Shown: one piece after another, positions 1 through 64,000 of the stretch | Layout of the letters: each line of letters opens with the position of its first letter | Position numbering within the stretch: the stretch's first letter is position 1 | Assembly (NCBI GenBank): GCA_914767715.1 | Contig: OU612071.1 | Location: 124,001 to 188,000, forward strand | Source: Membranipora membranacea | Taxonomy: Eukaryota > Bryozoa > Gymnolaemata > Cheilostomatida > Membraniporidae | Reading direction: 5' to 3' | DNA: 64,000 nt | The notes under the pieces: generated by a model | Databases searched by the model: none | What the model was told of the DNA's origin: nothing | What the model saw: only the letters and a program-made list of their open reading frames with translations | Made by a program: the position numbers and the translations under genes

Positions 1-231
1 CAGAGATAATACTAAGTACACAGGCAATAAAGACTTTATAGTATCTCTGCAGGAGTAAACAACAGAGATAATACAGTCACTACGGTTCCATGTGTCGATT
101 TTGTAAGGATTTCGGGAGTAATCGCCCCATGGAAACGGCATTAAAGTCAAATTCCGATTGTGACGAATGACTTTTTGGACGCAAATATTCATACCTATTC
201 ATAGGGTGTTTATTCGACCTATTTCCTAATT

Positions 232-322
232 GGCGTGGCTGAATGGTTAGCTCGCTTGCACACAATGCCTACAAAGGGATTACATGCGGAAGGCCGGGGT
301 TCAAGTCACAGCCGCGGCAGAT
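232..322 (+). repeat. tRNA-derived SINE-like fragment
   Basis: The stretch has a box A-like block (GTGGCTGAATGGTTAGCTCG) and, about 50 bases on, a box B-like block (GGGTTCAAGTCAC). These are the internal RNA polymerase III promoter elements of a Ser/Leu-type tRNA. The acceptor arms do not pair well, so I read it as a SINE head or tRNA relic, not a working tRNA. I see no gene in the flanking 1-231 or 323-964. Confidence 0.4.
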
Positions 323-964
323 TCTTTTCATGTTTTTTCCACTCATGGGAATGGTTAGAATCCACTGGATTGTAACTGTTCGAAATTGGAGTGAACCACA
401 AAATCGAAGCATGGAACCATAATGATTGTAGAGATTTAGTATAACATATATACTATAGTCATCACTAGGAAGGTGCAGAAAACCAGACAATCTCTCTTAT
501 CTTTCAGCCCACCGATGCTATAGTGAGAAACATGTTCTATACACACAACAACCTTTCCCCACACAGATAGATGTAATGTAAGGCTGGTGGGATATTAATT
601 TGGACATTATCTTGTTCTGATGTAGGTGGTGTTCAGTTGACATGGAGCTTATCATGCACTCACTCAAGTATGAAATTTAGCAAAACCAACACCAAGCTTG
701 ACAGTGCTGGCAACATGGCCTCCACTCTTGTATCATGATAATAATATAATTTACCAGCATCTTTTGATAATGGATGGCATTCACTGATATTTCAGGCACT
801 CATTATTATGACTTTGCAAGTATCTTGACAATGTAGGTCATAGATGGTTGGTTGGTTTATTTTGTCACAAACATTAGGTATGCTGCGAGATTGAGTGTTT
901 ATACTGTTACATGAGTAGGGAATACGAAAAAGAAACATAAACAAAATGAGTAAAGTAAAGTCTG

Positions 965-1645
965 ACTTCTAGTGGATTAAAAAATATCTTGCAATATCAA
1001 AATCAAGTGTCTGAGGAATGAGTCTTTACCCCAGGCAGTTCCGTATTTAAGGTTGCGATATGTGCCTGAGGGGAGTTTCTCAAGAAAATTGTTTAAAAAA
1101 TGTTCGTCATCATGTATTATCTGCAGGGCCAGGTTCTTTGTACGTTTTGATATGACTGAATCTAGGTCCCCAATATCAAGACCTAGTCTGTCGCCTTGCT
1201 AAAAAAAAACTTTCTCAGAGCTTTCTTGTCTCGTGAATAAATACTAGGGAACAAAATAGGTAGGCAGTAGGTTAGAATGGATACAATAAAACTTTTAAAT
1301 AACATGCAGGCTAAAGGCTTTGTACTCTGACAATTAAAGGTTCTGATGACAAACATTCTCTGATTTGCTTTGGATACAACATTATTGACATGATCTTCGA
1401 AACGTAATTTGTTATCAAAGAGAACTCCCAAATATTTAACATTGTCACAAAAATCTATTTTTACACCACATAATTCGAGAGTAGGACTGTCAGGTTTATC
1501 TCTCTTAGTGGAGAAAAGCATCCCTTGGGTTTTAGAAGGACTAAGTAATAAGTCGAGTTCTTTGCATAGACCAGAGATTCTAGTCATATTGTGTAAGCAG
1601 GCTGATGGTGTATATATAAATCTTGTGACATCAGTGACTTTGCAG
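965..1645 (-). pseudogene. Non-LTR retrotransposon reverse transcriptase, C-terminal relic
   Basis: Minus-strand translation gives the region after the YADD box of a CR1/Jockey-type reverse transcriptase: a block with LLLSPSKTQGMLFS, then VKYLGVLFDNKLRFEDHV, then a thumb-like segment ending ILTYCLPILF. Near 1195-1205 a run of A residues shifts the frame. Translation then resumes with a typical LINE C-terminal end (LALQIIHDDEHFLNNF...GTAWGKDSF) to about 965. The catalytic core and the endonuclease are absent, so this is a 5'-truncated, frameshifted copy. Clade assignment is by motif style only. Confidence 0.75.
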
Positions 1646-2036
1646 GGGTATTACAGAGCCACATTCTTATATTAAAAAGCACAAGACCAAGTTGATGTGC
1701 GGACAATACCTCATTTTCTATGACTGCTACAGGGAATCCGTCCGTTTGAGAACAGTCCACTCTGCCTACGTGGAAGACCTGGGGTCCCTAGATTATCTCA
1801 CCATTACAGCCACGTGTTGCTATGTTTCATTAAAAAATCCACAAATTTTGCAACTTCAAGCCTCTGGGTAAAGATGTTTTTTTTACTGAGGACAGTTTCG
1901 CGGCATAGTCATAGCTTATAGAAATAACCAAAGTCTAGTAAATGTTAGCTAACAACAAACATTACCGATGCACGCCTGCGAGAAAAGTCCAACTTTTCAC
2001 CTGACAAATAATTTACTTCTTTAAGAGTACACCGCC

Positions 2037-2200
2037 ATGCAGGAATTAGGGGATCTGAGGCTATGTCACGAACTAGGGGATCTGAGGCTCTGTCAGGAAC
2101 TAGGGGATCTGAGGCTATGCCAGGAACTAGGGGATCTGAGGCTATGTCAGGAACTAGGGGATCTGAGGCTATGTCAGGAACAAGGGGATCTGAGGCTATG
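2037..2200. repeat. 27-bp minisatellite, six units
   Basis: About six tandem copies of a 27-bp unit with core AACTAGGGGATCTGAGGCTA. The period is a multiple of three, so it makes a spurious open frame repeating QELGDLRLC. It directly abuts the foldback repeat at 2208. Confidence 0.9.
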
Positions 2201-2207
2201 TTATGGT

Positions 2208-2284
2208 AGCCTTGTCACGCGGGTTTTTGGATTTTGGATTTTTTTCCCAAAACTTAAAAAACCAAAAACCCGCGTGACAAGGCT
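2208..2284. repeat. Foldback inverted repeat, 23-bp perfect arms
   Basis: Positions 2208-2230 (AGCCTTGTCACGCGGGTTTT...) are exactly complementary to 2262-2284, around a 31-base T-rich/A-rich loop. It could be a miniature inverted-repeat element or a stable RNA hairpin. No clear target duplication is visible. Confidence 0.8.
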
Positions 2285-2289
2285 GTTAT

Positions 2290-5200
2290 AGACTGTAAGT
2301 CACTACCAAACTGATATAACATACCAAGTCTTTTAGCCCCTCCGGATACGAGCCTTCCTAGCCTGAATATAACAGCTCTCTCATACTCCTGTTAGTACTA
2401 CCTGCAAGTATAAAATCTCAGACTATGATAAGAAATAGCTTACAGACGAGCGATTAACCAGGCATCAATCGGTTCTCTAAAACGATTGAAAAAAAAATAA
2501 CTCTGTTTCTTGAATCTGTTCAAATTAATAATGACTGCAAACTGCAAGCATTCATTAACTTCTATAATACAGTCTGTGGGCTGATAATCTGTACTGTATT
2601 ATTAGATAAAGTCTGAATTTTTGCGTAGTTTTTAGCTGATTATTTCAACTCCCAAAGAACATACTTATATTACACTTTACACCTGTACAATATAGTACTC
2701 ATTCGGCTCAGGTCAACAAAAGCTGTGATGTGGAAAAGCCAAGAATCAGAAAGAAACATTTTGTTTGGCCAATAAAGTTAAAAAATTTGTAAATTTTTTG
2801 TCTCGCATCTGAGCAAATGACTATGAAATGGAGAACATTTGAGGCAGCAACACCGACATCAACTTTCACAACTATCATAGGTAACTGACTGATTAAAACA
2901 TGCTTTGGTCTTTGGGAAGCCTTTAAAGAGGTTGAGCAGTTTAGGTACAGCATTCATTATAGAGAATTGTAAGTACACCTACAGGGGTTTACTTATGTGG
3001 GGAGTAATATTATGGACCAAAATAAATGTTATGCGACTTTCTTTTACCAATATGCTATGCTCAACTTTACATCCAAAAACATATGACATCACGGTAATTA
3101 CCCAGTGGGAATTCCACTGAGCCGCACTTAGTAGCATACAGCATAATTATTGATGACCAGCTGATTTGCTATTCACTACAAAATCAATAATGAGCCATGC
3201 ATTGCATAACTGTGTCATAAAGTTCTTCTGCCGATGATTTTGATGTGCTATTTTGGTGTCATTTTCATAATCGTAAGGGAGCTGAGAGAACTTAAATTTG
3301 TGAATTCATTTTTCTGATGGCTTCCAACATTGAGCAACAACAAGGAGCTGCTGTGCAGTATGACGATAATGAATCGGTTCACGATAGGAACTGAAATTCA
3401 GATCCAGCATTGATTATAGAGACTTGGTAGTCCATCTACAGTGGTCAACTTGTGCGGGAGTAATAATATAGGGAAAAAGAATTGCGATGTGATAAAGTAT
3501 TTTTTCACCAATAGACTACACAAAGCTCCCTGACCTGACCTTATACCACAGCCCATTTACTCCCTCCCCATTCCAGTGCACTATTTTGTGTTTGGTCTAC
3601 TGATTATTGTTCTTTGTGATATTTTCCTCATAATTACGTATTTGAATTTCACATCTCATATATACCTAGTCCTTCAGATGTGCCACTGAGAGATGTTTCA
3701 GACCGGTGGTCTCGTGCGGTCCGTCCATGTGTCTATCTCTACTGCATGTGAATGGGTTTATACTGCTAACTTACTGATCCTAGAACATCTAGAGCGTTTT
3801 TACCCCTCTAACCCGATTAACCCCCCCCCCCCCTCACACTATGGTTTGAAATTCCAAACTCCACAGCCAGACTTGAGAAATAAGGGTTACTCGAATCCAA
3901 ATGCGAGTACATACCTGCTTGAGGAAGGCTCCCCTCTGTATCAGATGATATCATAGCATTCTCATTGAGCTGCGGGATATTTAGAACTTGTTAAGTATTT
4001 GTGTGTAATTTATATCAGCAGAGACTTTAACATACACACGTATTTAGCTATGCATCTGCAATCAGATTATTTTCGCCTCATGCATTTGTCCATATCGATG
4101 GGAACGAGACCTCTCACAGCACCCCTTCCCTCAGAGATATCCTGGCTAACGAATCAGCATGTCAGCGTTTCTTTGGGTGAATCATCTCTCCCCTCATTCT
4201 TCCATCGCTGGCTGAATGTTTCGTGTGACGCACCACCTTATCTTATACTGTGTCAGTAGCAATTACATAACATGATGGTGGTTAGAACTTGGATTATTAT
4301 TTTTTGGGATATTCACCTCGGCAGACCTTGATTTGTTGAGTGAGCCCCATAACATGCGGTGCAAGAGTGTTTCTTTTGTCGAATTGTTCTTAGTCAACGA
4401 TCCCATAACATGTGTGTAGAGTATCATATTTCTGTGAATCTTATAGTGACCAGATCTTACTGCTGTGATATTGATAATCAATTTTTGGTTCCCTTAGGAC
4501 TCTGCGTATGATCACTCTTTTTTTGTAACACACATGATTTGATGCGTAACTACTCCTCGGAAAGATCTATAAGTCTCCTGGGTTTAAGGTGACTAAATTA
4601 TTGATTCTAAAGGAAATAAAGGTCCATGAAAATGGGATTAATAATGGAAGGCATTGAGAAGAGTGTTCCAACTAAAATTCAAGTTTCAATCGTTGAGATA
4701 TTTAGTATTTTCTATTTGGGTGAAATATGTAGGGAGAGAGTTTAAAAAGTCTAGCAAAAAAAGGGAGATTGAGCTAAACTAGCTGCATGTAAGTGAAACA
4801 AAGGGAACACTCCTTTGTCTTACACAGCAGGCTGTCAGTGTCTATCAGTCAGTGTATACACAGATTGGGAGGCTGACAGTCAGTGTATACACCGGTTGGA
4901 GGCTGACAGTCAGTGTATACACTGATTTGGAGTCTTCTGGTAATTATAGGGTCGTAGTTTAGAAAAAATGGTAGGGGAGGCGCAAATTCTTGAGGGTGTG
5001 AATAAACTCCAGGTTGGGTATTTTAATCTCCCTCTGAGTCCCTAGTGCACAGCCTCAAATGTGTTTTAAAATATAAATAACAAATAGATGTCTGAAATGA
5101 GCTGATTCTGACATGGAATATTCAATTATAGCCTCTTTGTGCCACTCTATTGAGCATTCTAGGGGAGGCATAGCGTCCCTGCTTCCCCTACAACTACAGG

Positions 5201-6040
5201 CCTGGGTATGATTAGCTGATGACATCATTAGATTATATTTATCTCTCATTAATCATCTGGTGCTAATTAATACACACAAGTCACAAATACTGAGATAGTC
5301 AGCGATTAATTAAGTATTTATCTTTATAATATGTTAGATCTGCACTGCAGCTAATTTTTGGTTAAGGCAGTTAAACTAATGGGATCTACTCACAAGAAGA
5401 TAGAGGTTAACTTATGCTCGTGAATTGTATTGAGATATAACCAATATAACCAACTGAGATATTAGATAGACTCTGTGAGATCAATGAGTTCATTGGTGAG
5501 ATCTAAGCTAACTATTAGACTATGTGAGATCGAAGCTAACTTCACCAATCGTCATTACACTTTGTAGATCGGTTTGAGCTAAAGACTCAAATATTTCAAA
5601 AGACATGTAATTTCAGCATGCATGTATTCAGTCGATTCCCATCACATTCATAGCTTGAAGTTACCCTTTCTCTCAATATTCAACTTACAAAAAAGGAGCT
5701 TAGATACCAAAAATGTTCTGCGCTGCTCCCATTATTACTGATCAGATTACAAAATCTGATGAACAGTCGTTAATGAGAACCTAAGGCAGTGTTATCTATG
5801 TACATCTCACCGGAGGGCCCAGAGAAAGTCAGATACTCATCAGGCAGAATGTAGAGAGCCTAGATTCAGCTTTTCATTTACTTTGGTTACATAACAGGTC
5901 ACGCTGTATCACCTGATCTAATCAGGTTATACATTATTTTCTCCCCTTGTAAAATAAGGGAACAACTCCCAAATTCAACATTACAAGTGAAAGTTAGTAG
6001 CTGGTGCAATTAAGTAACATCTCTTTTTAATTTGTTTTAA
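2290..6040. other. Non-coding stretch without recognisable gene
   Basis: Open frames here are short and overlapping, and none has recognisable motifs or coherent splice sites. The only structure I see is a small tandem repeat at about 4843-4925 and a poly-C tract near 3825. It may hold the promoter and 5' exon of the stomatin gene that starts downstream. Confidence 0.5.
4843..4925. repeat. Short tandem repeat, about three units
   Basis: Units of roughly 35-40 bases share GGCTGACAGTCAGTGTATAC, followed by a variable GGTTGGA/GATTTGGA spacer. Confidence 0.7.
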
Positions 6041-6041
6041 G

Positions 6042-9000
6042 GACTTTTGCCAGCCGGCGGTGAAGGCATACGCTCTGACAGCCCATCCCCTCCACATTAT
6101 GACACTCACACAGGCTATCCCAGACATAGAGGGACATCACACCAGGCCCCTCACAGGCCTTACTCTGCGCCCACAGGCTACTCTGCTCCCACAGGCTATT
6201 GCTGTGATGAGGTTGATACTGCACACTCTGACGGTCTCGGTGAGTTATCCTCTCTTCTCTCTTCTCTAGACTCGGTGAGTTATCCTCTCTTCTCTCTCCT
6301 CTATTCTTGTCTCCTCATGTCAATAAATAAGTGATTGACTCTTAGGTCACTTTAAATTGTTTAAAAATACGCTCATTGGAGTATTAAATTTTAACTCCTT
6401 TACAAAACTGAAACATCAAGATGTGAGTTTTATTGAGAGGGTATTGCACCAGTGAACCTTAAGATATATTTGAATGTTCGAATGTGTTTGTCACTATATT
6501 CTGTCAATTTAATACACCAAGTTTGAACTGACCGGCATTCACTGCTACATTTGTAATATAGTTACCTACACTAGACAATAAATCACATCAGCAATAAGTG
6601 TACAGACTATCCGACCCAATTGTGTCTAACAATGATATAACAACTCCAACTTTATCATCATAAGTCGAGTTGAATAATAGTCAGAGCACTGAGGATACAA
6701 TCTAGACCTGATTCAGCTTTATAATAGTCAGCGCACTGAGGATACAATCTGGACCTGATTCAGCTTTCCATCACTCCCGCATGGCTTAGAATTTCAGATT
6801 AATTTTTTGCCGTTGTAATGGAGGCCTTACACTAAGATGCATGTAACTTGTTCAGCGGTTTCCCTGCTACAGTTTGCAGAAATTCTTACGCCAATTGCTA
6901 CTCAAAGTTTTAATTCCAAAGAGAGCTCAATCAAGCAGAGAATGATACTTTAGTTTAACTTCTGTAGGTAACAGTGTCAGAATTTAGCCTATGTTCTTTC
7001 TTATGCTAGACGGTGGTGGTTTGGGACGTGGTTGTGGTGTAGCTATGATGGTCTTGTCTATAACTATTATAGTCTTAACCTTCCCCTTCAGTCTATGTGT
7101 CTGTATTAAGGTGAGTCACTAGTCTATATGTCTGTCTGTATGTCTATATGTTAGTGTCCCGTTAAATCCACAAATAATAGTCACGGCAGACGGGTCACTG
7201 CTGATCCTTGTCAAAACTAGATATGAATGGAAAATTGTCACATGATAGTATTATTTAGGCATATTTGATCACTCAATGAATGTCTGTTTCAAGTTGGACA
7301 TGTTTTTTTATAACACCCATATGCCGGTAACTGTACATTGCTGAACAGGCTGAACGGACTGAACAGCTGAACAGAATTTGTCAGGCGACTATTTTTGCAC
7401 AAGGGTGGACAATCCCTTATATTCTGCTCATTAATTTATTTATTTTGAGTTTGCATTCGACTTGGTTTCCTTCAATTTTATTCACAGTGAATCCTTCTGC
7501 ATTACACTAGTGACCGGATGGAAAGAAGCTTGTCTTGGCAAGCTTTGTTGTGAAGGAACCCTAGGCCCCCTCCCCATATCAAAGCTTGTAAAGACTAGCT
7601 AGATGGAAGGTTGTGCTGGATAATGTTTCTGGTTTCCTGAACACCATCAGATTATGTCAGAATTGGCACATTGATCGCTACATTTGCTTGACCCAAATCG
7701 GTTATATTAGGCACCAACAGGAACTTAGTGACTCAATCAATCATTTGGCCAGGAGGAATGTGTTTGAGGAGTGATAGTCAGCCGTAGAAAACAATACAAA
7801 TAATTTTGCTAGTCTGAGAAATTCTGTTCAGCTGTTCAGCCTGTTCAGCAATATACAGTTACCGCTCGTATGCCATATAACTTATCTCGGCATATACAGA
7901 TTAACTCAGTTAGCCGATTTGATCTTTAGTTTGAACGAAGAGTAGAGCAACTCCCCAAATGTAAATAAGTTTTTTCTTGGATTACCTGTAGCCTCCCCCC
8001 CATTGGTCCAATATCACATACATGTGTTGACTGTTTGTTGTTGTTTTAATTTCATATAGTCTGACAAGTTATGATTGCAGGTAGTACAGGAGTATGAGAG
8101 AGCTGTTATATTCAGACTAGGCAGACTATTACCAGGAGGAGCTAAAGGACCAGGTAAGATCATGTACTACCTCCAAATCTGAGTTTTAAGGAGGGAAGTC
8201 TTATTTTTGTGCATACATATTTGTGTTTACGTCAATATGATGTTAATTTGAAAAGTTATCCCCTCTTTTATGTTGAGGAGACAACTCTCATATGTAAATT
8301 GTACTCGCGCTATTTAATTAGTATTCAGCAGACCTTATCTCCATTTTTTTTCTTTTTTTGTAGGAATGTTCTTCATATTTCCCTGTATGGATAACTACAT
8401 TAAGATAGACCTGAGGACTGTCACATTCAACGTTCCCCCTCAAGAGGTGAGATTGTATTGGCATCATCTGTAGTAATGTGAAGTGATGCTCAACTTCGTA
8501 ACCGGGTACCTCCAATATCAATCTAAGAACAATAATCATGCCTCATCTGAGGAATGATTAATGAACTTTTGCCCTCCACCAGTCACACAAAGTTATACAT
8601 CAGTAGGAGGTTATTCAATCTTCCTCTCGACCCCTTAGTTGTTAGCTGAGCCCTGTTTGCCGAAGGGTATATAACTTGGTAAGCCGCACCTTCCTGATAT
8701 TATGTTTAAAAAAGGTCAACAGTTGTCTGCTCTCACCTAAACCTTTCCCTTTAGACTCTATCTCTGTTCCCTTTAGATACTAACTAAGGACGCGGTGACA
8801 GTAGCTGTAGACGCTGTGGTTTATTACAGAGTAAGAAATCCTACAGTGGCTATAACTAATGTAGAGGATGCTAACAGGAGCACTAGATTATTAGCTCAGA
8901 CTACACTCAGGAACGTACTAGGTTAGTACACTGTATAATGAGATAGGCCTAGTAGATAGTATTGATAGATAGATAGTAGCGAGGTCGGATGGTTTAGTGG

Positions 9001-12000
9001 TCTGTTCGTCACAGTTATAGTCCTGTGATCAGTTAGGACAACGTCCATGAACTCAATTCGTAATTTAGGTCATATTTAAGGTCATATATGAGTAGCCTTA
9101 TGAGTTTGGTGGGCTGCGGCTTTGATATTCATTAATAGTTTGGTGATCTGAGAAGACCGTCTATCAGAGATGAGTGATATTTTAACATAAATTTTGCTAG
9201 CTGAGTTTGTGTCTAGGCCTATATAAGATATGAAAAGGTAAATATGGGCTTACCTTTCATTCAGCTATCTCAAGCATAATTTTTCTCTTTAAAAACTCAA
9301 CATCTCTAGAGATGGCCCAGTAGCCGCTGAGTGGTAGCTACTTGTTAGATGTTTTTTTTCTGGTTCGCTTACACTACATTATATATTAGATAGGACTAGT
9401 AGCCGCTGAGTGGGAGCTACTTATTAGATGTTTTTTTTCTGGTTCGCTTACACTACATTATATATTAGATAGGCCTAGTAGTCACTGAGTGAGTGAGAGC
9501 AACTTATTACATATGTATTACAGGTACACGCACTCTACATGATATATTAGCTGAGAGAGGAGAAATATCACACAGTATGCAGGAGACATTAGATTCAGCT
9601 ACAGATCCATGGGGTATTCAAGTAGAAAGAGTCGAAATGTAAGCGCTATATAATCACCATAATACTATTCCAACCGCTTGTTAAGGCTGGAACGGGTTTT
9701 GAACCCGGTCCTGACCCGCGGGTACAACCACCTCGGGTCAGTACCGGGTCGGGTTTAAGCTTTTCGGGTTTGAGCTTACTCAGGCCTAGTCAGTCATTTC
9801 ATTTGCACTACCAAATACTAGTTATGTCTTTCAACTAGCTGGTCAAAACATCGCCTGGACCAAGGTTTGATCCAGCGATGTTGTGTTCAGCAGTCCAGGA
9901 CCTTATCCACTACACTACTGAACTTATATGTCTGCAATGAAATCAAGACTATATTATCATAAAAAAACTTTGTATTCCAAGTACATGTAAAAATGGGAGT
10001 TGCCTGCATTTATGTGTGGTGGGGGAACTCCAAAATGATGTATATGATGGCTATTAGAATTTGACTAATATTCAGTATTCAAATCCTATGGCAATATCCA
10101 TTTCGATATAGAATGATCTTGAGATCCAATATGGGAGCCTAGAACAGCAACTTTGCTGATAACAGTTTTTGTATCTAAGGGAATGGGGGTTATCATGTAA
10201 ATAGTTTGAATGTTATGACTGCGGTACTTTTCGTATTCTTTGTATGAATGAATTCAATATTTCACAACGGCTCAGCAATAAATAGGTTCAGTAGCTCTGT
10301 TTCAAGCGTACTCGAACCTGACCTGGCCCATCCTGAAAGATAGCCAAAACCCGGAAACCCGACCCGGTTCTGGTATTGTGAACCCGTTCCAGCCTTACCT
10401 CTTGTTATCTGCTTTGAGATTTGTCGAAATGCAAGTTACATTATTATGAATGCTGTTATATCATTGATCAATTTGTACGGATATTTTTGTTGAGAGGGCT
10501 GATAGGTTGGTGATGTGAGGATGCATGACATGACTCGTCTTAACTAATGACCAAGCAATATGTCAAAAACAGCTCAATCACATGACGCGATATGATGCTG
10601 AAGCCAATAATTTCAGAAACTCTGTCTGAAGAGCTTTCCTACCTTGTAAAATTTTCAGAGCCTGTCAATGCTGGTGTCTTAATTTAGGAGTTATATGTCA
10701 TTTGAACAATGATGTTATCAATCTGTAAATTTGATGTTTCAATTGTGCAGAAAGGATGTACGGCTGCCTGTCCAGCTTCAAAGAGCCATGGCAGCAGAAG
10801 CTGAGGCCACAAGAGAATCTAAGGCTAAGGTGAGTAATAAGTTGCCTTCTATGCTGATAGGAGTACAATTCGCACCTAAGACTCATTCTCCAAATAGTCA
10901 AAATAACCCGGAATCATATCATCACCTCCCCCCCCCCCCCGCCAGTTGGCTGTCAGACAAGCTAGAGTCTTTGGACCTCAGGCAATCGTCATTATATCTT
11001 GCACGTGCAAATAGGGTTGGCTATCTAGGACGTGCTCCACAAGCTAAATTATCTCAGGGTACATACAACATGTTGGAGGACTATTTTAAGACTGCACCAA
11101 ACCAAGGGGGATAACTCCAGAGTAAGATTAATTAAACACAAGACACTCATTACACAGAACCGGTGGTGTGACCTATTTACTGTGGAACTTTGTTTCGTAT
11201 GTGACCTTTAACCATCAACCTCCTCCTCCTTCAACTCACAAACACTTGATTGAACCAAAATAAATTAAACCCCAATTAACAGAGCTGCCCTTGTATTAGT
11301 CTTGACCTCTGCGCTAAGTTATTGGACTATTTTACGTGACCTTCACCCTCTCTCATGTGACCTTCACCCTCTCTATGTGACCTTTGACCTCATTACTGTA
11401 GGTTATAGCAGCAGAAGGGGAACAGAAAGCTGCCAGAGCATTAAAAGAAGCAGCAGAGATAATAAGTTCATCTTCAGCTGCCTTACAGCTCAGATATCTA
11501 CAGACTGTGAGTAACACTATAACAATATATATAATATAACTATATATAATATAACTATATATAATATAACTATATATAATATAACTATATATAATATAAC
11601 TATATATAATATAACTATATATAATATATAATATAACTATATATAATATAACTATATATTATATAACTATATATAATATAACTATATAATATAACTATAA
11701 TTATAAATATAATAATATAACCATAATATAACCATATATAATTTAACTATAATAAAGCTATATAAAATATAACTATACATCGTTGTAGTAAGGTTTGAAA
11801 TTATTTTGTAACAATTTTCATTTGAATCAACTGGCTATGCTGGCTCTTATCTAATTGGCCGGGTGATTGGAGAGAGAGTATACCAGGTCAGATGGTACTT
11901 TCCTGAAAGTACTAATTCAGATAAAGTGAAGGTTAAACTGAATTTTTAGTAAGTACTTTCACTGACCTTTCATAAGCTCTCTCTCTCTCCTTCCAGTCAG

Positions 12001-12608
12001 ACAGGTGAGAGCCATTCACATTGGCTATTTTTTATTACAATCAAGAAAGATAACAATTTATGTCCATTATTAAGCGACGTCGAAAGAGTCGTGTTGAGTT
12101 TGACCGACTGAAATATAAACAATCACCAGAAACCCCCCCCCCCCCCCCAACAACAATGCTTGTCAAGACAGGCTAATGAAGCCTCACATAATTGGTTTTT
12201 ATATTCCTTCAAGCATTGATGTATTTCTCACATTACATCAAATTGAATCACAAACCTGTAGATCTCAAGGCTATAATTTAGAGATCCACCAAACGAGAGA
12301 CATGACACTCACTGGTGTGTTAATAAATCACTGCGGTCAGAGAAGGCTTTATTCTGTGACTAATTCACTATTAATCATGAGACTCCACCAAATCTCCACC
12401 AGTTAACATATAGCCAGCTATTATTATTTTGTATATCTTTATATTTTCATTTATATATTTATATATATAAGGCAACAATATTTTTGGATAATTTCTATAC
12501 TTACAGCTGAACACAATCTCCTCAGAGAAGAACTCGACTATTATATTTCCAATTCCTGTCGATTTTATGAAAATGTGGGGCAGAGAAGAAAAGGTGCACA
12601 CTGACTGA
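6042..12608 (+). CDS. Stomatin-family membrane scaffold protein (nine exons seen)
   Basis: Exons: 6042-6239, 7010-7110, 8081-8153, 8364-8446, 8777-8921, 9524-9638, 10751-10829, 11402-11506 and 12507-12608 (TGA). All have AG/GT borders and matching phases. Exon 1 encodes a Pro/Tyr/Ser-rich cytosolic N-terminus. Exon 2 holds the single hydrophobic hairpin ([20 protein letters not shown]). The SPFH/band-7 domain follows, with [73 protein letters not shown] and [11 protein letters not shown], ending in an oligomerisation segment with [14 protein letters not shown]. The match to animal stomatins is close and nearly full length. Stomatins form cholesterol-associated oligomers on the inner membrane face and modulate ion channels. 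The start codon is not in exon 1 as seen, so a 5' exon is missing. Stomatin itself versus a stomatin-like paralogue is unresolved. Confidence 0.93.
7325..7864. mobile_element. Small TIR element in stomatin intron, MULE-like 9-bp duplication
   Basis: The ends are inverted repeats of about 75-80 bp starting CGGTAACTGTA, then TTGCTGAACAGGCTGAAC. The flanks are CCCATATGC (7316-7324) and CTCGTATGC (7865-7873), a 9-bp target duplication with two differences. There is no coding capacity, so it is a non-autonomous element (MITE). Nine-base duplications fit Mutator-like elements. Confidence 0.75.
9319..9500. repeat. 79-bp tandem duplication in stomatin intron
   Basis: Two nearly identical 79-bp units (9319-9397, 9398-9476) begin AGTAGCCGCTGAGTGG and contain a T8 run. 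A partial, more diverged third unit ends in the next exon's acceptor region. Confidence 0.85.
9683..10397. mobile_element. Non-autonomous TIR element, 9-bp target duplication
   Basis: The left end AAGGCTGGAACGGGTT is inverted at the right end (AACCCGTTCCAGCCTT). The flanks CCGCTTGTT (9674-9682) and CCTCTTGTT (10398-10406) match at 8 of 9 bases. The subterminal parts are GC-rich with repeated CGGGT/ACCCG blocks. Inside, 9965-10035 is shared with 32738-32815, which shows a dispersed family. It has no coding capacity and sits in a stomatin intron. MULE-like by duplication length only. Confidence 0.75.
11519..11770. repeat. AT microsatellite (TATATAATATAAC)n
   Basis: A run of about 15-base ACTATATATAATATA units fills the start of the last stomatin intron and decays at its right edge. 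It is simple repeat with no gene content. Confidence 0.95.
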
Positions 12609-13600
12609 GATATTGAGGGACTCAATCATCAGGTAATCTCTGCCATGTTAGACTTCTGTGTGCAGCTCATTAGTGGTTAGCTGGTATGTTGGATTTGGAT
12701 GAACAGCAGTTATAGCTGAGGACATATTAGGATATGAATATCCTTTAAAGTTTAAGATTGTACAGATTTGAAGTCTGCGACAGTCCTCTGACTCTATTAA
12801 GAGTTATCCTTTGCTGTAACTGGTGGAGATAACTTATCTATCCATATTTAAAAACGTATCTAGATATGCCGATGTAAGTAATTATGATACATTAGATTGG
12901 ATAATGTTTAGTTTCTGATACCGGATTAGGAAAATATCTTTTGACAGTCTTATTCGTCTCTACATGAAAAGGTCCATAGAAATAAGGATCTACTTAACAA
13001 TGAAATATATCTAATAAAAAACACTTTTATTATATATCTTTTTCTAGCAGGGTAATTTGTACTTTTTTCCCAGGGGATTATTATATTAACACAATGTCCG
13101 CCATGAATTTTATTATTCAACCTTTTCTGTCATAAAAAGATCCATCGCTGATTGCTTTTACTTGTTGCTAGTCTGGTACTGTTAGCTTCCATCTAAAATC
13201 TACAGTAAGATTTTATATCCTGTCAGCTTACTTATAATCTACAGAAATCTCTTATGTGTGACACATATTAACTTTTATTACTAGATGTGAATCTCAAACT
13301 GTGTACAATTTTATCAGGAATTTTTTTTTCTATTTTATTAGTGTTTTACACTACGGTAAATACTATAATTGTACTCACTAATTGAGTATGTGATGTTCTG
13401 CCGCCATCATTGTAAATAGAGGATTAAGTCTGTTGATATTGCTTTTTGTCTTTTTTTTTATCAGATGTGAGTTTTTTATTTTTAGACTGTTGGAGAGAAT
13501 TGAATCTAATAATATTTCAGGTGTTTTTTTATCCATTTACTACACAATCTGTACTCGTTGTTTGGTATACACCCAGTAAGGCATTTCTGATAGTTTATGA
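12609..13600. other. AT-rich intergenic/3' UTR stretch
   Basis: This holds the stomatin 3' UTR and intergenic sequence up to the transposon at 13609. I see no coding exon. Confidence 0.5.
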
Positions 13601-14831
13601 GGTTTAACCATAGACTTAATATACTACCTAGACAGGCCAATAGCATTCAATACTGTCCCACTTAAATAGCACGACATGACGTAATTAGTTTGTGCTGTGA
13701 GCCATAGTTTACTATATACCATTGAATGAAATAATGTGAAGAATCAAGGGACGCCGCGCATGATATCAGCTCTTGTCCGGCCCCTAATTATTTAAACACA
13801 GAGAAAATTTGTGAGTTTATGTAAAAGACCTTTCCGCACGAGATGGTATAAAAAATTGACTCCTTAGGCGAATCCAAAGCGAGAACAGACCTGATAAGTT
13901 ACAATCATTAGCCAATAAATATTGAAACAAATACAGCCGTCTACTCTTAACACTTCTACCACTACTATTTAAATGCACAGAATACCCACAACACAGTATC
14001 ACAAATATTTTGTTGGATGAGCCAGATCAAAGCACCACCACCATCATCATAGATTTTTGCATAAATATTCCTAGTCATGACTGAGCACAACCTGCTCAGC
14101 TTGGATTCCTTGTTAAAAGATTTTACTGCAAATTTTATTGTCGCTTCATGAGGAAGAATAGATCTGTGCTGTAAATTGAGTATGCCAACTCCAGATATGT
14201 ATGTATGATGAAGCTAGGGTAAGTGACATATATATATATATATATAAAGTCTTTGGTAATCTCTCATCCATGAAATAATATAGTAAATCAAGACACGCAG
14301 GGTATAATACCAGCCAAATTATATTAGATCTGTTTTAATTTATGAGATAAAAATTATCAAAACAAATACAGCCCTGTACTTAACCACTTTTATCACTACA
14401 TGACAAAACAGAGGGCTGTTACTGCGGGATTATACTAATTTATGAGGGCACGACCAAGGCTAACGGCTACCACTATTGCTGTTGTGGGCACGACAAAAAT
14501 TAAAAATACTACCACTATCAGCGAGCATTGCAAAGTTAGATATGACTGGTTGCAGTATACGTTAAAATTAATCAAATTAGTAGAGCAATGTAAGCTAACC
14601 ACTTCTTACACCTACTGTCAAAAAAAATATATACTGTGGGATTATACTGAATTTTGCGGATGGGTCAAAGACTAGAAAACTACCACTATCGGTGATTGCT
14701 GCAAAATTTCCAAACGAGACACTATCACTATCAGCGATCGCTGAAAATTAGATATGACTGAGTCACTGAACACAATAAGCCTGCTCAGTTTGGAGCGCTT
14801 ATTGTCAGTGTTTGCTGCGAGTTTGGTTGTT

Positions 14832-15173
14832 TCATGGTGTATTCTGACCAGCGTATATCTCTTCACTTTTAGGGGTTTGTAGATAGTGTTGGAAGGATTG
14901 GAAAATTGTTGGGATAGCATCCTTTTTGAGCAAAGCTCTCCCACCCACACCAGGAGGCCTTCTAAATGTATCTCGTTTCAAATGTTCGCTACATAGAACA
15001 GCATATTTGCGTTTAACGGCCGAAACCCATACCTTTAGTCTCTCCTCGTTATTTCTGGGGAAGGCGTGGAAGCTTAAATTAGGATTTCCTGCCGGGGTAT
15101 TTCCACAGCCGTAGGCAGCACACCAGTTTCTAGATGACTTTTTTAAAAGCATCACAAATGATAACATATACAA
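14832..15173 (-). CDS. THAP-type zinc finger exon of the P-like transposon
   Basis: The translation contains CAAYGCGN, then NLSFHAFPRNNEERLKVWV, SAVKR, and CSEHLKRDTF. These are the C2CH zinc ligands and the spacing of a THAP DNA-binding domain. In P-element transposases THAP is the N-terminal domain that binds subterminal sites. The domain seems complete at about residues 17-70 of this frame, but the downstream leucine-zipper, GTP-binding and RNase H-like parts are not seen. A splice acceptor (TTTAAAAAAGTCATCTAG) may begin the true exon just before NWCAAYGC. It lies wholly between the two long TIRs. Confidence 0.75.
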   Translation of the reverse strand: MYMLSFVMLLKKSSRNWCAAYGCGNTPAGNPNLSFHAFPRNNEERLKVWVSAVKRKYAVLCSEHLKRDTFRRPPGVGGRALLKKDAIPTIFQSFQHYLQTPKSEEIYAGQNTP

Positions 15174-15639
15174 ATAATTATCATTAAACTACAGCTTTTG
15201 ATATGATAAACAGAAATTGTCAAATCAATTTCATAGGAGCATCAGCATGGCCAAGAAAGATTTGCGAGATCACCGATTAAGTCTACTCACACTTTTTGAC
15301 TGCTGTGCCAGTTCTGAGTTAGATATTTCGGGAGTAAATCAGAATTGTCATCTCAAATAGTTTCCCTCCAGCCCCCCCCCCCCCGCCCCATCACTATCGT
15401 TCCACCTTTTTTTTCTTACATTCAAATTTTATCACACCCATCGATTATTATTTACTATGTCTATAGCCTTAAATTTATGTGCATGTATAGAAGGATGTGG
15501 GTATTATTATATGACAATATTTAATTGATTTAGATCTTAGATGGATGGGACAAGCAGAAATTATGCCAAAAAATTCAATCCAATAAAGACGGAAATATGA
15601 CAATGCATACATGAGAGCCACCACTGGGCTGTTTCTTAC

Positions 15640-15771
15640 TTTATCATCTTGTGAAGTGGTAGCAGCAGGATTTTCATCTTGTGAAGATGAGGCAGCAAGA
15701 TTATCATCTTGTGAAGATGAGGCAGCCAGATTATCATCTTGTGAAGACGAGGTAGCAGGCTGTAGGCTCAT
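15640..15771 (-). repeat. 30-bp in-frame repeat encoding SSQDDNLAA
   Basis: About four tandem units (TCATCTTGTGAAGATGAGGC and variants) on the minus strand read (S/T)SQDDNLAA. The frame starts at an ATG at 15771 and runs into a possible donor (AAA|GTAAGA) near 15640. Related single units recur at 15870-15900. It could be a low-complexity N-terminal exon of the transposon protein. Confidence 0.6.
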
Positions 15772-16782
15772 TTAAAAATAGTTTTCCTATAGACTGAGCG
15801 GCGTGGGTATTATATCCAGAACTTCTATGTTTGCCTTGTATCTCGCAACTGATGATAGTAAAATTGCAGCTGGGCTTTCTTGTGAAGATGAGACAGCAGG
15901 CTGCAGGACGCAGGTTCACGTTATATAAATAAATAATCTCAACGAAGTATGAATATTAAAACCAGTAACCACTTTGTTTACATAGTATCTTTCATCTTCT
16001 GTTTCAGTACAGGGCTGTATTTGTTTTGATAATTTGTATCTCATAAATTAAAACAGATCTAATATAATTTGGCTGGTATTATACCCTGCGTGCCTTGATT
16101 TACTATATTATTTCATTGATGAGAGATGACCATAGACTTAATATATATATATATGTGCCACGTACCCTAGCTTCATGATACATACATACATACCTGGAGT
16201 TGGCATACTCAATTTCCAGCACAGATCTATTCTTCCTCATGAAGCGACAAAAAAATTGCAGTAAAAACTTGTAACAAGGAATCCAAGCTGAGCAGGTTGT
16301 GCTCAGTCATGACTAGGAATATTTATGCAAAAATCTATGATGATGGTGGTGGTGCTTTGATCTGGCTCATCCAACAAAATATTTGTGATACTGTGTTGTG
16401 GGTATTCTGTGCATTTGAATAGTAGTGGTAGATGGCTGTATTTGTTTCAGTATTTATTGGCTAATGATTGTAACTTATCAGGTCTGTTCTCGCTCTAGAT
16501 TCGCCTAAGGAGTCAATTTTTATACCATCTCGTGCGGAACGGTCTTTTACACAAACTCACAAATTTTCTCTGTGTTTAAATAATTAGGGGCCGGACAAGA
16601 GCTGATATCATGCGCGGCGTCCCTTGATTTTTCACATTATTTCATTGAATGGTATATAGTAAACTATGCCTCACAGCACAAACTAATTACGTCATGTCGT
16701 GCTATTTAAGTGGGACACATTATGATCAGTGAAGCATAAGCATTGTCCTGTCTAGGTAGTATATTAAGTCTATGGGTTTAAC

Positions 16783-18615
16783 GATATTATGATTGGTTAA
16801 TTATTGCGGTCAGTATATTTGATTGAAGTTTGTTTAGATGTTATGAATATAATTCTGGTCAATAGAGAAAATATTATATCAGTGTTAGTTTCTCCATTTT
16901 TGTACTAAATCTCAGTCAGGTCCTCATCGCTGCCCTAAAAGAGTTCATGACTGTCTTAGCTCTAGTTCTAAATAGAGAGTGATTGAGAATGAAAATTTTT
17001 GGGCCGCCGGCTGAGATGTCCAGTATACACAACATCAAAGCTGAGGTCTTAGATCAATTATTCAGTCATGCCAAAATAAAGGCTTGTGCTAGCATAATGT
17101 GGAGAGAATCACAAAATTCGTGCGATTTGTTTAATGAAGGGTTGATATGTCCTGAAGTGAGAACCTTCTAACAAAAGTCTCACCTGTTTTCAGATCCAGC
17201 TCAGCAGTATTTCTGACCTCACTCTTGATCTTTTGAACTATAGGCTTATAGCAGGCTTGACAAGTCTGCTTACAGCCCTCGGTCCAGTCAGTGTGCTGAT
17301 CCTCCTAACTAAACCATAAACTGAAGTCCTGTCAACACTCTCACAGCTCATCATCAATCATTATCAATAAGGTGGGCTATCCTCCTGCGCCATGGCCCGC
17401 CTCAAAACATTATGTTTGGGTCAAACTAAAACAAAATGCCTCGTATCATTGTATGTTCAAAATTGGTTGCAGAGAGGGATTGAGCGTGTCAAAGATCAAT
17501 GTTGGCATATCATCCCCAAAGCCTTCTCTGCGGTGGTCAATAGACTCAGAATTTTGATGAAAAATTACTCACACAAACACAATTATTACTATTATAATCA
17601 GTAAACTATGAAACGAGGCACAGCTGCACAGCTGCAGAACCCCTACAATTTTGATTGAAAGCAGTCATTATATAACATTATACCCCATCAGTCTACCTTC
17701 AGCTTCCATAAAGTATTATAATTAGAGATGGACAAAAATCTGAATCTCACCAAATGAGGTGAATAGCTCTCTGATACTTTCTCTTACCAATCCCAAAGGA
17801 CTCTATCTCGATAAGTCTGCTCACCACTTGAGCACTAATATTGGTGAGCGCAGAGTGTAAATCTATAAAGTACAGATCAGTCTGGTCACATATCTATAGA
17901 GATGTAGCCGCATGTATCAATAGCAGTGAACTTCTTTAGTATGTTTATTTGTGGATAACATTTCTGTGTTTAAAGACAAACAATTTTTTATCATTGCTGT
18001 CAATTTCATTGGTTTTACCACACAGCACTCATATCTGAGAGACAGACTGGTAGATATTGCTCCTCAGTCAGACTTGACCACAATATTTCAGTTGGTTCCA
18101 ACCGATTCAGATTATTTTTGTTATGAGCAGCTATTTAAATTCTTTATACCACTCAGAATACTGTGTCATTCTGGTTCATTTAAATACTAAATGCAGATAA
18201 TTCTGAATAAAACTGAATAATCATAGTAATAAAAAATCAAAATGAATCAGATTAACAATGATTTAAGGAGGAACTTCTCATCAAGTTAGATAAATAATAT
18301 TTATTTACAGACATCAATGCACACTTAGAGTTTACAGGCGTAACAATATATGGTTAATTCAACTTTCAGACAGACAAAGGAAAAATAATACTAAAGCTTC
18401 TTCTCGTCAAGCTGACAGTGCTGATTCATCTGGGAGCTATTCTCACTACATACATATAATATTATTGGAACTAAAAGTAAACTGTAAATTGCACAAAATT
18501 GTTTATTTTAGGAGGAGTTAACCTTTTACAGGCGATACTATAGGATGCCACATGGATTATATGGAGTAAGCACTGCTGTTGAGATGAGGTCTTTGAAGTG
18601 GCCTCTTCCATCATG
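16783..18615. other. No recognisable gene
   Basis: Only short, motif-free open frames are present on both strands, and no repeats stand out. It separates the P-like element from the 3' end of the large minus-strand gene. Confidence 0.45.
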
Positions 18616-21600
18616 TTACCGGCCTTTACTTCTTCTTTTTTCGGAGATGACAAAATACTGTTCTTTTGTTTCGTCATCAAAACCTGCCGAACATATATGT
18701 ATAAGACATGAGACCAGTCAGGTCTTCTCTTCAGCATATTTTGGAAGCAACCAAATTTATTCATGTAAGGCATTTTGATAACACAATAAACATATTATTA
18801 TTATGTGTCAGACATACATAACTCGCGCACAAATCTATATTATATTTTCATGAAAACTTACCAACCTTTGTTGCACCGTCTTCTCTTATAGGCCTTAGTC
18901 CCGTTTTTGTCTGTTCAAATATTCTTGCGCAACAATTCTTCACGCATCGGAAGTAAGACATCAGCACTATCACCTGTAAGCGCAGAGCTGTCAGTTTTAT
19001 ATCAATAAATCTAAGGTTGTCTAAAGGAGAATTTCAATGAGATTATCATGAGCAACATGAAAACTAATGACATGATCTTATCACACAATGCCAATACCAA
19101 TGCTGGAATTGCTAATTATCAGCAGCAGAAATAGGAGCCACAGCTATGCTGATAGTCCAGCTATTAAATAATTAGCTAAAGTTGAGCAGAGACAGAACTA
19201 AACCAAGTCACAATAAGCAAGGGTGTATGAGGCAGAAAATGCATATGCGTGCGTTTTAATATTTTGCCGGCATCTTTTCCCTTTAATTTTGGAAGCTATC
19301 ATGAAATATTAAACATAGGTTATTGAATAATAGAGATGCCCCAATGCAAGTTAGTGGCATCAAATTACCAACCAGAAAGTATTGTCTGACTTTAAGCAAT
19401 CTATACGGTATTTAGATATCTGAATTTCTGAAAGGTGTTATATCAGTGTGAGCCTGAGTTAGATCTAAAGCTTTAAGAACACATGCTTAAATGCTGAGCC
19501 TACTCGATGTGCAAGCTGAACTTCCAGGACAGTTAGGGTGAGCAAGGAAGCTGTAGTACGCAAAAAATGTCCAACTTGTGACTTATATGTATTACGTTCA
19601 ATGCCGTCGATTGCATAAGTGAAACCTGATACAGGGGTCAGATGCCATGACAATTGCGACGAGGTGAAGGGAAACTTACCTCTGCGCATTTGTTTAGCTG
19701 AAATGTAAGAAATAAAAGGTGTGAGATTTGTGAGTAGGCTTGGTTATAATTTAATCAATGAAGAGTTGGCAGTCTCCAGACAGTGCGACTTAAGGTTTCA
19801 CAAACAAATGCCTCAGTTCAGTGATTGATATGTGGTGTCAAGATGAACTGCTATATATCTTTTGAATATTTGACAAGCTAGATTTGCCATTTTCAATCAA
19901 ATTTCTTCCGATGTTGTATTGAAAATTTATTCAATTCTTTACAAGTTTAGTAACAGACCAATAGCCTCTTGACTTTTTTTGACAGGTTGCAGTTTTTTCT
20001 GTTTATGTAGTACTCTCACATGATATAAGACTTTGTGCGGATTGATCTCATGAATTCTTCTCACCTTTACTGCAGTGCTGACTGACATATCTATCTAAAC
20101 TCTTCTTCTCCTCACCGCGTCGTTCCTCCATCTTTCTTGCTTTTTCCTCTAGAGCTTTTGCTTGTTCATTTTGTCCAAGAACTCTTAGAATGTTACCTCT
20201 TTCTGTCATAAGAGCAGCGTACTCCTCATTACAGGACGATTCTCTGTAAGCCTCTTCCATATAACCTTGCGCTTCAAACAGTGAATCATTTGCCTTCTTC
20301 ACGTCACCATTCTCTTTCTCTATTCCAGCAATAGCCACAAGAACTCGGGCAGCATGCAGATTTGAACGATTTTCATGGTACACCTTTAAGGCCGCCGTGT
20401 AATGCTTGTTTGCTAGCCCCAAATCTCCACCATTGCGCTTTGCCAAGTCACCTCGTGTTTTCTCAAGTCTCCCATAGTCTCCATGAGTCGGCTGATTTGG
20501 ATGAGCTTCGTTGAGTGTCATCTTAGCTGTCTGATACCACTGATCGATATCTTCTGGTTTTTCAGCGTCATCTGTTGTCTCAACGTCACAGTCAAACAAG
20601 ATACTTCTCAGCAGGTCATCCTCTGGAAGCAGCTCAAGTCCAGGTCCCAGGTTACCAGTCGCATGCAGTGCACCTTGAATCAAGCTGATTTCACACTCAA
20701 GACTTTTCCTTCGATCATCATCAGTTATCAGCTTTTTGGTGATGTCTGAGGCAGTGTCAACATATTGCCTATGTCCAAACTTTTCTGCTAGTTCAGTGAG
20801 AATTGCTGCCTTTGTATTGCCGTCAACGTTTTTGTCAATTACCAATTTCAAGCCCAGAGACCGAGACTTTGTGAAGTATTGCTGAGAGATGTCCTTGTTG
20901 CCATTCTTAGCGAAAATTTCACCAATAGCATAGACACAGTGTGCTGCTTCTCTAGAAGGATTGTTAACATATTTAAGTCTGCCTTCCAAACTCAGCCGAT
21001 CGAATCCTTCAATCAAGCCTAGATCACTGCACTTCCCGCCCGTTGCTGCATAGAGAATGAGCTCCTTGAGAACTTTGAACAGCATTTGCAAAGGTTTCAC
21101 TCTATTAGAGAACAGCTGCATTAGAACTTTGGCTGTTTCAAGCAGCACAACAGCCTTTTCCACTGGTGAATTCTTTTCAGTCAAACTGTTCAGGGATATC
21201 TCACGTTGTACAGTAATACTTTCCTCGTGTGATTGTTGAGTCGGATATGAATGTTTCAGAGCTAACTCATACGCTTTCTTAGCATCTTTAAGATTCCCCA
21301 TCCCGTTGTTACACCTTCCCATACCCCTGTAGACCTCAGTTAGCTTGACTCCGTACTCTGTAAGCCTCAGCCTGTCATCATGTAGACGCTGGTACAGCTC
21401 CAGGGCCTGTTCGTAGTTCTTTAACTGGAGATGAGAATGTGCCAGAGTGTAACAAATATTCAGATCATCAGTAGCTACATGGGCTTGAACAACTTTGCTC
21501 CATTGAAGAGAAAAGAAGTCTGCGAGAGAAGAACTCATGGGGTTTTCATTTACCTCCATTTTTGTGGCCTGCTTTACATCTTTTGCTGTCGAAAGGTTAT

Positions 21601-24600
21601 TCATGATGGAAAGGTGATACTGCATATCTAGTATACTCTTGCTTAGGGTGTAGAACTCCTCTGTTGCTATTCTCCAGAGTTTACGACCAACAAAGACAAA
21701 CTTCTCCTCTCCTCCATGTCTAGCCATGATTATATCTGTCTCTGTTTCCTCTGTATTCCCTGTGGTGAACTCATCACGCTTAGCGTCCATGTATAAATAG
21801 CACCTCAGACGTGAGTAGGATGCAACGGCAAGAAGAAACTGAAGTGAGTGTGCGAAACTCCTTTTTGACTCTTTTCTCCATGTTTCCAATGTTCGCCATG
21901 AGTCACGCTCTGAAGAACAGTTGATGATTGCGCTGTCTAAAAGAACAAGTGATGGGAACCGATAGAGTAACGTTTTAGCGTTCAATGTAAATCCTGCCGA
22001 ATAATCATCAAACTGAGGCTGAAATCTGTACCGCTTTATGTCACTGTGCAGCATCTGCAGGCTCACACTTAGTCTGTCAGAGTTTATGTTCTTGTCTATG
22101 GACTTTCTTTTAGCCTCAAAGCTTTTGAGCAGAGTGTCTTTTTTTACATGCGAGTATATAAGAGAGGTGAATCTCAGCATAGCAGTAATATCACCTTTTA
22201 TAGCCTCTTCAGGGTCTGGGTGTTTGAAAGTTTCCTTATATACTTTTCTGAGTGATCTTGGAGTAGTAAGAAACTGATTGGGATGCTCAGAATTTCCTGT
22301 CGGGACATTCCCTGATGTTTTAGTTATCCCATCGATTTGGTAGCCATGATCCCTTCCATCAACATACCATCCTGACAGTTCCTTAATGTCTAGTGAGCTC
22401 AGCTTTGTTTCCCTGAGGGCACCGATGTAGAAATATGTCATGACTGCCAGCCGCTCAAAATACTCAGTGTGACGAGCTTTCTGAATCAGAAAAAGGTACT
22501 CAATATCAGAATAAGGTGTCGCCTCACCTCTACCTAGTGAGCCTATCCCAACCACAGAGAATACACAAGGAGGCTCAGCCTTAATACTCTCTAGAGACTT
22601 CTCAACAACAAGAGCAGCGAATTCCTTCATCTTCTCATTAGAATATTTCACGAGTTGTTCCATTTCTTGGTTTTGATAACGCGGTGTCTTCCTCTCCAGT
22701 TCCGTTATCTGATATTTTAGCTCACTTCTAATTGAGGAGAGTCTGTCATGTAGAGCTTCAACATTCTTGTAGAAGAACTCAGCACTTAAGTTCTCGTCAA
22801 AATAAGTCTGGAGTGCTGCCCAGGCTTTCCTGTTCCATGGATCATCCAGTGACGAACTGAATCTCACAGCAGCTGAGTTGTATAGGGTGAATGCCTGTAT
22901 TATAAATATGATGATATTTCATTTGGTTTTTAAGCAATTCAGAGAAGTTTCCCAATGGAATGGATTGATACAAACTCATTAATTTGTTGATACTAATCAA
23001 AGTGAAGAGCTACAAATCTCCTTCGTCTGTTCTGTCTGTCAGTAAGAGATTGTGAGTGTGAGAGGAAGCTAAGTGTTAATGCTACCTCCAAGAGTAAGTA
23101 TAACACCAAAAGCATCAATATCACCGTCATATTCAAATGATAATTTCTAATTCATGATAGTGTTCCATTCATGACATCACACTCACAACACAAAGATTTC
23201 ACCAACTTCAGGGGGCCATGGTCATTAGGGCATTTCAAATATATTTATATCTCGTGAACCTATAACTATAATTGGTTGAGAAACGTTTTGAAGAATTTTG
23301 TTTCTATAAATATTGCCAGTTTTAGCTGCATACTGAGGCTATTTAAAAGGCGGTGCCGGAACTTTGCCGACCTGCCGACTGCCGACAGGCCTGTTTTTCA
23401 GATATTTCAGTCTTAGCATTTGATTTCCAACCTAAATGCAAAATGCAAGTGCATATGCTAACAGTATGCAAGTGCATATACTAACAGTACCCCCAGCACA
23501 TGTTGGCAACCCATTTAGGGCAGTTAACTGACTGAACTTACCATGTTTCCTTGCTTCTTCCCCCCTTCTTCCTCTCCCTTGTGAAAAATTTTCTTTTTGC
23601 ATGGGGCCGCCATCTTTCTTTGAAATGTTTTGGGAAATGCGCTCTCATTCTCATTTTGAAAAGACAACCCTCATGCTTTTTGAAAGAAACATTGCCTCTT
23701 TATTGTTATTCAATAAAATACAAATGTTGGAATTTTTATCCAGGATGAAAACCAAAGTTGTTGACTCATGGTTTCTAGCTGAAGACCTGTGTGTTGTGCA
23801 GTGGTACGCCACCACTGTATGTTGTATCCTGAACAATGGATTCATTGATCCATCAGTTCAGAAGGCAGGCATCCCAGGATTCCCTGGATGTCTTGAGCAT
23901 GTGAGCATGATTTGGTCAGCAATAAAATCTGATAAACAAGCAAAATCAAACCTTGAGGTAATCTGGTTGGATTTGGCGAATGCCTATGGTTCTGTACCGC
24001 ACAGCATAATTGACCTCGCACTATCACACTTCTGGGTGCCCGACAGGCTAAGGGTTATGGTTGAGTGCTACTATAAAAAGTTCAAAATGCGATTCACTAC
24101 TAAGAACTTTACAACGAGCTGGCAAGAGCTGGCAGTAGGCATCCCTATGGGATGTGCTATATCACCTTTGCTATTCGTTATGGTGATGGAGTTAGTTATG
24201 CGGAATTCACAAGGCAGTGTGAATGGGATCCAAATTGCGAATAACCAGATACTACCGCCGATGAGGGCCTTTATGGATGATATTACAATAATATCACCAG
24301 ATAAGGCCCAGGTTGTAGCTTCAATCGATAGACTGCATGAGTTGATAGAGAGATGTGCGATGCAATTCAAACCTAGCAAGAGCCGGTCCCTGTCCTTGTG
24401 TACTATACCTACTTCATAGGAACAGAGCGTATTCCCACGCTTGCAGAGCAGCCTGTTAAGAGCTTAGGAAGATGGTATAGTTTACCGATCACAGACAGGT
24501 TTCGTGGAAACGAAGTGAAAAAGCAACTCATTACAGGGCTGGATGCGGTTGAAAAATGTGGTCTGTCTGGTAAATACAAAGCCTGGATTCTCAACTTTGC

Positions 24601-27600
24601 ACTCATGCCTCGAATTCTGTGGCCTCTGACAGTTTATGATGTTCCGCTAACACCAGTTGAGAGAATGGAGCAAATGATTAACAAGCACATGCGTAAGTGG
24701 CTCGGAGTTCCAAAGAGCTTCAACACTAATGCACTGTATGCCAGTTTGTTTACTCTTTCACTACCTATGAAATCGCTTGTGGAATAGTACAAAACATCAA
24801 AGGCGAGACTGGATATGATGTTGAACGAGTCACCAGACCAGGTGATAAGGGAATGTGCTCCAACACTTGACACTGGTAAAAAATGGTCTGTCACAGAGAC
24901 TGTCAGAGATGCCAAATCTCGACTGGAGATAAGTGAGATTGTGGGTGCTGTGTCAACTGCACGTCATGGCATCGGCTTGGAAGCAAACCGGTGGTTCTCA
25001 AAGGAAAGCCCAAAGGTTAGACGGGAGATGGTAGTTGATGAGGTGCGAAAGATGGAAGAGGAGCGCTGCCAGACACAAGCAGTAGGCCAAGCCCAACAAA
25101 GCAGGTGGACTTGTTGGGAGTCTGTTGAGCAGCGTCAGTTCAAATGGACAGAATTGTGGTCAATGGAGCCACAAAGGATCAGATTTCTGGTTGGTGCAGC
25201 TTATGATCAACTACCGACCCCGGCAAACCTGGAACGCTGGAATTTAACCGAGGACTTGAAATGCGCCGAGTGCTCAGCTAAGGGCACACTTCGACATATA
25301 CTGTCAAATTGCCAACAGAGCCTGGGAAGATACACATATAGGCATAATCAAGTCCTGAAAGTGTTGTGTAAATATGTCACGGAGAAGCGTGAATAATATG
25401 CTAATGCTGGTGGTGAAGCGCGTGAAAAGATATTGCGCAAAAAGGGATTGATGAACAGCGGAGAATGTATGTATATATATTGTATTGTTATCAATACTTG
25501 ATAAAATTCATTGTTGTTTTGCTCTGTGATGCCAAAAAAATATAAAATAAATTATAAATAAAAAATATAAAAAAATATCTATAAAATGTCCAAATTATAA
25601 GATGGAATTAAGCAGCCGAGCACACTCTGTTCGGAAACAGTTTTTACGAATTTTTACTCGCTGCTTGGGAATACAGAATCTACCAGAGTGCAGTCTCACT
25701 AGCTCGATTGGTAGATCGAGGCTAGTATAGGTACGCAGACATTTATTTAACGTTCCTGGTACAGCTCATTGAGTTGGCTGATTTTATGACATGGTTCAGC
25801 TCATTGCGGTTTTCGACTGACATATGGCCGTGGATAATACTGAGGTGAAAGGTAAGCACAAATTCTATAAATGACTCATAGGCTAGACGAATAGTGCTGT
25901 CTTTGACTTTCATTGATGATAAACGCTTCATTATATAGAGACGCTTGCTTGCCTTCTCCGCAGTTAGAGCAGTATTCTCTGTAAAGTCAAGTTTGGGAGT
26001 TAGGATTGGCCCGAGATATTTGTACTTGACTACTCGTTCGATTACGCTTTGGTGAATAGTGACTGGGTCTGGAGTTGAGTTGTGACGCTGATTTGTAAAT
26101 AGGAGCTCTTTGGTCTTATTGGAGTTTATGGTAAGGTGGCTATTGTCACACCATTTAGCTATTCTGTCAACTTCCGATTGTAGTTGGGAGTTGTCTCCTC
26201 GGTTCAAGCATTCAAGGATGATTGTATCATCTGCGTATTTTATGATATGTTTGTTTGGCAGTGTAGTAGACATAGCCTCAACATAGATAGAGAATAATAT
26301 AGGGCTCAGTACACAGCCCTGGGGACTGCCCACTGAGGTGCTGATGGATTGCGATTTTCGACCAGCGGCAACAACGGTCTGAGATCTGTTTGTAAGGAAG
26401 CTGTGAACCCAGCGGATAATATTACCATTTATTCCTTTAGCATGCAGTTTATCTACTAGTATAGATGGATCGATAGTGTTGAAGGCACTGCTAAAGTCGA
26501 TAAACAACGCCCTGACGTAGTTCTTAGCGTCACTGTTCAGATGTTCTGAGATGATGTCTAGAAGCACAAGCAATGCGTCATCGGTCCCTCTGTTCGATCT
26601 GTAAGCAAACTGATTTACATCTGAGATTTTTGTGGTAATGTATGAGCTATGAGAGTTTCTAGAAATTTGGCTATTATAGATGTGAGCGCTATTGGACGGT
26701 AGTTTTTCGATTCATTGGCACCTGGAATTTTCGGTATGGGTGATATCATTGCACTTTTCAAGATTTGCGGCACAGTAGATGACCGGATGGACAGGTAAAA
26801 AAGATTACAAATAGGTTGGGCCAGTGAGTCAGCAAGCGTTTTAAGCACTCTACCACTGATTTCATCAGGGCCTGTACTCTTATTAGTGTCAACATTCTTG
26901 AGCACGTTGTACACTTGATCAATAGAAAAAGGATTGAAATCAATATCAGCATCAGGTAAGCTAGGTATATCAATAGCACGTTCAAATCTACAGAAAAAAT
27001 CATTTAACTTATCAGCATCGACAGAGCATTCTTTACGTTCAGTATTCATTTTAAGCAAGGACTTGAGACTAGACCAGGCAGTCTTGGGATCAGCTTTGAA
27101 CTTACTATCGGTCTCAGCTGCTAGAGCTGACTTAGCCTGATGTATTTCACGTTGAAGCTGTGATCGTAAGCTTTGTAGTTCATTGTGATTTTGATTATGG
27201 AGAGCTTTGTTCCAGAGTGACAGCAGCTGTTTGATTTTACTGTTTATCCATGGTTTGTGGTTGTACACTTTCTTCTTGACTGTGGGGATGCACTCATCAA
27301 TGCAGAACTTTAGGTAGTCATTGAATATTGTGGCTTGTGTATCTATATCCCCGTTGTTGGTGTCTAGAATGGCAGACCAGTCAGAGGTATCCAGGCAGTT
27401 TTAGAGCTTAAGAATGTTTTCATTACTCCAGATCTGTTTTGTGACATACCTGGGTTTGGTGGTGGAATCAGTCTGTCTATGGTCTTTGGTAGGTGAGATG
27501 AGACCTCACAGAGCAGCTCAGCATGCCACAGCATTTTGTGATCGGAACCAAAGACCAGACTTAATTGTTTGGTCTGACAAAGAAAAAGCACTAATACTGA

Positions 27601-30600
27601 TGGAATTGACGGTGCCTTGGGAAGAAAATATCTCATACGTGCATGAGAGAAAACTGACAAGATACGAAGATCTGGTCACACAATGCCAGGACAAAGATTG
27701 GAATTTTGAATTATTTGCAGTGGAAGTTGGCTGCCGTGGATTCATGGCTAGATCAGCTACCAAACTTCTGACTAGAGTTGGGCTTTCAGGAAGAGCACTC
27801 AAACAAGCCACAAAAAGCATAGTACATGAGGCAGAAAGCGCATCTGCATGGATTTGGCAACAGCACTGTGTGAAGACAAAAGCTAAGTAATCCTATGACT
27901 TTTAAGCTGGTGTATAACACACTCATTTTGTTTTGTGGAGTTTGCCAGCATTTAATTCCTTTTGTTATAATCCTTGTTAGGATTAGAATGAGGGGATTAA
28001 GTGATGATAAGCAAACTGCTTGAGGTAGAAGGCTAAGCAAGATTATGCCTTTAATACTCGAATTAAAGTAGTTTAATCTCTGCAGGGTGAAAAATCAAAG
28101 TGAGTCTGAGATAGATCTAAGGTATTACAAACATAGGATTAAAAGCTTGGCCCTCGCATAAAAAGCAGGCAGAGCAAGACAGGAAATCACAGTCAGCCCA
28201 CTGGCTGTAGCGCAAACAAGTCGTCTCTCTGACTTGTGTATGAGTTGTACTATGCTCAATGTGGTGAATTTGAGTGGCGAACGAGTGGCACCAGGGGCGG
28301 GTGCCTTGACGATAGCGACTTTGCACCGATGAGTTGATGGAAAGCAAACCTCTATGCACTGGTTTGGCTTAGAGTATAAGCATGAGAGTGATGGGCGAAC
28401 ATTGTTGCACTGAAACAATGAAGAGTTGGCAGCCTCCCTGGTTGCGCAACAGCGTAAACACACCAATTATGTCAAACCACCGAAACTGACAAAATGCACT
28501 GAGGGATCGATGAGATTGATTGAGATGCTCAGCAACACACAGGGGTGGCTTTATGCTGCTGGGGCCGGCCATGAGGAGGTTGTACTAGAGAAGGCCTCGA
28601 AACAGCGTTTGACTCATGGTTTCTAGCTGAAGACCTGTGTGTTATGCAGTGGTACGCGCACCACTGTATGTTGTATCTCTGCAACCAATTATATTATCTA
28701 ATTTCAATTTCCAACAGTAATAAGATACCACTGTATGTAACTACATTGTAGCAATATTCTTGTGGGTTTCCTGTGTCCATGTCTTACAACTATCGTGATG
28801 ATTGCAATATATTTTCAGAATCAGTTGGCCAGCGTTCAGATACTGTAAACAGAGTGATCAACCTCTCTGATCTGATTCTGTACTAACCATTAGTGATGAT
28901 GATCTCCATGCTTTTAATGGTAAGACACACCCATCATTCGAATGTTTCACAGGGAAGATAGTCATTGGCTTGGTAGCAGCCAAATCAAAAATAATCTCAT
29001 GCAATTTGGGCTTCATCTTACATTGTTCAATTGCAACTTTTTTTTGCTGCGACACCGCCAACAATGGTTCGTTATTGGCTCTCGCTTTAGACTACGGCCC
29101 ACTGTGGTGATTTTCCCCTTTTTGAGTTTAAATATAATATGCATGAAGCTTAGTTCAATGCAGCAGTTGTCCTCTTTTTGTCAGTGAGGCTGCAACTCGT
29201 AAATATTATACATAAATTATAATTCAAAATGGCGGCCCCCATGCAAAAAGAAAAGTTTTCACAAGGGAGAGGAAAAAGCAAGGAAACATGGTAAGTTCAG
29301 TCAGTTCACTGACCTAAATGGGTTGCCAACATGTGTTGGGGGTACTGTTAGTATATGCACTTGCATACTGTTAGCATATGCATTTTGCATTTAGGTTTGA
29401 AATCAAATGCTAAGACTGAAATATCTGAGAACAGGCCTGTCGGCAGTCGGCAGGTCGGCAAAGTTCCGGCGCCGATTTAAAAGGTTGACACAGGACTCTT
29501 AATTAGACTAAGACCTTTCATATCTTTTCAATTATAGGGAGGCGCTTAAATACCTTAAACCAATCACATCAAAATGCTCCTTTCAAAATCAGCAGTGTGT
29601 GCATGGATAAATAATAAAGCTTAGATGTGAGTTCAGTGGTGAGAAACTTACCCTAAGAGCATGCTGCCACTGATGATAAATCTTTGACTTGGACTCGTAA
29701 ATCCCAGCCAGAGCACTCAGATGAGACTGCTGCGATTCAAAATCCCTGATTCCTCTCTGCATGTAGCTTTCCTGGAATAAGCTCTTAATCCTCTGTATCT
29801 TCAATTAAAAGGAATGAACAAAATCTTTTTTCATTTTGTTTGCAACCGAGATATCCCAACTGAGAACAAATTTGAATCATACTCTTTTAAAGATTGGCAA
29901 ACTAAAAATCTATGAAATACAGAAGTTTGTAGAAATTATTTATTTTGAGAGATCAACACTGCTTTGGATTACTTTTTTAATTATCATTTTAGTAGTTTCA
30001 CTTTGTAACTAATCAAGGTGAGTCAAAAGGTAAGCTACCACCTTTTTGGCATTTTATTATTGTAAAAGCTCTTTTCATTGGCCTAATCTTGGTATTCGTC
30101 TACTTTCCTTTTCAGTTGTATTTCGGATGTGAAATGTACAAGTTTTTAGATTAAGTTTTGTCCAATAAACTTCCTTACATAGAATATAAAAGTCAGCACA
30201 CTGTTATATAGATGCCTTATTAGCTCAAACACATCCGGATATATGACATTCACTGCATTATTTTAACCACTTTCAATTTTTTGAGAAAACAAAAAACTGA
30301 GAAGTATCAATATCCAGATATGCATATAAAGATTCCAATCCTAATTTCTCTTTTTCTTCTTATAGTTTAACGCAGAATAATGAGGACCTCAATCAGAGTT
30401 CGTTCTATATTAAATACGTCTCACGCCTAACTGGACTTGATTTTACCGTACCTAAAAAGATAACATCAATTTACACTATCCCTTATGGCAGATAAGCAAT
30501 TTACAATGAGAGTACTTCTCACCTACCTTTGCATTGAATGCTCTTTCTGAACTTTTCTTGTATTTCTGAACCTCCGAATCTGTCCTACGGCCTTCCATAT

Positions 30601-31867
30601 TAAAGATTGCTTGCAGCTGCTGTTCTGGTGTTAGATTATCTAATAAAGCCTTCACAGTGTCAGTGTGACCTCCGTGTGATGCCCCGTCTAAAGCTGTCCA
30701 ACCATCCTTATCCTTTATAGAGATGAGCTGCAGCCGCTGATCTGGTGTTAGATTATCTAATAAAGCTTTCACAGTGTCAGTGTGACCTCCGTGTGATGCC
30801 CCGTCTAAAGCTGTCATACCATCCATATTCTCTATAGAGATGAGCTGCAGCTGCTGATCTGGTGTTAATAGAGCCCTCACTGTTTCTGTGTGACCTTTCC
30901 GTGATGCCCCGTCTAAAGCTGTCATACCATCCATATTCTCTATAGAGATGAGCTGCAGCTGCTGATCTGGTGTTAATAGAGCCCTCACTGTTTCTGTGTG
31001 ACCTTTCCGTGATGCCCCGTATAAAGCTGTCCAACCATCCTTATCCTTTATAGAGATGAGCTGCAGCCGCTGATCTGGTGTTAGATTATCTAATAAAGCC
31101 TTCACAGTGTCAGTGTGACCTCCGTGTGATGCGCCGTATAAAGCTGTCCAACCATCCTTATCCTTTATAGAGATGAGCTGCAGCCGCTGATCTGGTGTTA
31201 GATTATCTAATAAAGCCTTCACAGTGTCAGTGTGACCTCCGAGTGATGCCCCGTCTAAAGCTATCATACCATCCGTATCCTTTATAGAGATGAGCTGCAG
31301 CCGCTGATCTGGTGTTAGCTTATCTAATAAAGCCTTCACAGTGTCAGTGTGACCTCTCTGTGATGCCCTGTATAAAGCTGTCATACCATCCATATACTCT
31401 ATAGAGATGAGCTGCAGCTGCTGATCTGGTGTTAGCTTATCTAATAAAGCCTTCACAGTGTCAGTGTGACCTCCCCATGATGCCCCGTATAAAGCTGACC
31501 AACCATCCGTATCCTTTATAGAGATGAGCTGCAGCCGCTGATCTGGTGTTAGATTATCTAATAAAGCCTTCACAGTGTCTGTGTGACCTCTCAGTGATGC
31601 CCTGTATAAAGCTGTCATACCATCCATATACTCTATAGAGATGAGCTGCAGCTGCTGATCTGGTGTTAGATTATCTAATAAAGCCCTCACTGTGTCTGTG
31701 TGACCTCCCCATGATGCCCTGTATAAAGCTGTCCTACCATCCGTATCCTCTATAGAGATGAGCTGCAGCTGCTGATCTGGTGTTAGATTATCTAATAAAG
31801 CCCTCACTGTGTCTGTGTGACCTTGCTGTGATGCAAGTAATAAAGACTCTGATAAGCGAAGATCCAT
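18616..31867 (-). CDS. Ankyrin - nucleotidyltransferase - TPR multidomain protein
   Basis: Minus-strand exons, 5' to 3': 31867-30527 (ATG; a non-coding leader reaches about 31908), 29792-29652, 22894-20065, 19697-19680 (18-nt microexon) and 18683-18616 (TAA). Phases 0,0,1,1 all agree, giving about 1,465 residues. Residues about 1-430 are eleven ankyrin repeats of 39 residues (two of 36), consensus DGxTALxxASxxGHTDTVKA. A short helical linker (QQSHLSALAGIYESKSKIY) follows. The 2.8-kb exon has GSLGRGEATPYSDIE, the GS...DxE-type metal-binding signature of a polymerase-beta-like nucleotidyltransferase (GlnD/DUF294 style), then TPRs (ICYTLAHSHLQLKNYEQALE; RGDLAKRN...ANKHYTAALKVY). The tail is Lys/Arg-rich. 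The likely role is nucleotide transfer or sensing with protein-binding scaffolds; an immune-conflict function is only inference. The 6.8-kb intron contains the TIR retroelement. Exon 2 membership rests on phase and splice sites. Confidence 0.82.
23351..23612 (+). repeat. Left terminal inverted repeat
   Basis: This is about 260 bp, starting CGGTGCCGGAACTTTGCCGA and ending near TTTGCATGGGGCCGCCAT. It has internal ATGCAAGTGCATAT-type palindromic motifs. Confidence 0.9.
23710..25396 (+). pseudogene. Reverse transcriptase part of a TIR element, frameshifted
   Basis: The first open segment has GFPGCLEHVSMIW, EVIWLDLANAYGSVPH (fingers and first catalytic Asp), GIPMGCAISPLLFVMVMELV (motif B) and AFMDDITIIS (the catalytic DD box, as FMDD not YADD). 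The frame then shifts near 24415. The second segment continues to about 24787 (GRWYSLPITDRF, LMPRILWPLTVYDVPLTPVE). After another break, 24815-25396 ends in a CAEC...HILSNC zinc-knuckle-like motif and YRHNQVLKVL. This family, R2-like in having a C-terminal restriction-type endonuclease, is seen in many animal genomes. Both catalytic Asp boxes survive, but at least one frameshift and one stop disable the frame. Confidence 0.82.
25600..27497 (-). pseudogene. 5'-truncated CR1/L2-like LINE nested in the TIR element
   Basis: On the minus strand, 27268-26615 gives a pre-RT segment (YNHKPWINSKIKQLLSLWNK) and the first RT blocks (NKSTGPDEISGRVLK, NESKNYRPIALTSIIAKFLE). A frameshift near 26600 leads to 26573-25743, with FIDFSSAFNTIDPSILVDKL, VGSPQGCVLSPILFSIYVEA and IIKYADDTIILE, so all catalytic Asp residues are present. 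C-terminal similarity continues to about 25600. The 5' part fades near 27497 and no endonuclease domain is present, the usual result of 5' truncation at insertion. It interrupts the plus-strand element, so it is the younger of the two. Confidence 0.83.
27489..27890 (+). pseudogene. PD-(D/E)XK-like endonuclease end of the same polyprotein
   Basis: The translation contains RPDLIVWSDKEKALILMELT followed by VPWEEN, then RKLTRYEDLV, VEVGCRGFMARSA and the Trp-rich end SASAWIWQQ. The RPD...ELT arrangement fits a restriction-like endonuclease core (PD...ExT variant). It continues the plus-strand reverse transcriptase across the inserted LINE; the two parts are separated by about 2.1 kb of minus-strand LINE. 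The stop is at 27888-27890. Confidence 0.8.
28098..28370. repeat. Block resembling host-gene intron/microexon region (19445-19700)
   Basis: Both copies share GTGAG(T/C)CTGAG(A/T)TAGATCTAA at the left, a middle block around TTG(T)GTATGAGTTGTACTA-type sequence, and AACCTCTATGCACT/TACCTCTGCGCATT at the right. The right part corresponds to the 18-nt microexon of the minus-strand host gene (13 of 18 bases match). Identity looks moderate, with small gaps. Confidence 0.5.
28613..28690 (+). repeat. Second copy of an RT-coding segment (23760-23838)
   Basis: GACTCATGGTTTCTAGCTGA and the following roughly 55 bases repeat the segment at 23760-23838 with few changes, in direct orientation inside the same element. 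An upstream open frame (28426-28626) runs into it, suggesting internal duplication or a merger of two copies. Confidence 0.75.
29221..29474 (-). repeat. Right terminal inverted repeat
   Basis: Read on the minus strand it matches the left repeat almost base for base, with a few substitutions and small gaps (one copy of the AAGTGC motif is missing). It ends with GTTCCGGCGCCG next to the 10-bp duplication. Confidence 0.9.
30595..31855 (-). repeat. 117-bp tandem DNA repeats encoding the ankyrin array
   Basis: Eleven units of 117 bp (two lack 9 bp, losing the LDN codons) show very high nucleotide identity, including synonymous sites. Each includes the block encoding LTPDQ(Q/R)LQLISI. Such homogeneity points to recent unequal exchange or gene conversion, or to pressure on repeat number. 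Confidence 0.9.
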
Positions 31868-32737
31868 TATTCTGCTCCGTCAAGTAGGTGGTTCTTATGT
31901 CTGATACCTAAATAACATAAATTTCAATGATTATAATGAGCAGCATTCAAGAGTAAATATCAGTGCAGATTTCAAAGGTTCATCTACAGATGGTTGTTTT
32001 GAGTTGATCTGTGGAGTTCTCTTGTCATAATTCAGTGCCAGAAAGGAGGGAGAGAAGTTTTATATAAATCACAATCCAGTCATCCACACAAACCTTGATT
32101 TTGGATTGCGACTCAATACCAACTCCTGTTACTACACTATTCAGTCTTATTACGTTACATACAATTAGGTCCTTACTGTATATTGCGGCATTTCACAAAT
32201 CTATGAATGGAATTTGTTTATGACTGAGAAGAATTTTCCAAGATGAATGTGGCAAAGTTACATTGTTGTTGAAACTAAGGGTTTTAGAATAACTGATACA
32301 ACTAAACTCAATACAATCAATAGAACAGGCTCACCTCAAATCACTGTTACAAATGTCTGAGATCTCATCAGTACAGAGCTATCAGTGGATTGTCCTCTCT
32401 ACTAGCCACCAGCCTTTTGGTTGACTCTACAAGTAATATAATTCTCATATGAGCAATCTAGCTGTCTTCATGAGTATACATATTGCACAGTAAACAGTCA
32501 TAAGTAGAGTCGCACTCCCGATCTTGCCTTCTTCGTTTTTTCTTTGCTTTTTAGGTTTGGTCTACTTTTGTTGTTGGTTTTTGGTGTTTTTGTCTGGATC
32601 CATAATATGTAATAATAATATATAAATATGTAGTTGGTACAAAGGTATTATATGATTCCTCGGTACGAAATATGATAGTAGTCTGTTTGCCGCTACGTGA
32701 CTGACAGGTTTCTGGCTACTTCACGTTATTTATACCT

Positions 32738-32815
32738 TTGTATTCCAGCAGCATGTAAAAATGGGAGTTGCCTTCATTTATGTGTGGTGGGGCAACTCCA
32801 AAGTAATACATGATG
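32738..32815. repeat. Dispersed repeat fragment shared with 9965-10035
   Basis: CATGTAAAAATGGGAGTTGC and the adjoining TTTATGTGTGGTGGGG block match the interior of the 9683-10397 TIR element. Confidence 0.7.
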
Positions 32816-32903
32816 CCTTTTAGAATCAGGGAGGGTGGGAGAGGTGGAGCTTGCATCCAACAAAATTGACCAATCAGAGCTCAGTATTTGCTCTCAATCC
32901 ATA

Positions 32904-32988
32904 CTTGCCAACCTGTACGCATAAAGTGTTTATGTGCGCTTATTTGACACTAATTGAGTTTTAAACGCGAAACGCTAGCTGAGAGCAT
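32904..32988. repeat. Dispersed 85-bp repeat shared with 58911-58995
   Basis: The two copies share TTATGTGCGCTTATTTGACA and neighbouring sequence with only a few differences. This copy immediately precedes the minisatellite. Confidence 0.85.
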
Positions 32989-32999
32989 GGAAGCGCGAC

Positions 33000-34430
33000 A
33001 ACTTGGCCCGAGCCAAACTTGGCCTGAGCCAAACTTGGCCCGAGCCAAACTTGGCCCGAGCCAAACTTGACCCGAGCCAAACTTGGCCCGGGCCAAACCT
33101 GGCCCGGGCCAAACTTGGCCCGAGCCAAACTTGGCCCGAGCCAAACTTGGCCCGAGCCAAACTTGGCCCGAGCCAAACTTGGCCCGAGCCAAACTTGGCC
33201 TCAATTAGTAAAACTTGGCCCCATGCAAGAAAACTTGGCCCCAAATATAAAACATGGCCCCAATTAGTGAAACCTGGCCCCAAGTACTGGAACTTGGCCC
33301 CAATTAGTAAAACCTGGCCCCAAGTACTGGAACTTGGCCCCAAATAGTAAAACTTGGCCCCAAATATGAAACTTGGCCCCAAATATGAAACTTGGCCCCA
33401 TATACTGAAATTTGGCCCCAATTAGTAAAACTTGGCCCAAATATGAAACTTGGCCCCAAATATGAAACTTGGCCCCATATACTGAAACATGGCCCCAAGT
33501 AGTAAATCTTGGCCCTCAGTACTGAAACTTGGCCCCAATTAGTAAAACTTGGCCCCATGCAATGAAACTTGGCCCCAAGTAGTAAAACTTGGCCCCAAAT
33601 ATAAAACTTGGCCCCAAATAGTAAAACTTGGCCCCAAATATGAAACTTGGCCCCATATACTGAAACTTGGCCCCAAGTAGTAAAACTTGGCCCTCAGTAC
33701 TGAAACTTGGCCTCAATTAGTAAAAATTGGCCCCGTGTAATGGAACTTGGCCCAAAGTAGTAAAACTTGGCCCTCAGTACTGAAACTTGGCCTCAATTAG
33801 TAAAAATTGGCCCCGTGCAATGGAACTTGGCCCCAAGTAGTAAAACTTGGCCCCAAATATAAAACTCGGCCCCAAGTAGTAAAACTTGGCCCCATATACT
33901 GAAACTTGGCCCCAAGTAGTAAAAATTGGCCCTCAGTACTGAAACTTGGCCTCAATTAGTAAAACTTGGCCCCATGCAATGAAACTTGGCCCCAAATATA
34001 AAACTCGGCCCCAAGTACTGAGACTTGGCCCCAATTAGTAAAACTAGGCCCCAAATATAAAACTTGGCCCCATGTACTGAAACTTGGCCCCAATTAGTAA
34101 AACTTGGCCCCTCATATAAAACTTGGCCCCATGGAATGAAACTTGGCCCCAATTAGTAAAGCTTGGCCCCGGTTAGTAAAACTTGGCCCCAAATATGAAA
34201 CTTGGCCCAATTAGTAAAACTAGGCCCCAAATATAAAACTTGGCCCCATGTACTGAAATTTGGCCCCAATTAGTAAAACTTGGCCCCTCATATAAAACTT
34301 GGCTCCACGGAATGAAACTTGGTCTCAATTATGAAATCTTGGCCCCAAATATAAGACTTGGCCCCATGAAATGAAACTTGGCCCCAAATAGTTAAACTTG
34401 GCCCATAATATAAAACCTAGCCCAAGGTGT
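33000..34430. repeat. ACTTGGCCCC minisatellite, 1.4 kb
   Basis: The first about 210 bases are a homogeneous 16-bp repeat (CCCGAGCCAAACTTGG). The array then changes to 18-21-bp units that keep AACTTGGCCCC and vary in a short middle (AATTAGTA, AAGTACTG, AAATATGA, ATGCAATG). Long apparent open frames in several phases are a by-product of the repeat period. Confidence 0.97.
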
Positions 34431-37364
34431 TGTACTTTCAATTAAAAAGAACAAACATAACAATGTTTCATTACAATTTCACATCGAGACAACAAAATGT
34501 TATAATATAATAAATGAATATAATAAGCACTATTTTAATATGTAATATCAAACTCTGTTTACAGGCCCGGGACTTCTTTGTTCCTCTTTCACAGTGAGAA
34601 GAGATGGAAACACTTTATAAAACCAGGATTCAACCAAAGTAAATTACGTTGACATCATATGTGCGCAGCAATTCCATTTTACATCTTGCATGAGATCAAG
34701 GAGACGTGACGGTAACTCCACCTGTTTGTGAGTGATAACTCTGGGTAATGAAGAATGGGCTGATCTTTTATATATCCGATATCAAAATATATGTTACCTC
34801 TCATGTTGTACGACGACTGGGGAAATTGATCTGCAAATCTGTTATAATATGACAGTGCATTATCATCCACTATTTAGGCTGTATTTAGTGATTGGTCATC
34901 CAAATCTGATATATGCTCTACTGGATACTTAATATCTTCCACTCCTGAGGTTGGATAGAGAACACTCAGTCCTGACAGACTATGAGCCCAATTGCTATGA
35001 ATGACACATTGCAACAGTTATGGGGATCTGACTAGCTATCAGCTTATCAGCTATATGTGATACCATAGTATCTTCCAATCACATAGGGTGATATCCAGAT
35101 TGATGGATGTAGATCCTCGGTAAGCCAATCTGCAATATGTGATACCGCAGTATCTTCTACTCTCATAGGGTTGTACAGCGATTGCTGGGTGCCAATCTGT
35201 TGAAGATTGTCTTGCTGCAAGTGGACTATAGTGTAGGAGTTTCTTGTACAAATTTTCACCTGCCCAGTTCCTATTATGAAAGACTGTTCTACAATATGAC
35301 CTGGCGATGCAGCTAATTAGTCACGTCATTGACACTATATTTTATATTTCTATTTCTATATTTTCATCTTGATAAAATGAGCTTCAATGTGGCATATATT
35401 AAGTATTACAGACAAAATCAACCTAAATAAATAGTCCATATAATAAGCTGCAATAAACATGAACATGCTAATTGTTTACGCATTTCTGGTCTGCTTACTG
35501 TATGTATATTTCTGGAGTTATCTGTGTTATGCTTATAAGAAGGCAATTCTGAATTCAAACAACAGCCACAGTATTTTGGTTTGTGATAATTGCATCATAC
35601 AATTTTTTGCAAACCTGTGAACTTGCCATGCCAACAAGGGTTACATATTGCTCATGTTTGCATGCTTACTCAGGAATGAAAGCTAAATGTGTTCTAACCA
35701 AGAGTTATTTACGGTTGATGGTGAAATGCAAATTTTTAAAATAAATGATCATGATGGTGATTTGTAAACAACACAAGGAATGATGAAAGTGATTTGTAGC
35801 TTAAAGTTTGGTTATTCATAGATCTATGCATTCTGATTGTAATGGCATGTTTCATTTCACCTTACATTATAAATGCAAAGTTGGCTGGACTCCATATATT
35901 ATAGTGCGTAGAGGCCTAACTCTGCAACCTAGCCACATCAGCATTTCAAGCCCTTTGAGAAATTTGTAGAGTATTATTATGTCAAAAAGTTATGTAAAGT
36001 TAAAACACACTCCATCTTGTTCTCACTGTCGACCTGGTACAGAAAATAAATGGAAAATATCAAACAGTTTATACGCGCAAAGTGTTGCTAGGGTTATCTG
36101 GTACCAAATGTTAACACCCAACTACTTGATGTAGTCAGTAGGATGCTTTCATTTTTCTTGTTATTCTATTCATTACTTGGGCAACATCCACTTCAGTAAA
36201 CAAACTATAATTATTCTTACTGGATTATATGCTTTGATTGTGTTATTTGGAGTTTTCATCTCATCTCCGAAAATATGACTACTCCTTTGGCTATCAGTTT
36301 CTATGAAATTTGGCCTTATAAGCTCCCCTATAATATTTAGCTAATCCATGAGAAAAAAAAACAGAAATTTGATAGTAGGGAGTTAATCATCTGACAGATT
36401 ATTGCATTTCTTATCAACAATTGACAATTGACACACTGAGAAAGAGGAGGTGAACTCTGGCTAGAGAGCAATATGGCAACCCTTAGGTGCCCTCGGAGAG
36501 GAATTAAGGTATGTATATTGAGACATTTCATTGTTAACATAAGTACCAGGACTATTCTGTGTCACAAAGATGTTGACATATGTAGTATATTATTCAATGA
36601 CTATGTTTTTGTCAAACATTAATCTTATCGCAGCATTAGCATAATACAATATACTGAATCGCATTACAACATATAATATATTCGGAAAAATATATAAACA
36701 TTTTCTGTCATTCTTCTTTCTATACCAGAAACTGGACACTCTGCGAGTTGAATATATTGATTATACTTGTCATTATTCCATATTTTGTGTTCTATTGTTT
36801 TAACTAGTGGCAAATAATTGTTTGAGGATCTAGTAAGAACATCTAGGTGCTTGATCTTGAGCTCAGCAGAATAAATTCTTTTCGGTCTTGAAGGATAAGA
36901 GTTTCATATGAGAATAACACTTAACACTTACACATACATCTTTCAACGTAACCTTGAGGGAGAAGAGCATTAACAAGAAAAATATTCTCCATTTCGCAAA
37001 ACTCCACAAGCAGTGTATTGGTGTTAGCTGCCAATAAGTCAAACTGAAACGAGCCTAACCTAGCTAAGATGCGATGTACATGATATCCTGTAGTGAGTAG
37101 AATGTGGAAAAGTAAAGTGATACCGTCTGGGAAAAATGATGTTAAGCGGTGAATTAATATATAGAAAATGTAAATCTACTAACTTTAATGACATATATAT
37201 ATATATATAATCGCATGTATAATTAATACCTTTGTACTCACTATCAGATGTTAACCCTGTTCTCATCCCAACCATGGTGAATGTAGATTGTATCCTACTT
37301 CAATGTCACTCTTGGTCGCATCATATCGGTTATAAATTAACTAATATTGGGTTTTGCATTTTAG
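34431..37364. other. No confirmed coding exon
   Basis: I see no repeat family or recognisable protein. An ATG-containing open segment at 36473-36508 ends in a good donor (AAG|GTATGT) and could be a first exon of the USP gene. Its phase does not fit the exon at 37365, so the real 5' end is unresolved. Confidence 0.4.
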
Positions 37365-40300
37365 ACAAGGACTGAGCAACAAATTTAACAACTGTTTCCT
37401 CAACTCTATTATTCAAGTCCTAAGGGAGACAAAAGCTATCAAGATGTGTTTGACTGAGGATCTTTGTAAAGGTGAGTTAACATATTATAACACCACATGT
37501 GTCAAGTTATCCTCACATTTTCGTGTGAGCTGATAACTCATAGTTTTTATATAAATGTGTGCGTACAATAAAAATTTAGACTTTTGAAAAAAGGAGAAAA
37601 ATGCGTCAAGAAATAAATCCAGAGAGATAGTATCTGCGATTCTGTGGCAAAGCAATATACACATAGTTGGACCTACAAATGATACAACACAATTATTTTT
37701 GTTTACCCGTTAAATCACTTAGGATGGTTAATTTATTTTACACTATACTATGTAAGGCGGCCGGTGAACCCAAATATAGGGATAAGACTGGTACATTACC
37801 CTCACTACCCATTTCATACTATTTTTCTAAACTCAGTTAATTTTTGAATAAGTTACTCATATTTATTCTTTAGCATATGTCATCATAATAATAAGGGGAA
37901 TTTATCATTCCTACAACATTGTACTCATCAATTCTATTTCAGATCTCGGTTCGCATTGTGCGTTGGCAGCTATTTATGGTGAATGGGAAATCATTATGCC
38001 TATGATGAAAGGTAATGTGTTTTTTCAGTGCACTAGATAGATAAGATAGACTGCAAACAGGTTTTGAAATTTTGTTACTTTAAACTTAGTTTATCTATAG
38101 CGCCTGTAATCTTGATCAGAAATTGTTTTTAAAACGAGCTTTTCAAGGAAAGTACTGTAAAATAACTTTTGGTTAACAACAACAGATGATCTTCAATGTG
38201 TTTTGTGTCTTTCAGAGTTGTTTCCAGTCATTGTAAATGGAAGACAGCAAGATGCTAGTGAGTTCTTTATCTTTTTAATGAATCATCTTAACGACCAGAC
38301 ATGCAACGGGTGAGTACTCTCAACATATTATTGGTTATCTAGAAAAAGATGTGGTGAAAACGAGGAATCTATGTGAAACAGACAGTCATAGCAGTAATAA
38401 AAAACTGCTACTCTCGACCACCTATTGTCTTGTCATATATTTATAGGGGTGATCACACAACAAGATTTGTATTGTGAGAGTACATGTACCAATAGTACTC
38501 AAAAGCCCGGAGAAGCAAGTTTTGTCTTGCATCTATTGGTTATCAAACATGCATGACTGACCATTTTTTTTCATCACTTTATTTTCATCAACGTCATCTT
38601 GTAAAGATGTTTTACATGATGCGACATAAAAAAAGGTTATTTAAAATTATATGGAGGTAGGAGTAGGAGGTCGCTCAGTTGGTTAGAGCGCCATCCCTTC
38701 AGTATGCAAATTTTTAAGGTCATGGGTTCGAATCCCGCTGGAGTCTACAGACTACTGGGTTTGGTTGGTCCCCAGGTGTGCTCCGACCTGCCTGCAAACT
38801 GAGAGCAGATGGGCGCAGGTATTGCAGCCTAGCCCCTAAGGCAACTAGTTTTTTCGCCGCCCATACTTCGGGATGTGGCGTCTGACATCTCATTTTGATC
38901 AACCTTTAATCGTATGTTTGATGAGCATTGTTTTAAAGTGTTCAAACTTGTCAACTCATCTGATATGGTAAGGTAAGCCATTGAGTTTGCTTGCAACTAC
39001 ATGATTTAGGTTGTCAAAAGGTACTTTTTTAAGTTTATCATCTCGTTTAGGAAATCTATTATCTACATTTACAAAGAAATCAGAAATGTATTGAGGTGAC
39101 AAATTATACATAACTTTGAATATGTATAGGTAGGTAAAGTGATTATTTAAGAGTGGTAACGGTAATATTTTTAAATGCGAACACATTTCGTTTGTTGATA
39201 TTAAATGATATGGTGTATGGTGAATATTGGCAATAATAGGCAATGCTCTTTTTTGTTGCAAAATAATGCGATCTGTGTATGTTGAGGGTGAAAGATTGTA
39301 GTAAATATGTATTCCGTATGTTAAATAGCAATGTATAAACAGATAATAGAAATGTTTGGCAGAGTAGGTGGTCAGATAGGGTGTGCATAATCACACTGAT
39401 CACGTGATATACTATTGCATGTATATCTCTGATCGATAGAGAGTGAATTAATTCACTTAGCTTGAGTGCAGCTGAATTTCAGTATTTAGGAGACGTGTGG
39501 ATGATTACCCAAACTTTTGAATATACACTTATCATTTTCTCATTCTTTGTTAAAATATTCTAATTTATATTTAGAAAATCTGATAATACCTTTTAACAGT
39601 TTTAGAAGAGCATTTAGCACATGTTTTTGACAAGAAAAGTGACATCGAAACTGTGTATTGCTAGCCTAAGCTCAGAAGAGAGAACTAACAATGCAGAGCT
39701 AGGTAATACTGTTTCGATCATGTCTCTTTGATAAAAATTAAAGTTGTCCTCTCTTTCAGCCAAATGTAGGTGCTCAATATTTGCGACAGAAGCTCTATCG
39801 ATCAGAGATACACATACTAATAGTGTAATCTCGAAATCAGTGTGGTGCATAATTATAAAAGATTAGGGTTTTTTAAACTTTCTCAAATACACTTTCACAG
39901 TGTATGGACCAGGTAAAATTGTCTGTTACATTGAACCCTAAAATGAATTAAATGAATAAAGTATCAAATAAATAAATGAATAAATAAATAAATAAATTAA
40001 ATAAATGAAGTAAACAAGATCTGAAACCTCTATGAGTATTTTGGATTTCTTGAATGGTTAATCCAGAGTGTGAGTGACTTTTGTAAATTGATCATGATGT
40101 AATGGATTGTTTCTTGAAAGTAATGAATTTGCTGACTTTTAAGAAATAAACATGTATTTTACAGACCATTACCGCTCAATACAATTGATTTTTATTCGCT
40201 ATTCCATTCAAGAGTTACAATGAACAATTATAAAATATCATAACGAACATCCACTTAACTCTAACCAGATAAAGCCTGCACTCCAAAAAGGACGAAGAGT

Positions 40301-42304
40301 TTTGTTTCAGTTTGTTTATGAGAGTTTCTAACAACAGAAATATTTATATATAATAAAGAGTGTAATTTGTATCTTTCAATAGATCATCCGATTTTATCTA
40401 CATTTTTGAATGGGTGATTGTGTGAGAGTAAATATAGTAAAACTCTATGGTTCTCATCATAATCTCTTTTCAGTGCGCACATATATAACTTGTTTGATAC
40501 AGTTATGCAGAGCTCTGTGAGATGTTGTGCCTGCAATCACACTAATGTTTTTGCAGAAAAATTTTTGTCTCTTCCGTTGAATGTCAAGGTGAGTTATGAG
40601 CGTGGAGCATTTCGTCGTTCATTGTATAAAAGGTATCATCAGAGAAATTTCAATGGGTTTTTCTGGACAGACACTGTCAATTACAGTTATTGTTTTGACC
40701 TTCTGTTAAGTGCCACAGGTTTGGTTGGCCTACCCAGTAGACAGTTAGTGAACTGCAACAAGTCTGAATTCATGTACCTTCAATAGGTGCATAACGAGAG
40801 GCAAGTGATCTACAGATTGGATCCACCTCTTACATCCAATGCTGTGCTTACACAATGCCTACAAATGATACTATTGCAATTTCAAGACACTGAGTATTGT
40901 TTATCAATACTGGTGTGATTGACTTCAGTCAGTGCTGCTGCACAATATCTGATAGTGTTGAGAAAATGAATAGAACAACAGTTTCCTGATTGCAACTCAA
41001 AATGTGTTTTGTTTACATTCATATTAACTTTTCAAAGGGGAGAGTTGACAGCACTAGCAATGCACTGAAGAGATTCTGTTCATCATCGATAAGGGATTAC
41101 GATTGCCCGAAGTAAGTGAATCTGAGCCTTGAAAAAAATTTTTGTAAACTGGATATGTCAATCTTATATCTGTGGGGTGTTCCAATAAATGATAAATAAC
41201 AATAAAAAATTTGTGTTGGTCATATGCATTGAATGAAAATTCAAACTACCTTAACCCTCCAGCAAATAAACATTTTTCCAGTACAGTTCATCTAATGCTG
41301 ATTGCTGCTGACAAAAATGATACTTTCTCATCCACTCTAGCCATTTTTGGAGCGACGCTGAGCAGATAAATATAATTTAACATTTCAGGCTCTAATTGTA
41401 AGGAGCGATATGTAATCTCAGACAATTTTGAATCATCAGAATATGATAAAGGGTTGAGTCCCAAGTGCATTTACTACCTGCCGTGCCAAGTTAAGATTAT
41501 AACTCACAAAAAACCCATTGCTTTTGCAGCTGTCCACTAAACACTACAGCAGAAAAGATATCAAGTTTTCTGAATTTACCAGACATTCTCGCAGTGACTT
41601 TCAACATCTGTGGCGCAAGTGAGAAAAAGAAGACCTTGATATCAATGCAGCAGAGGATTCAGATAACCGATGTATGTTATTCATTCAATTATGTTGAATA
41701 TTATTCATAGACTACATTTATATACCAGGAATTTCATGAGATACGATCAAAAGTTCCATCTCTCCAAATCACATTTTAAATGAAGCACAATGCACATCTA
41801 CGTACTGTGTAACTAGTTAATGAGCCATACACCGACACACTTATAATTTCAGAGACATGGTCATAGCAGAGGTTACACTCTTTATGCAGCAGTTGTACAC
41901 AAGGGAGCTGATCTGCATTCCGGGCACTACTACTCTATAGTCAAGCATAAGGGCCAATGGTTTGAGATAAATGATGAGAAGGTAAAAATACACTGCACTT
42001 GAAGCGCAGTTTTCAGATCTACGCTGCATGTTACATTTGGAATCAGACTGCACTTTATATATTAATACCCATTAATACCCATATATTAATACCCATTCAA
42101 TGCATAAACAGCATAAATAACCTGCTGGTGATATGATAATTCTGATATGCTAGCAAGGGAAAATCTTCAATCTCCTCATATAATTTTACCGAAGAGAACT
42201 TTGACTCAATATTATTTGTGTGTTTGCAGGTGTCAAAGATATCAGAGCTATCTCTGAAGCGCTCACATCCGTATATGCTCTTTTATGCACCAAACGACAC
42301 ACAG
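37365..42304 (+). CDS. USP-family deubiquitinase catalytic domain (exon chain start)
   Basis: Exons: 37365-37471, 37943-38011, 38216-38309, 40474-40588, 40787-40912, 41038-41111, 41530-41671, 41853-41981 and 42230-42304. All phases agree. The Cys box is GLSNKFNNCFLNSIIQVL (catalytic Cys in NNC). The QQD box is GRQQDASEFFIFLMNHL. The zinc finger is CCAC ... CPNC. The His box is YTLYAAVVHKGADLHSGHYY, followed by WFEINDEKV (catalytic Asp) and PYMLFYAP. This is a complete peptidase C19 domain of about 310 residues with the Cys-His-Asp triad intact, so it is predicted to cleave ubiquitin from proteins. The start codon is not resolved. The chain continues in phase into the linker and FLYWCH exons, suggesting one large fusion protein. 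Confidence 0.9.
38661..38885 (+). repeat. tRNA-derived SINE in a USP intron
   Basis: Box A (GGTCGCTCAGTTGGTTAGAG) and box B (GGGTTCGAATCCC) are well kept and about 35 bases apart. A non-tRNA body of about 140 bases follows. The acceptor stem does not pair and the sequence runs on past the T arm, so it is a SINE, not a tRNA gene. Confidence 0.7.
38905..39440 (-). pseudogene. Non-LTR reverse transcriptase C-terminal relic in a USP intron
   Basis: The minus-strand translation in two frames gives HCYLTYGIHIYYNLSPS-like and QKRALPIIANIHHTPYH, then HLKILPLPLLNNHFTYLYIF and KLNGLPYHIR. This is the end of a LINE reverse transcriptase after the catalytic core. A frameshift lies near 39250. It abuts the SINE in opposite orientation. 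Confidence 0.7.
39949..40012. repeat. (AAAT)n microsatellite
   Basis: AATAAATAAATGAATAAATA-type repeats occur in the same intron. It may be an A-rich retroelement tail. Confidence 0.85.
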
Positions 42305-42819
42305 GTACCCAAAGATGATTGTTAAAAAAATCTTTCTTTACTTTCGGCCGATATCTTGTTAATTGAATTAAAAAATGTACATGGATATGGAAAGCAATTC
42401 ATTGTCGGTGTTAGTGGAATAACTGCCGCTTACACTTCTTATAAGTACACATCCAACACTGAGATAATGTGCATAAAAAATTCATTAGCTCACTTTATTG
42501 GTTGGTGAGCAAGAGCATCAAAAATAAACGTTTAATTATGTGACACCTTTTTGCTTTACATTTTTTCTGTCCATGACGTTTGAAATTGTTAATGAAAGAA
42601 GCCAGATAGATGAGATCTTGGTGCAAAACTGAAAAGTAATACAACAGTTACAATCATAGGATTTAAGTAACTCCATAGATCATAATTATTTGTAAATTTT
42701 TAGAACATTTCTTAAAGGTCGCACAGCTAGGAAGGCCACTAAGTGTTCAAACAGAAGAAATAGCAAGCAATCTAGAGCCCAAGAATGATTGACAAAGCTG
42801 ACCATTTCTAGAGTCACAG

Positions 42820-45800
42820 GGAGTAGTCTCAGGAAGGAAATCTGCCAAAGCACAAACTCAAACACAGCTTTCAAGAGAAGCAGCACATCCTAAAGTCGAT
42901 CATGCACAAGAAATGGGAATTATTGGAGACAGGCAAATACATCAGCCAAGCATAACAGAGACCAGCCAAAATCTCATGGTCGCCACCCAGCAACACGGCT
43001 CACAGGTCAAGGTTCCCAGAGATAAGACGTTCACAGCAAAGAGACACTTGGATGAAACCATGGGCAACTGCTTTCAAGTTCTTGCTCCTCCGATTGAAGC
43101 AAAGAAACAGAAACATGGCAATCAAAACATTACAGCTGCAGAGGATGCTCAGAGGAAACAAGACAAGGTTGGGCCAGCTAGCGTGGGAAAAAAACAACTT
43201 CCAACACTACCATCAGAGACAACTGGCAACAATAGCAGCATTAGCATGTTTTTAGAAGATGACGAAAGCCAGAGAGAGGATCAATATGTATTTTTTGAAA
43301 ACAGTCTTGAAGACAGTCAGATTCATACAGATTCGGACAACCTGCTTCTACAGATTCAGAGAGCTGCAGGTAATTCACAAATATACCCAATGCCTTCACA
43401 GAGCGAATTTGCAAGGGAGAGCACTGAGGAGCATGCGCTCCTAGAATCAGGATACAGCCTATATAACAGGTCTCTGCCTACTACCTCAAGTAAACCTGCA
43501 CCAGTAGAACCAGCAAAAAACCAGCCAATATCGTCACAGGGAACTATATTACAGAGAGTTGACCAAGTATCAGAAACTAATGACATGCATGCTCGGACTC
43601 ATTCTGGGGATCCCAAGTCAGGCAACTTAGTGTTCAAATCAGCGCTGATATCACAGATATATGACAACAACATGATCAGGAGTGGCAGGGAGGGGCAGTC
43701 AATAGGAGGTGAAGATTATCCTAGCTTAATCAATCAGATAGCCTCAGCCGGAAAGCTTGCAATCCAACACTGCAAACCAACAGTAAAGTCAGCCTTGAGC
43801 GTAATTTGCCGCCCATACAAATATGCTGTACGATCTACAACAACAGCACTGTAAGCAAATTTTGAATCAATCATTGATGTTTCAATTTTAATACTTTTCA
43901 ATGGACAAGGAAGTTATGTTCATATTACAGTCAGGGGCGTATATTCTAAAAAATTTCACTCACTGACTTTTCAGAGATGAGCATAATAATCGGGCGCAGC
44001 CCGATCCACACGCCGTAGGCGTGGCGGGGAGGGGGTGGGAGGGGCGCTTAAGCGCCTTCCCACCACGGAAATTTTTGCATATCGGTAGCAAAATAGTGCA
44101 AGCAGAGAGGTATTTCAATAGCTCACTGAGCTGTTGGGTACTTTCAGGAAACAACTCAATAGCAGTAGAAGATTACGGTAAAAATGCTCCAGTTATAATG
44201 CACCCATTTGAAAAAAAAACTGACCTTGATGGGATTAGAACCCACAACAATCTTATTCCAGTGATTATAAGGCAGACGCTCTACACACTGAGCTATTCAG
44301 CCACTCACGGAAATCTGTGGGCCGTGAGTGCTAATATACGCCACTGATTACAGTAGCTGAGTGTCTAGTGATAAAATTAATTCTATAAATGTTCTATTAT
44401 TTAGTAAATGCAAATACAATAATCCATACATAATGCATGTGCATAGCTATGTACCTTAATTCAACAGCAGTTCAGGATGTCCTAAATATTGTCATTGATG
44501 TTATGGAAGTTCAAGAAAAATCTTACACAATTTGAAAGTTATGCTTCTTTTTCACAAGGTATAGGAAAACCCATACACTCATACCAACTGGTACAATGAC
44601 TGAAACACAGGATGACACCGGTAAGTAACCAATTAATTGATTTAATAGTAGGATGCAAAATTTACCATTATTGAATTTTGATTCATACTTTGCAGAATCA
44701 TTTTCTGTTGACGGTGAATAATATGTTTAACTGTACTGTTTACTGCCTCTTTGCCTACTAGCTGTTCATCTGAATATCTTATTCTGTCCTTTCAATAGGA
44801 AAAGAAAAGAAACACGAATTTGATAATCAACACGTCATTGCAGATCTTCATGATGCAAACACTGATCTGGAAATTTGGCGTTATCAAGATTCATCACCCT
44901 ACTCAGATTTACATGAAACAGACGAAACAATGTAAGTGCATAATCTGCTATTGATTGTATTGAAATTTTAAAAGAAAATAAACAACCTTCAGAATAGGAT
45001 CATTAGTTGTAATTATCCGCTTTGCTGTGAGATGCTTGTTCATCTAAATTAAGGATATTATTTTATAGGTTAGCCGAGACCAACAGTTTCTCAGGATACA
45101 GCTCAGAAGCAACTGGAGGTATTTCTCTTAGCAAACCGCAGTTACTCATGATTTGGTTATTCTATCCTCCTATATCCATCTTGATTTTCAACCAAACTAT
45201 GAGCATAAAATAAAGCAACATGAGCGGTTGTCACAGCACTTCTTTTTAGGGTCATTATATGAGTCAAAACTATGAAAGTTACTTGAAGAACTGAAGTCAT
45301 CTGAACAACTGTATTGAAAATGTTTGCCATGTAGATGCAGGACAGGATGGTTTTTCATTCGTATCAGCAAGAACTAAGGTGAAACAAGACCAATCTCCAA
45401 ATATTCCTAAACACAAAGAACTGTCTGGTACGTTCAATGACTGGTGGAAGAAGGAAACTTTATTGTAATAAAAGATTAGACCATAACTGCAATGACCTCA
45501 TCTTTTTGCACAGTTTTCAATAGATATTAAAACTTACATGATGTTTGGTTTTATTTATAACATTGATATGTATCATTACATTATCGTAACTGTATATAAG
45601 TCAATGACATTGGCTCATTGATCAATTTATAACTTTCTACAAATAGGTTTGGCTGCAAAGACAGGTTCTTTTGTTGAAGCGACAAGTCACAGACAAATCA
45701 AAGCAACAACTAGACAACGTGGAGGTATTAAATTTGTTATTTTGTTTATCACAGATAAAAAAGCTCTTTGGATCACGGGCTCTGTCAAGTGAACAGTATG

Positions 45801-45979
45801 GGTAGACCTGTCTGATGAGCAAGTCAGTTTCTAAGACATGATATTGTTTTATGTAAATCTTTCAATTTGTCCTGTTTTATTCTTTTTTCCAATATTGTCA
45901 ATTGCACCAGAATCTCTTTCATAGAAAAAGAAAAAGATGCAATGCAACTATCGGAGGAGGCCAGACTTGACGATGATAG
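42820..45979 (+). CDS. Polar linker exons between USP and FLYWCH domains
   Basis: Exons: about 42820-43850, 44559-44620, 44799-44931, 45069-45118, 45335-45427, 45647-45724 and 45925-45979. Each has AG/GT borders, and successive phases (2,1,2,1,1,1,2) match through to the FLYWCH exon at 46623. The 1-kb exon is rich in Gln, Ser, Asn and Lys, with no recognisable fold, and looks disordered. The small exons encode acidic/polar pieces such as DLHDANTDLEIWRYQDS. The acceptor of the first exon was chosen at CAG|GGA for phase 0; frames further upstream contain stops. Tandem short phase-1 exons are typical of alternatively spliced linkers. Confidence 0.7.
43932..44346. mobile_element. hAT-type MITE carrying a tRNA-like module
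   Basis: The ends CAGGGGCGTATATT and AATATACGCCACTG are inverted, with the CAGNGGCGTA signature of hAT elements. The flanks are an exact 8-bp duplication, ATTACAGT (43924-43931, 44347-44354). The interior has three GC-rich small palindromes (GGGCGCAGCCCG, CACGCCGTAGGCGTG, GGCGCTTAAGCGCC). On the minus strand at about 44219-44302 is a tRNA-like sequence with box A (TAGCTCAGTGTGTAGAGCG) and box B (GGGTTCTAATCCC). It lies in a linker intron of the USP-FLYWCH gene. Confidence 0.88.
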
Positions 45980-46094
45980 GTAAAAATGTTGAGAAACATC
46001 ATTTTCTAAATGTCTGTAACATATATTATAATCGCTGACAAGAAGATTCAACAAGGATTCAGCATCAGGATCTAGCTTTAGTAATACTTTAATA

Positions 46095-46421
46095 CCTCAT
46101 TTATAAGGCACCGGCCTTATAAGTGAAGCACCTTCCTTGGAAAATTTAAAAATGCTTCAGTTATGTGGCACCCCACAGCTACAAGGCATCCCTTTGGAAA
46201 AAAAACTGACCTCGATCGGATCCAAACCCACAACATTGTGTTCACGCGGTAGGCGCTCTGTCTACTGAGCTATGCAGCTTTCCTTTTCAAACCAACGTTT
46301 TGGTCTAAGTCAAATATAAAGATGCTTCAAATAGGTGCTATAGATGCTATAATATAGGCGCATATTATGCTCCACTCTCTAAGGCGCCTTCACCTATAAG
46401 GCACGGGCCTTATAGGTGAGG
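46095..46421. mobile_element. TA-flanked TIR element with the same tRNA-like module
   Basis: The terminal inverted repeats of about 45 bp begin CCTCA(T/C)(T/C)TATAAGGC, and each end holds its own palindrome (ATAAGGCACCGGCCTTAT). TA dinucleotides flank both ends. The interior minus strand has a tRNA-like block (TAGCTCAGTAGACAGAGCGC ... GGGTTTGGATCC). Together with an A-rich GAAAAAAAACTGACCT block, it matches the module in the 43932-44346 element. Whether TA is the true duplication is uncertain. Confidence 0.7.
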
Positions 46422-46622
46422 TATAGCGGTAATATTGTCACTATTCTCGGGTCAGAGCAGTTGCTCACAGGCAAAACACAAAAGCGTTGCAGAATCTTCA
46501 TACTTTGTCAGAGTGGAAAATTAATTATCCTTATCATAGCTTCATAAATACAAAAAATGATTAAACAGCTAAATCCTACGCACATACATACTGCATAACA
46601 TATATCATAATGCACATTTCAG

Positions 46623-47401
46623 GCAATGTATAGATATAGTTATCGATGGTCGGAGATTTGCGTTAGTGAGAGCAGCGACCCAGCGCAAAGGGGATTGCTT
46701 AATCGATCGACATCTAGGACATCGCTATGTTAAGAAGAACAGGGATTGTGAGGTACTTCAGCGACATCCAACTACCGAACATAAACATATTTTCCTGATT
46801 TTGGAATAAGCTGCCAATAAAATGCAACTGACAAATTTAATAATAAAACCATGAATTGTACTGAAATTGTCTGCTGGCTTGACATGACTACTGTATACTT
46901 TCCTGATCTCTTGATAGGAAGTGGTAGTTTCATGGCGTTGTGCGAGGTATGGCAAGCCAACAAAGTGTAAAGCAATGGTGAAAGAGTCGAATGGAGCATT
47001 CAATATAAGTAGAGGGGATCACAATCATCCTGCCTATAGGAAACCACTAGAAGGTGCTCGCATCGCTAGAGAGGTATGGTAGTTGACACTATAGGCAAAC
47101 TATAAAGTTTGTCTGCTCTCTGACATTAATAATCTATGAATGTTACAGATTACTTGCATTGAAACAGATGTGTTTATCTGATAGTGTGATGTTTGTTTAT
47201 TGATTCTACCAGGCAGAAAAGTCAGTAAATGAGGATACGTTTGCCCCGACATCAACAATTATTGTTGATAGGGCTGTTAAGAACATTTATGAAGAAACTG
47301 CAGTTATACCCCAAGCCGCAAATCGCAGAAACTTGCGCCGTTTGATACAAAGGAGAAGGGCCAACACAGTACAGTCACAGCCAGCCAACTTAAGTTTTGA
47401 G
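46623..47401 (+). CDS. FLYWCH zinc-finger exons of the USP-MULE chain
   Basis: Exons: 46623-46752, 46918-47073 and 47213-47401, all phase-consistent with the preceding linker exon. The translation has RRFALVRAATQRKGDCLIDR, HRYVKKN, WRCARYGKPTKCKA and GDHNHPAY. This is the F...W..C...C...HxH pattern of a FLYWCH zinc finger, the DNA-binding module usual at the N-terminus of animal MULE transposases. The third exon (AEKSVNEDTFAPTSTIIVD, RRNLRRLIQRRRA) fits the linker between FLYWCH and the transposase core. Confidence 0.85.
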
Positions 47402-47448
47402 GTATATGGCTCATCAAAAGAATTGGTATAGAATTATGCATGTTACAC

Positions 47449-47811
47449 TTACTCAGGATGAAATGTGTTAGTCAATAGAGGTGTCATATTATGTGCATAG
47501 TTGCTCTTGCTTTGCAGAGAGACTGTTTTGAAATTGAATTGTTTACCAAACTTGAGCATTGCTGTGTCTGTAGGTCTTAACAAGCTGATCAACAATGTTT
47601 GAAAATCTTTTTCCCAACGATTTATAACAGGCGGCTCACAAACCACAAGTTTATGTTCAACTTGGTTTCCATCAACATTAAAAAGATTTATATCTAATTC
47701 TGCACAGTTACTCATTTGACAATGTTTTATCTTTAAGATGCCTAACTCCCCCGGATTCCTGGTTGGAGATGTGAGAGGGCCATCAGGGGGCAGAGCACTC
47801 ATTTTTGCCAC
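47449..47811 (-). other. Unrecognised 120-residue minus-strand open frame
   Basis: This is an uninterrupted open frame antisense in the FLYWCH-to-MULE intron region, with no motif I recognise. The plus strand at about 47970-48115 is also open (KFEMTIIEGTIATEPE) and may be an exon. The 47.40-48.25 kb gap is where the part of the transposase before the first catalytic Asp should lie, and I could not place it. Confidence 0.3.
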
Positions 47812-48268
47812 GAATAGGCAGCTCAGACTTCTTACAAACTCGGAAATATGGTAGTTTGAGTGTTACTGCAAAGTAACAATGCAGATATATTTTATAGTCA
47901 GATCTCATAATACGGAACGTTATAATACCGAAATACCGATGGTGTATCTTGCTATGCAAATCAACCAGACCGAGGGCAGGAAGCACCAAAGTTTGAAATG
48001 ACAATAATTGAAGGAACCATTGCCACCGAACCTGAGTCTAGGAATTCAAGTGGTTCACTGTTGTCTGTAGAAGAGAATCACTACATTGTATGGGATGCGT
48101 GGGCCTTGGTAATTTAGAAAATCATCCTGTCTCAACAAACAGCATCTATCGATGCAGCCGGCCAAATATTGAATTTGCATGTTTGCAGGTCTTCTTCCTT
48201 TTGTCACCTCTTTTCATAATATTGTTGTATTTTCAATATATTATTTTCTTTCTTCAGCATGACTAATT

Positions 48269-50581
48269 TCAATTGTAGGGGTATAGATGGAACCTTCAAG
48301 ACAGTTGTCAAACCTTTCCAACAACTTCTGACAATAAACTGCTTTGTTAGAACAGCCAATGGGGGAAAGCAACTACCCTCCGTATATGTCCTTATGTCTT
48401 CAAAGCAGCAGGCAGACTATTTGATGGTTAGATATCCTGATTAATTAGCGACAGGTCACCCACTGATCAGACTATCTCGTTTAAGATCACGCCATTATTA
48501 ATTGCAAACCAGTTAATATGTTAAAGTTGAACTAAAATTATTCAGAAATTTCTCCTGTGCAGGTCGTCAAGTGGTTACCTGATCCTATTCTTAACTACTT
48601 TCCTCGGATTTGGCAATTGAAGAGCCTCACTTTAATGACCATGCTAATTATTCTCTATAGCAGGATTGATCGCTTGCGTGTAAGACACTTTGGTCTGTGG
48701 CTGACTTTCAGATTTAATGTAGAGGAAGTAGGATTTTTTTGCAATTGTTGACATTTTTTTCCTTTAACGATTAACCTCTCCAAACTAGTAGCTTGGTATC
48801 AAATAATTCTTGACATCTTCTAATATAATTACTATACTATTCCACTGTATTTATTTGAGACTGTGTGTTTAAATTCGGGTTTGGTGTATTTTAAAGAATG
48901 CCTGACTGCTTTCCAATTATATTTTCCATTATGCCTTCTTGTAGGTGTTCAATGAGTTAAAGAAAATTGCCAATCTCAATGTTCAAACCATCATCATCGA
49001 TTTTGAGAAAGGTACACAATTAAATTGTTCGTGAAAGAATATCATAACACACCTGACTGAGCTGTAAATCTTCTCATTTGTCTGTTTAGGGATCTGGACT
49101 GCTGCTTCAGCAGCGTTTCAAGGAGTACATATAGTCGGATGTAAAATTTGAAATACAAACTGTAAATTTTAATTCACAAGATGTCAATAATGAAGCCTCG
49201 TTTTGGGGTTTGTTAATTGAGGGCAACTTCTTCATTTTTTCTTGGTACATATACGCTTTTATTGGCAATCTACAATCATCTTTATGAATGTTTTTCACGC
49301 AGTGATAGAACAATTAACATGGTAGTGTTTTGCAATGTTGTGTTTGTTCTGTGTAGAATTTCCTTGACCAATCCTCCGATTTGTATCAAACAAAAGACAT
49401 TTATTGCCTTGTGCACAGTCGTATCATAAAAAATCTTCTCATTTGTCTGTTTAGGGATCTGGACTGCTGCTTCAGCAGCGTTTCAAGGAGTACATATAGT
49501 CGGATGTAATTTCCATTTCCAGAAATGCATCTGGCGCAGGGTGCAAAAGCTTGGTAAGAAGTCAACGTTATGCATAAATAACTATGACTTTGATTAATAA
49601 TAATATTATGATTATAAATATGCAATAAACCGATATATTAATAATATATTAAATATCGAATTTTAACTTCTTATGAAGTTATTTAGTCATAATTGAGAAA
49701 GCACAAAAAGTCATCGCCGAGTTTCTCTACAAGGTTAGTAACCACGAAAAAAGAAAAACTTTATACTAGCATAACTTCTCACATCAGCTCAACCTCAAAA
49801 ACTTGATAGTGCATGGTTAATGTTACAGGTCTCGCATCAGGCTATCGCCATCACCACAACACTCGTCGTGTTTGTGGGTTTCTGTGGGGGCTCTCCTACC
49901 TACCAGTCCACTTGATTCAGGAAGCTTATCGCTATGTGGTTGCGGAGAACAACGAGCCTCACTTTAGGCAGTTGTTTGAGTATTTTGAGATTACATGGCT
50001 CAATGGAAGATTTGAGCCAAAATTCTGGAGTGTGTATCGACAGGCGATAAGGACAAATAACTCTCTGGAAGGTAACTGTCATTCAATTTCACAATTCGTT
50101 TAAGGTTGTTCATATTTGAACAAAAACCTTGTAAAGCAATCTTCACTTGATCAGAAAGGTTCATCACTCAGTATGCAATGAGCAACAACCAACATTTTGT
50201 TTCTGTGTTACAAAAATCTATGCTTTAAATCATAAAGTTAAAGCTATAGTAGCGCCTTTTGGTATATGACATATTGCTTAGGTAGTAGAAGAATTGCTAA
50301 TAGCATGACAATGAAAATTTACTTGAATGAAGCTCATCGGTACAACTGAATTCATAGGCTATCTAAAATATTGCCACAAGTCCTATTGGAGGTATCTGGT
50401 TAATCAAGAGACAGTGCTCTTGATTAGCCCAAGACATCCAATATGATACCAAATATTGGGAGGCGTTACTATAGCTTGAAAGTAAATAATAATCACAGGC
50501 TTCTTTAAAACAGGAGCTATGTGTGCCTATTGAATAATATTGTTTCCGTTTTCAGGCTGGCATAACAAGTTTAATCGCCAG
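48269..50581 (+). CDS. MULE transposase core exons with D, D, E residues
   Basis: Exons: about 48269-48426, 48563-about 48680, 48945-49011, 49455-49553, 49829-50071 and 50556-50581. The first Asp is in GIDGTFKTVVKPFQQLLTIN. The second is in NLNVQTIIIDFEKG. The region GVHIVGCNFHFQKCIWRRVQ gives the CxxH-like motif. The Glu is in TNNSLEGWHNKFNR. These are the Mutator-like DDE-transposase landmarks in order, so catalytic residues appear kept. The exon at 48563 (VVKWLPD...) has an uncertain 3' border, and the join from 47401 is not resolved. It could be a domesticated transposase fused to the deubiquitinase, or an active MULE that has captured a USP gene. Confidence 0.8.
49090..49143 (+). pseudogene. 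Duplicate of MULE exon, truncated
   Basis: Positions 49066-49146, including the acceptor TCTGTTTAG and the coding block GIWTAASAAFQGVHIVGC, are repeated almost exactly at 49431-49508. Only the second copy continues in frame (NFHFQKCIW...) to a donor. The first runs into AT-rich sequence and a stop. Confidence 0.8.
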
Positions 50582-50633
50582 GTGAGAGTCGATAAGCCCC
50601 CAGGGAGATATAAACCCTCTTAAAGGGGAGGCA

Positions 50634-51200
50634 ATGTTATATATGCCATGCCTTAACGATGACAGTTAATTAGTCTGCTAACAGACATCACAGGATGTGA
50701 TGTCAGATTCTTTTTGTTCTTTTATAATGACCACAATGCAGTGGCTATTTCCTTTCTATGTAAACCATGCTAACAGTAAGATGCCTCTGCTAGATGCTCC
50801 CAATAAAATATCGTAAAACATCCCCAACACACAAACTTAATACTCGCCTTAATGGGGAGTTAGAAATTCAAACCCCTGCCATTACAGCCACTAGGTCGAA
50901 GGAAAAATTTTCCCCAAAGAGAGCCAACAACTGTAGAGGGGAGAGGTCAATGTTAACCACAGGTGTTAACCTGTGGAATTTACACCTACTGGGGGAGGAG
51001 AGGGCGGCTCCTTCTGCTTTGCGTGGGAGGTTGGCGTCCTCGCTGTGGGGGTGTGGTTAGCTTCTTGTTGAGTAGCCTTCGTTTTCATGATAATCGGATG
51101 GTCGCCATACTAGTCCTGGACTAATCTGACCATGCCGCTGCCTTATTTTATTTCACTATTTTAGTCCTTTGATTTTAATTACAATAAATTGTTGCAAAAA
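50634..51200. other. Possible LTR-retroelement fragment
   Basis: A purine-rich tract (AAAGGGGAGGCAA) is followed by TGTTATATATGCCATGCC, resembling a polypurine tract and LTR start, and an AATAAA lies near 51183. No second LTR or duplication is visible. It may interrupt the MULE C-terminal coding region, since the frame reads through the 50581 donor for 14 codons. Confidence 0.25.
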
Positions 51201-51359
51201 CCAAAAAAATGACTGGATGAGGTCATGTTGATGTTCCAGGTAAGAGGGACACGTGCGATTAATTACAGCTTCGCGAAGGAAAACTGTTTGTTTAGTGGTC
51301 TACGTTCCGCCCATTTATAGTAAGCGGCTTATAATTACACGCTACAACGCTTCTCGCAG

Positions 51360-52188
51360 CAGATTATACTAGATAAACCTGTGCCAGTTATAAAGCAGTT
51401 ATCAACAGGTGCAAAATCAATCAAATACCTAGCCCGGATTATGTTATATCTGGTCATGCTTAAAACTAAACATCCCCTATATTTTGAAACACAGGATGGT
51501 ACAGGAAATATTGAACAATTTGTACAGATGGTAATGGGACTGGCGCTACTTCCACCTGAGGGAGTGGTTCCAGCACTAGGTTGGCTAAGAGAAATGGCAA
51601 AGTCAGCCCCTGCCGAAGAATTGTTGTTGTATTATGAATATGTTTGGAGATGGAAGCCAACAGAGGTTTCAGTAAAGATACGTGCCAATAATGACTTGGA
51701 AGGTAGGGAAAATCCAAGGATCATCAAAGGGCATGCAACGCATGTTTACAATGCTTGTTGCGTATTCATCCACAATGTTTTTTATGTCTTTCCAAAAAAA
51801 TGATTTGAGTTGTTTATTTTCTTACTGAGCACATTTCAGATCAACACAATAATAGTATTTAGCATCTTTTCTAACAATGCTGAAGTAATTGAGGACCTGA
51901 CAATCTGCCTGTGTGTTGGTATTACTAATTTTGTGATTCACTGCCAATCTTCATATTGCCATTTGGTTGTATTATCCCTCCACAGGCTACCACAAACGGC
52001 TGAATGACCTAACCAAAGCAAAAGCAATCACATGGAAGCTTATGGCAAGGCTTGCTTTAGAGGCAAAGGAGGCCATGAAACAGGTGCAGCTGGTGAAGGT
52101 GGGAGAGGCCACCAGGATAAGGAATAAACGTTTTTTTTATCAGCCTTTGATAAATTTAATCGTACGAAAAACCTCAAAGACCTACTAG
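51360..52188 (+). CDS. Second MULE-like C-terminal module
   Basis: The exon 51360-51703 (acceptor CGCAG|CAG, phase 0) encodes MVMGLALLPPEGVVPALGWL, YYEYVWRWKPTEVSVKIR and ANNDLEG. It joins in phase to 51986-52188 (GYHKRLNDLTKAKAITWKLM ... stop TAG). It parallels the preceding module (GLSYLPVHLIQEAYRY ... TNNSLEGWHNKFNR) in order and spacing, but is clearly diverged. The acceptor phase also matches the 50581 donor, so it could be the 3' end of the same transcript. Alternatively it is the relic of a second, older MULE. Confidence 0.6.
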
Positions 52189-53168
52189 GGTTCATTGCAA
52201 TCAGGCTGATGAGATAGGCATATCTGCAATTGCGATAGAAGAAGCGGAATATGATTAGTGAAACCTCACTGCATGTTACACTGGTGTAAACTACATCGAG
52301 AAATGTACTATGAAAACAAACACATTCTGCACGTAAGTTAGACACCCTTGCATTTACATAGTATTTTATTGTCCTAAGCCATGTCAACTGTTACATTTAT
52401 TTCTATAAGGTTACAGTTTACTTGGCTTTGTTGACTTGTTGTTTTACAGAGCTTTCAGGACTGGAAGAACTCGAAAGTAAAAATTTTGTTTAAAATCAAA
52501 ATTTAAAAATCAAGTGTTTTCCCAAAAAACATAAGTCTGTTGATGTTACTTGTTTTATATATGCTTTGTGACTTGGAGAGCTCAAAAATCATACTTGGCT
52601 GCTTTTTTGAAAAATTTGAAAACTTGAGTTTTAAAAACTTTTTCCCAAAATCTTAAGTTTTTTCCCTAAAACTTAAATTTGTTGACTTAATTCGTTTTAA
52701 GAGGTTTTGGGACTTGGAGAACTCAAAAATCATGCTGGGCCGTTTTTTTTTAAAGTTTTAAATCTTAAGTTTTTTCCCAAAAACTTAAGTTTTTTTTCCC
52801 AAAACTTAAGGTTTTTTCCCTAAAACTTAAATTTGTTGACTTAACTCATTTTTTAGAGGTTTTGAGACTTTGAGAACTCATAAATCATGCAGGGCCGTTT
52901 TTCACCGCGGGCCGTTTTGGGCCGCGGGCCGTTTTGGGCTGCGGGCCGTTTTGGGCTGCAGGCCGTTTTGGGCGTTTTCCATCAAAGATTGTAAAGAATC
53001 CCTAGATTCATTCATATTGAAACAGTGAAGGTTTGAGAAAAGGATACTGATCGCATCACAATACCAAATGAGTGAAAATTCACTGTTTGAGTGGGCAGAT
53101 TGCCTCACAGGTAAAGCTACAGGTCAAAACAGATCTTGAATCATTACCTGCCCTACCGTCTGATTGGT
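52189..53168. repeat. T-rich low-complexity and GGCCGTTTT repeats
   Basis: Three spaced copies of a GACTTGGAGAACTCAAAAATCA block (about 52570, 52700, 52866) alternate with runs of TTTTTTCCCAAAACTTAAG. Then comes a 17-18-bp tandem repeat, GGGCCGTTTTGGGC(T/C)GC, at 52903-52977. No coding exon is seen. Confidence 0.75.
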
Positions 53169-55853
53169 TGTGGTGGATAGCTGGACATTTAAAATTTTAT
53201 TTTACATGCTTTATTATTATTATTATTAGTTCTTCCCATCTCATCATTATTAGTAAATTTTCTAATTTTAACTCATACAAGCCATCTATGTAATTTTACA
53301 TTGAAAATTTCCACAGTTAGTACCAATGGTTGGTATCACATGACCTACTATGCTTTTTTAACTAAACACAGTGGAATAAGTTCCTCCCAGTTAGTATTTT
53401 GCAGCTGAAGAACAAATAAGGTAATGATCGTCCAAATCCCTCCCCCCCCCTCGATTTGTCTTGCAAGATAAATAGGGTTACTACATTGTCTATATCCCTT
53501 CCCTTCCCTGCCATTTGTCTGGCCAGATAAATAAGGCTACCATCTTTGTCCATAGCTCCACCCCCCCCCCCCCCAAGGCCAGCCCCGAAGTCAGGCAGTG
53601 ATATTTCCAGATGAGATAGAGTCGGCGTACTTGTTACCTTTCCCTCAGATAGAGTCGGCATACTCGGTATATTCACAGGCAGACAGAGTCGGCATACTTG
53701 ATACATTTCCACTTAGATAGAGTTGGCGTAATCGTGTTAGAGAGTCGGCGTACTCAGCATAAATAGGCAAGGTACGTGGTTGCAGTGGCGCGTATCGCCG
53801 CCTTAGGGTAACCCCCCCCCCTAAAAACCTCTACAATGGTTGCAGCAGAGGGATCTGCTGGGGACATGCGCAGTCTGACAAAACAGTCTACATGGCAACT
53901 GTGTTAAAGGTAGGGGAGGGTGCCAGCAGGGCGCAAGGGTCAACAAGGCCGTCAACAGACTCGTTGCTCTTCAGGGTGAGACACTTATTGATAATCTCTA
54001 TAGAAGCAACTGGTACAAAGCCCCATGTACCATGTCCAAACGAGCTTTTCTCTTACAACTACACTCCATGCTGGAAGGGAGGGCTGCCGAAATTGGAAGA
54101 GGATCAATCGGTGATTTAATCTCTGTTGGACTCGTGCAATTTGGTCTTACGCTGCAATGTGCCCAGATTAAGTATATGAGAAGTGGAGGATCAAAGCCCA
54201 CCCTCTGTTCCAAAAATTACAGAAAGAAGCTGAGAGCAAGTCATAGTAGCACTCAAAAGCATTCACACTACAGAACCTGCCCTAGTCAGCCCATCCCCTC
54301 TATCACTAGCCGGCGGAACCCCACTATCCCTGTTCAGCCATCCCTCCCTCCCCAAATGTAAGAATCTAATAGTCCAAGCCCAAACCCCCGAATGAAATAA
54401 GACTCCTCAGGCTAGTTCGCTTCATAAACACGATGAGCTTATGCTGGAAGGGAGACTTCACAGCTCCACTATATTCACTGAATTTGCACTCTGATGAATG
54501 AAGGAAGTCAGACCAGAAATGCCATTCTCTACACACGCCCGCCCCAAAGGAATCCTGGTCTAGTGAGATGTACAAATTGACTCATATAACCGTTACCATT
54601 AAGACTCAAACTCTTATGTGGCAACTCCCAACCCATCACCGTTCCAGTCCTTGACCTTAAAATCTTACCAATACCACTGCTTGACCCAATATAAGTAGGG
54701 GCTGTCCAACCCAAACCCCTAATAATGCCCACAATTCCCTCACATGTCCAGCCGTTATACAAATAAGCCTGTGGAGTTTGCCAAAGCTCAATTGATTAGC
54801 TCAAAGACGCCAACCTCCTGACCCAATACCAGTAGGCGACGTCCAAATCCAGTCCATCATGCTGCCCACAATCTTCTCACATATCCAGCCCTTATACAAT
54901 AAAGCCTACGGAGTTTGCCTAGGCCAAAGTGACAAGTTCCAGGACACTAACAGCCTGATCCAAATATGTAGGCGGTGTCTCCAACCCCCCATACTGCCCA
55001 CAAGCCCATACTTGTCCAATCCTAATACAATGAAGCCTGTGGAGTTTGCCAAAGCCTAAGTGACTAGCTCTAGGACGCTAAAATACTGTCCCAATACACT
55101 ACTGTGTTTAGCCGGAATGAAAATATACAAACACCTCATTACCATACTCCCTGTTACCCAACCTGTCTACAAGAGGCCAAGTTAAAATCAGCATTATTGT
55201 CCCTGTGAGGCACCAATTCTCTCAATGTGCTCGCCCCCAGTCTCCCTGTCCCATTCATGGCCTTTCTTAAAGCCCCTACCACAACCCCTACTGCCGATGG
55301 CCTGTCCAAAACCCCATACCGCCCGTACCCTCTGATCCACAGACAGCTCTACGGACATACTAAACGGTAGCGTACAATGGCAGAGGACACCTTAAGACAG
55401 ATAGAAGAACAGTACCAACAGATGCAAGACAGAGACAAAGAAAATAAGAAAAGTTAGAAGGGAGAGTGTGGGGGATTTTCCACCACTGCTGGACATTTGA
55501 AATTTATTTTACATCCTTTCTTATTATTATTAGTTGTCTTCCCATCTCATCATTATTAGTAACTTTTCTAATTTTAACTCATACAAGCCATCTATGGAAT
55601 TTTCCATGGCAAATTTCCACGATAGTGTCACATGACCTACAGAGTACTCGTTACCTTCCCCCTCAGATAGAGTCGGCGTACTCGGTATATTCACAGGCAG
55701 ACAGAGTCAGCATATTCGATACAGTTCCACTTAGATAGAGTCTGCGTAATCGTGTTGGAGAGTCAGCGTACTCAGCATAAATAGGCAATGTACGTGGTTG
55801 CAGTGGCGGTTGTCGTCGCATTAGGGTAACCCCCCCCCCTAAAATCCTCTACA
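53169..55853 (+). mobile_element. Non-autonomous LTR retrotransposon
   Basis: The 5' LTR is about 53169-53835 and the 3' LTR is 55467-55853. Both read TGTGG... to ...CCTCTACA (TG..CA ends) and share GCTGGACATTT, CATACAAGCCATCTATG and GTGGTTGCAGTGGCG blocks. The 3' LTR follows a purine tract (AAGTTAGAAGGGAGAG), as a polypurine primer should. TGGT flanks both outer ends, a possible 4-bp duplication. The 1.6-kb interior has no reverse transcriptase, protease or integrase; only small motif-free open frames are seen (for example 54032-54361, and 55378-55458 encoding a short QQMQDRDKE-rich peptide). The LTRs contain tandem AGATAGAGTCGGCGTACTCG repeats. Confidence 0.72.
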
Positions 55854-56247
55854 TGGTCCCCCCTTTGAATCCATCTGCCAGCCAAAGATGCAATTTAGTC
55901 AATTAATTCAACGATTCGAACCAACAACCGATGTACAAATGGAGGGCGAATGAGTAAAGAGAAACGCAGGGGTCATCAACCTTTGTTCAATCAATAAAAA
56001 GTAGCAAGACAACATGGAACTGGGACTTGAATTTCTAAAAAGATCAAAATATATATGCGTTGTCTAGGGAGACACAGCCTATGAATCATCAGAAACTTTT
56101 TGTATTTATTTCCTGTTACTAGAATATCAGGCCATTGAACAACTTCACAAATGTTGTCAAATGCTTTAGATGGCTACTATCATAAATATGACACCGCACT
56201 CTCCAAAGAACAGGTGATTGACACCCACTTGTTCTCAAAGACTTCTT
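55854..56247. other. Unique spacer between the inverted LTRs
   Basis: About 400 bases with no recognised coding exon. It would form the loop if the two flanking LTRs base-paired. Confidence 0.5.
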
Positions 56248-56908
56248 TGTAGAGGATTTTGATGGGGTTACCCTAAGGCGGCGATACCCGCCACTGCAAC
56301 CACGCACATTGCCTATTTATACTGAGTACGCCGACTCTCTAAAATGAGTACGGCGACTCTATCTGCCTGGAAATATACCGAGTACGGCGACTCTATCTGC
56401 CTGTGAATATACCGAGTACGACGACTCTAACGGAGGGGGGGGGTGACGAGTACGACGACTCTAACTGAAGGGGAAGGGGTAACGAGTACGACGACTCTAT
56501 CTTAGGGGGGGGGGGTAACGAGTACGACAATTATATCTGAGGTGGGGGTAACGAGTACGACAATTATATCTGAGGGGGGGGGGGGGTAACCAGTTCGTCG
56601 ACTCTAACTGAGGGGGGTGAGCTGCTACAAGTTTAAAAATATGAGGTGTTGCTTCTTAGGCTGCTGGATACTAACTGAAACTTGTTCCACTGGTGTTTGG
56701 TTATAAAAGCATAGTGGGTCATGTGATACTATATGTGGAAATTTTCCATAGAAAATTCCACAGATGGCTTGTAATAGTTAAAAACGGTTTAAACTGGTTA
56801 AAATAAGAAAAGTTACTAAAATGATGACATGGGCAGATAACTAGTAATAATAAGAAAGCATGTAAAATGAAGTTTTAAATGTCCAGCTGTGGTGGAAAAT
56901 CCCCCACA
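56248..56908 (-). mobile_element. Solo LTR of the same family, inverted
   Basis: Read on the minus strand, it starts TGTGGGGGATTTTCCACCAC and ends near CCTCTACA. It carries about seven tandem copies of the GAGTACG(A/G)CGACTCTA repeat separated by poly-G/C runs. It has no internal region or second LTR. Together with the 3' LTR at 55467 it forms a large inverted pair about 400 bp apart. Confidence 0.7.
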
Positions 56909-57862
56909 ACTTGACAATCTTTTAATCATCAGTAAAAGATAGTAAAGTACAATATATAATGGTTTGGGCTAACAATTTAGGAGGCGTCTGAATTAGAGAT
57001 ATGAGTATTTGTGAAAGTCATAATGCTTTATCTTTGCCAGTCTGGTATTTGGTTTGTGCTCACAATATACTGATATACTGCAATATGAGGTCATGCTTCA
57101 CCTGCCAATCTCCGCTGTTTGTCTATCCTGTTACAGGCAAAATATTTCATAGGCATCACCACCAGCCTTAGCATAGTCAGAATTCTCCACTACATTTTTA
57201 CACAACACTCTCAGGGCTTGATTCTGTGTAAACGTGTATTTGCCCCTCTTTGTCTGCCATTTCGACAGTATTTGTCAAAGTGTGCTTATTTTTATTTCTT
57301 TATTTTGGGGATGATTATTACTAGAGATAACATTGATAGCATATTCAGATAAAGGGCATATAGAGTAGGAGAAAGGCAAAAAAAAAACAAATTAAGTGTA
57401 GACAAGTGCAGATGTATAATAAAAATCATCAAAGGGACAGTCTGAGGTTATAGAGAAGACAGCCCAATGGTGAAGCTCAAAGGTCAAATACAAGACACTC
57501 CAGCAAGGACGCACCGGATGGATTCCCTCAAAAGCTGTACTAATCGCAGCACCCAGACAGGGAGCCAGGCTCGTGGGCCCACAAAGTCTGATATTCTATC
57601 ATCACAAACCACAAAAACCACATTCCCAGTTGAAATGACGCTCAATGGTTGAGACACGTGAAACATTCAAAAGATCATCTTGAGCGAGTTTCATTGTTGT
57701 TATGAGCTGTGGTTTAGTGATGTCCAACAAAATCCATTTAGCAAGGCGATCGCATTGATTGTGGATTTTTGACCTTGAATTCCAACACAAAAATTAACAT
57801 TATAGAATTGGAATAGGAGTCTTTGCCTAACATAACATGATGCACCCTATAATTCCTTCCAG

Positions 57863-60800
57863 GTTTATCTGTTCCACTTAGAGGAAGTGATCGGTTGCCT
57901 GCACAGCAGATTCCCAGAAAATGATGTAAGAGTTTAAGACACAGCTAAATGTTTTGGTTGCCTGAATCTTATAGCTATCAAAAAAAGGATTTGAATGTTG
58001 CTTCAAATGTATTTTTTTCTTTGCAGTATTTGTTGTCTTATATTATCCAATTCTTTTTATATTATCTATTTTGACCATGTATTCCTTGTATTCCCATGGG
58101 AATGGATGAGGATCAGCGTAATAAATATGAGGTTTTCGTGGAGAGTTGTCTTTTCATGTCATAAGAGAGGACAAATTATGATCAACTTTGGTGTAGTGCA
58201 TGATAAAAAAACACAGGGAAGACTGGTTGCTATCTTGCCAAATGAATGCATCTTAAGAACATTAAATTGCATGTTCCGGATTCACAGACAGCTCAAAAAT
58301 CAAAGTGCTGCTTTTGACCATCAACATATTTCCGCTGAGAATCTCACGGCCAGCACAGCATATAATGTTTCTGGTTTCATCAATAATTATGTTGTTTTGT
58401 ACATTGTTGAGCAGTTATTTGGTCCCGATTAGTAAAATGATAAGTGAATGAGATTTGGTGAGCAATGAATTCAATGCAGCCATCTGCTAGTGCCACACAT
58501 AGAAAACTTGCTCACAAAATGTCAGCATCGACAGAGTATGGAAGATAATATCCCTGAAAGACAGACTGAGCCATAGATTTCAAAATATTCTGGTCAGATC
58601 CAAACAGCCGTATGCTATATTTACCAAATCCAGTTAGTTCACTGGAGCATTGACCAATGACCTTAGGATGGACTGAACTGATAAGCAGGAAGTATCTTAT
58701 CGTATTCCATAAGCAGGTATAAGTTTTCAACCTGAGGTAAAGGGATAATGTTAAATACTACAGAGTACTTTTACCCTCAACTCTTGAAAGTCAGAAATTG
58801 CTGGAAAGGCTGGAAGTCTCTTACTTTTACATCAGCTTGAGAAGCCAAGTCTCCGGCCACTAATTCACAGCAGTTAATTTGTTTAAGTGTCAGCAGTATG
58901 ATAACATTCATGCCAACTTGTACGCATAAAGCGTTTATGTGCGCTTATTTGACACTAATTGAGTTTTAAACGCAAAACGCTAGCTGAACGCATTTATGGT
59001 TTTTAAAACACCTGTTCATCTAATTAGGTGATCAAAAACGCATCTTTAGTGTACTGTGCTTCAGCTTACTTGCATAATCTTGTCATTGTTGATAAATAGT
59101 CTGAACAAAGAGTAACTCCTTGGTCCAAAGCTCTGGTCTTGCATTCAGAAAACCATTGTGTTGACTTGATGTGGACATTTTACCTGGTCAAGTCTTGCAT
59201 GAGTGAACATACAACTTTTCTACAAGGAGAATTACAAAGTTGCCCACCTCCTTGTTTGGATGGGTTAACCCAGATCTCCTGCCCCAGTTTAAAGGGCAAC
59301 CAGGGTTTCAAACAACTTTTCATTGACTGCAAAGTGACCTAAACCGATTAGAACATTGGGAACATGAGTGGGACATAGAGTTCCATCCATCCAAGTTTCA
59401 ACAAATAACATTCTCACGCAAACGCCAACCAACACAGATTGCAAGCAGATTTCAAGATAAGCCTAATTAAGCCGTTTTTTCCTGTGCTCTGTTGGTTAAA
59501 AAGTACCTAACTGGAGAGAGGACAATTCCGAGCATAGGCATAAATTCAACCTCCAGTTTGCATTATTTTTACTGCATGAAACTGATTCAGTGCATTCATT
59601 TCACATTCCCATAACCCATTTTACAGTGGATATAACTCGCATGTATGTATCGCAACACCGCCCTTATTGTTTTTGATGCCACTCATAATTATTGATGTTG
59701 GGCATAGAAGCTCTTCATATGCCTAATCACTGAAGTGGTTTTTGTGTCAGGGATAGTTGTGTAAAAACACTCATCCAATTTTGTTCTCATCAAAATCTCC
59801 TGCCTTTATCACAGGATTGACAGCATTATTGCTCACTGCTTTACTTTAGTTTAGTTTAGTTTAGTTCAAACGGTGCAAGATGCTGGTAGTAGCATTTCAT
59901 TATCAACACTTTCGCCAGTGGCTGATAATGAAATGCTACTACCAGCTATCCCACCACCGTTTGAGCGCTTAAACTATCACTGCGTATAAGTAATCAGACA
60001 CCTTCTTATTTTCATGGCACAAAATTGTGTCCCATAATACATCTGATATCAAACCTCTGACCGTTAGTTAGGTTGCGCCGGGGTAGGCTGCACCTAAACG
60101 GTGCTCTGTGCTTTTAGCTGATTTCTCTGCTCAAATCTTGGACTATAACTCTTATAACATACTAGCGGATAGATCTTGACGCTGCGGATCCACTCATATA
60201 TGTCAGATAAATATACTAGCTACAGCGGAGCAGATATACTCAATTTAAAAAAATGCAACAGCAATGGATTTCAAATTATCAACAAAGAGATCTTAGACAC
60301 TATATCTCAAACTAGTGCAATTAAAGGATTAGCCACTAACAGCAGACAATACACAATAACTGAGAATGGATTACACTCAAAGAAAACTAAACGAGGCTGC
60401 AGAGCTGGTAAACATAAAACCAGACAACCCAATCAACAAACGACACCAGATCCAATACCTGCACTGATTGCTGAGAAAAGTTCACAGAGCCATCCTGTCT
60501 TTCTATACACAAACTGCAGGTCACTTAATAATTGGAAACTTGATGAATTAACTCTATACACACACACCCATAAACCTGATATAATCTGCCTGACTGAAAC
60601 TTGGATTGATGAAATTGAAGAACAATCTGCAAACATTAATGGATTCAAAAGCTATTTCTGCAACCGTAAAAATCGCATTGGTGGAGGAGTTGCTATGTTC
60701 ATCAATCAGAGCGTTACAACCAAAGTTATAGCCTCTCACTCAACCAAAACTGTGTCAGCACTCTGGGTCTTGACAAGTGTAGGACATCATAGGCCCTACA

Positions 60801-63800
60801 TTTTATGCAGCATTTATAACCCCCCTGGTGCAGACCAGGAGATAACACTAAAATATATCCAATCAACCATCCTCAAACGCACAACTCCTAATATGTGGTG
60901 ATTTCAACAGACTGCCAATAGATGAACTCGCTACTCAATTTGGACTTTCAAATGTAGTTAATTTCAACACTCGTTGAGATGCCATGCTAGATCTTATTCT
61001 GACTGACATACCATCATACAAATACTGTGACGAACTGGCTCCGATCGCCAACAATGACCACTGTTGCATCCTGCTGCGGAGAGAGGGGAATCTCCCAAGC
61101 TGCTATGTCAAAAGACAAAAGAGGCTTGTAATCCGACCGCCCAAGCTTATGGTTCTGAAGGGATTAGCTGAACAGTCTTGGTCCTCAGTACTAAATACCC
61201 AGGATATAAACAGCAAAGTTCATTTAATGAACGAAACTACATCTAAGCTTCCTGACAATCACTGCCCTACAAAAACCACCAAGGTCCGGGGCGACAAACC
61301 TTTCTGGATGAGCGACACACTAGACAAAGTAATCTGTGCCAAAAATGAAGCGTACCGTAAAGGCTGCCCATCGCACAATCTACTGAGAACAATCTGCCAA
61401 TGACTCGTCAGACAAAACAAAAGAAAATTTGTCCGGGAAACCCTCAACAAAAGACAAAACACTAAAACCTGGTGGGACACTATAAAAAGCTGACAAACAA
61501 AACTAAACAACAACAATCATCAACTAATGTGATTATCGACGACACCAAACTATCTGATGACACTTTCTGTAAAATTCTCAACTCTCACTATGTAGAAGTC
61601 GGGGGAATACGAGCTACCTCGAGCTCTGCATATGTAACTACTAACACCAACAAGCTAGACCATCTGAGTATAGGAGAAGTCATACTCCTGATGAGAAAAC
61701 AGGATATTTCAAAAGCTACATCAAATGAAGACTTCCCCACATGGATATCTAAGGAAGGCATATAAGATATAGCCATTCCACTACACAACATTATTAACTG
61801 TGCCCTGGATACCAACTCTTTTCCTGATATTTGGAAAAAGGCGCAAGTAGTACCAATCCCTAAAAACAAAACACCATCTACATACAAGGATTACTGGCCT
61901 ATAAGCTTATTATTCCATCTCCGCAAACTACTGGAGGAAGTAATTATATCGAAAATGAAATCTCACCTAGCAGACGTACTTAACGCTAATCAATATGCCT
62001 ACCAACAGAAACTCAGTACCACCGATGCAATACTGTAGTTGATAGATGACTGGACATCCGTTCTGGACTCAAATACTAATGTGAAACTAATAAAAAATGC
62101 ATGCCTTGACTTTTTTCAAAGCCCTCGATGGATGCAGCACCCCATACTGATATATAAAATGAAGCATCTGGGTTTTAACGCTAGTGTCATTGCCTTAGGT
62201 GAATTTTTTTGGAGTCAAGACAGCAATTTGTAAAATACTGTGATAATTTTTCTGACTACAAACCCATTCAAGTAGGTGCCCCTCAAGGAACTAGACTGGG
62301 CCCCATCCTTTGGCTGATTTATGTTGCAGATTTAAAATCTTTTGATTATGATACAAAATTTATCAAATACAACCTTTTATAAGCCTATAATTGGTCCATC
62401 TTCTGAGAACATATCTGATGCAATACTGTTAGCAAACACCTGGTCTGAGCAAAACAATATGATTTTGAATTCCAGCAAAACTGTGATACTGAATGTGGCT
62501 TTTACAAACAAATCTGTTATGCACCTTGGTACAACCTATGGAGGTGATAATCTCTTTATCACTCCCTCTGAGCATACCAAGTTTTTAGGCGTATTCATAG
62601 ACAACACACTAACTTCCAGCAATCATGTTGACTATATTATATCTAAATGCTCTCAACGATTATACTTGATGAGACTGCTGAAACGCATGGGCATGGATAG
62701 TGATGGCCTGAGAACCTTCTATATAGCTAACATTAAGTCTATAATCTCCTACGCCTGCCCTGCATCGTATAATCTACTATCAGACACCGATAAAACACGA
62801 CTAAAGGGGATCCAGCGCCCTGCTACTCGGATTGTGCTGCCATTCTCTGACCACTACGAGCAGAGGCTGGACCATCTAGCACTGCCACCCAGCTCAACAT
62901 TCCTGCACACCCCTTGCAGTGAAAAATTCACTGAAATAGCTGACGACGATAATCAACCCTTGAACTCTCTGCTTATAGAGCAAAAATAGCTAAATATGGC
63001 CCATCCAAGTGTAGAACAACCAAAAGACAAAATACCTTTTTTGAATTTTATATGCGATTTTTTAACTAATGCAGCTAAGACTCCTTTTATTCTTATTTTT
63101 TCCATGTATGTGCTGTACCTTCGATGCTATCAACCAATCACAGTAATTGAGTTAAGTCATCAATGATCTGGTGATTTATCCTCTATGTTACTTTTGATGC
63201 TGTCGCATGGTGTTTATGATGTCTCAATAATACAATGATGGCCTATATCCTAATAATTGCACACCCTAAGTGTTCTTAAAATTCCTTGAAATGTGATCCA
63301 GGTCTTTGACAACGATATTGATGCAAAAATGGTATGTAATAATAATGTAATAATGAATTGAGACAAAACTCAAGCAGACTGTGATTATTTTCCATCTGAA
63401 GATTACAAAGACTATAACTTTTGTTAGGGTATAATATACCAGGCACCTCAAGTGAGTCTTATCCTCTCAATAAAATTCCTGATTATCTATCTGTTCATCT
63501 AAGAATCAAATGACACAAAAGATTCAAACTCAGGTTGGCACTTTATATTCATGATGCTTTCTATGAAAATGGGTCAAATGAAAAAATTTGAAATGTCTGC
63601 GCTTAGCGAGAGACGATTGCTTGTGAAACTATTACACACACTGTCAAAGGAAACCTGTTGAATATTCTAGTCATTGGACTCATACAAATTTCCTTATTAT
63701 TCTAGTTTGCCTGCTACAACAATGAAAACCAATACAAGGATATTTTATCATCTCCGATGAAATACACAGGACAGATGCTCAATAAATTACAACATCCATC

Positions 63801-63810
63801 GCAATGGAAG
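57863..63810 (+). CDS. Three in-phase exons of an unrecognised gene (partial)
   Basis: Candidate exons: 57863-57925 (VYLFHLEEVIGCLHSRFPEN), 63302-63331 (VFDNDIDAKM) and 63706-63810 (FACYNNENQYKDILSSPMKY, then a Lys/Gln-rich end at QWK). Each has AG/GT borders, is phase 0 and is free of stops. The wording LEEVIGCLHSRFPEN faintly recalls the middle of hAT-like transposase-derived proteins, but this is too short to call. The 5.4-kb intron would contain the LINE relic at 60176-62989. The gene presumably continues beyond the window. Confidence 0.3.
58911..58995. repeat. Dispersed 85-bp repeat shared with 32904-32988
   Basis: This is the second copy of the TGTACGCATAAAG(C/T)GTTTA repeat. No gene is evident in the surrounding 58.4-59.8 kb. 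Confidence 0.85.
59855..59975. repeat. Hairpin with 24-bp perfect arms
   Basis: Positions 59882-59905 (GCTGGTAGTAGCATTTCATT...) pair perfectly with 59923-59946 around a 17-base loop. Outer arms (CAAACGGTG / CACCGTTTG) extend the stem with small bulges. A (TTTAG)n run lies on the left. Confidence 0.8.
60176..62989 (+). pseudogene. Decayed LINE with endonuclease and reverse transcriptase
   Basis: An apurinic-type (EEP) endonuclease is spread over two frames: YTNCRSLNNWKLDELTLY, IICLTETWIDE, GGGVAMFIN, then after a frameshift near 60895 ICGDFNRLPIDELATQFGL, MLDLILTDIPSY and ANNDHCC. The catalytic Asn, Glu, Asp-x-Asn and His boxes are all visible. The RT follows in pieces: YWPISLLFHLRKLLEEVIIS, NANQYAYQQKLSTTDAIL, then stop at 62036, HPILIYKMKHLGFNASVI, VGAPQGTRLGPILWLIYVADL, and NTTFYKPIIGPSSENISDAI to TKFLGVFIDNTLTSSNHVDY. 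The first catalytic motif (FSKAFD in relatives) is scrambled, and the ADD of the YADD box is missing between FIKY and TTFY. It is of the CR1/Jockey type and cannot move by itself. Confidence 0.85.
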
Positions 63811-64000
63811 GTACTATCTCTGCAAAAACAATGTAGACTATAGGCTGGAAGAGGCGGAGACCAGAAGAGGCATTACATTTATTGGCCATTATCCATACTT
63901 ACGCTGACTATCGGATAAAAATTCCCTTAATACTGTCACTATAACTGTACTAGAACAGACTATACTAGATAGTAGCACACCTGTGCATATAATTGTTTGC
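62990..64000. other. No gene apart from candidate exons
   Basis: The end of the window is AT-rich. Apart from the possible exons at 63302-63331 and 63706-63810, I see nothing recognisable. Confidence 0.4.

Follow-up and report, generated by a model that had tools for sequence, protein, structure and literature searches.

USP and FLYWCH-MULE coding sequences in phase on one strand of Membranipora membranacea DNA: probably separate products rather than one fusion protein

Transposons encoding a deubiquitinase- or SUMO-protease-type domain with their transposase have been described in several forms. Indeed, OTU and Ulp1 have been reported on Ginger1, Ulp1 on Mutator elements and OTU on Helitrons, and a Trichomonas protein combines transposase_11 with Peptidase C19 (PMC2836005), while an Ovarian Tumour domain is listed for the MULE MuDR-6_HM, together with SET in Phytophthora MULEs and PHD in Rehavkus (PMC6446971, Table 1). 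Regarding the FLYWCH finger, it is combined with a MULE DDE core in Phantom and other Mutator-like groups (PMC6446971), and animal FLYWCH genes of Mutator origin have been proposed to be domesticated, species-specific factors (PMC10027918).

The stretch of M. membranacea DNA analyzed here (64,000 nucleotides, hereafter the window) holds, on its plus strand between 37365 and 50581, a USP domain, a FLYWCH finger and a MULE core in splice-compatible phase, as an earlier note had described and as Pfam profiles recognize on the spliced chain. The locus shares finger and core with FLYWCH-MULE transposases as presented in PMC6446971 but differs from them by its eight introns, by the USP located upstream and in that neither a convincing TIR/TSD pair nor a tail was found in the window. 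As in the protease-bearing transposons of PMC2836005 and PMC6446971, a deubiquitinase-type domain is found with a transposase; however, the domain is in this case of the C19/USP type and lies next to a MULE, with coding continuity unproven. With the animal FLYWCH factors of PMC10027918, in the main text of which the word "ubiquitin" has no occurrence, the FLYWCH-MULE part of the locus would have a Mutator origin in common. The earlier note had regarded the combination as undescribed and had mentioned Ulp1 proteases on some MULEs. The latter agrees with the Ulp1 of Mutator elements (PMC2836005) and, in the open-licence literature, no description of a USP joined to FLYWCH-MULE was found; but since C19, as in Trichomonas, OTU and Ulp1 are already present on transposases, a USP next to a FLYWCH-MULE, or carried by one, is less novel than first thought. 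Were the fusion true, a USP-type (C19) deubiquitinase would be tied to a FLYWCH-MULE DNA-binding module, joining the Ulp1- and OTU-bearing transposons and providing a natural model for site-directed deubiquitination of chromatin. Were it not, the locus would be a caution that, in compact genomes, exons of neighbouring genes may chain together in phase.

We consider it probable that the USP and the FLYWCH-MULE protein are not made as one polypeptide, because two in-frame TGAs lie in the exon favoured by composition at their junction. The locus would then have two functional parts, encoded on the same strand: a USP deubiquitinase and, after it, a FLYWCH-MULE protein whose gene is rich in introns and whose N-terminal region is long and polar. 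The USP product would end at a stop at 42323 or at the TGA at 42790, while the FLYWCH-MULE protein would be made separately, either as a neighbouring gene or as the 3' half of a gene once fused and now cut by the two TGAs. The latter protein would most likely be an exapted, immobile transposase, binding DNA through its FLYWCH finger and acting as a chromatin or transcription factor. Against separate products stand the fully open chain of 24 exons and a linker frame in phase with the USP, the latter being what a single gene would be expected to show.

The USP (UCH, peptidase C19) catalytic domain is encoded by eight in-phase exons, at 37365-37471, 37943-38011, 38216-38309, 40474-40588, 41038-41111, 41530-41671, 41853-41981 and 42230-42304. 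Their spliced translation matches the Pfam UCH profile nearly over its full length (positions 2-254 of 254; E=1e-34, 120.7 bits for a cut-off of 23.9) and, with a score above the curated cut-off and a Cys, His, Asp/Asn triad, it belongs to the USPs. The triad announced by the earlier note is in place, alignment with USP21 locating the catalytic Cys (NNCFLNS), His (HSGHYYS) and Asp (EINDEK), but its nine exons are eight. A ninth exon near 41389, our guess for the open stretch that had been counted, breaks the phase, and when it is omitted the second zinc pair is CPNC, the other CxxC pair of the domain being CCAC. In a search of PDB sequences, USP21, USP36 and USP2 share with this protein the USP domain, the aligned Cys, His and Asp and both CxxC pairs; they are nevertheless distant (best E=3.8e-15). 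The usual motif before the catalytic Cys of USPs is N-x-G-x-x-C, whereas the window USP has NKFNNC; as the usual Gly is missing, activity is not assured, and the domain is best called a putative enzyme. The automatic search for upstream chains gave no convincing initiator exon. At its other end, the fold is complete at 42304, and reading through the donor of the last exon (42305-42325) adds VPKDDC before a TAA, the stop being reached at 42323. An AATAAA follows at 42523; it gives weak support for a gene end, as AATAAA or ATTAAA occurs at 40 sites across 36001-54000. A complete fold, a stop and an AATAAA in this order are the pattern that two adjacent genes would show.

The FLYWCH-MULE part consists of nine exons and eight introns without a stop, the finger and the MULE domain sharing one open frame under predicted splicing. 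The finger itself is carried by two exons, 46623-46752 and 46918-47073, and not by the three formerly assigned to it (Pfam, spliced translation: E=1.9e-5, 25.2 bits for a cut-off of 23.6). The MULE region, which aligns to eight relatives, spans 47213-50581 in seven exons: 47213-47401, 47738-47850, 48279-48426, 48945-49011, 49455-49553, 49829-50071 and 50556-50581 (MULE core, spliced translation: E=1.3e-12, 48.5 bits for a cut-off of 27.6). Both domains are recognizable only after splicing, since a Pfam scan of the unspliced plus-strand frames of 37000-54000 returned UCH alone (E=2.1e-6). Within the stretch 47401-48426 the earlier exon list needed a correction, as joining 47401 directly to 48279 mismatches the phases; the added exon 47738-47850 repairs the break and supplies the sequence preceding the first catalytic D. 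The D, D and E landmarks were confirmed: D199, D264 and E381, which we take to be the catalytic E of the core, as well as C285 and H288, are invariant across nine sequences (the window protein and the eight relatives). Among the 34 columns that are identical in all relatives with a residue at that position (6 or more of the 8), 26 are kept in the window protein and eight are changed, three of these being gaps. Full-length relatives continue with a transposase tail after EGWHN; downstream of EGWHNKFNRQ in the window, such a tail was not found. A 79-bp copy identical to 49431-49509 lies on the same strand at 49066-49144. It holds the acceptor and the first part of exon 49455-49553 with no donor and, if used, would read into a stop. 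The closest relative found, P0001 (649 residues, from a 2154-base contig), is 34% identical over 96% of the FLYWCH-MULE part. Like the window protein it has a MULE domain above the cut-off; its FLYWCH match falls just below (21.7 bits against 23.6). In contrast to the window locus, P0001 is one unbroken open reading frame with a C-terminal tail, and its N terminus has a PHD-like match (20.5 bits for a cut-off of 24) and no USP.

The case for separate products rests mainly on the USP-linker junction. A stop-free chain requires donor 42304 to be spliced to acceptor 42820; ranked leave-one-out against all GT or AG sites, these reach percentiles of 91.0 and 83.0, respectively, while a ranking with the scored site included had put this junction worst. 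These scores are low, yet they overlap those of other sites in the chain, the accepted exons having acceptors at 75.9 (41038) and 70.6 (44559) and donors at 81.0 (47850) and 84.2 (48426). Composition places the border elsewhere. The switch from intron-like to exon-like sequence falls at 42717 with order 1 and at 42720 with order 2, next to the acceptor cttaaag|GTC at 42718, which stands at the 90.3rd percentile and matches both the phase of the USP (phase 0) and the reading frame of the linker. As a change point, 42820 is worse than 42718 by 21.0 bits at order 1 and by 17.7 bits at order 2, and its use would leave about 100 nt of exon-like sequence within the intron; among 86-nt intron windows, only 2.1% of 1057 (order 1) and 0.95% of 1052 (order 2) are as exon-like as 42704-42789. 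The exon-like stretch 42718-42801 ends in two stops: read from 42718, the linker frame meets a TGA at 42790-42792 and another at 42799-42801. The former claim that USP and linker form one continuous chain was not confirmed at this point, the exon favoured by composition being closed by two in-frame TGAs and 42820 being needed to avoid them. A 69-nt mini-intron around the TGAs (42743-42811) was rejected, its donor being at the 36th percentile and the stretch exon-like. An exon start at 42704 was discarded as well: although it has the top acceptor score of the four tried (95.9th percentile), splicing it to 42304 meets a TAA at once.

A single gene encoding a USP-linker-FLYWCH-MULE protein is the alternative that survives best, as a possible but not a favoured reading. 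The splice from 42304 to 42820 would bypass both TGAs in phase, and the product would be a DNA-targeted deubiquitinase, removing ubiquitin from the chromatin proteins present where FLYWCH/MULE binds. In its favour, 24 GT-AG exons join in phase into 1159 codons without any stop, keeping in mind that this chain was chosen to be open. The seven polar linker exons of the earlier note can likewise be read open and in phase on the plus strand, although their boundaries are uncertain. The long one, 42820-43850, within an open frame of 350 codons (42802-43854), has an acceptor at the 83rd and a donor at the 82nd percentile (leave-one-out). The six short ones (44559-44620, 44799-44931, 45069-45118, 45335-45427, 45647-45724 and 45925-45979) have a chain score of 32.1, whereas the best chain in 100 dinucleotide-shuffled versions of 43851-46622 never exceeded 24.7 when the start phase was fixed, or 29.6 when any start was allowed. 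Exon 44559-44620 alone nevertheless scores -2.5, and the best chain of the real region, with a score of 64.1, is partly different and uses the GC-rich block 43975-44109. It is because this chain differs and the scorer favours GC-rich sequence that the exact boundaries are in doubt; the automatic search for downstream chains strung implausible exons through repeats, which demonstrates a composition bias of the exon scorer.

The single gene would also agree with a frame test in which, after control for composition, the two stretches flanking the TGAs, both of them open, score highest when read in the linker frame (42718-42789: 3.0 against -5.6 and -0.7; 42802-42912: 1.9 against -3.0 and -11.3), and with the transposon-protease precedents of PMC2836005. 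In calibration, the test favoured the own frame in 87% of 60 coding pieces of 93 nt taken from the training sequence and frame 0 in 32% of 209 intron pieces; it is noisy, as only two of four 93-nt linker pieces (42913-43284) were assigned the right frame. Against the single gene stands acceptor 42820, middling and discordant with composition. In addition, no full-length relative was found at E<=1e-3 among 6741 candidates (sharing 5-residue words with the query and 0.55-1.75 times its length, in a database possibly poor in animal proteins), and none of 1249 candidates was a homologue of the long linker exon at E<=1. The linker gave no Pfam match at E<=1, and scans of viral and genome contigs yielded no confirmed relative. 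Of the domesticated chimaera first imagined, domestication fits the FLYWCH-MULE part, while continuity across the USP junction is not borne out.

That the linker frame is preferred both before and after the TGAs is a hint that the two parts once formed one gene. In a sub-case of separate products to which we gave its own, rather low, weight, a once-fused gene would now be decaying, the two TGAs and the 49066-49144 duplication being early lesions. Frame continuity across the TGAs, by the noisy test above, and an identical duplication in which an acceptor was copied but its donor was not would fit such a history; the 891 codons readable without a stop after the USP-linker junction speak against it, though the chain was selected as open. 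A doubtful further reading is that of one gene with a switch, in which acceptor 42718 would give a free USP ending at TGA 42790 and acceptor 42820, 102 nt (34 codons) further on and in the same phase, would give the USP-linker-FLYWCH-MULE fusion.

A mobile MULE carrying its own USP, the other possibility raised by the earlier note, is very unlikely: although the core keeps its acidic residues, Ulp1 or OTU is borne by other MULEs (PMC2836005, PMC6446971) and a second MULE-like C-terminal piece was seen by eye at 51324-52134 (weak tblastn support, E=1.3), the tail was not found, eight introns interrupt the FLYWCH-MULE part alone, and searches for ends and copies in the window were unfavourable. 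Indeed, when an exact TSD of 8-11 bp and a 24-nt TIR with at least 15 matches were sought, 34424-37364 and 42326-46622, each compared with 50582-57000, gave no pair, and the widest comparison (30000-37364 with 50582-64000) gave two at the lowest accepted score (15/24), obtained without a shuffle comparison. The flanking repeats and duplications proposed for such an element were consequently not convincing, in a search confined to the window and with TIR-less MULEs being a possibility. An inverted-repeat search of 34000-56000 returned six pairs. Neither 34438-34460 with 50708-50730 (23 nt, 78%, A+T-rich, with arms outside the whole chain) nor 38712-38732 with 54642-54662 (21 nt, 81%, with one arm within the USP part) was accepted as a TIR. 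By tblastn, the chain matched in the window its own exons and the partial copy 49066-49144 only. Taken with the failure to find a tail or a convincing TIR/TSD and with the eight introns, this speaks for a gene that has been exapted and is immobile; the kept catalytic residues would also fit a live transposase.

The window also holds reverse transcriptase domains, a THAP domain and ankyrin arrays and, with its GT-AG introns, has a eukaryotic look.

Downstream of the first MULE, the transposase region of seven exons that closes the chain, a second and distinct MULE-like C-terminal piece was recognized by eye on the plus strand (51324-52134); its two exons include the sequence ..RANNDLEG|YHKRLN... 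This piece does not follow on in phase from the first MULE, and no Pfam domain matches it above cut-off. Within the first MULE, a 79-bp direct repeat is present in two identical copies 365 bp apart (49066-49144 and 49431-49509), the upstream one duplicating the acceptor and the start of the MULE exon at 49455-49553 without its donor, presumably as a recent event. A 60-nt repeat, whose two copies are 82% similar, lies in introns of the chain, between linker exons (44190-44249) and 5' of the FLYWCH exon (46176-46235).

Elsewhere in the window, a further zinc finger of transposon type, a THAP domain, is encoded on the minus strand (14835-15188; E=2e-13). Three other domains, a reverse transcriptase in two cases and an endonuclease/exonuclease/phosphatase in one (25746-26711, minus; 23532-24416 and 60173-60898, plus), are probably fragments of LINE-type retrotransposons. 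An open frame of 956 codons (20051-22918, minus) combines TPR repeats with a DUF294 nucleotidyltransferase match. Finally, an ankyrin-repeat frame and tandem arrays occupy 30479-31876 (minus) and 33000-34423, the frame being made up of 10.6 copies of a 117-bp tandem repeat and adjoined by arrays of 16-, 20- and 59-bp units.
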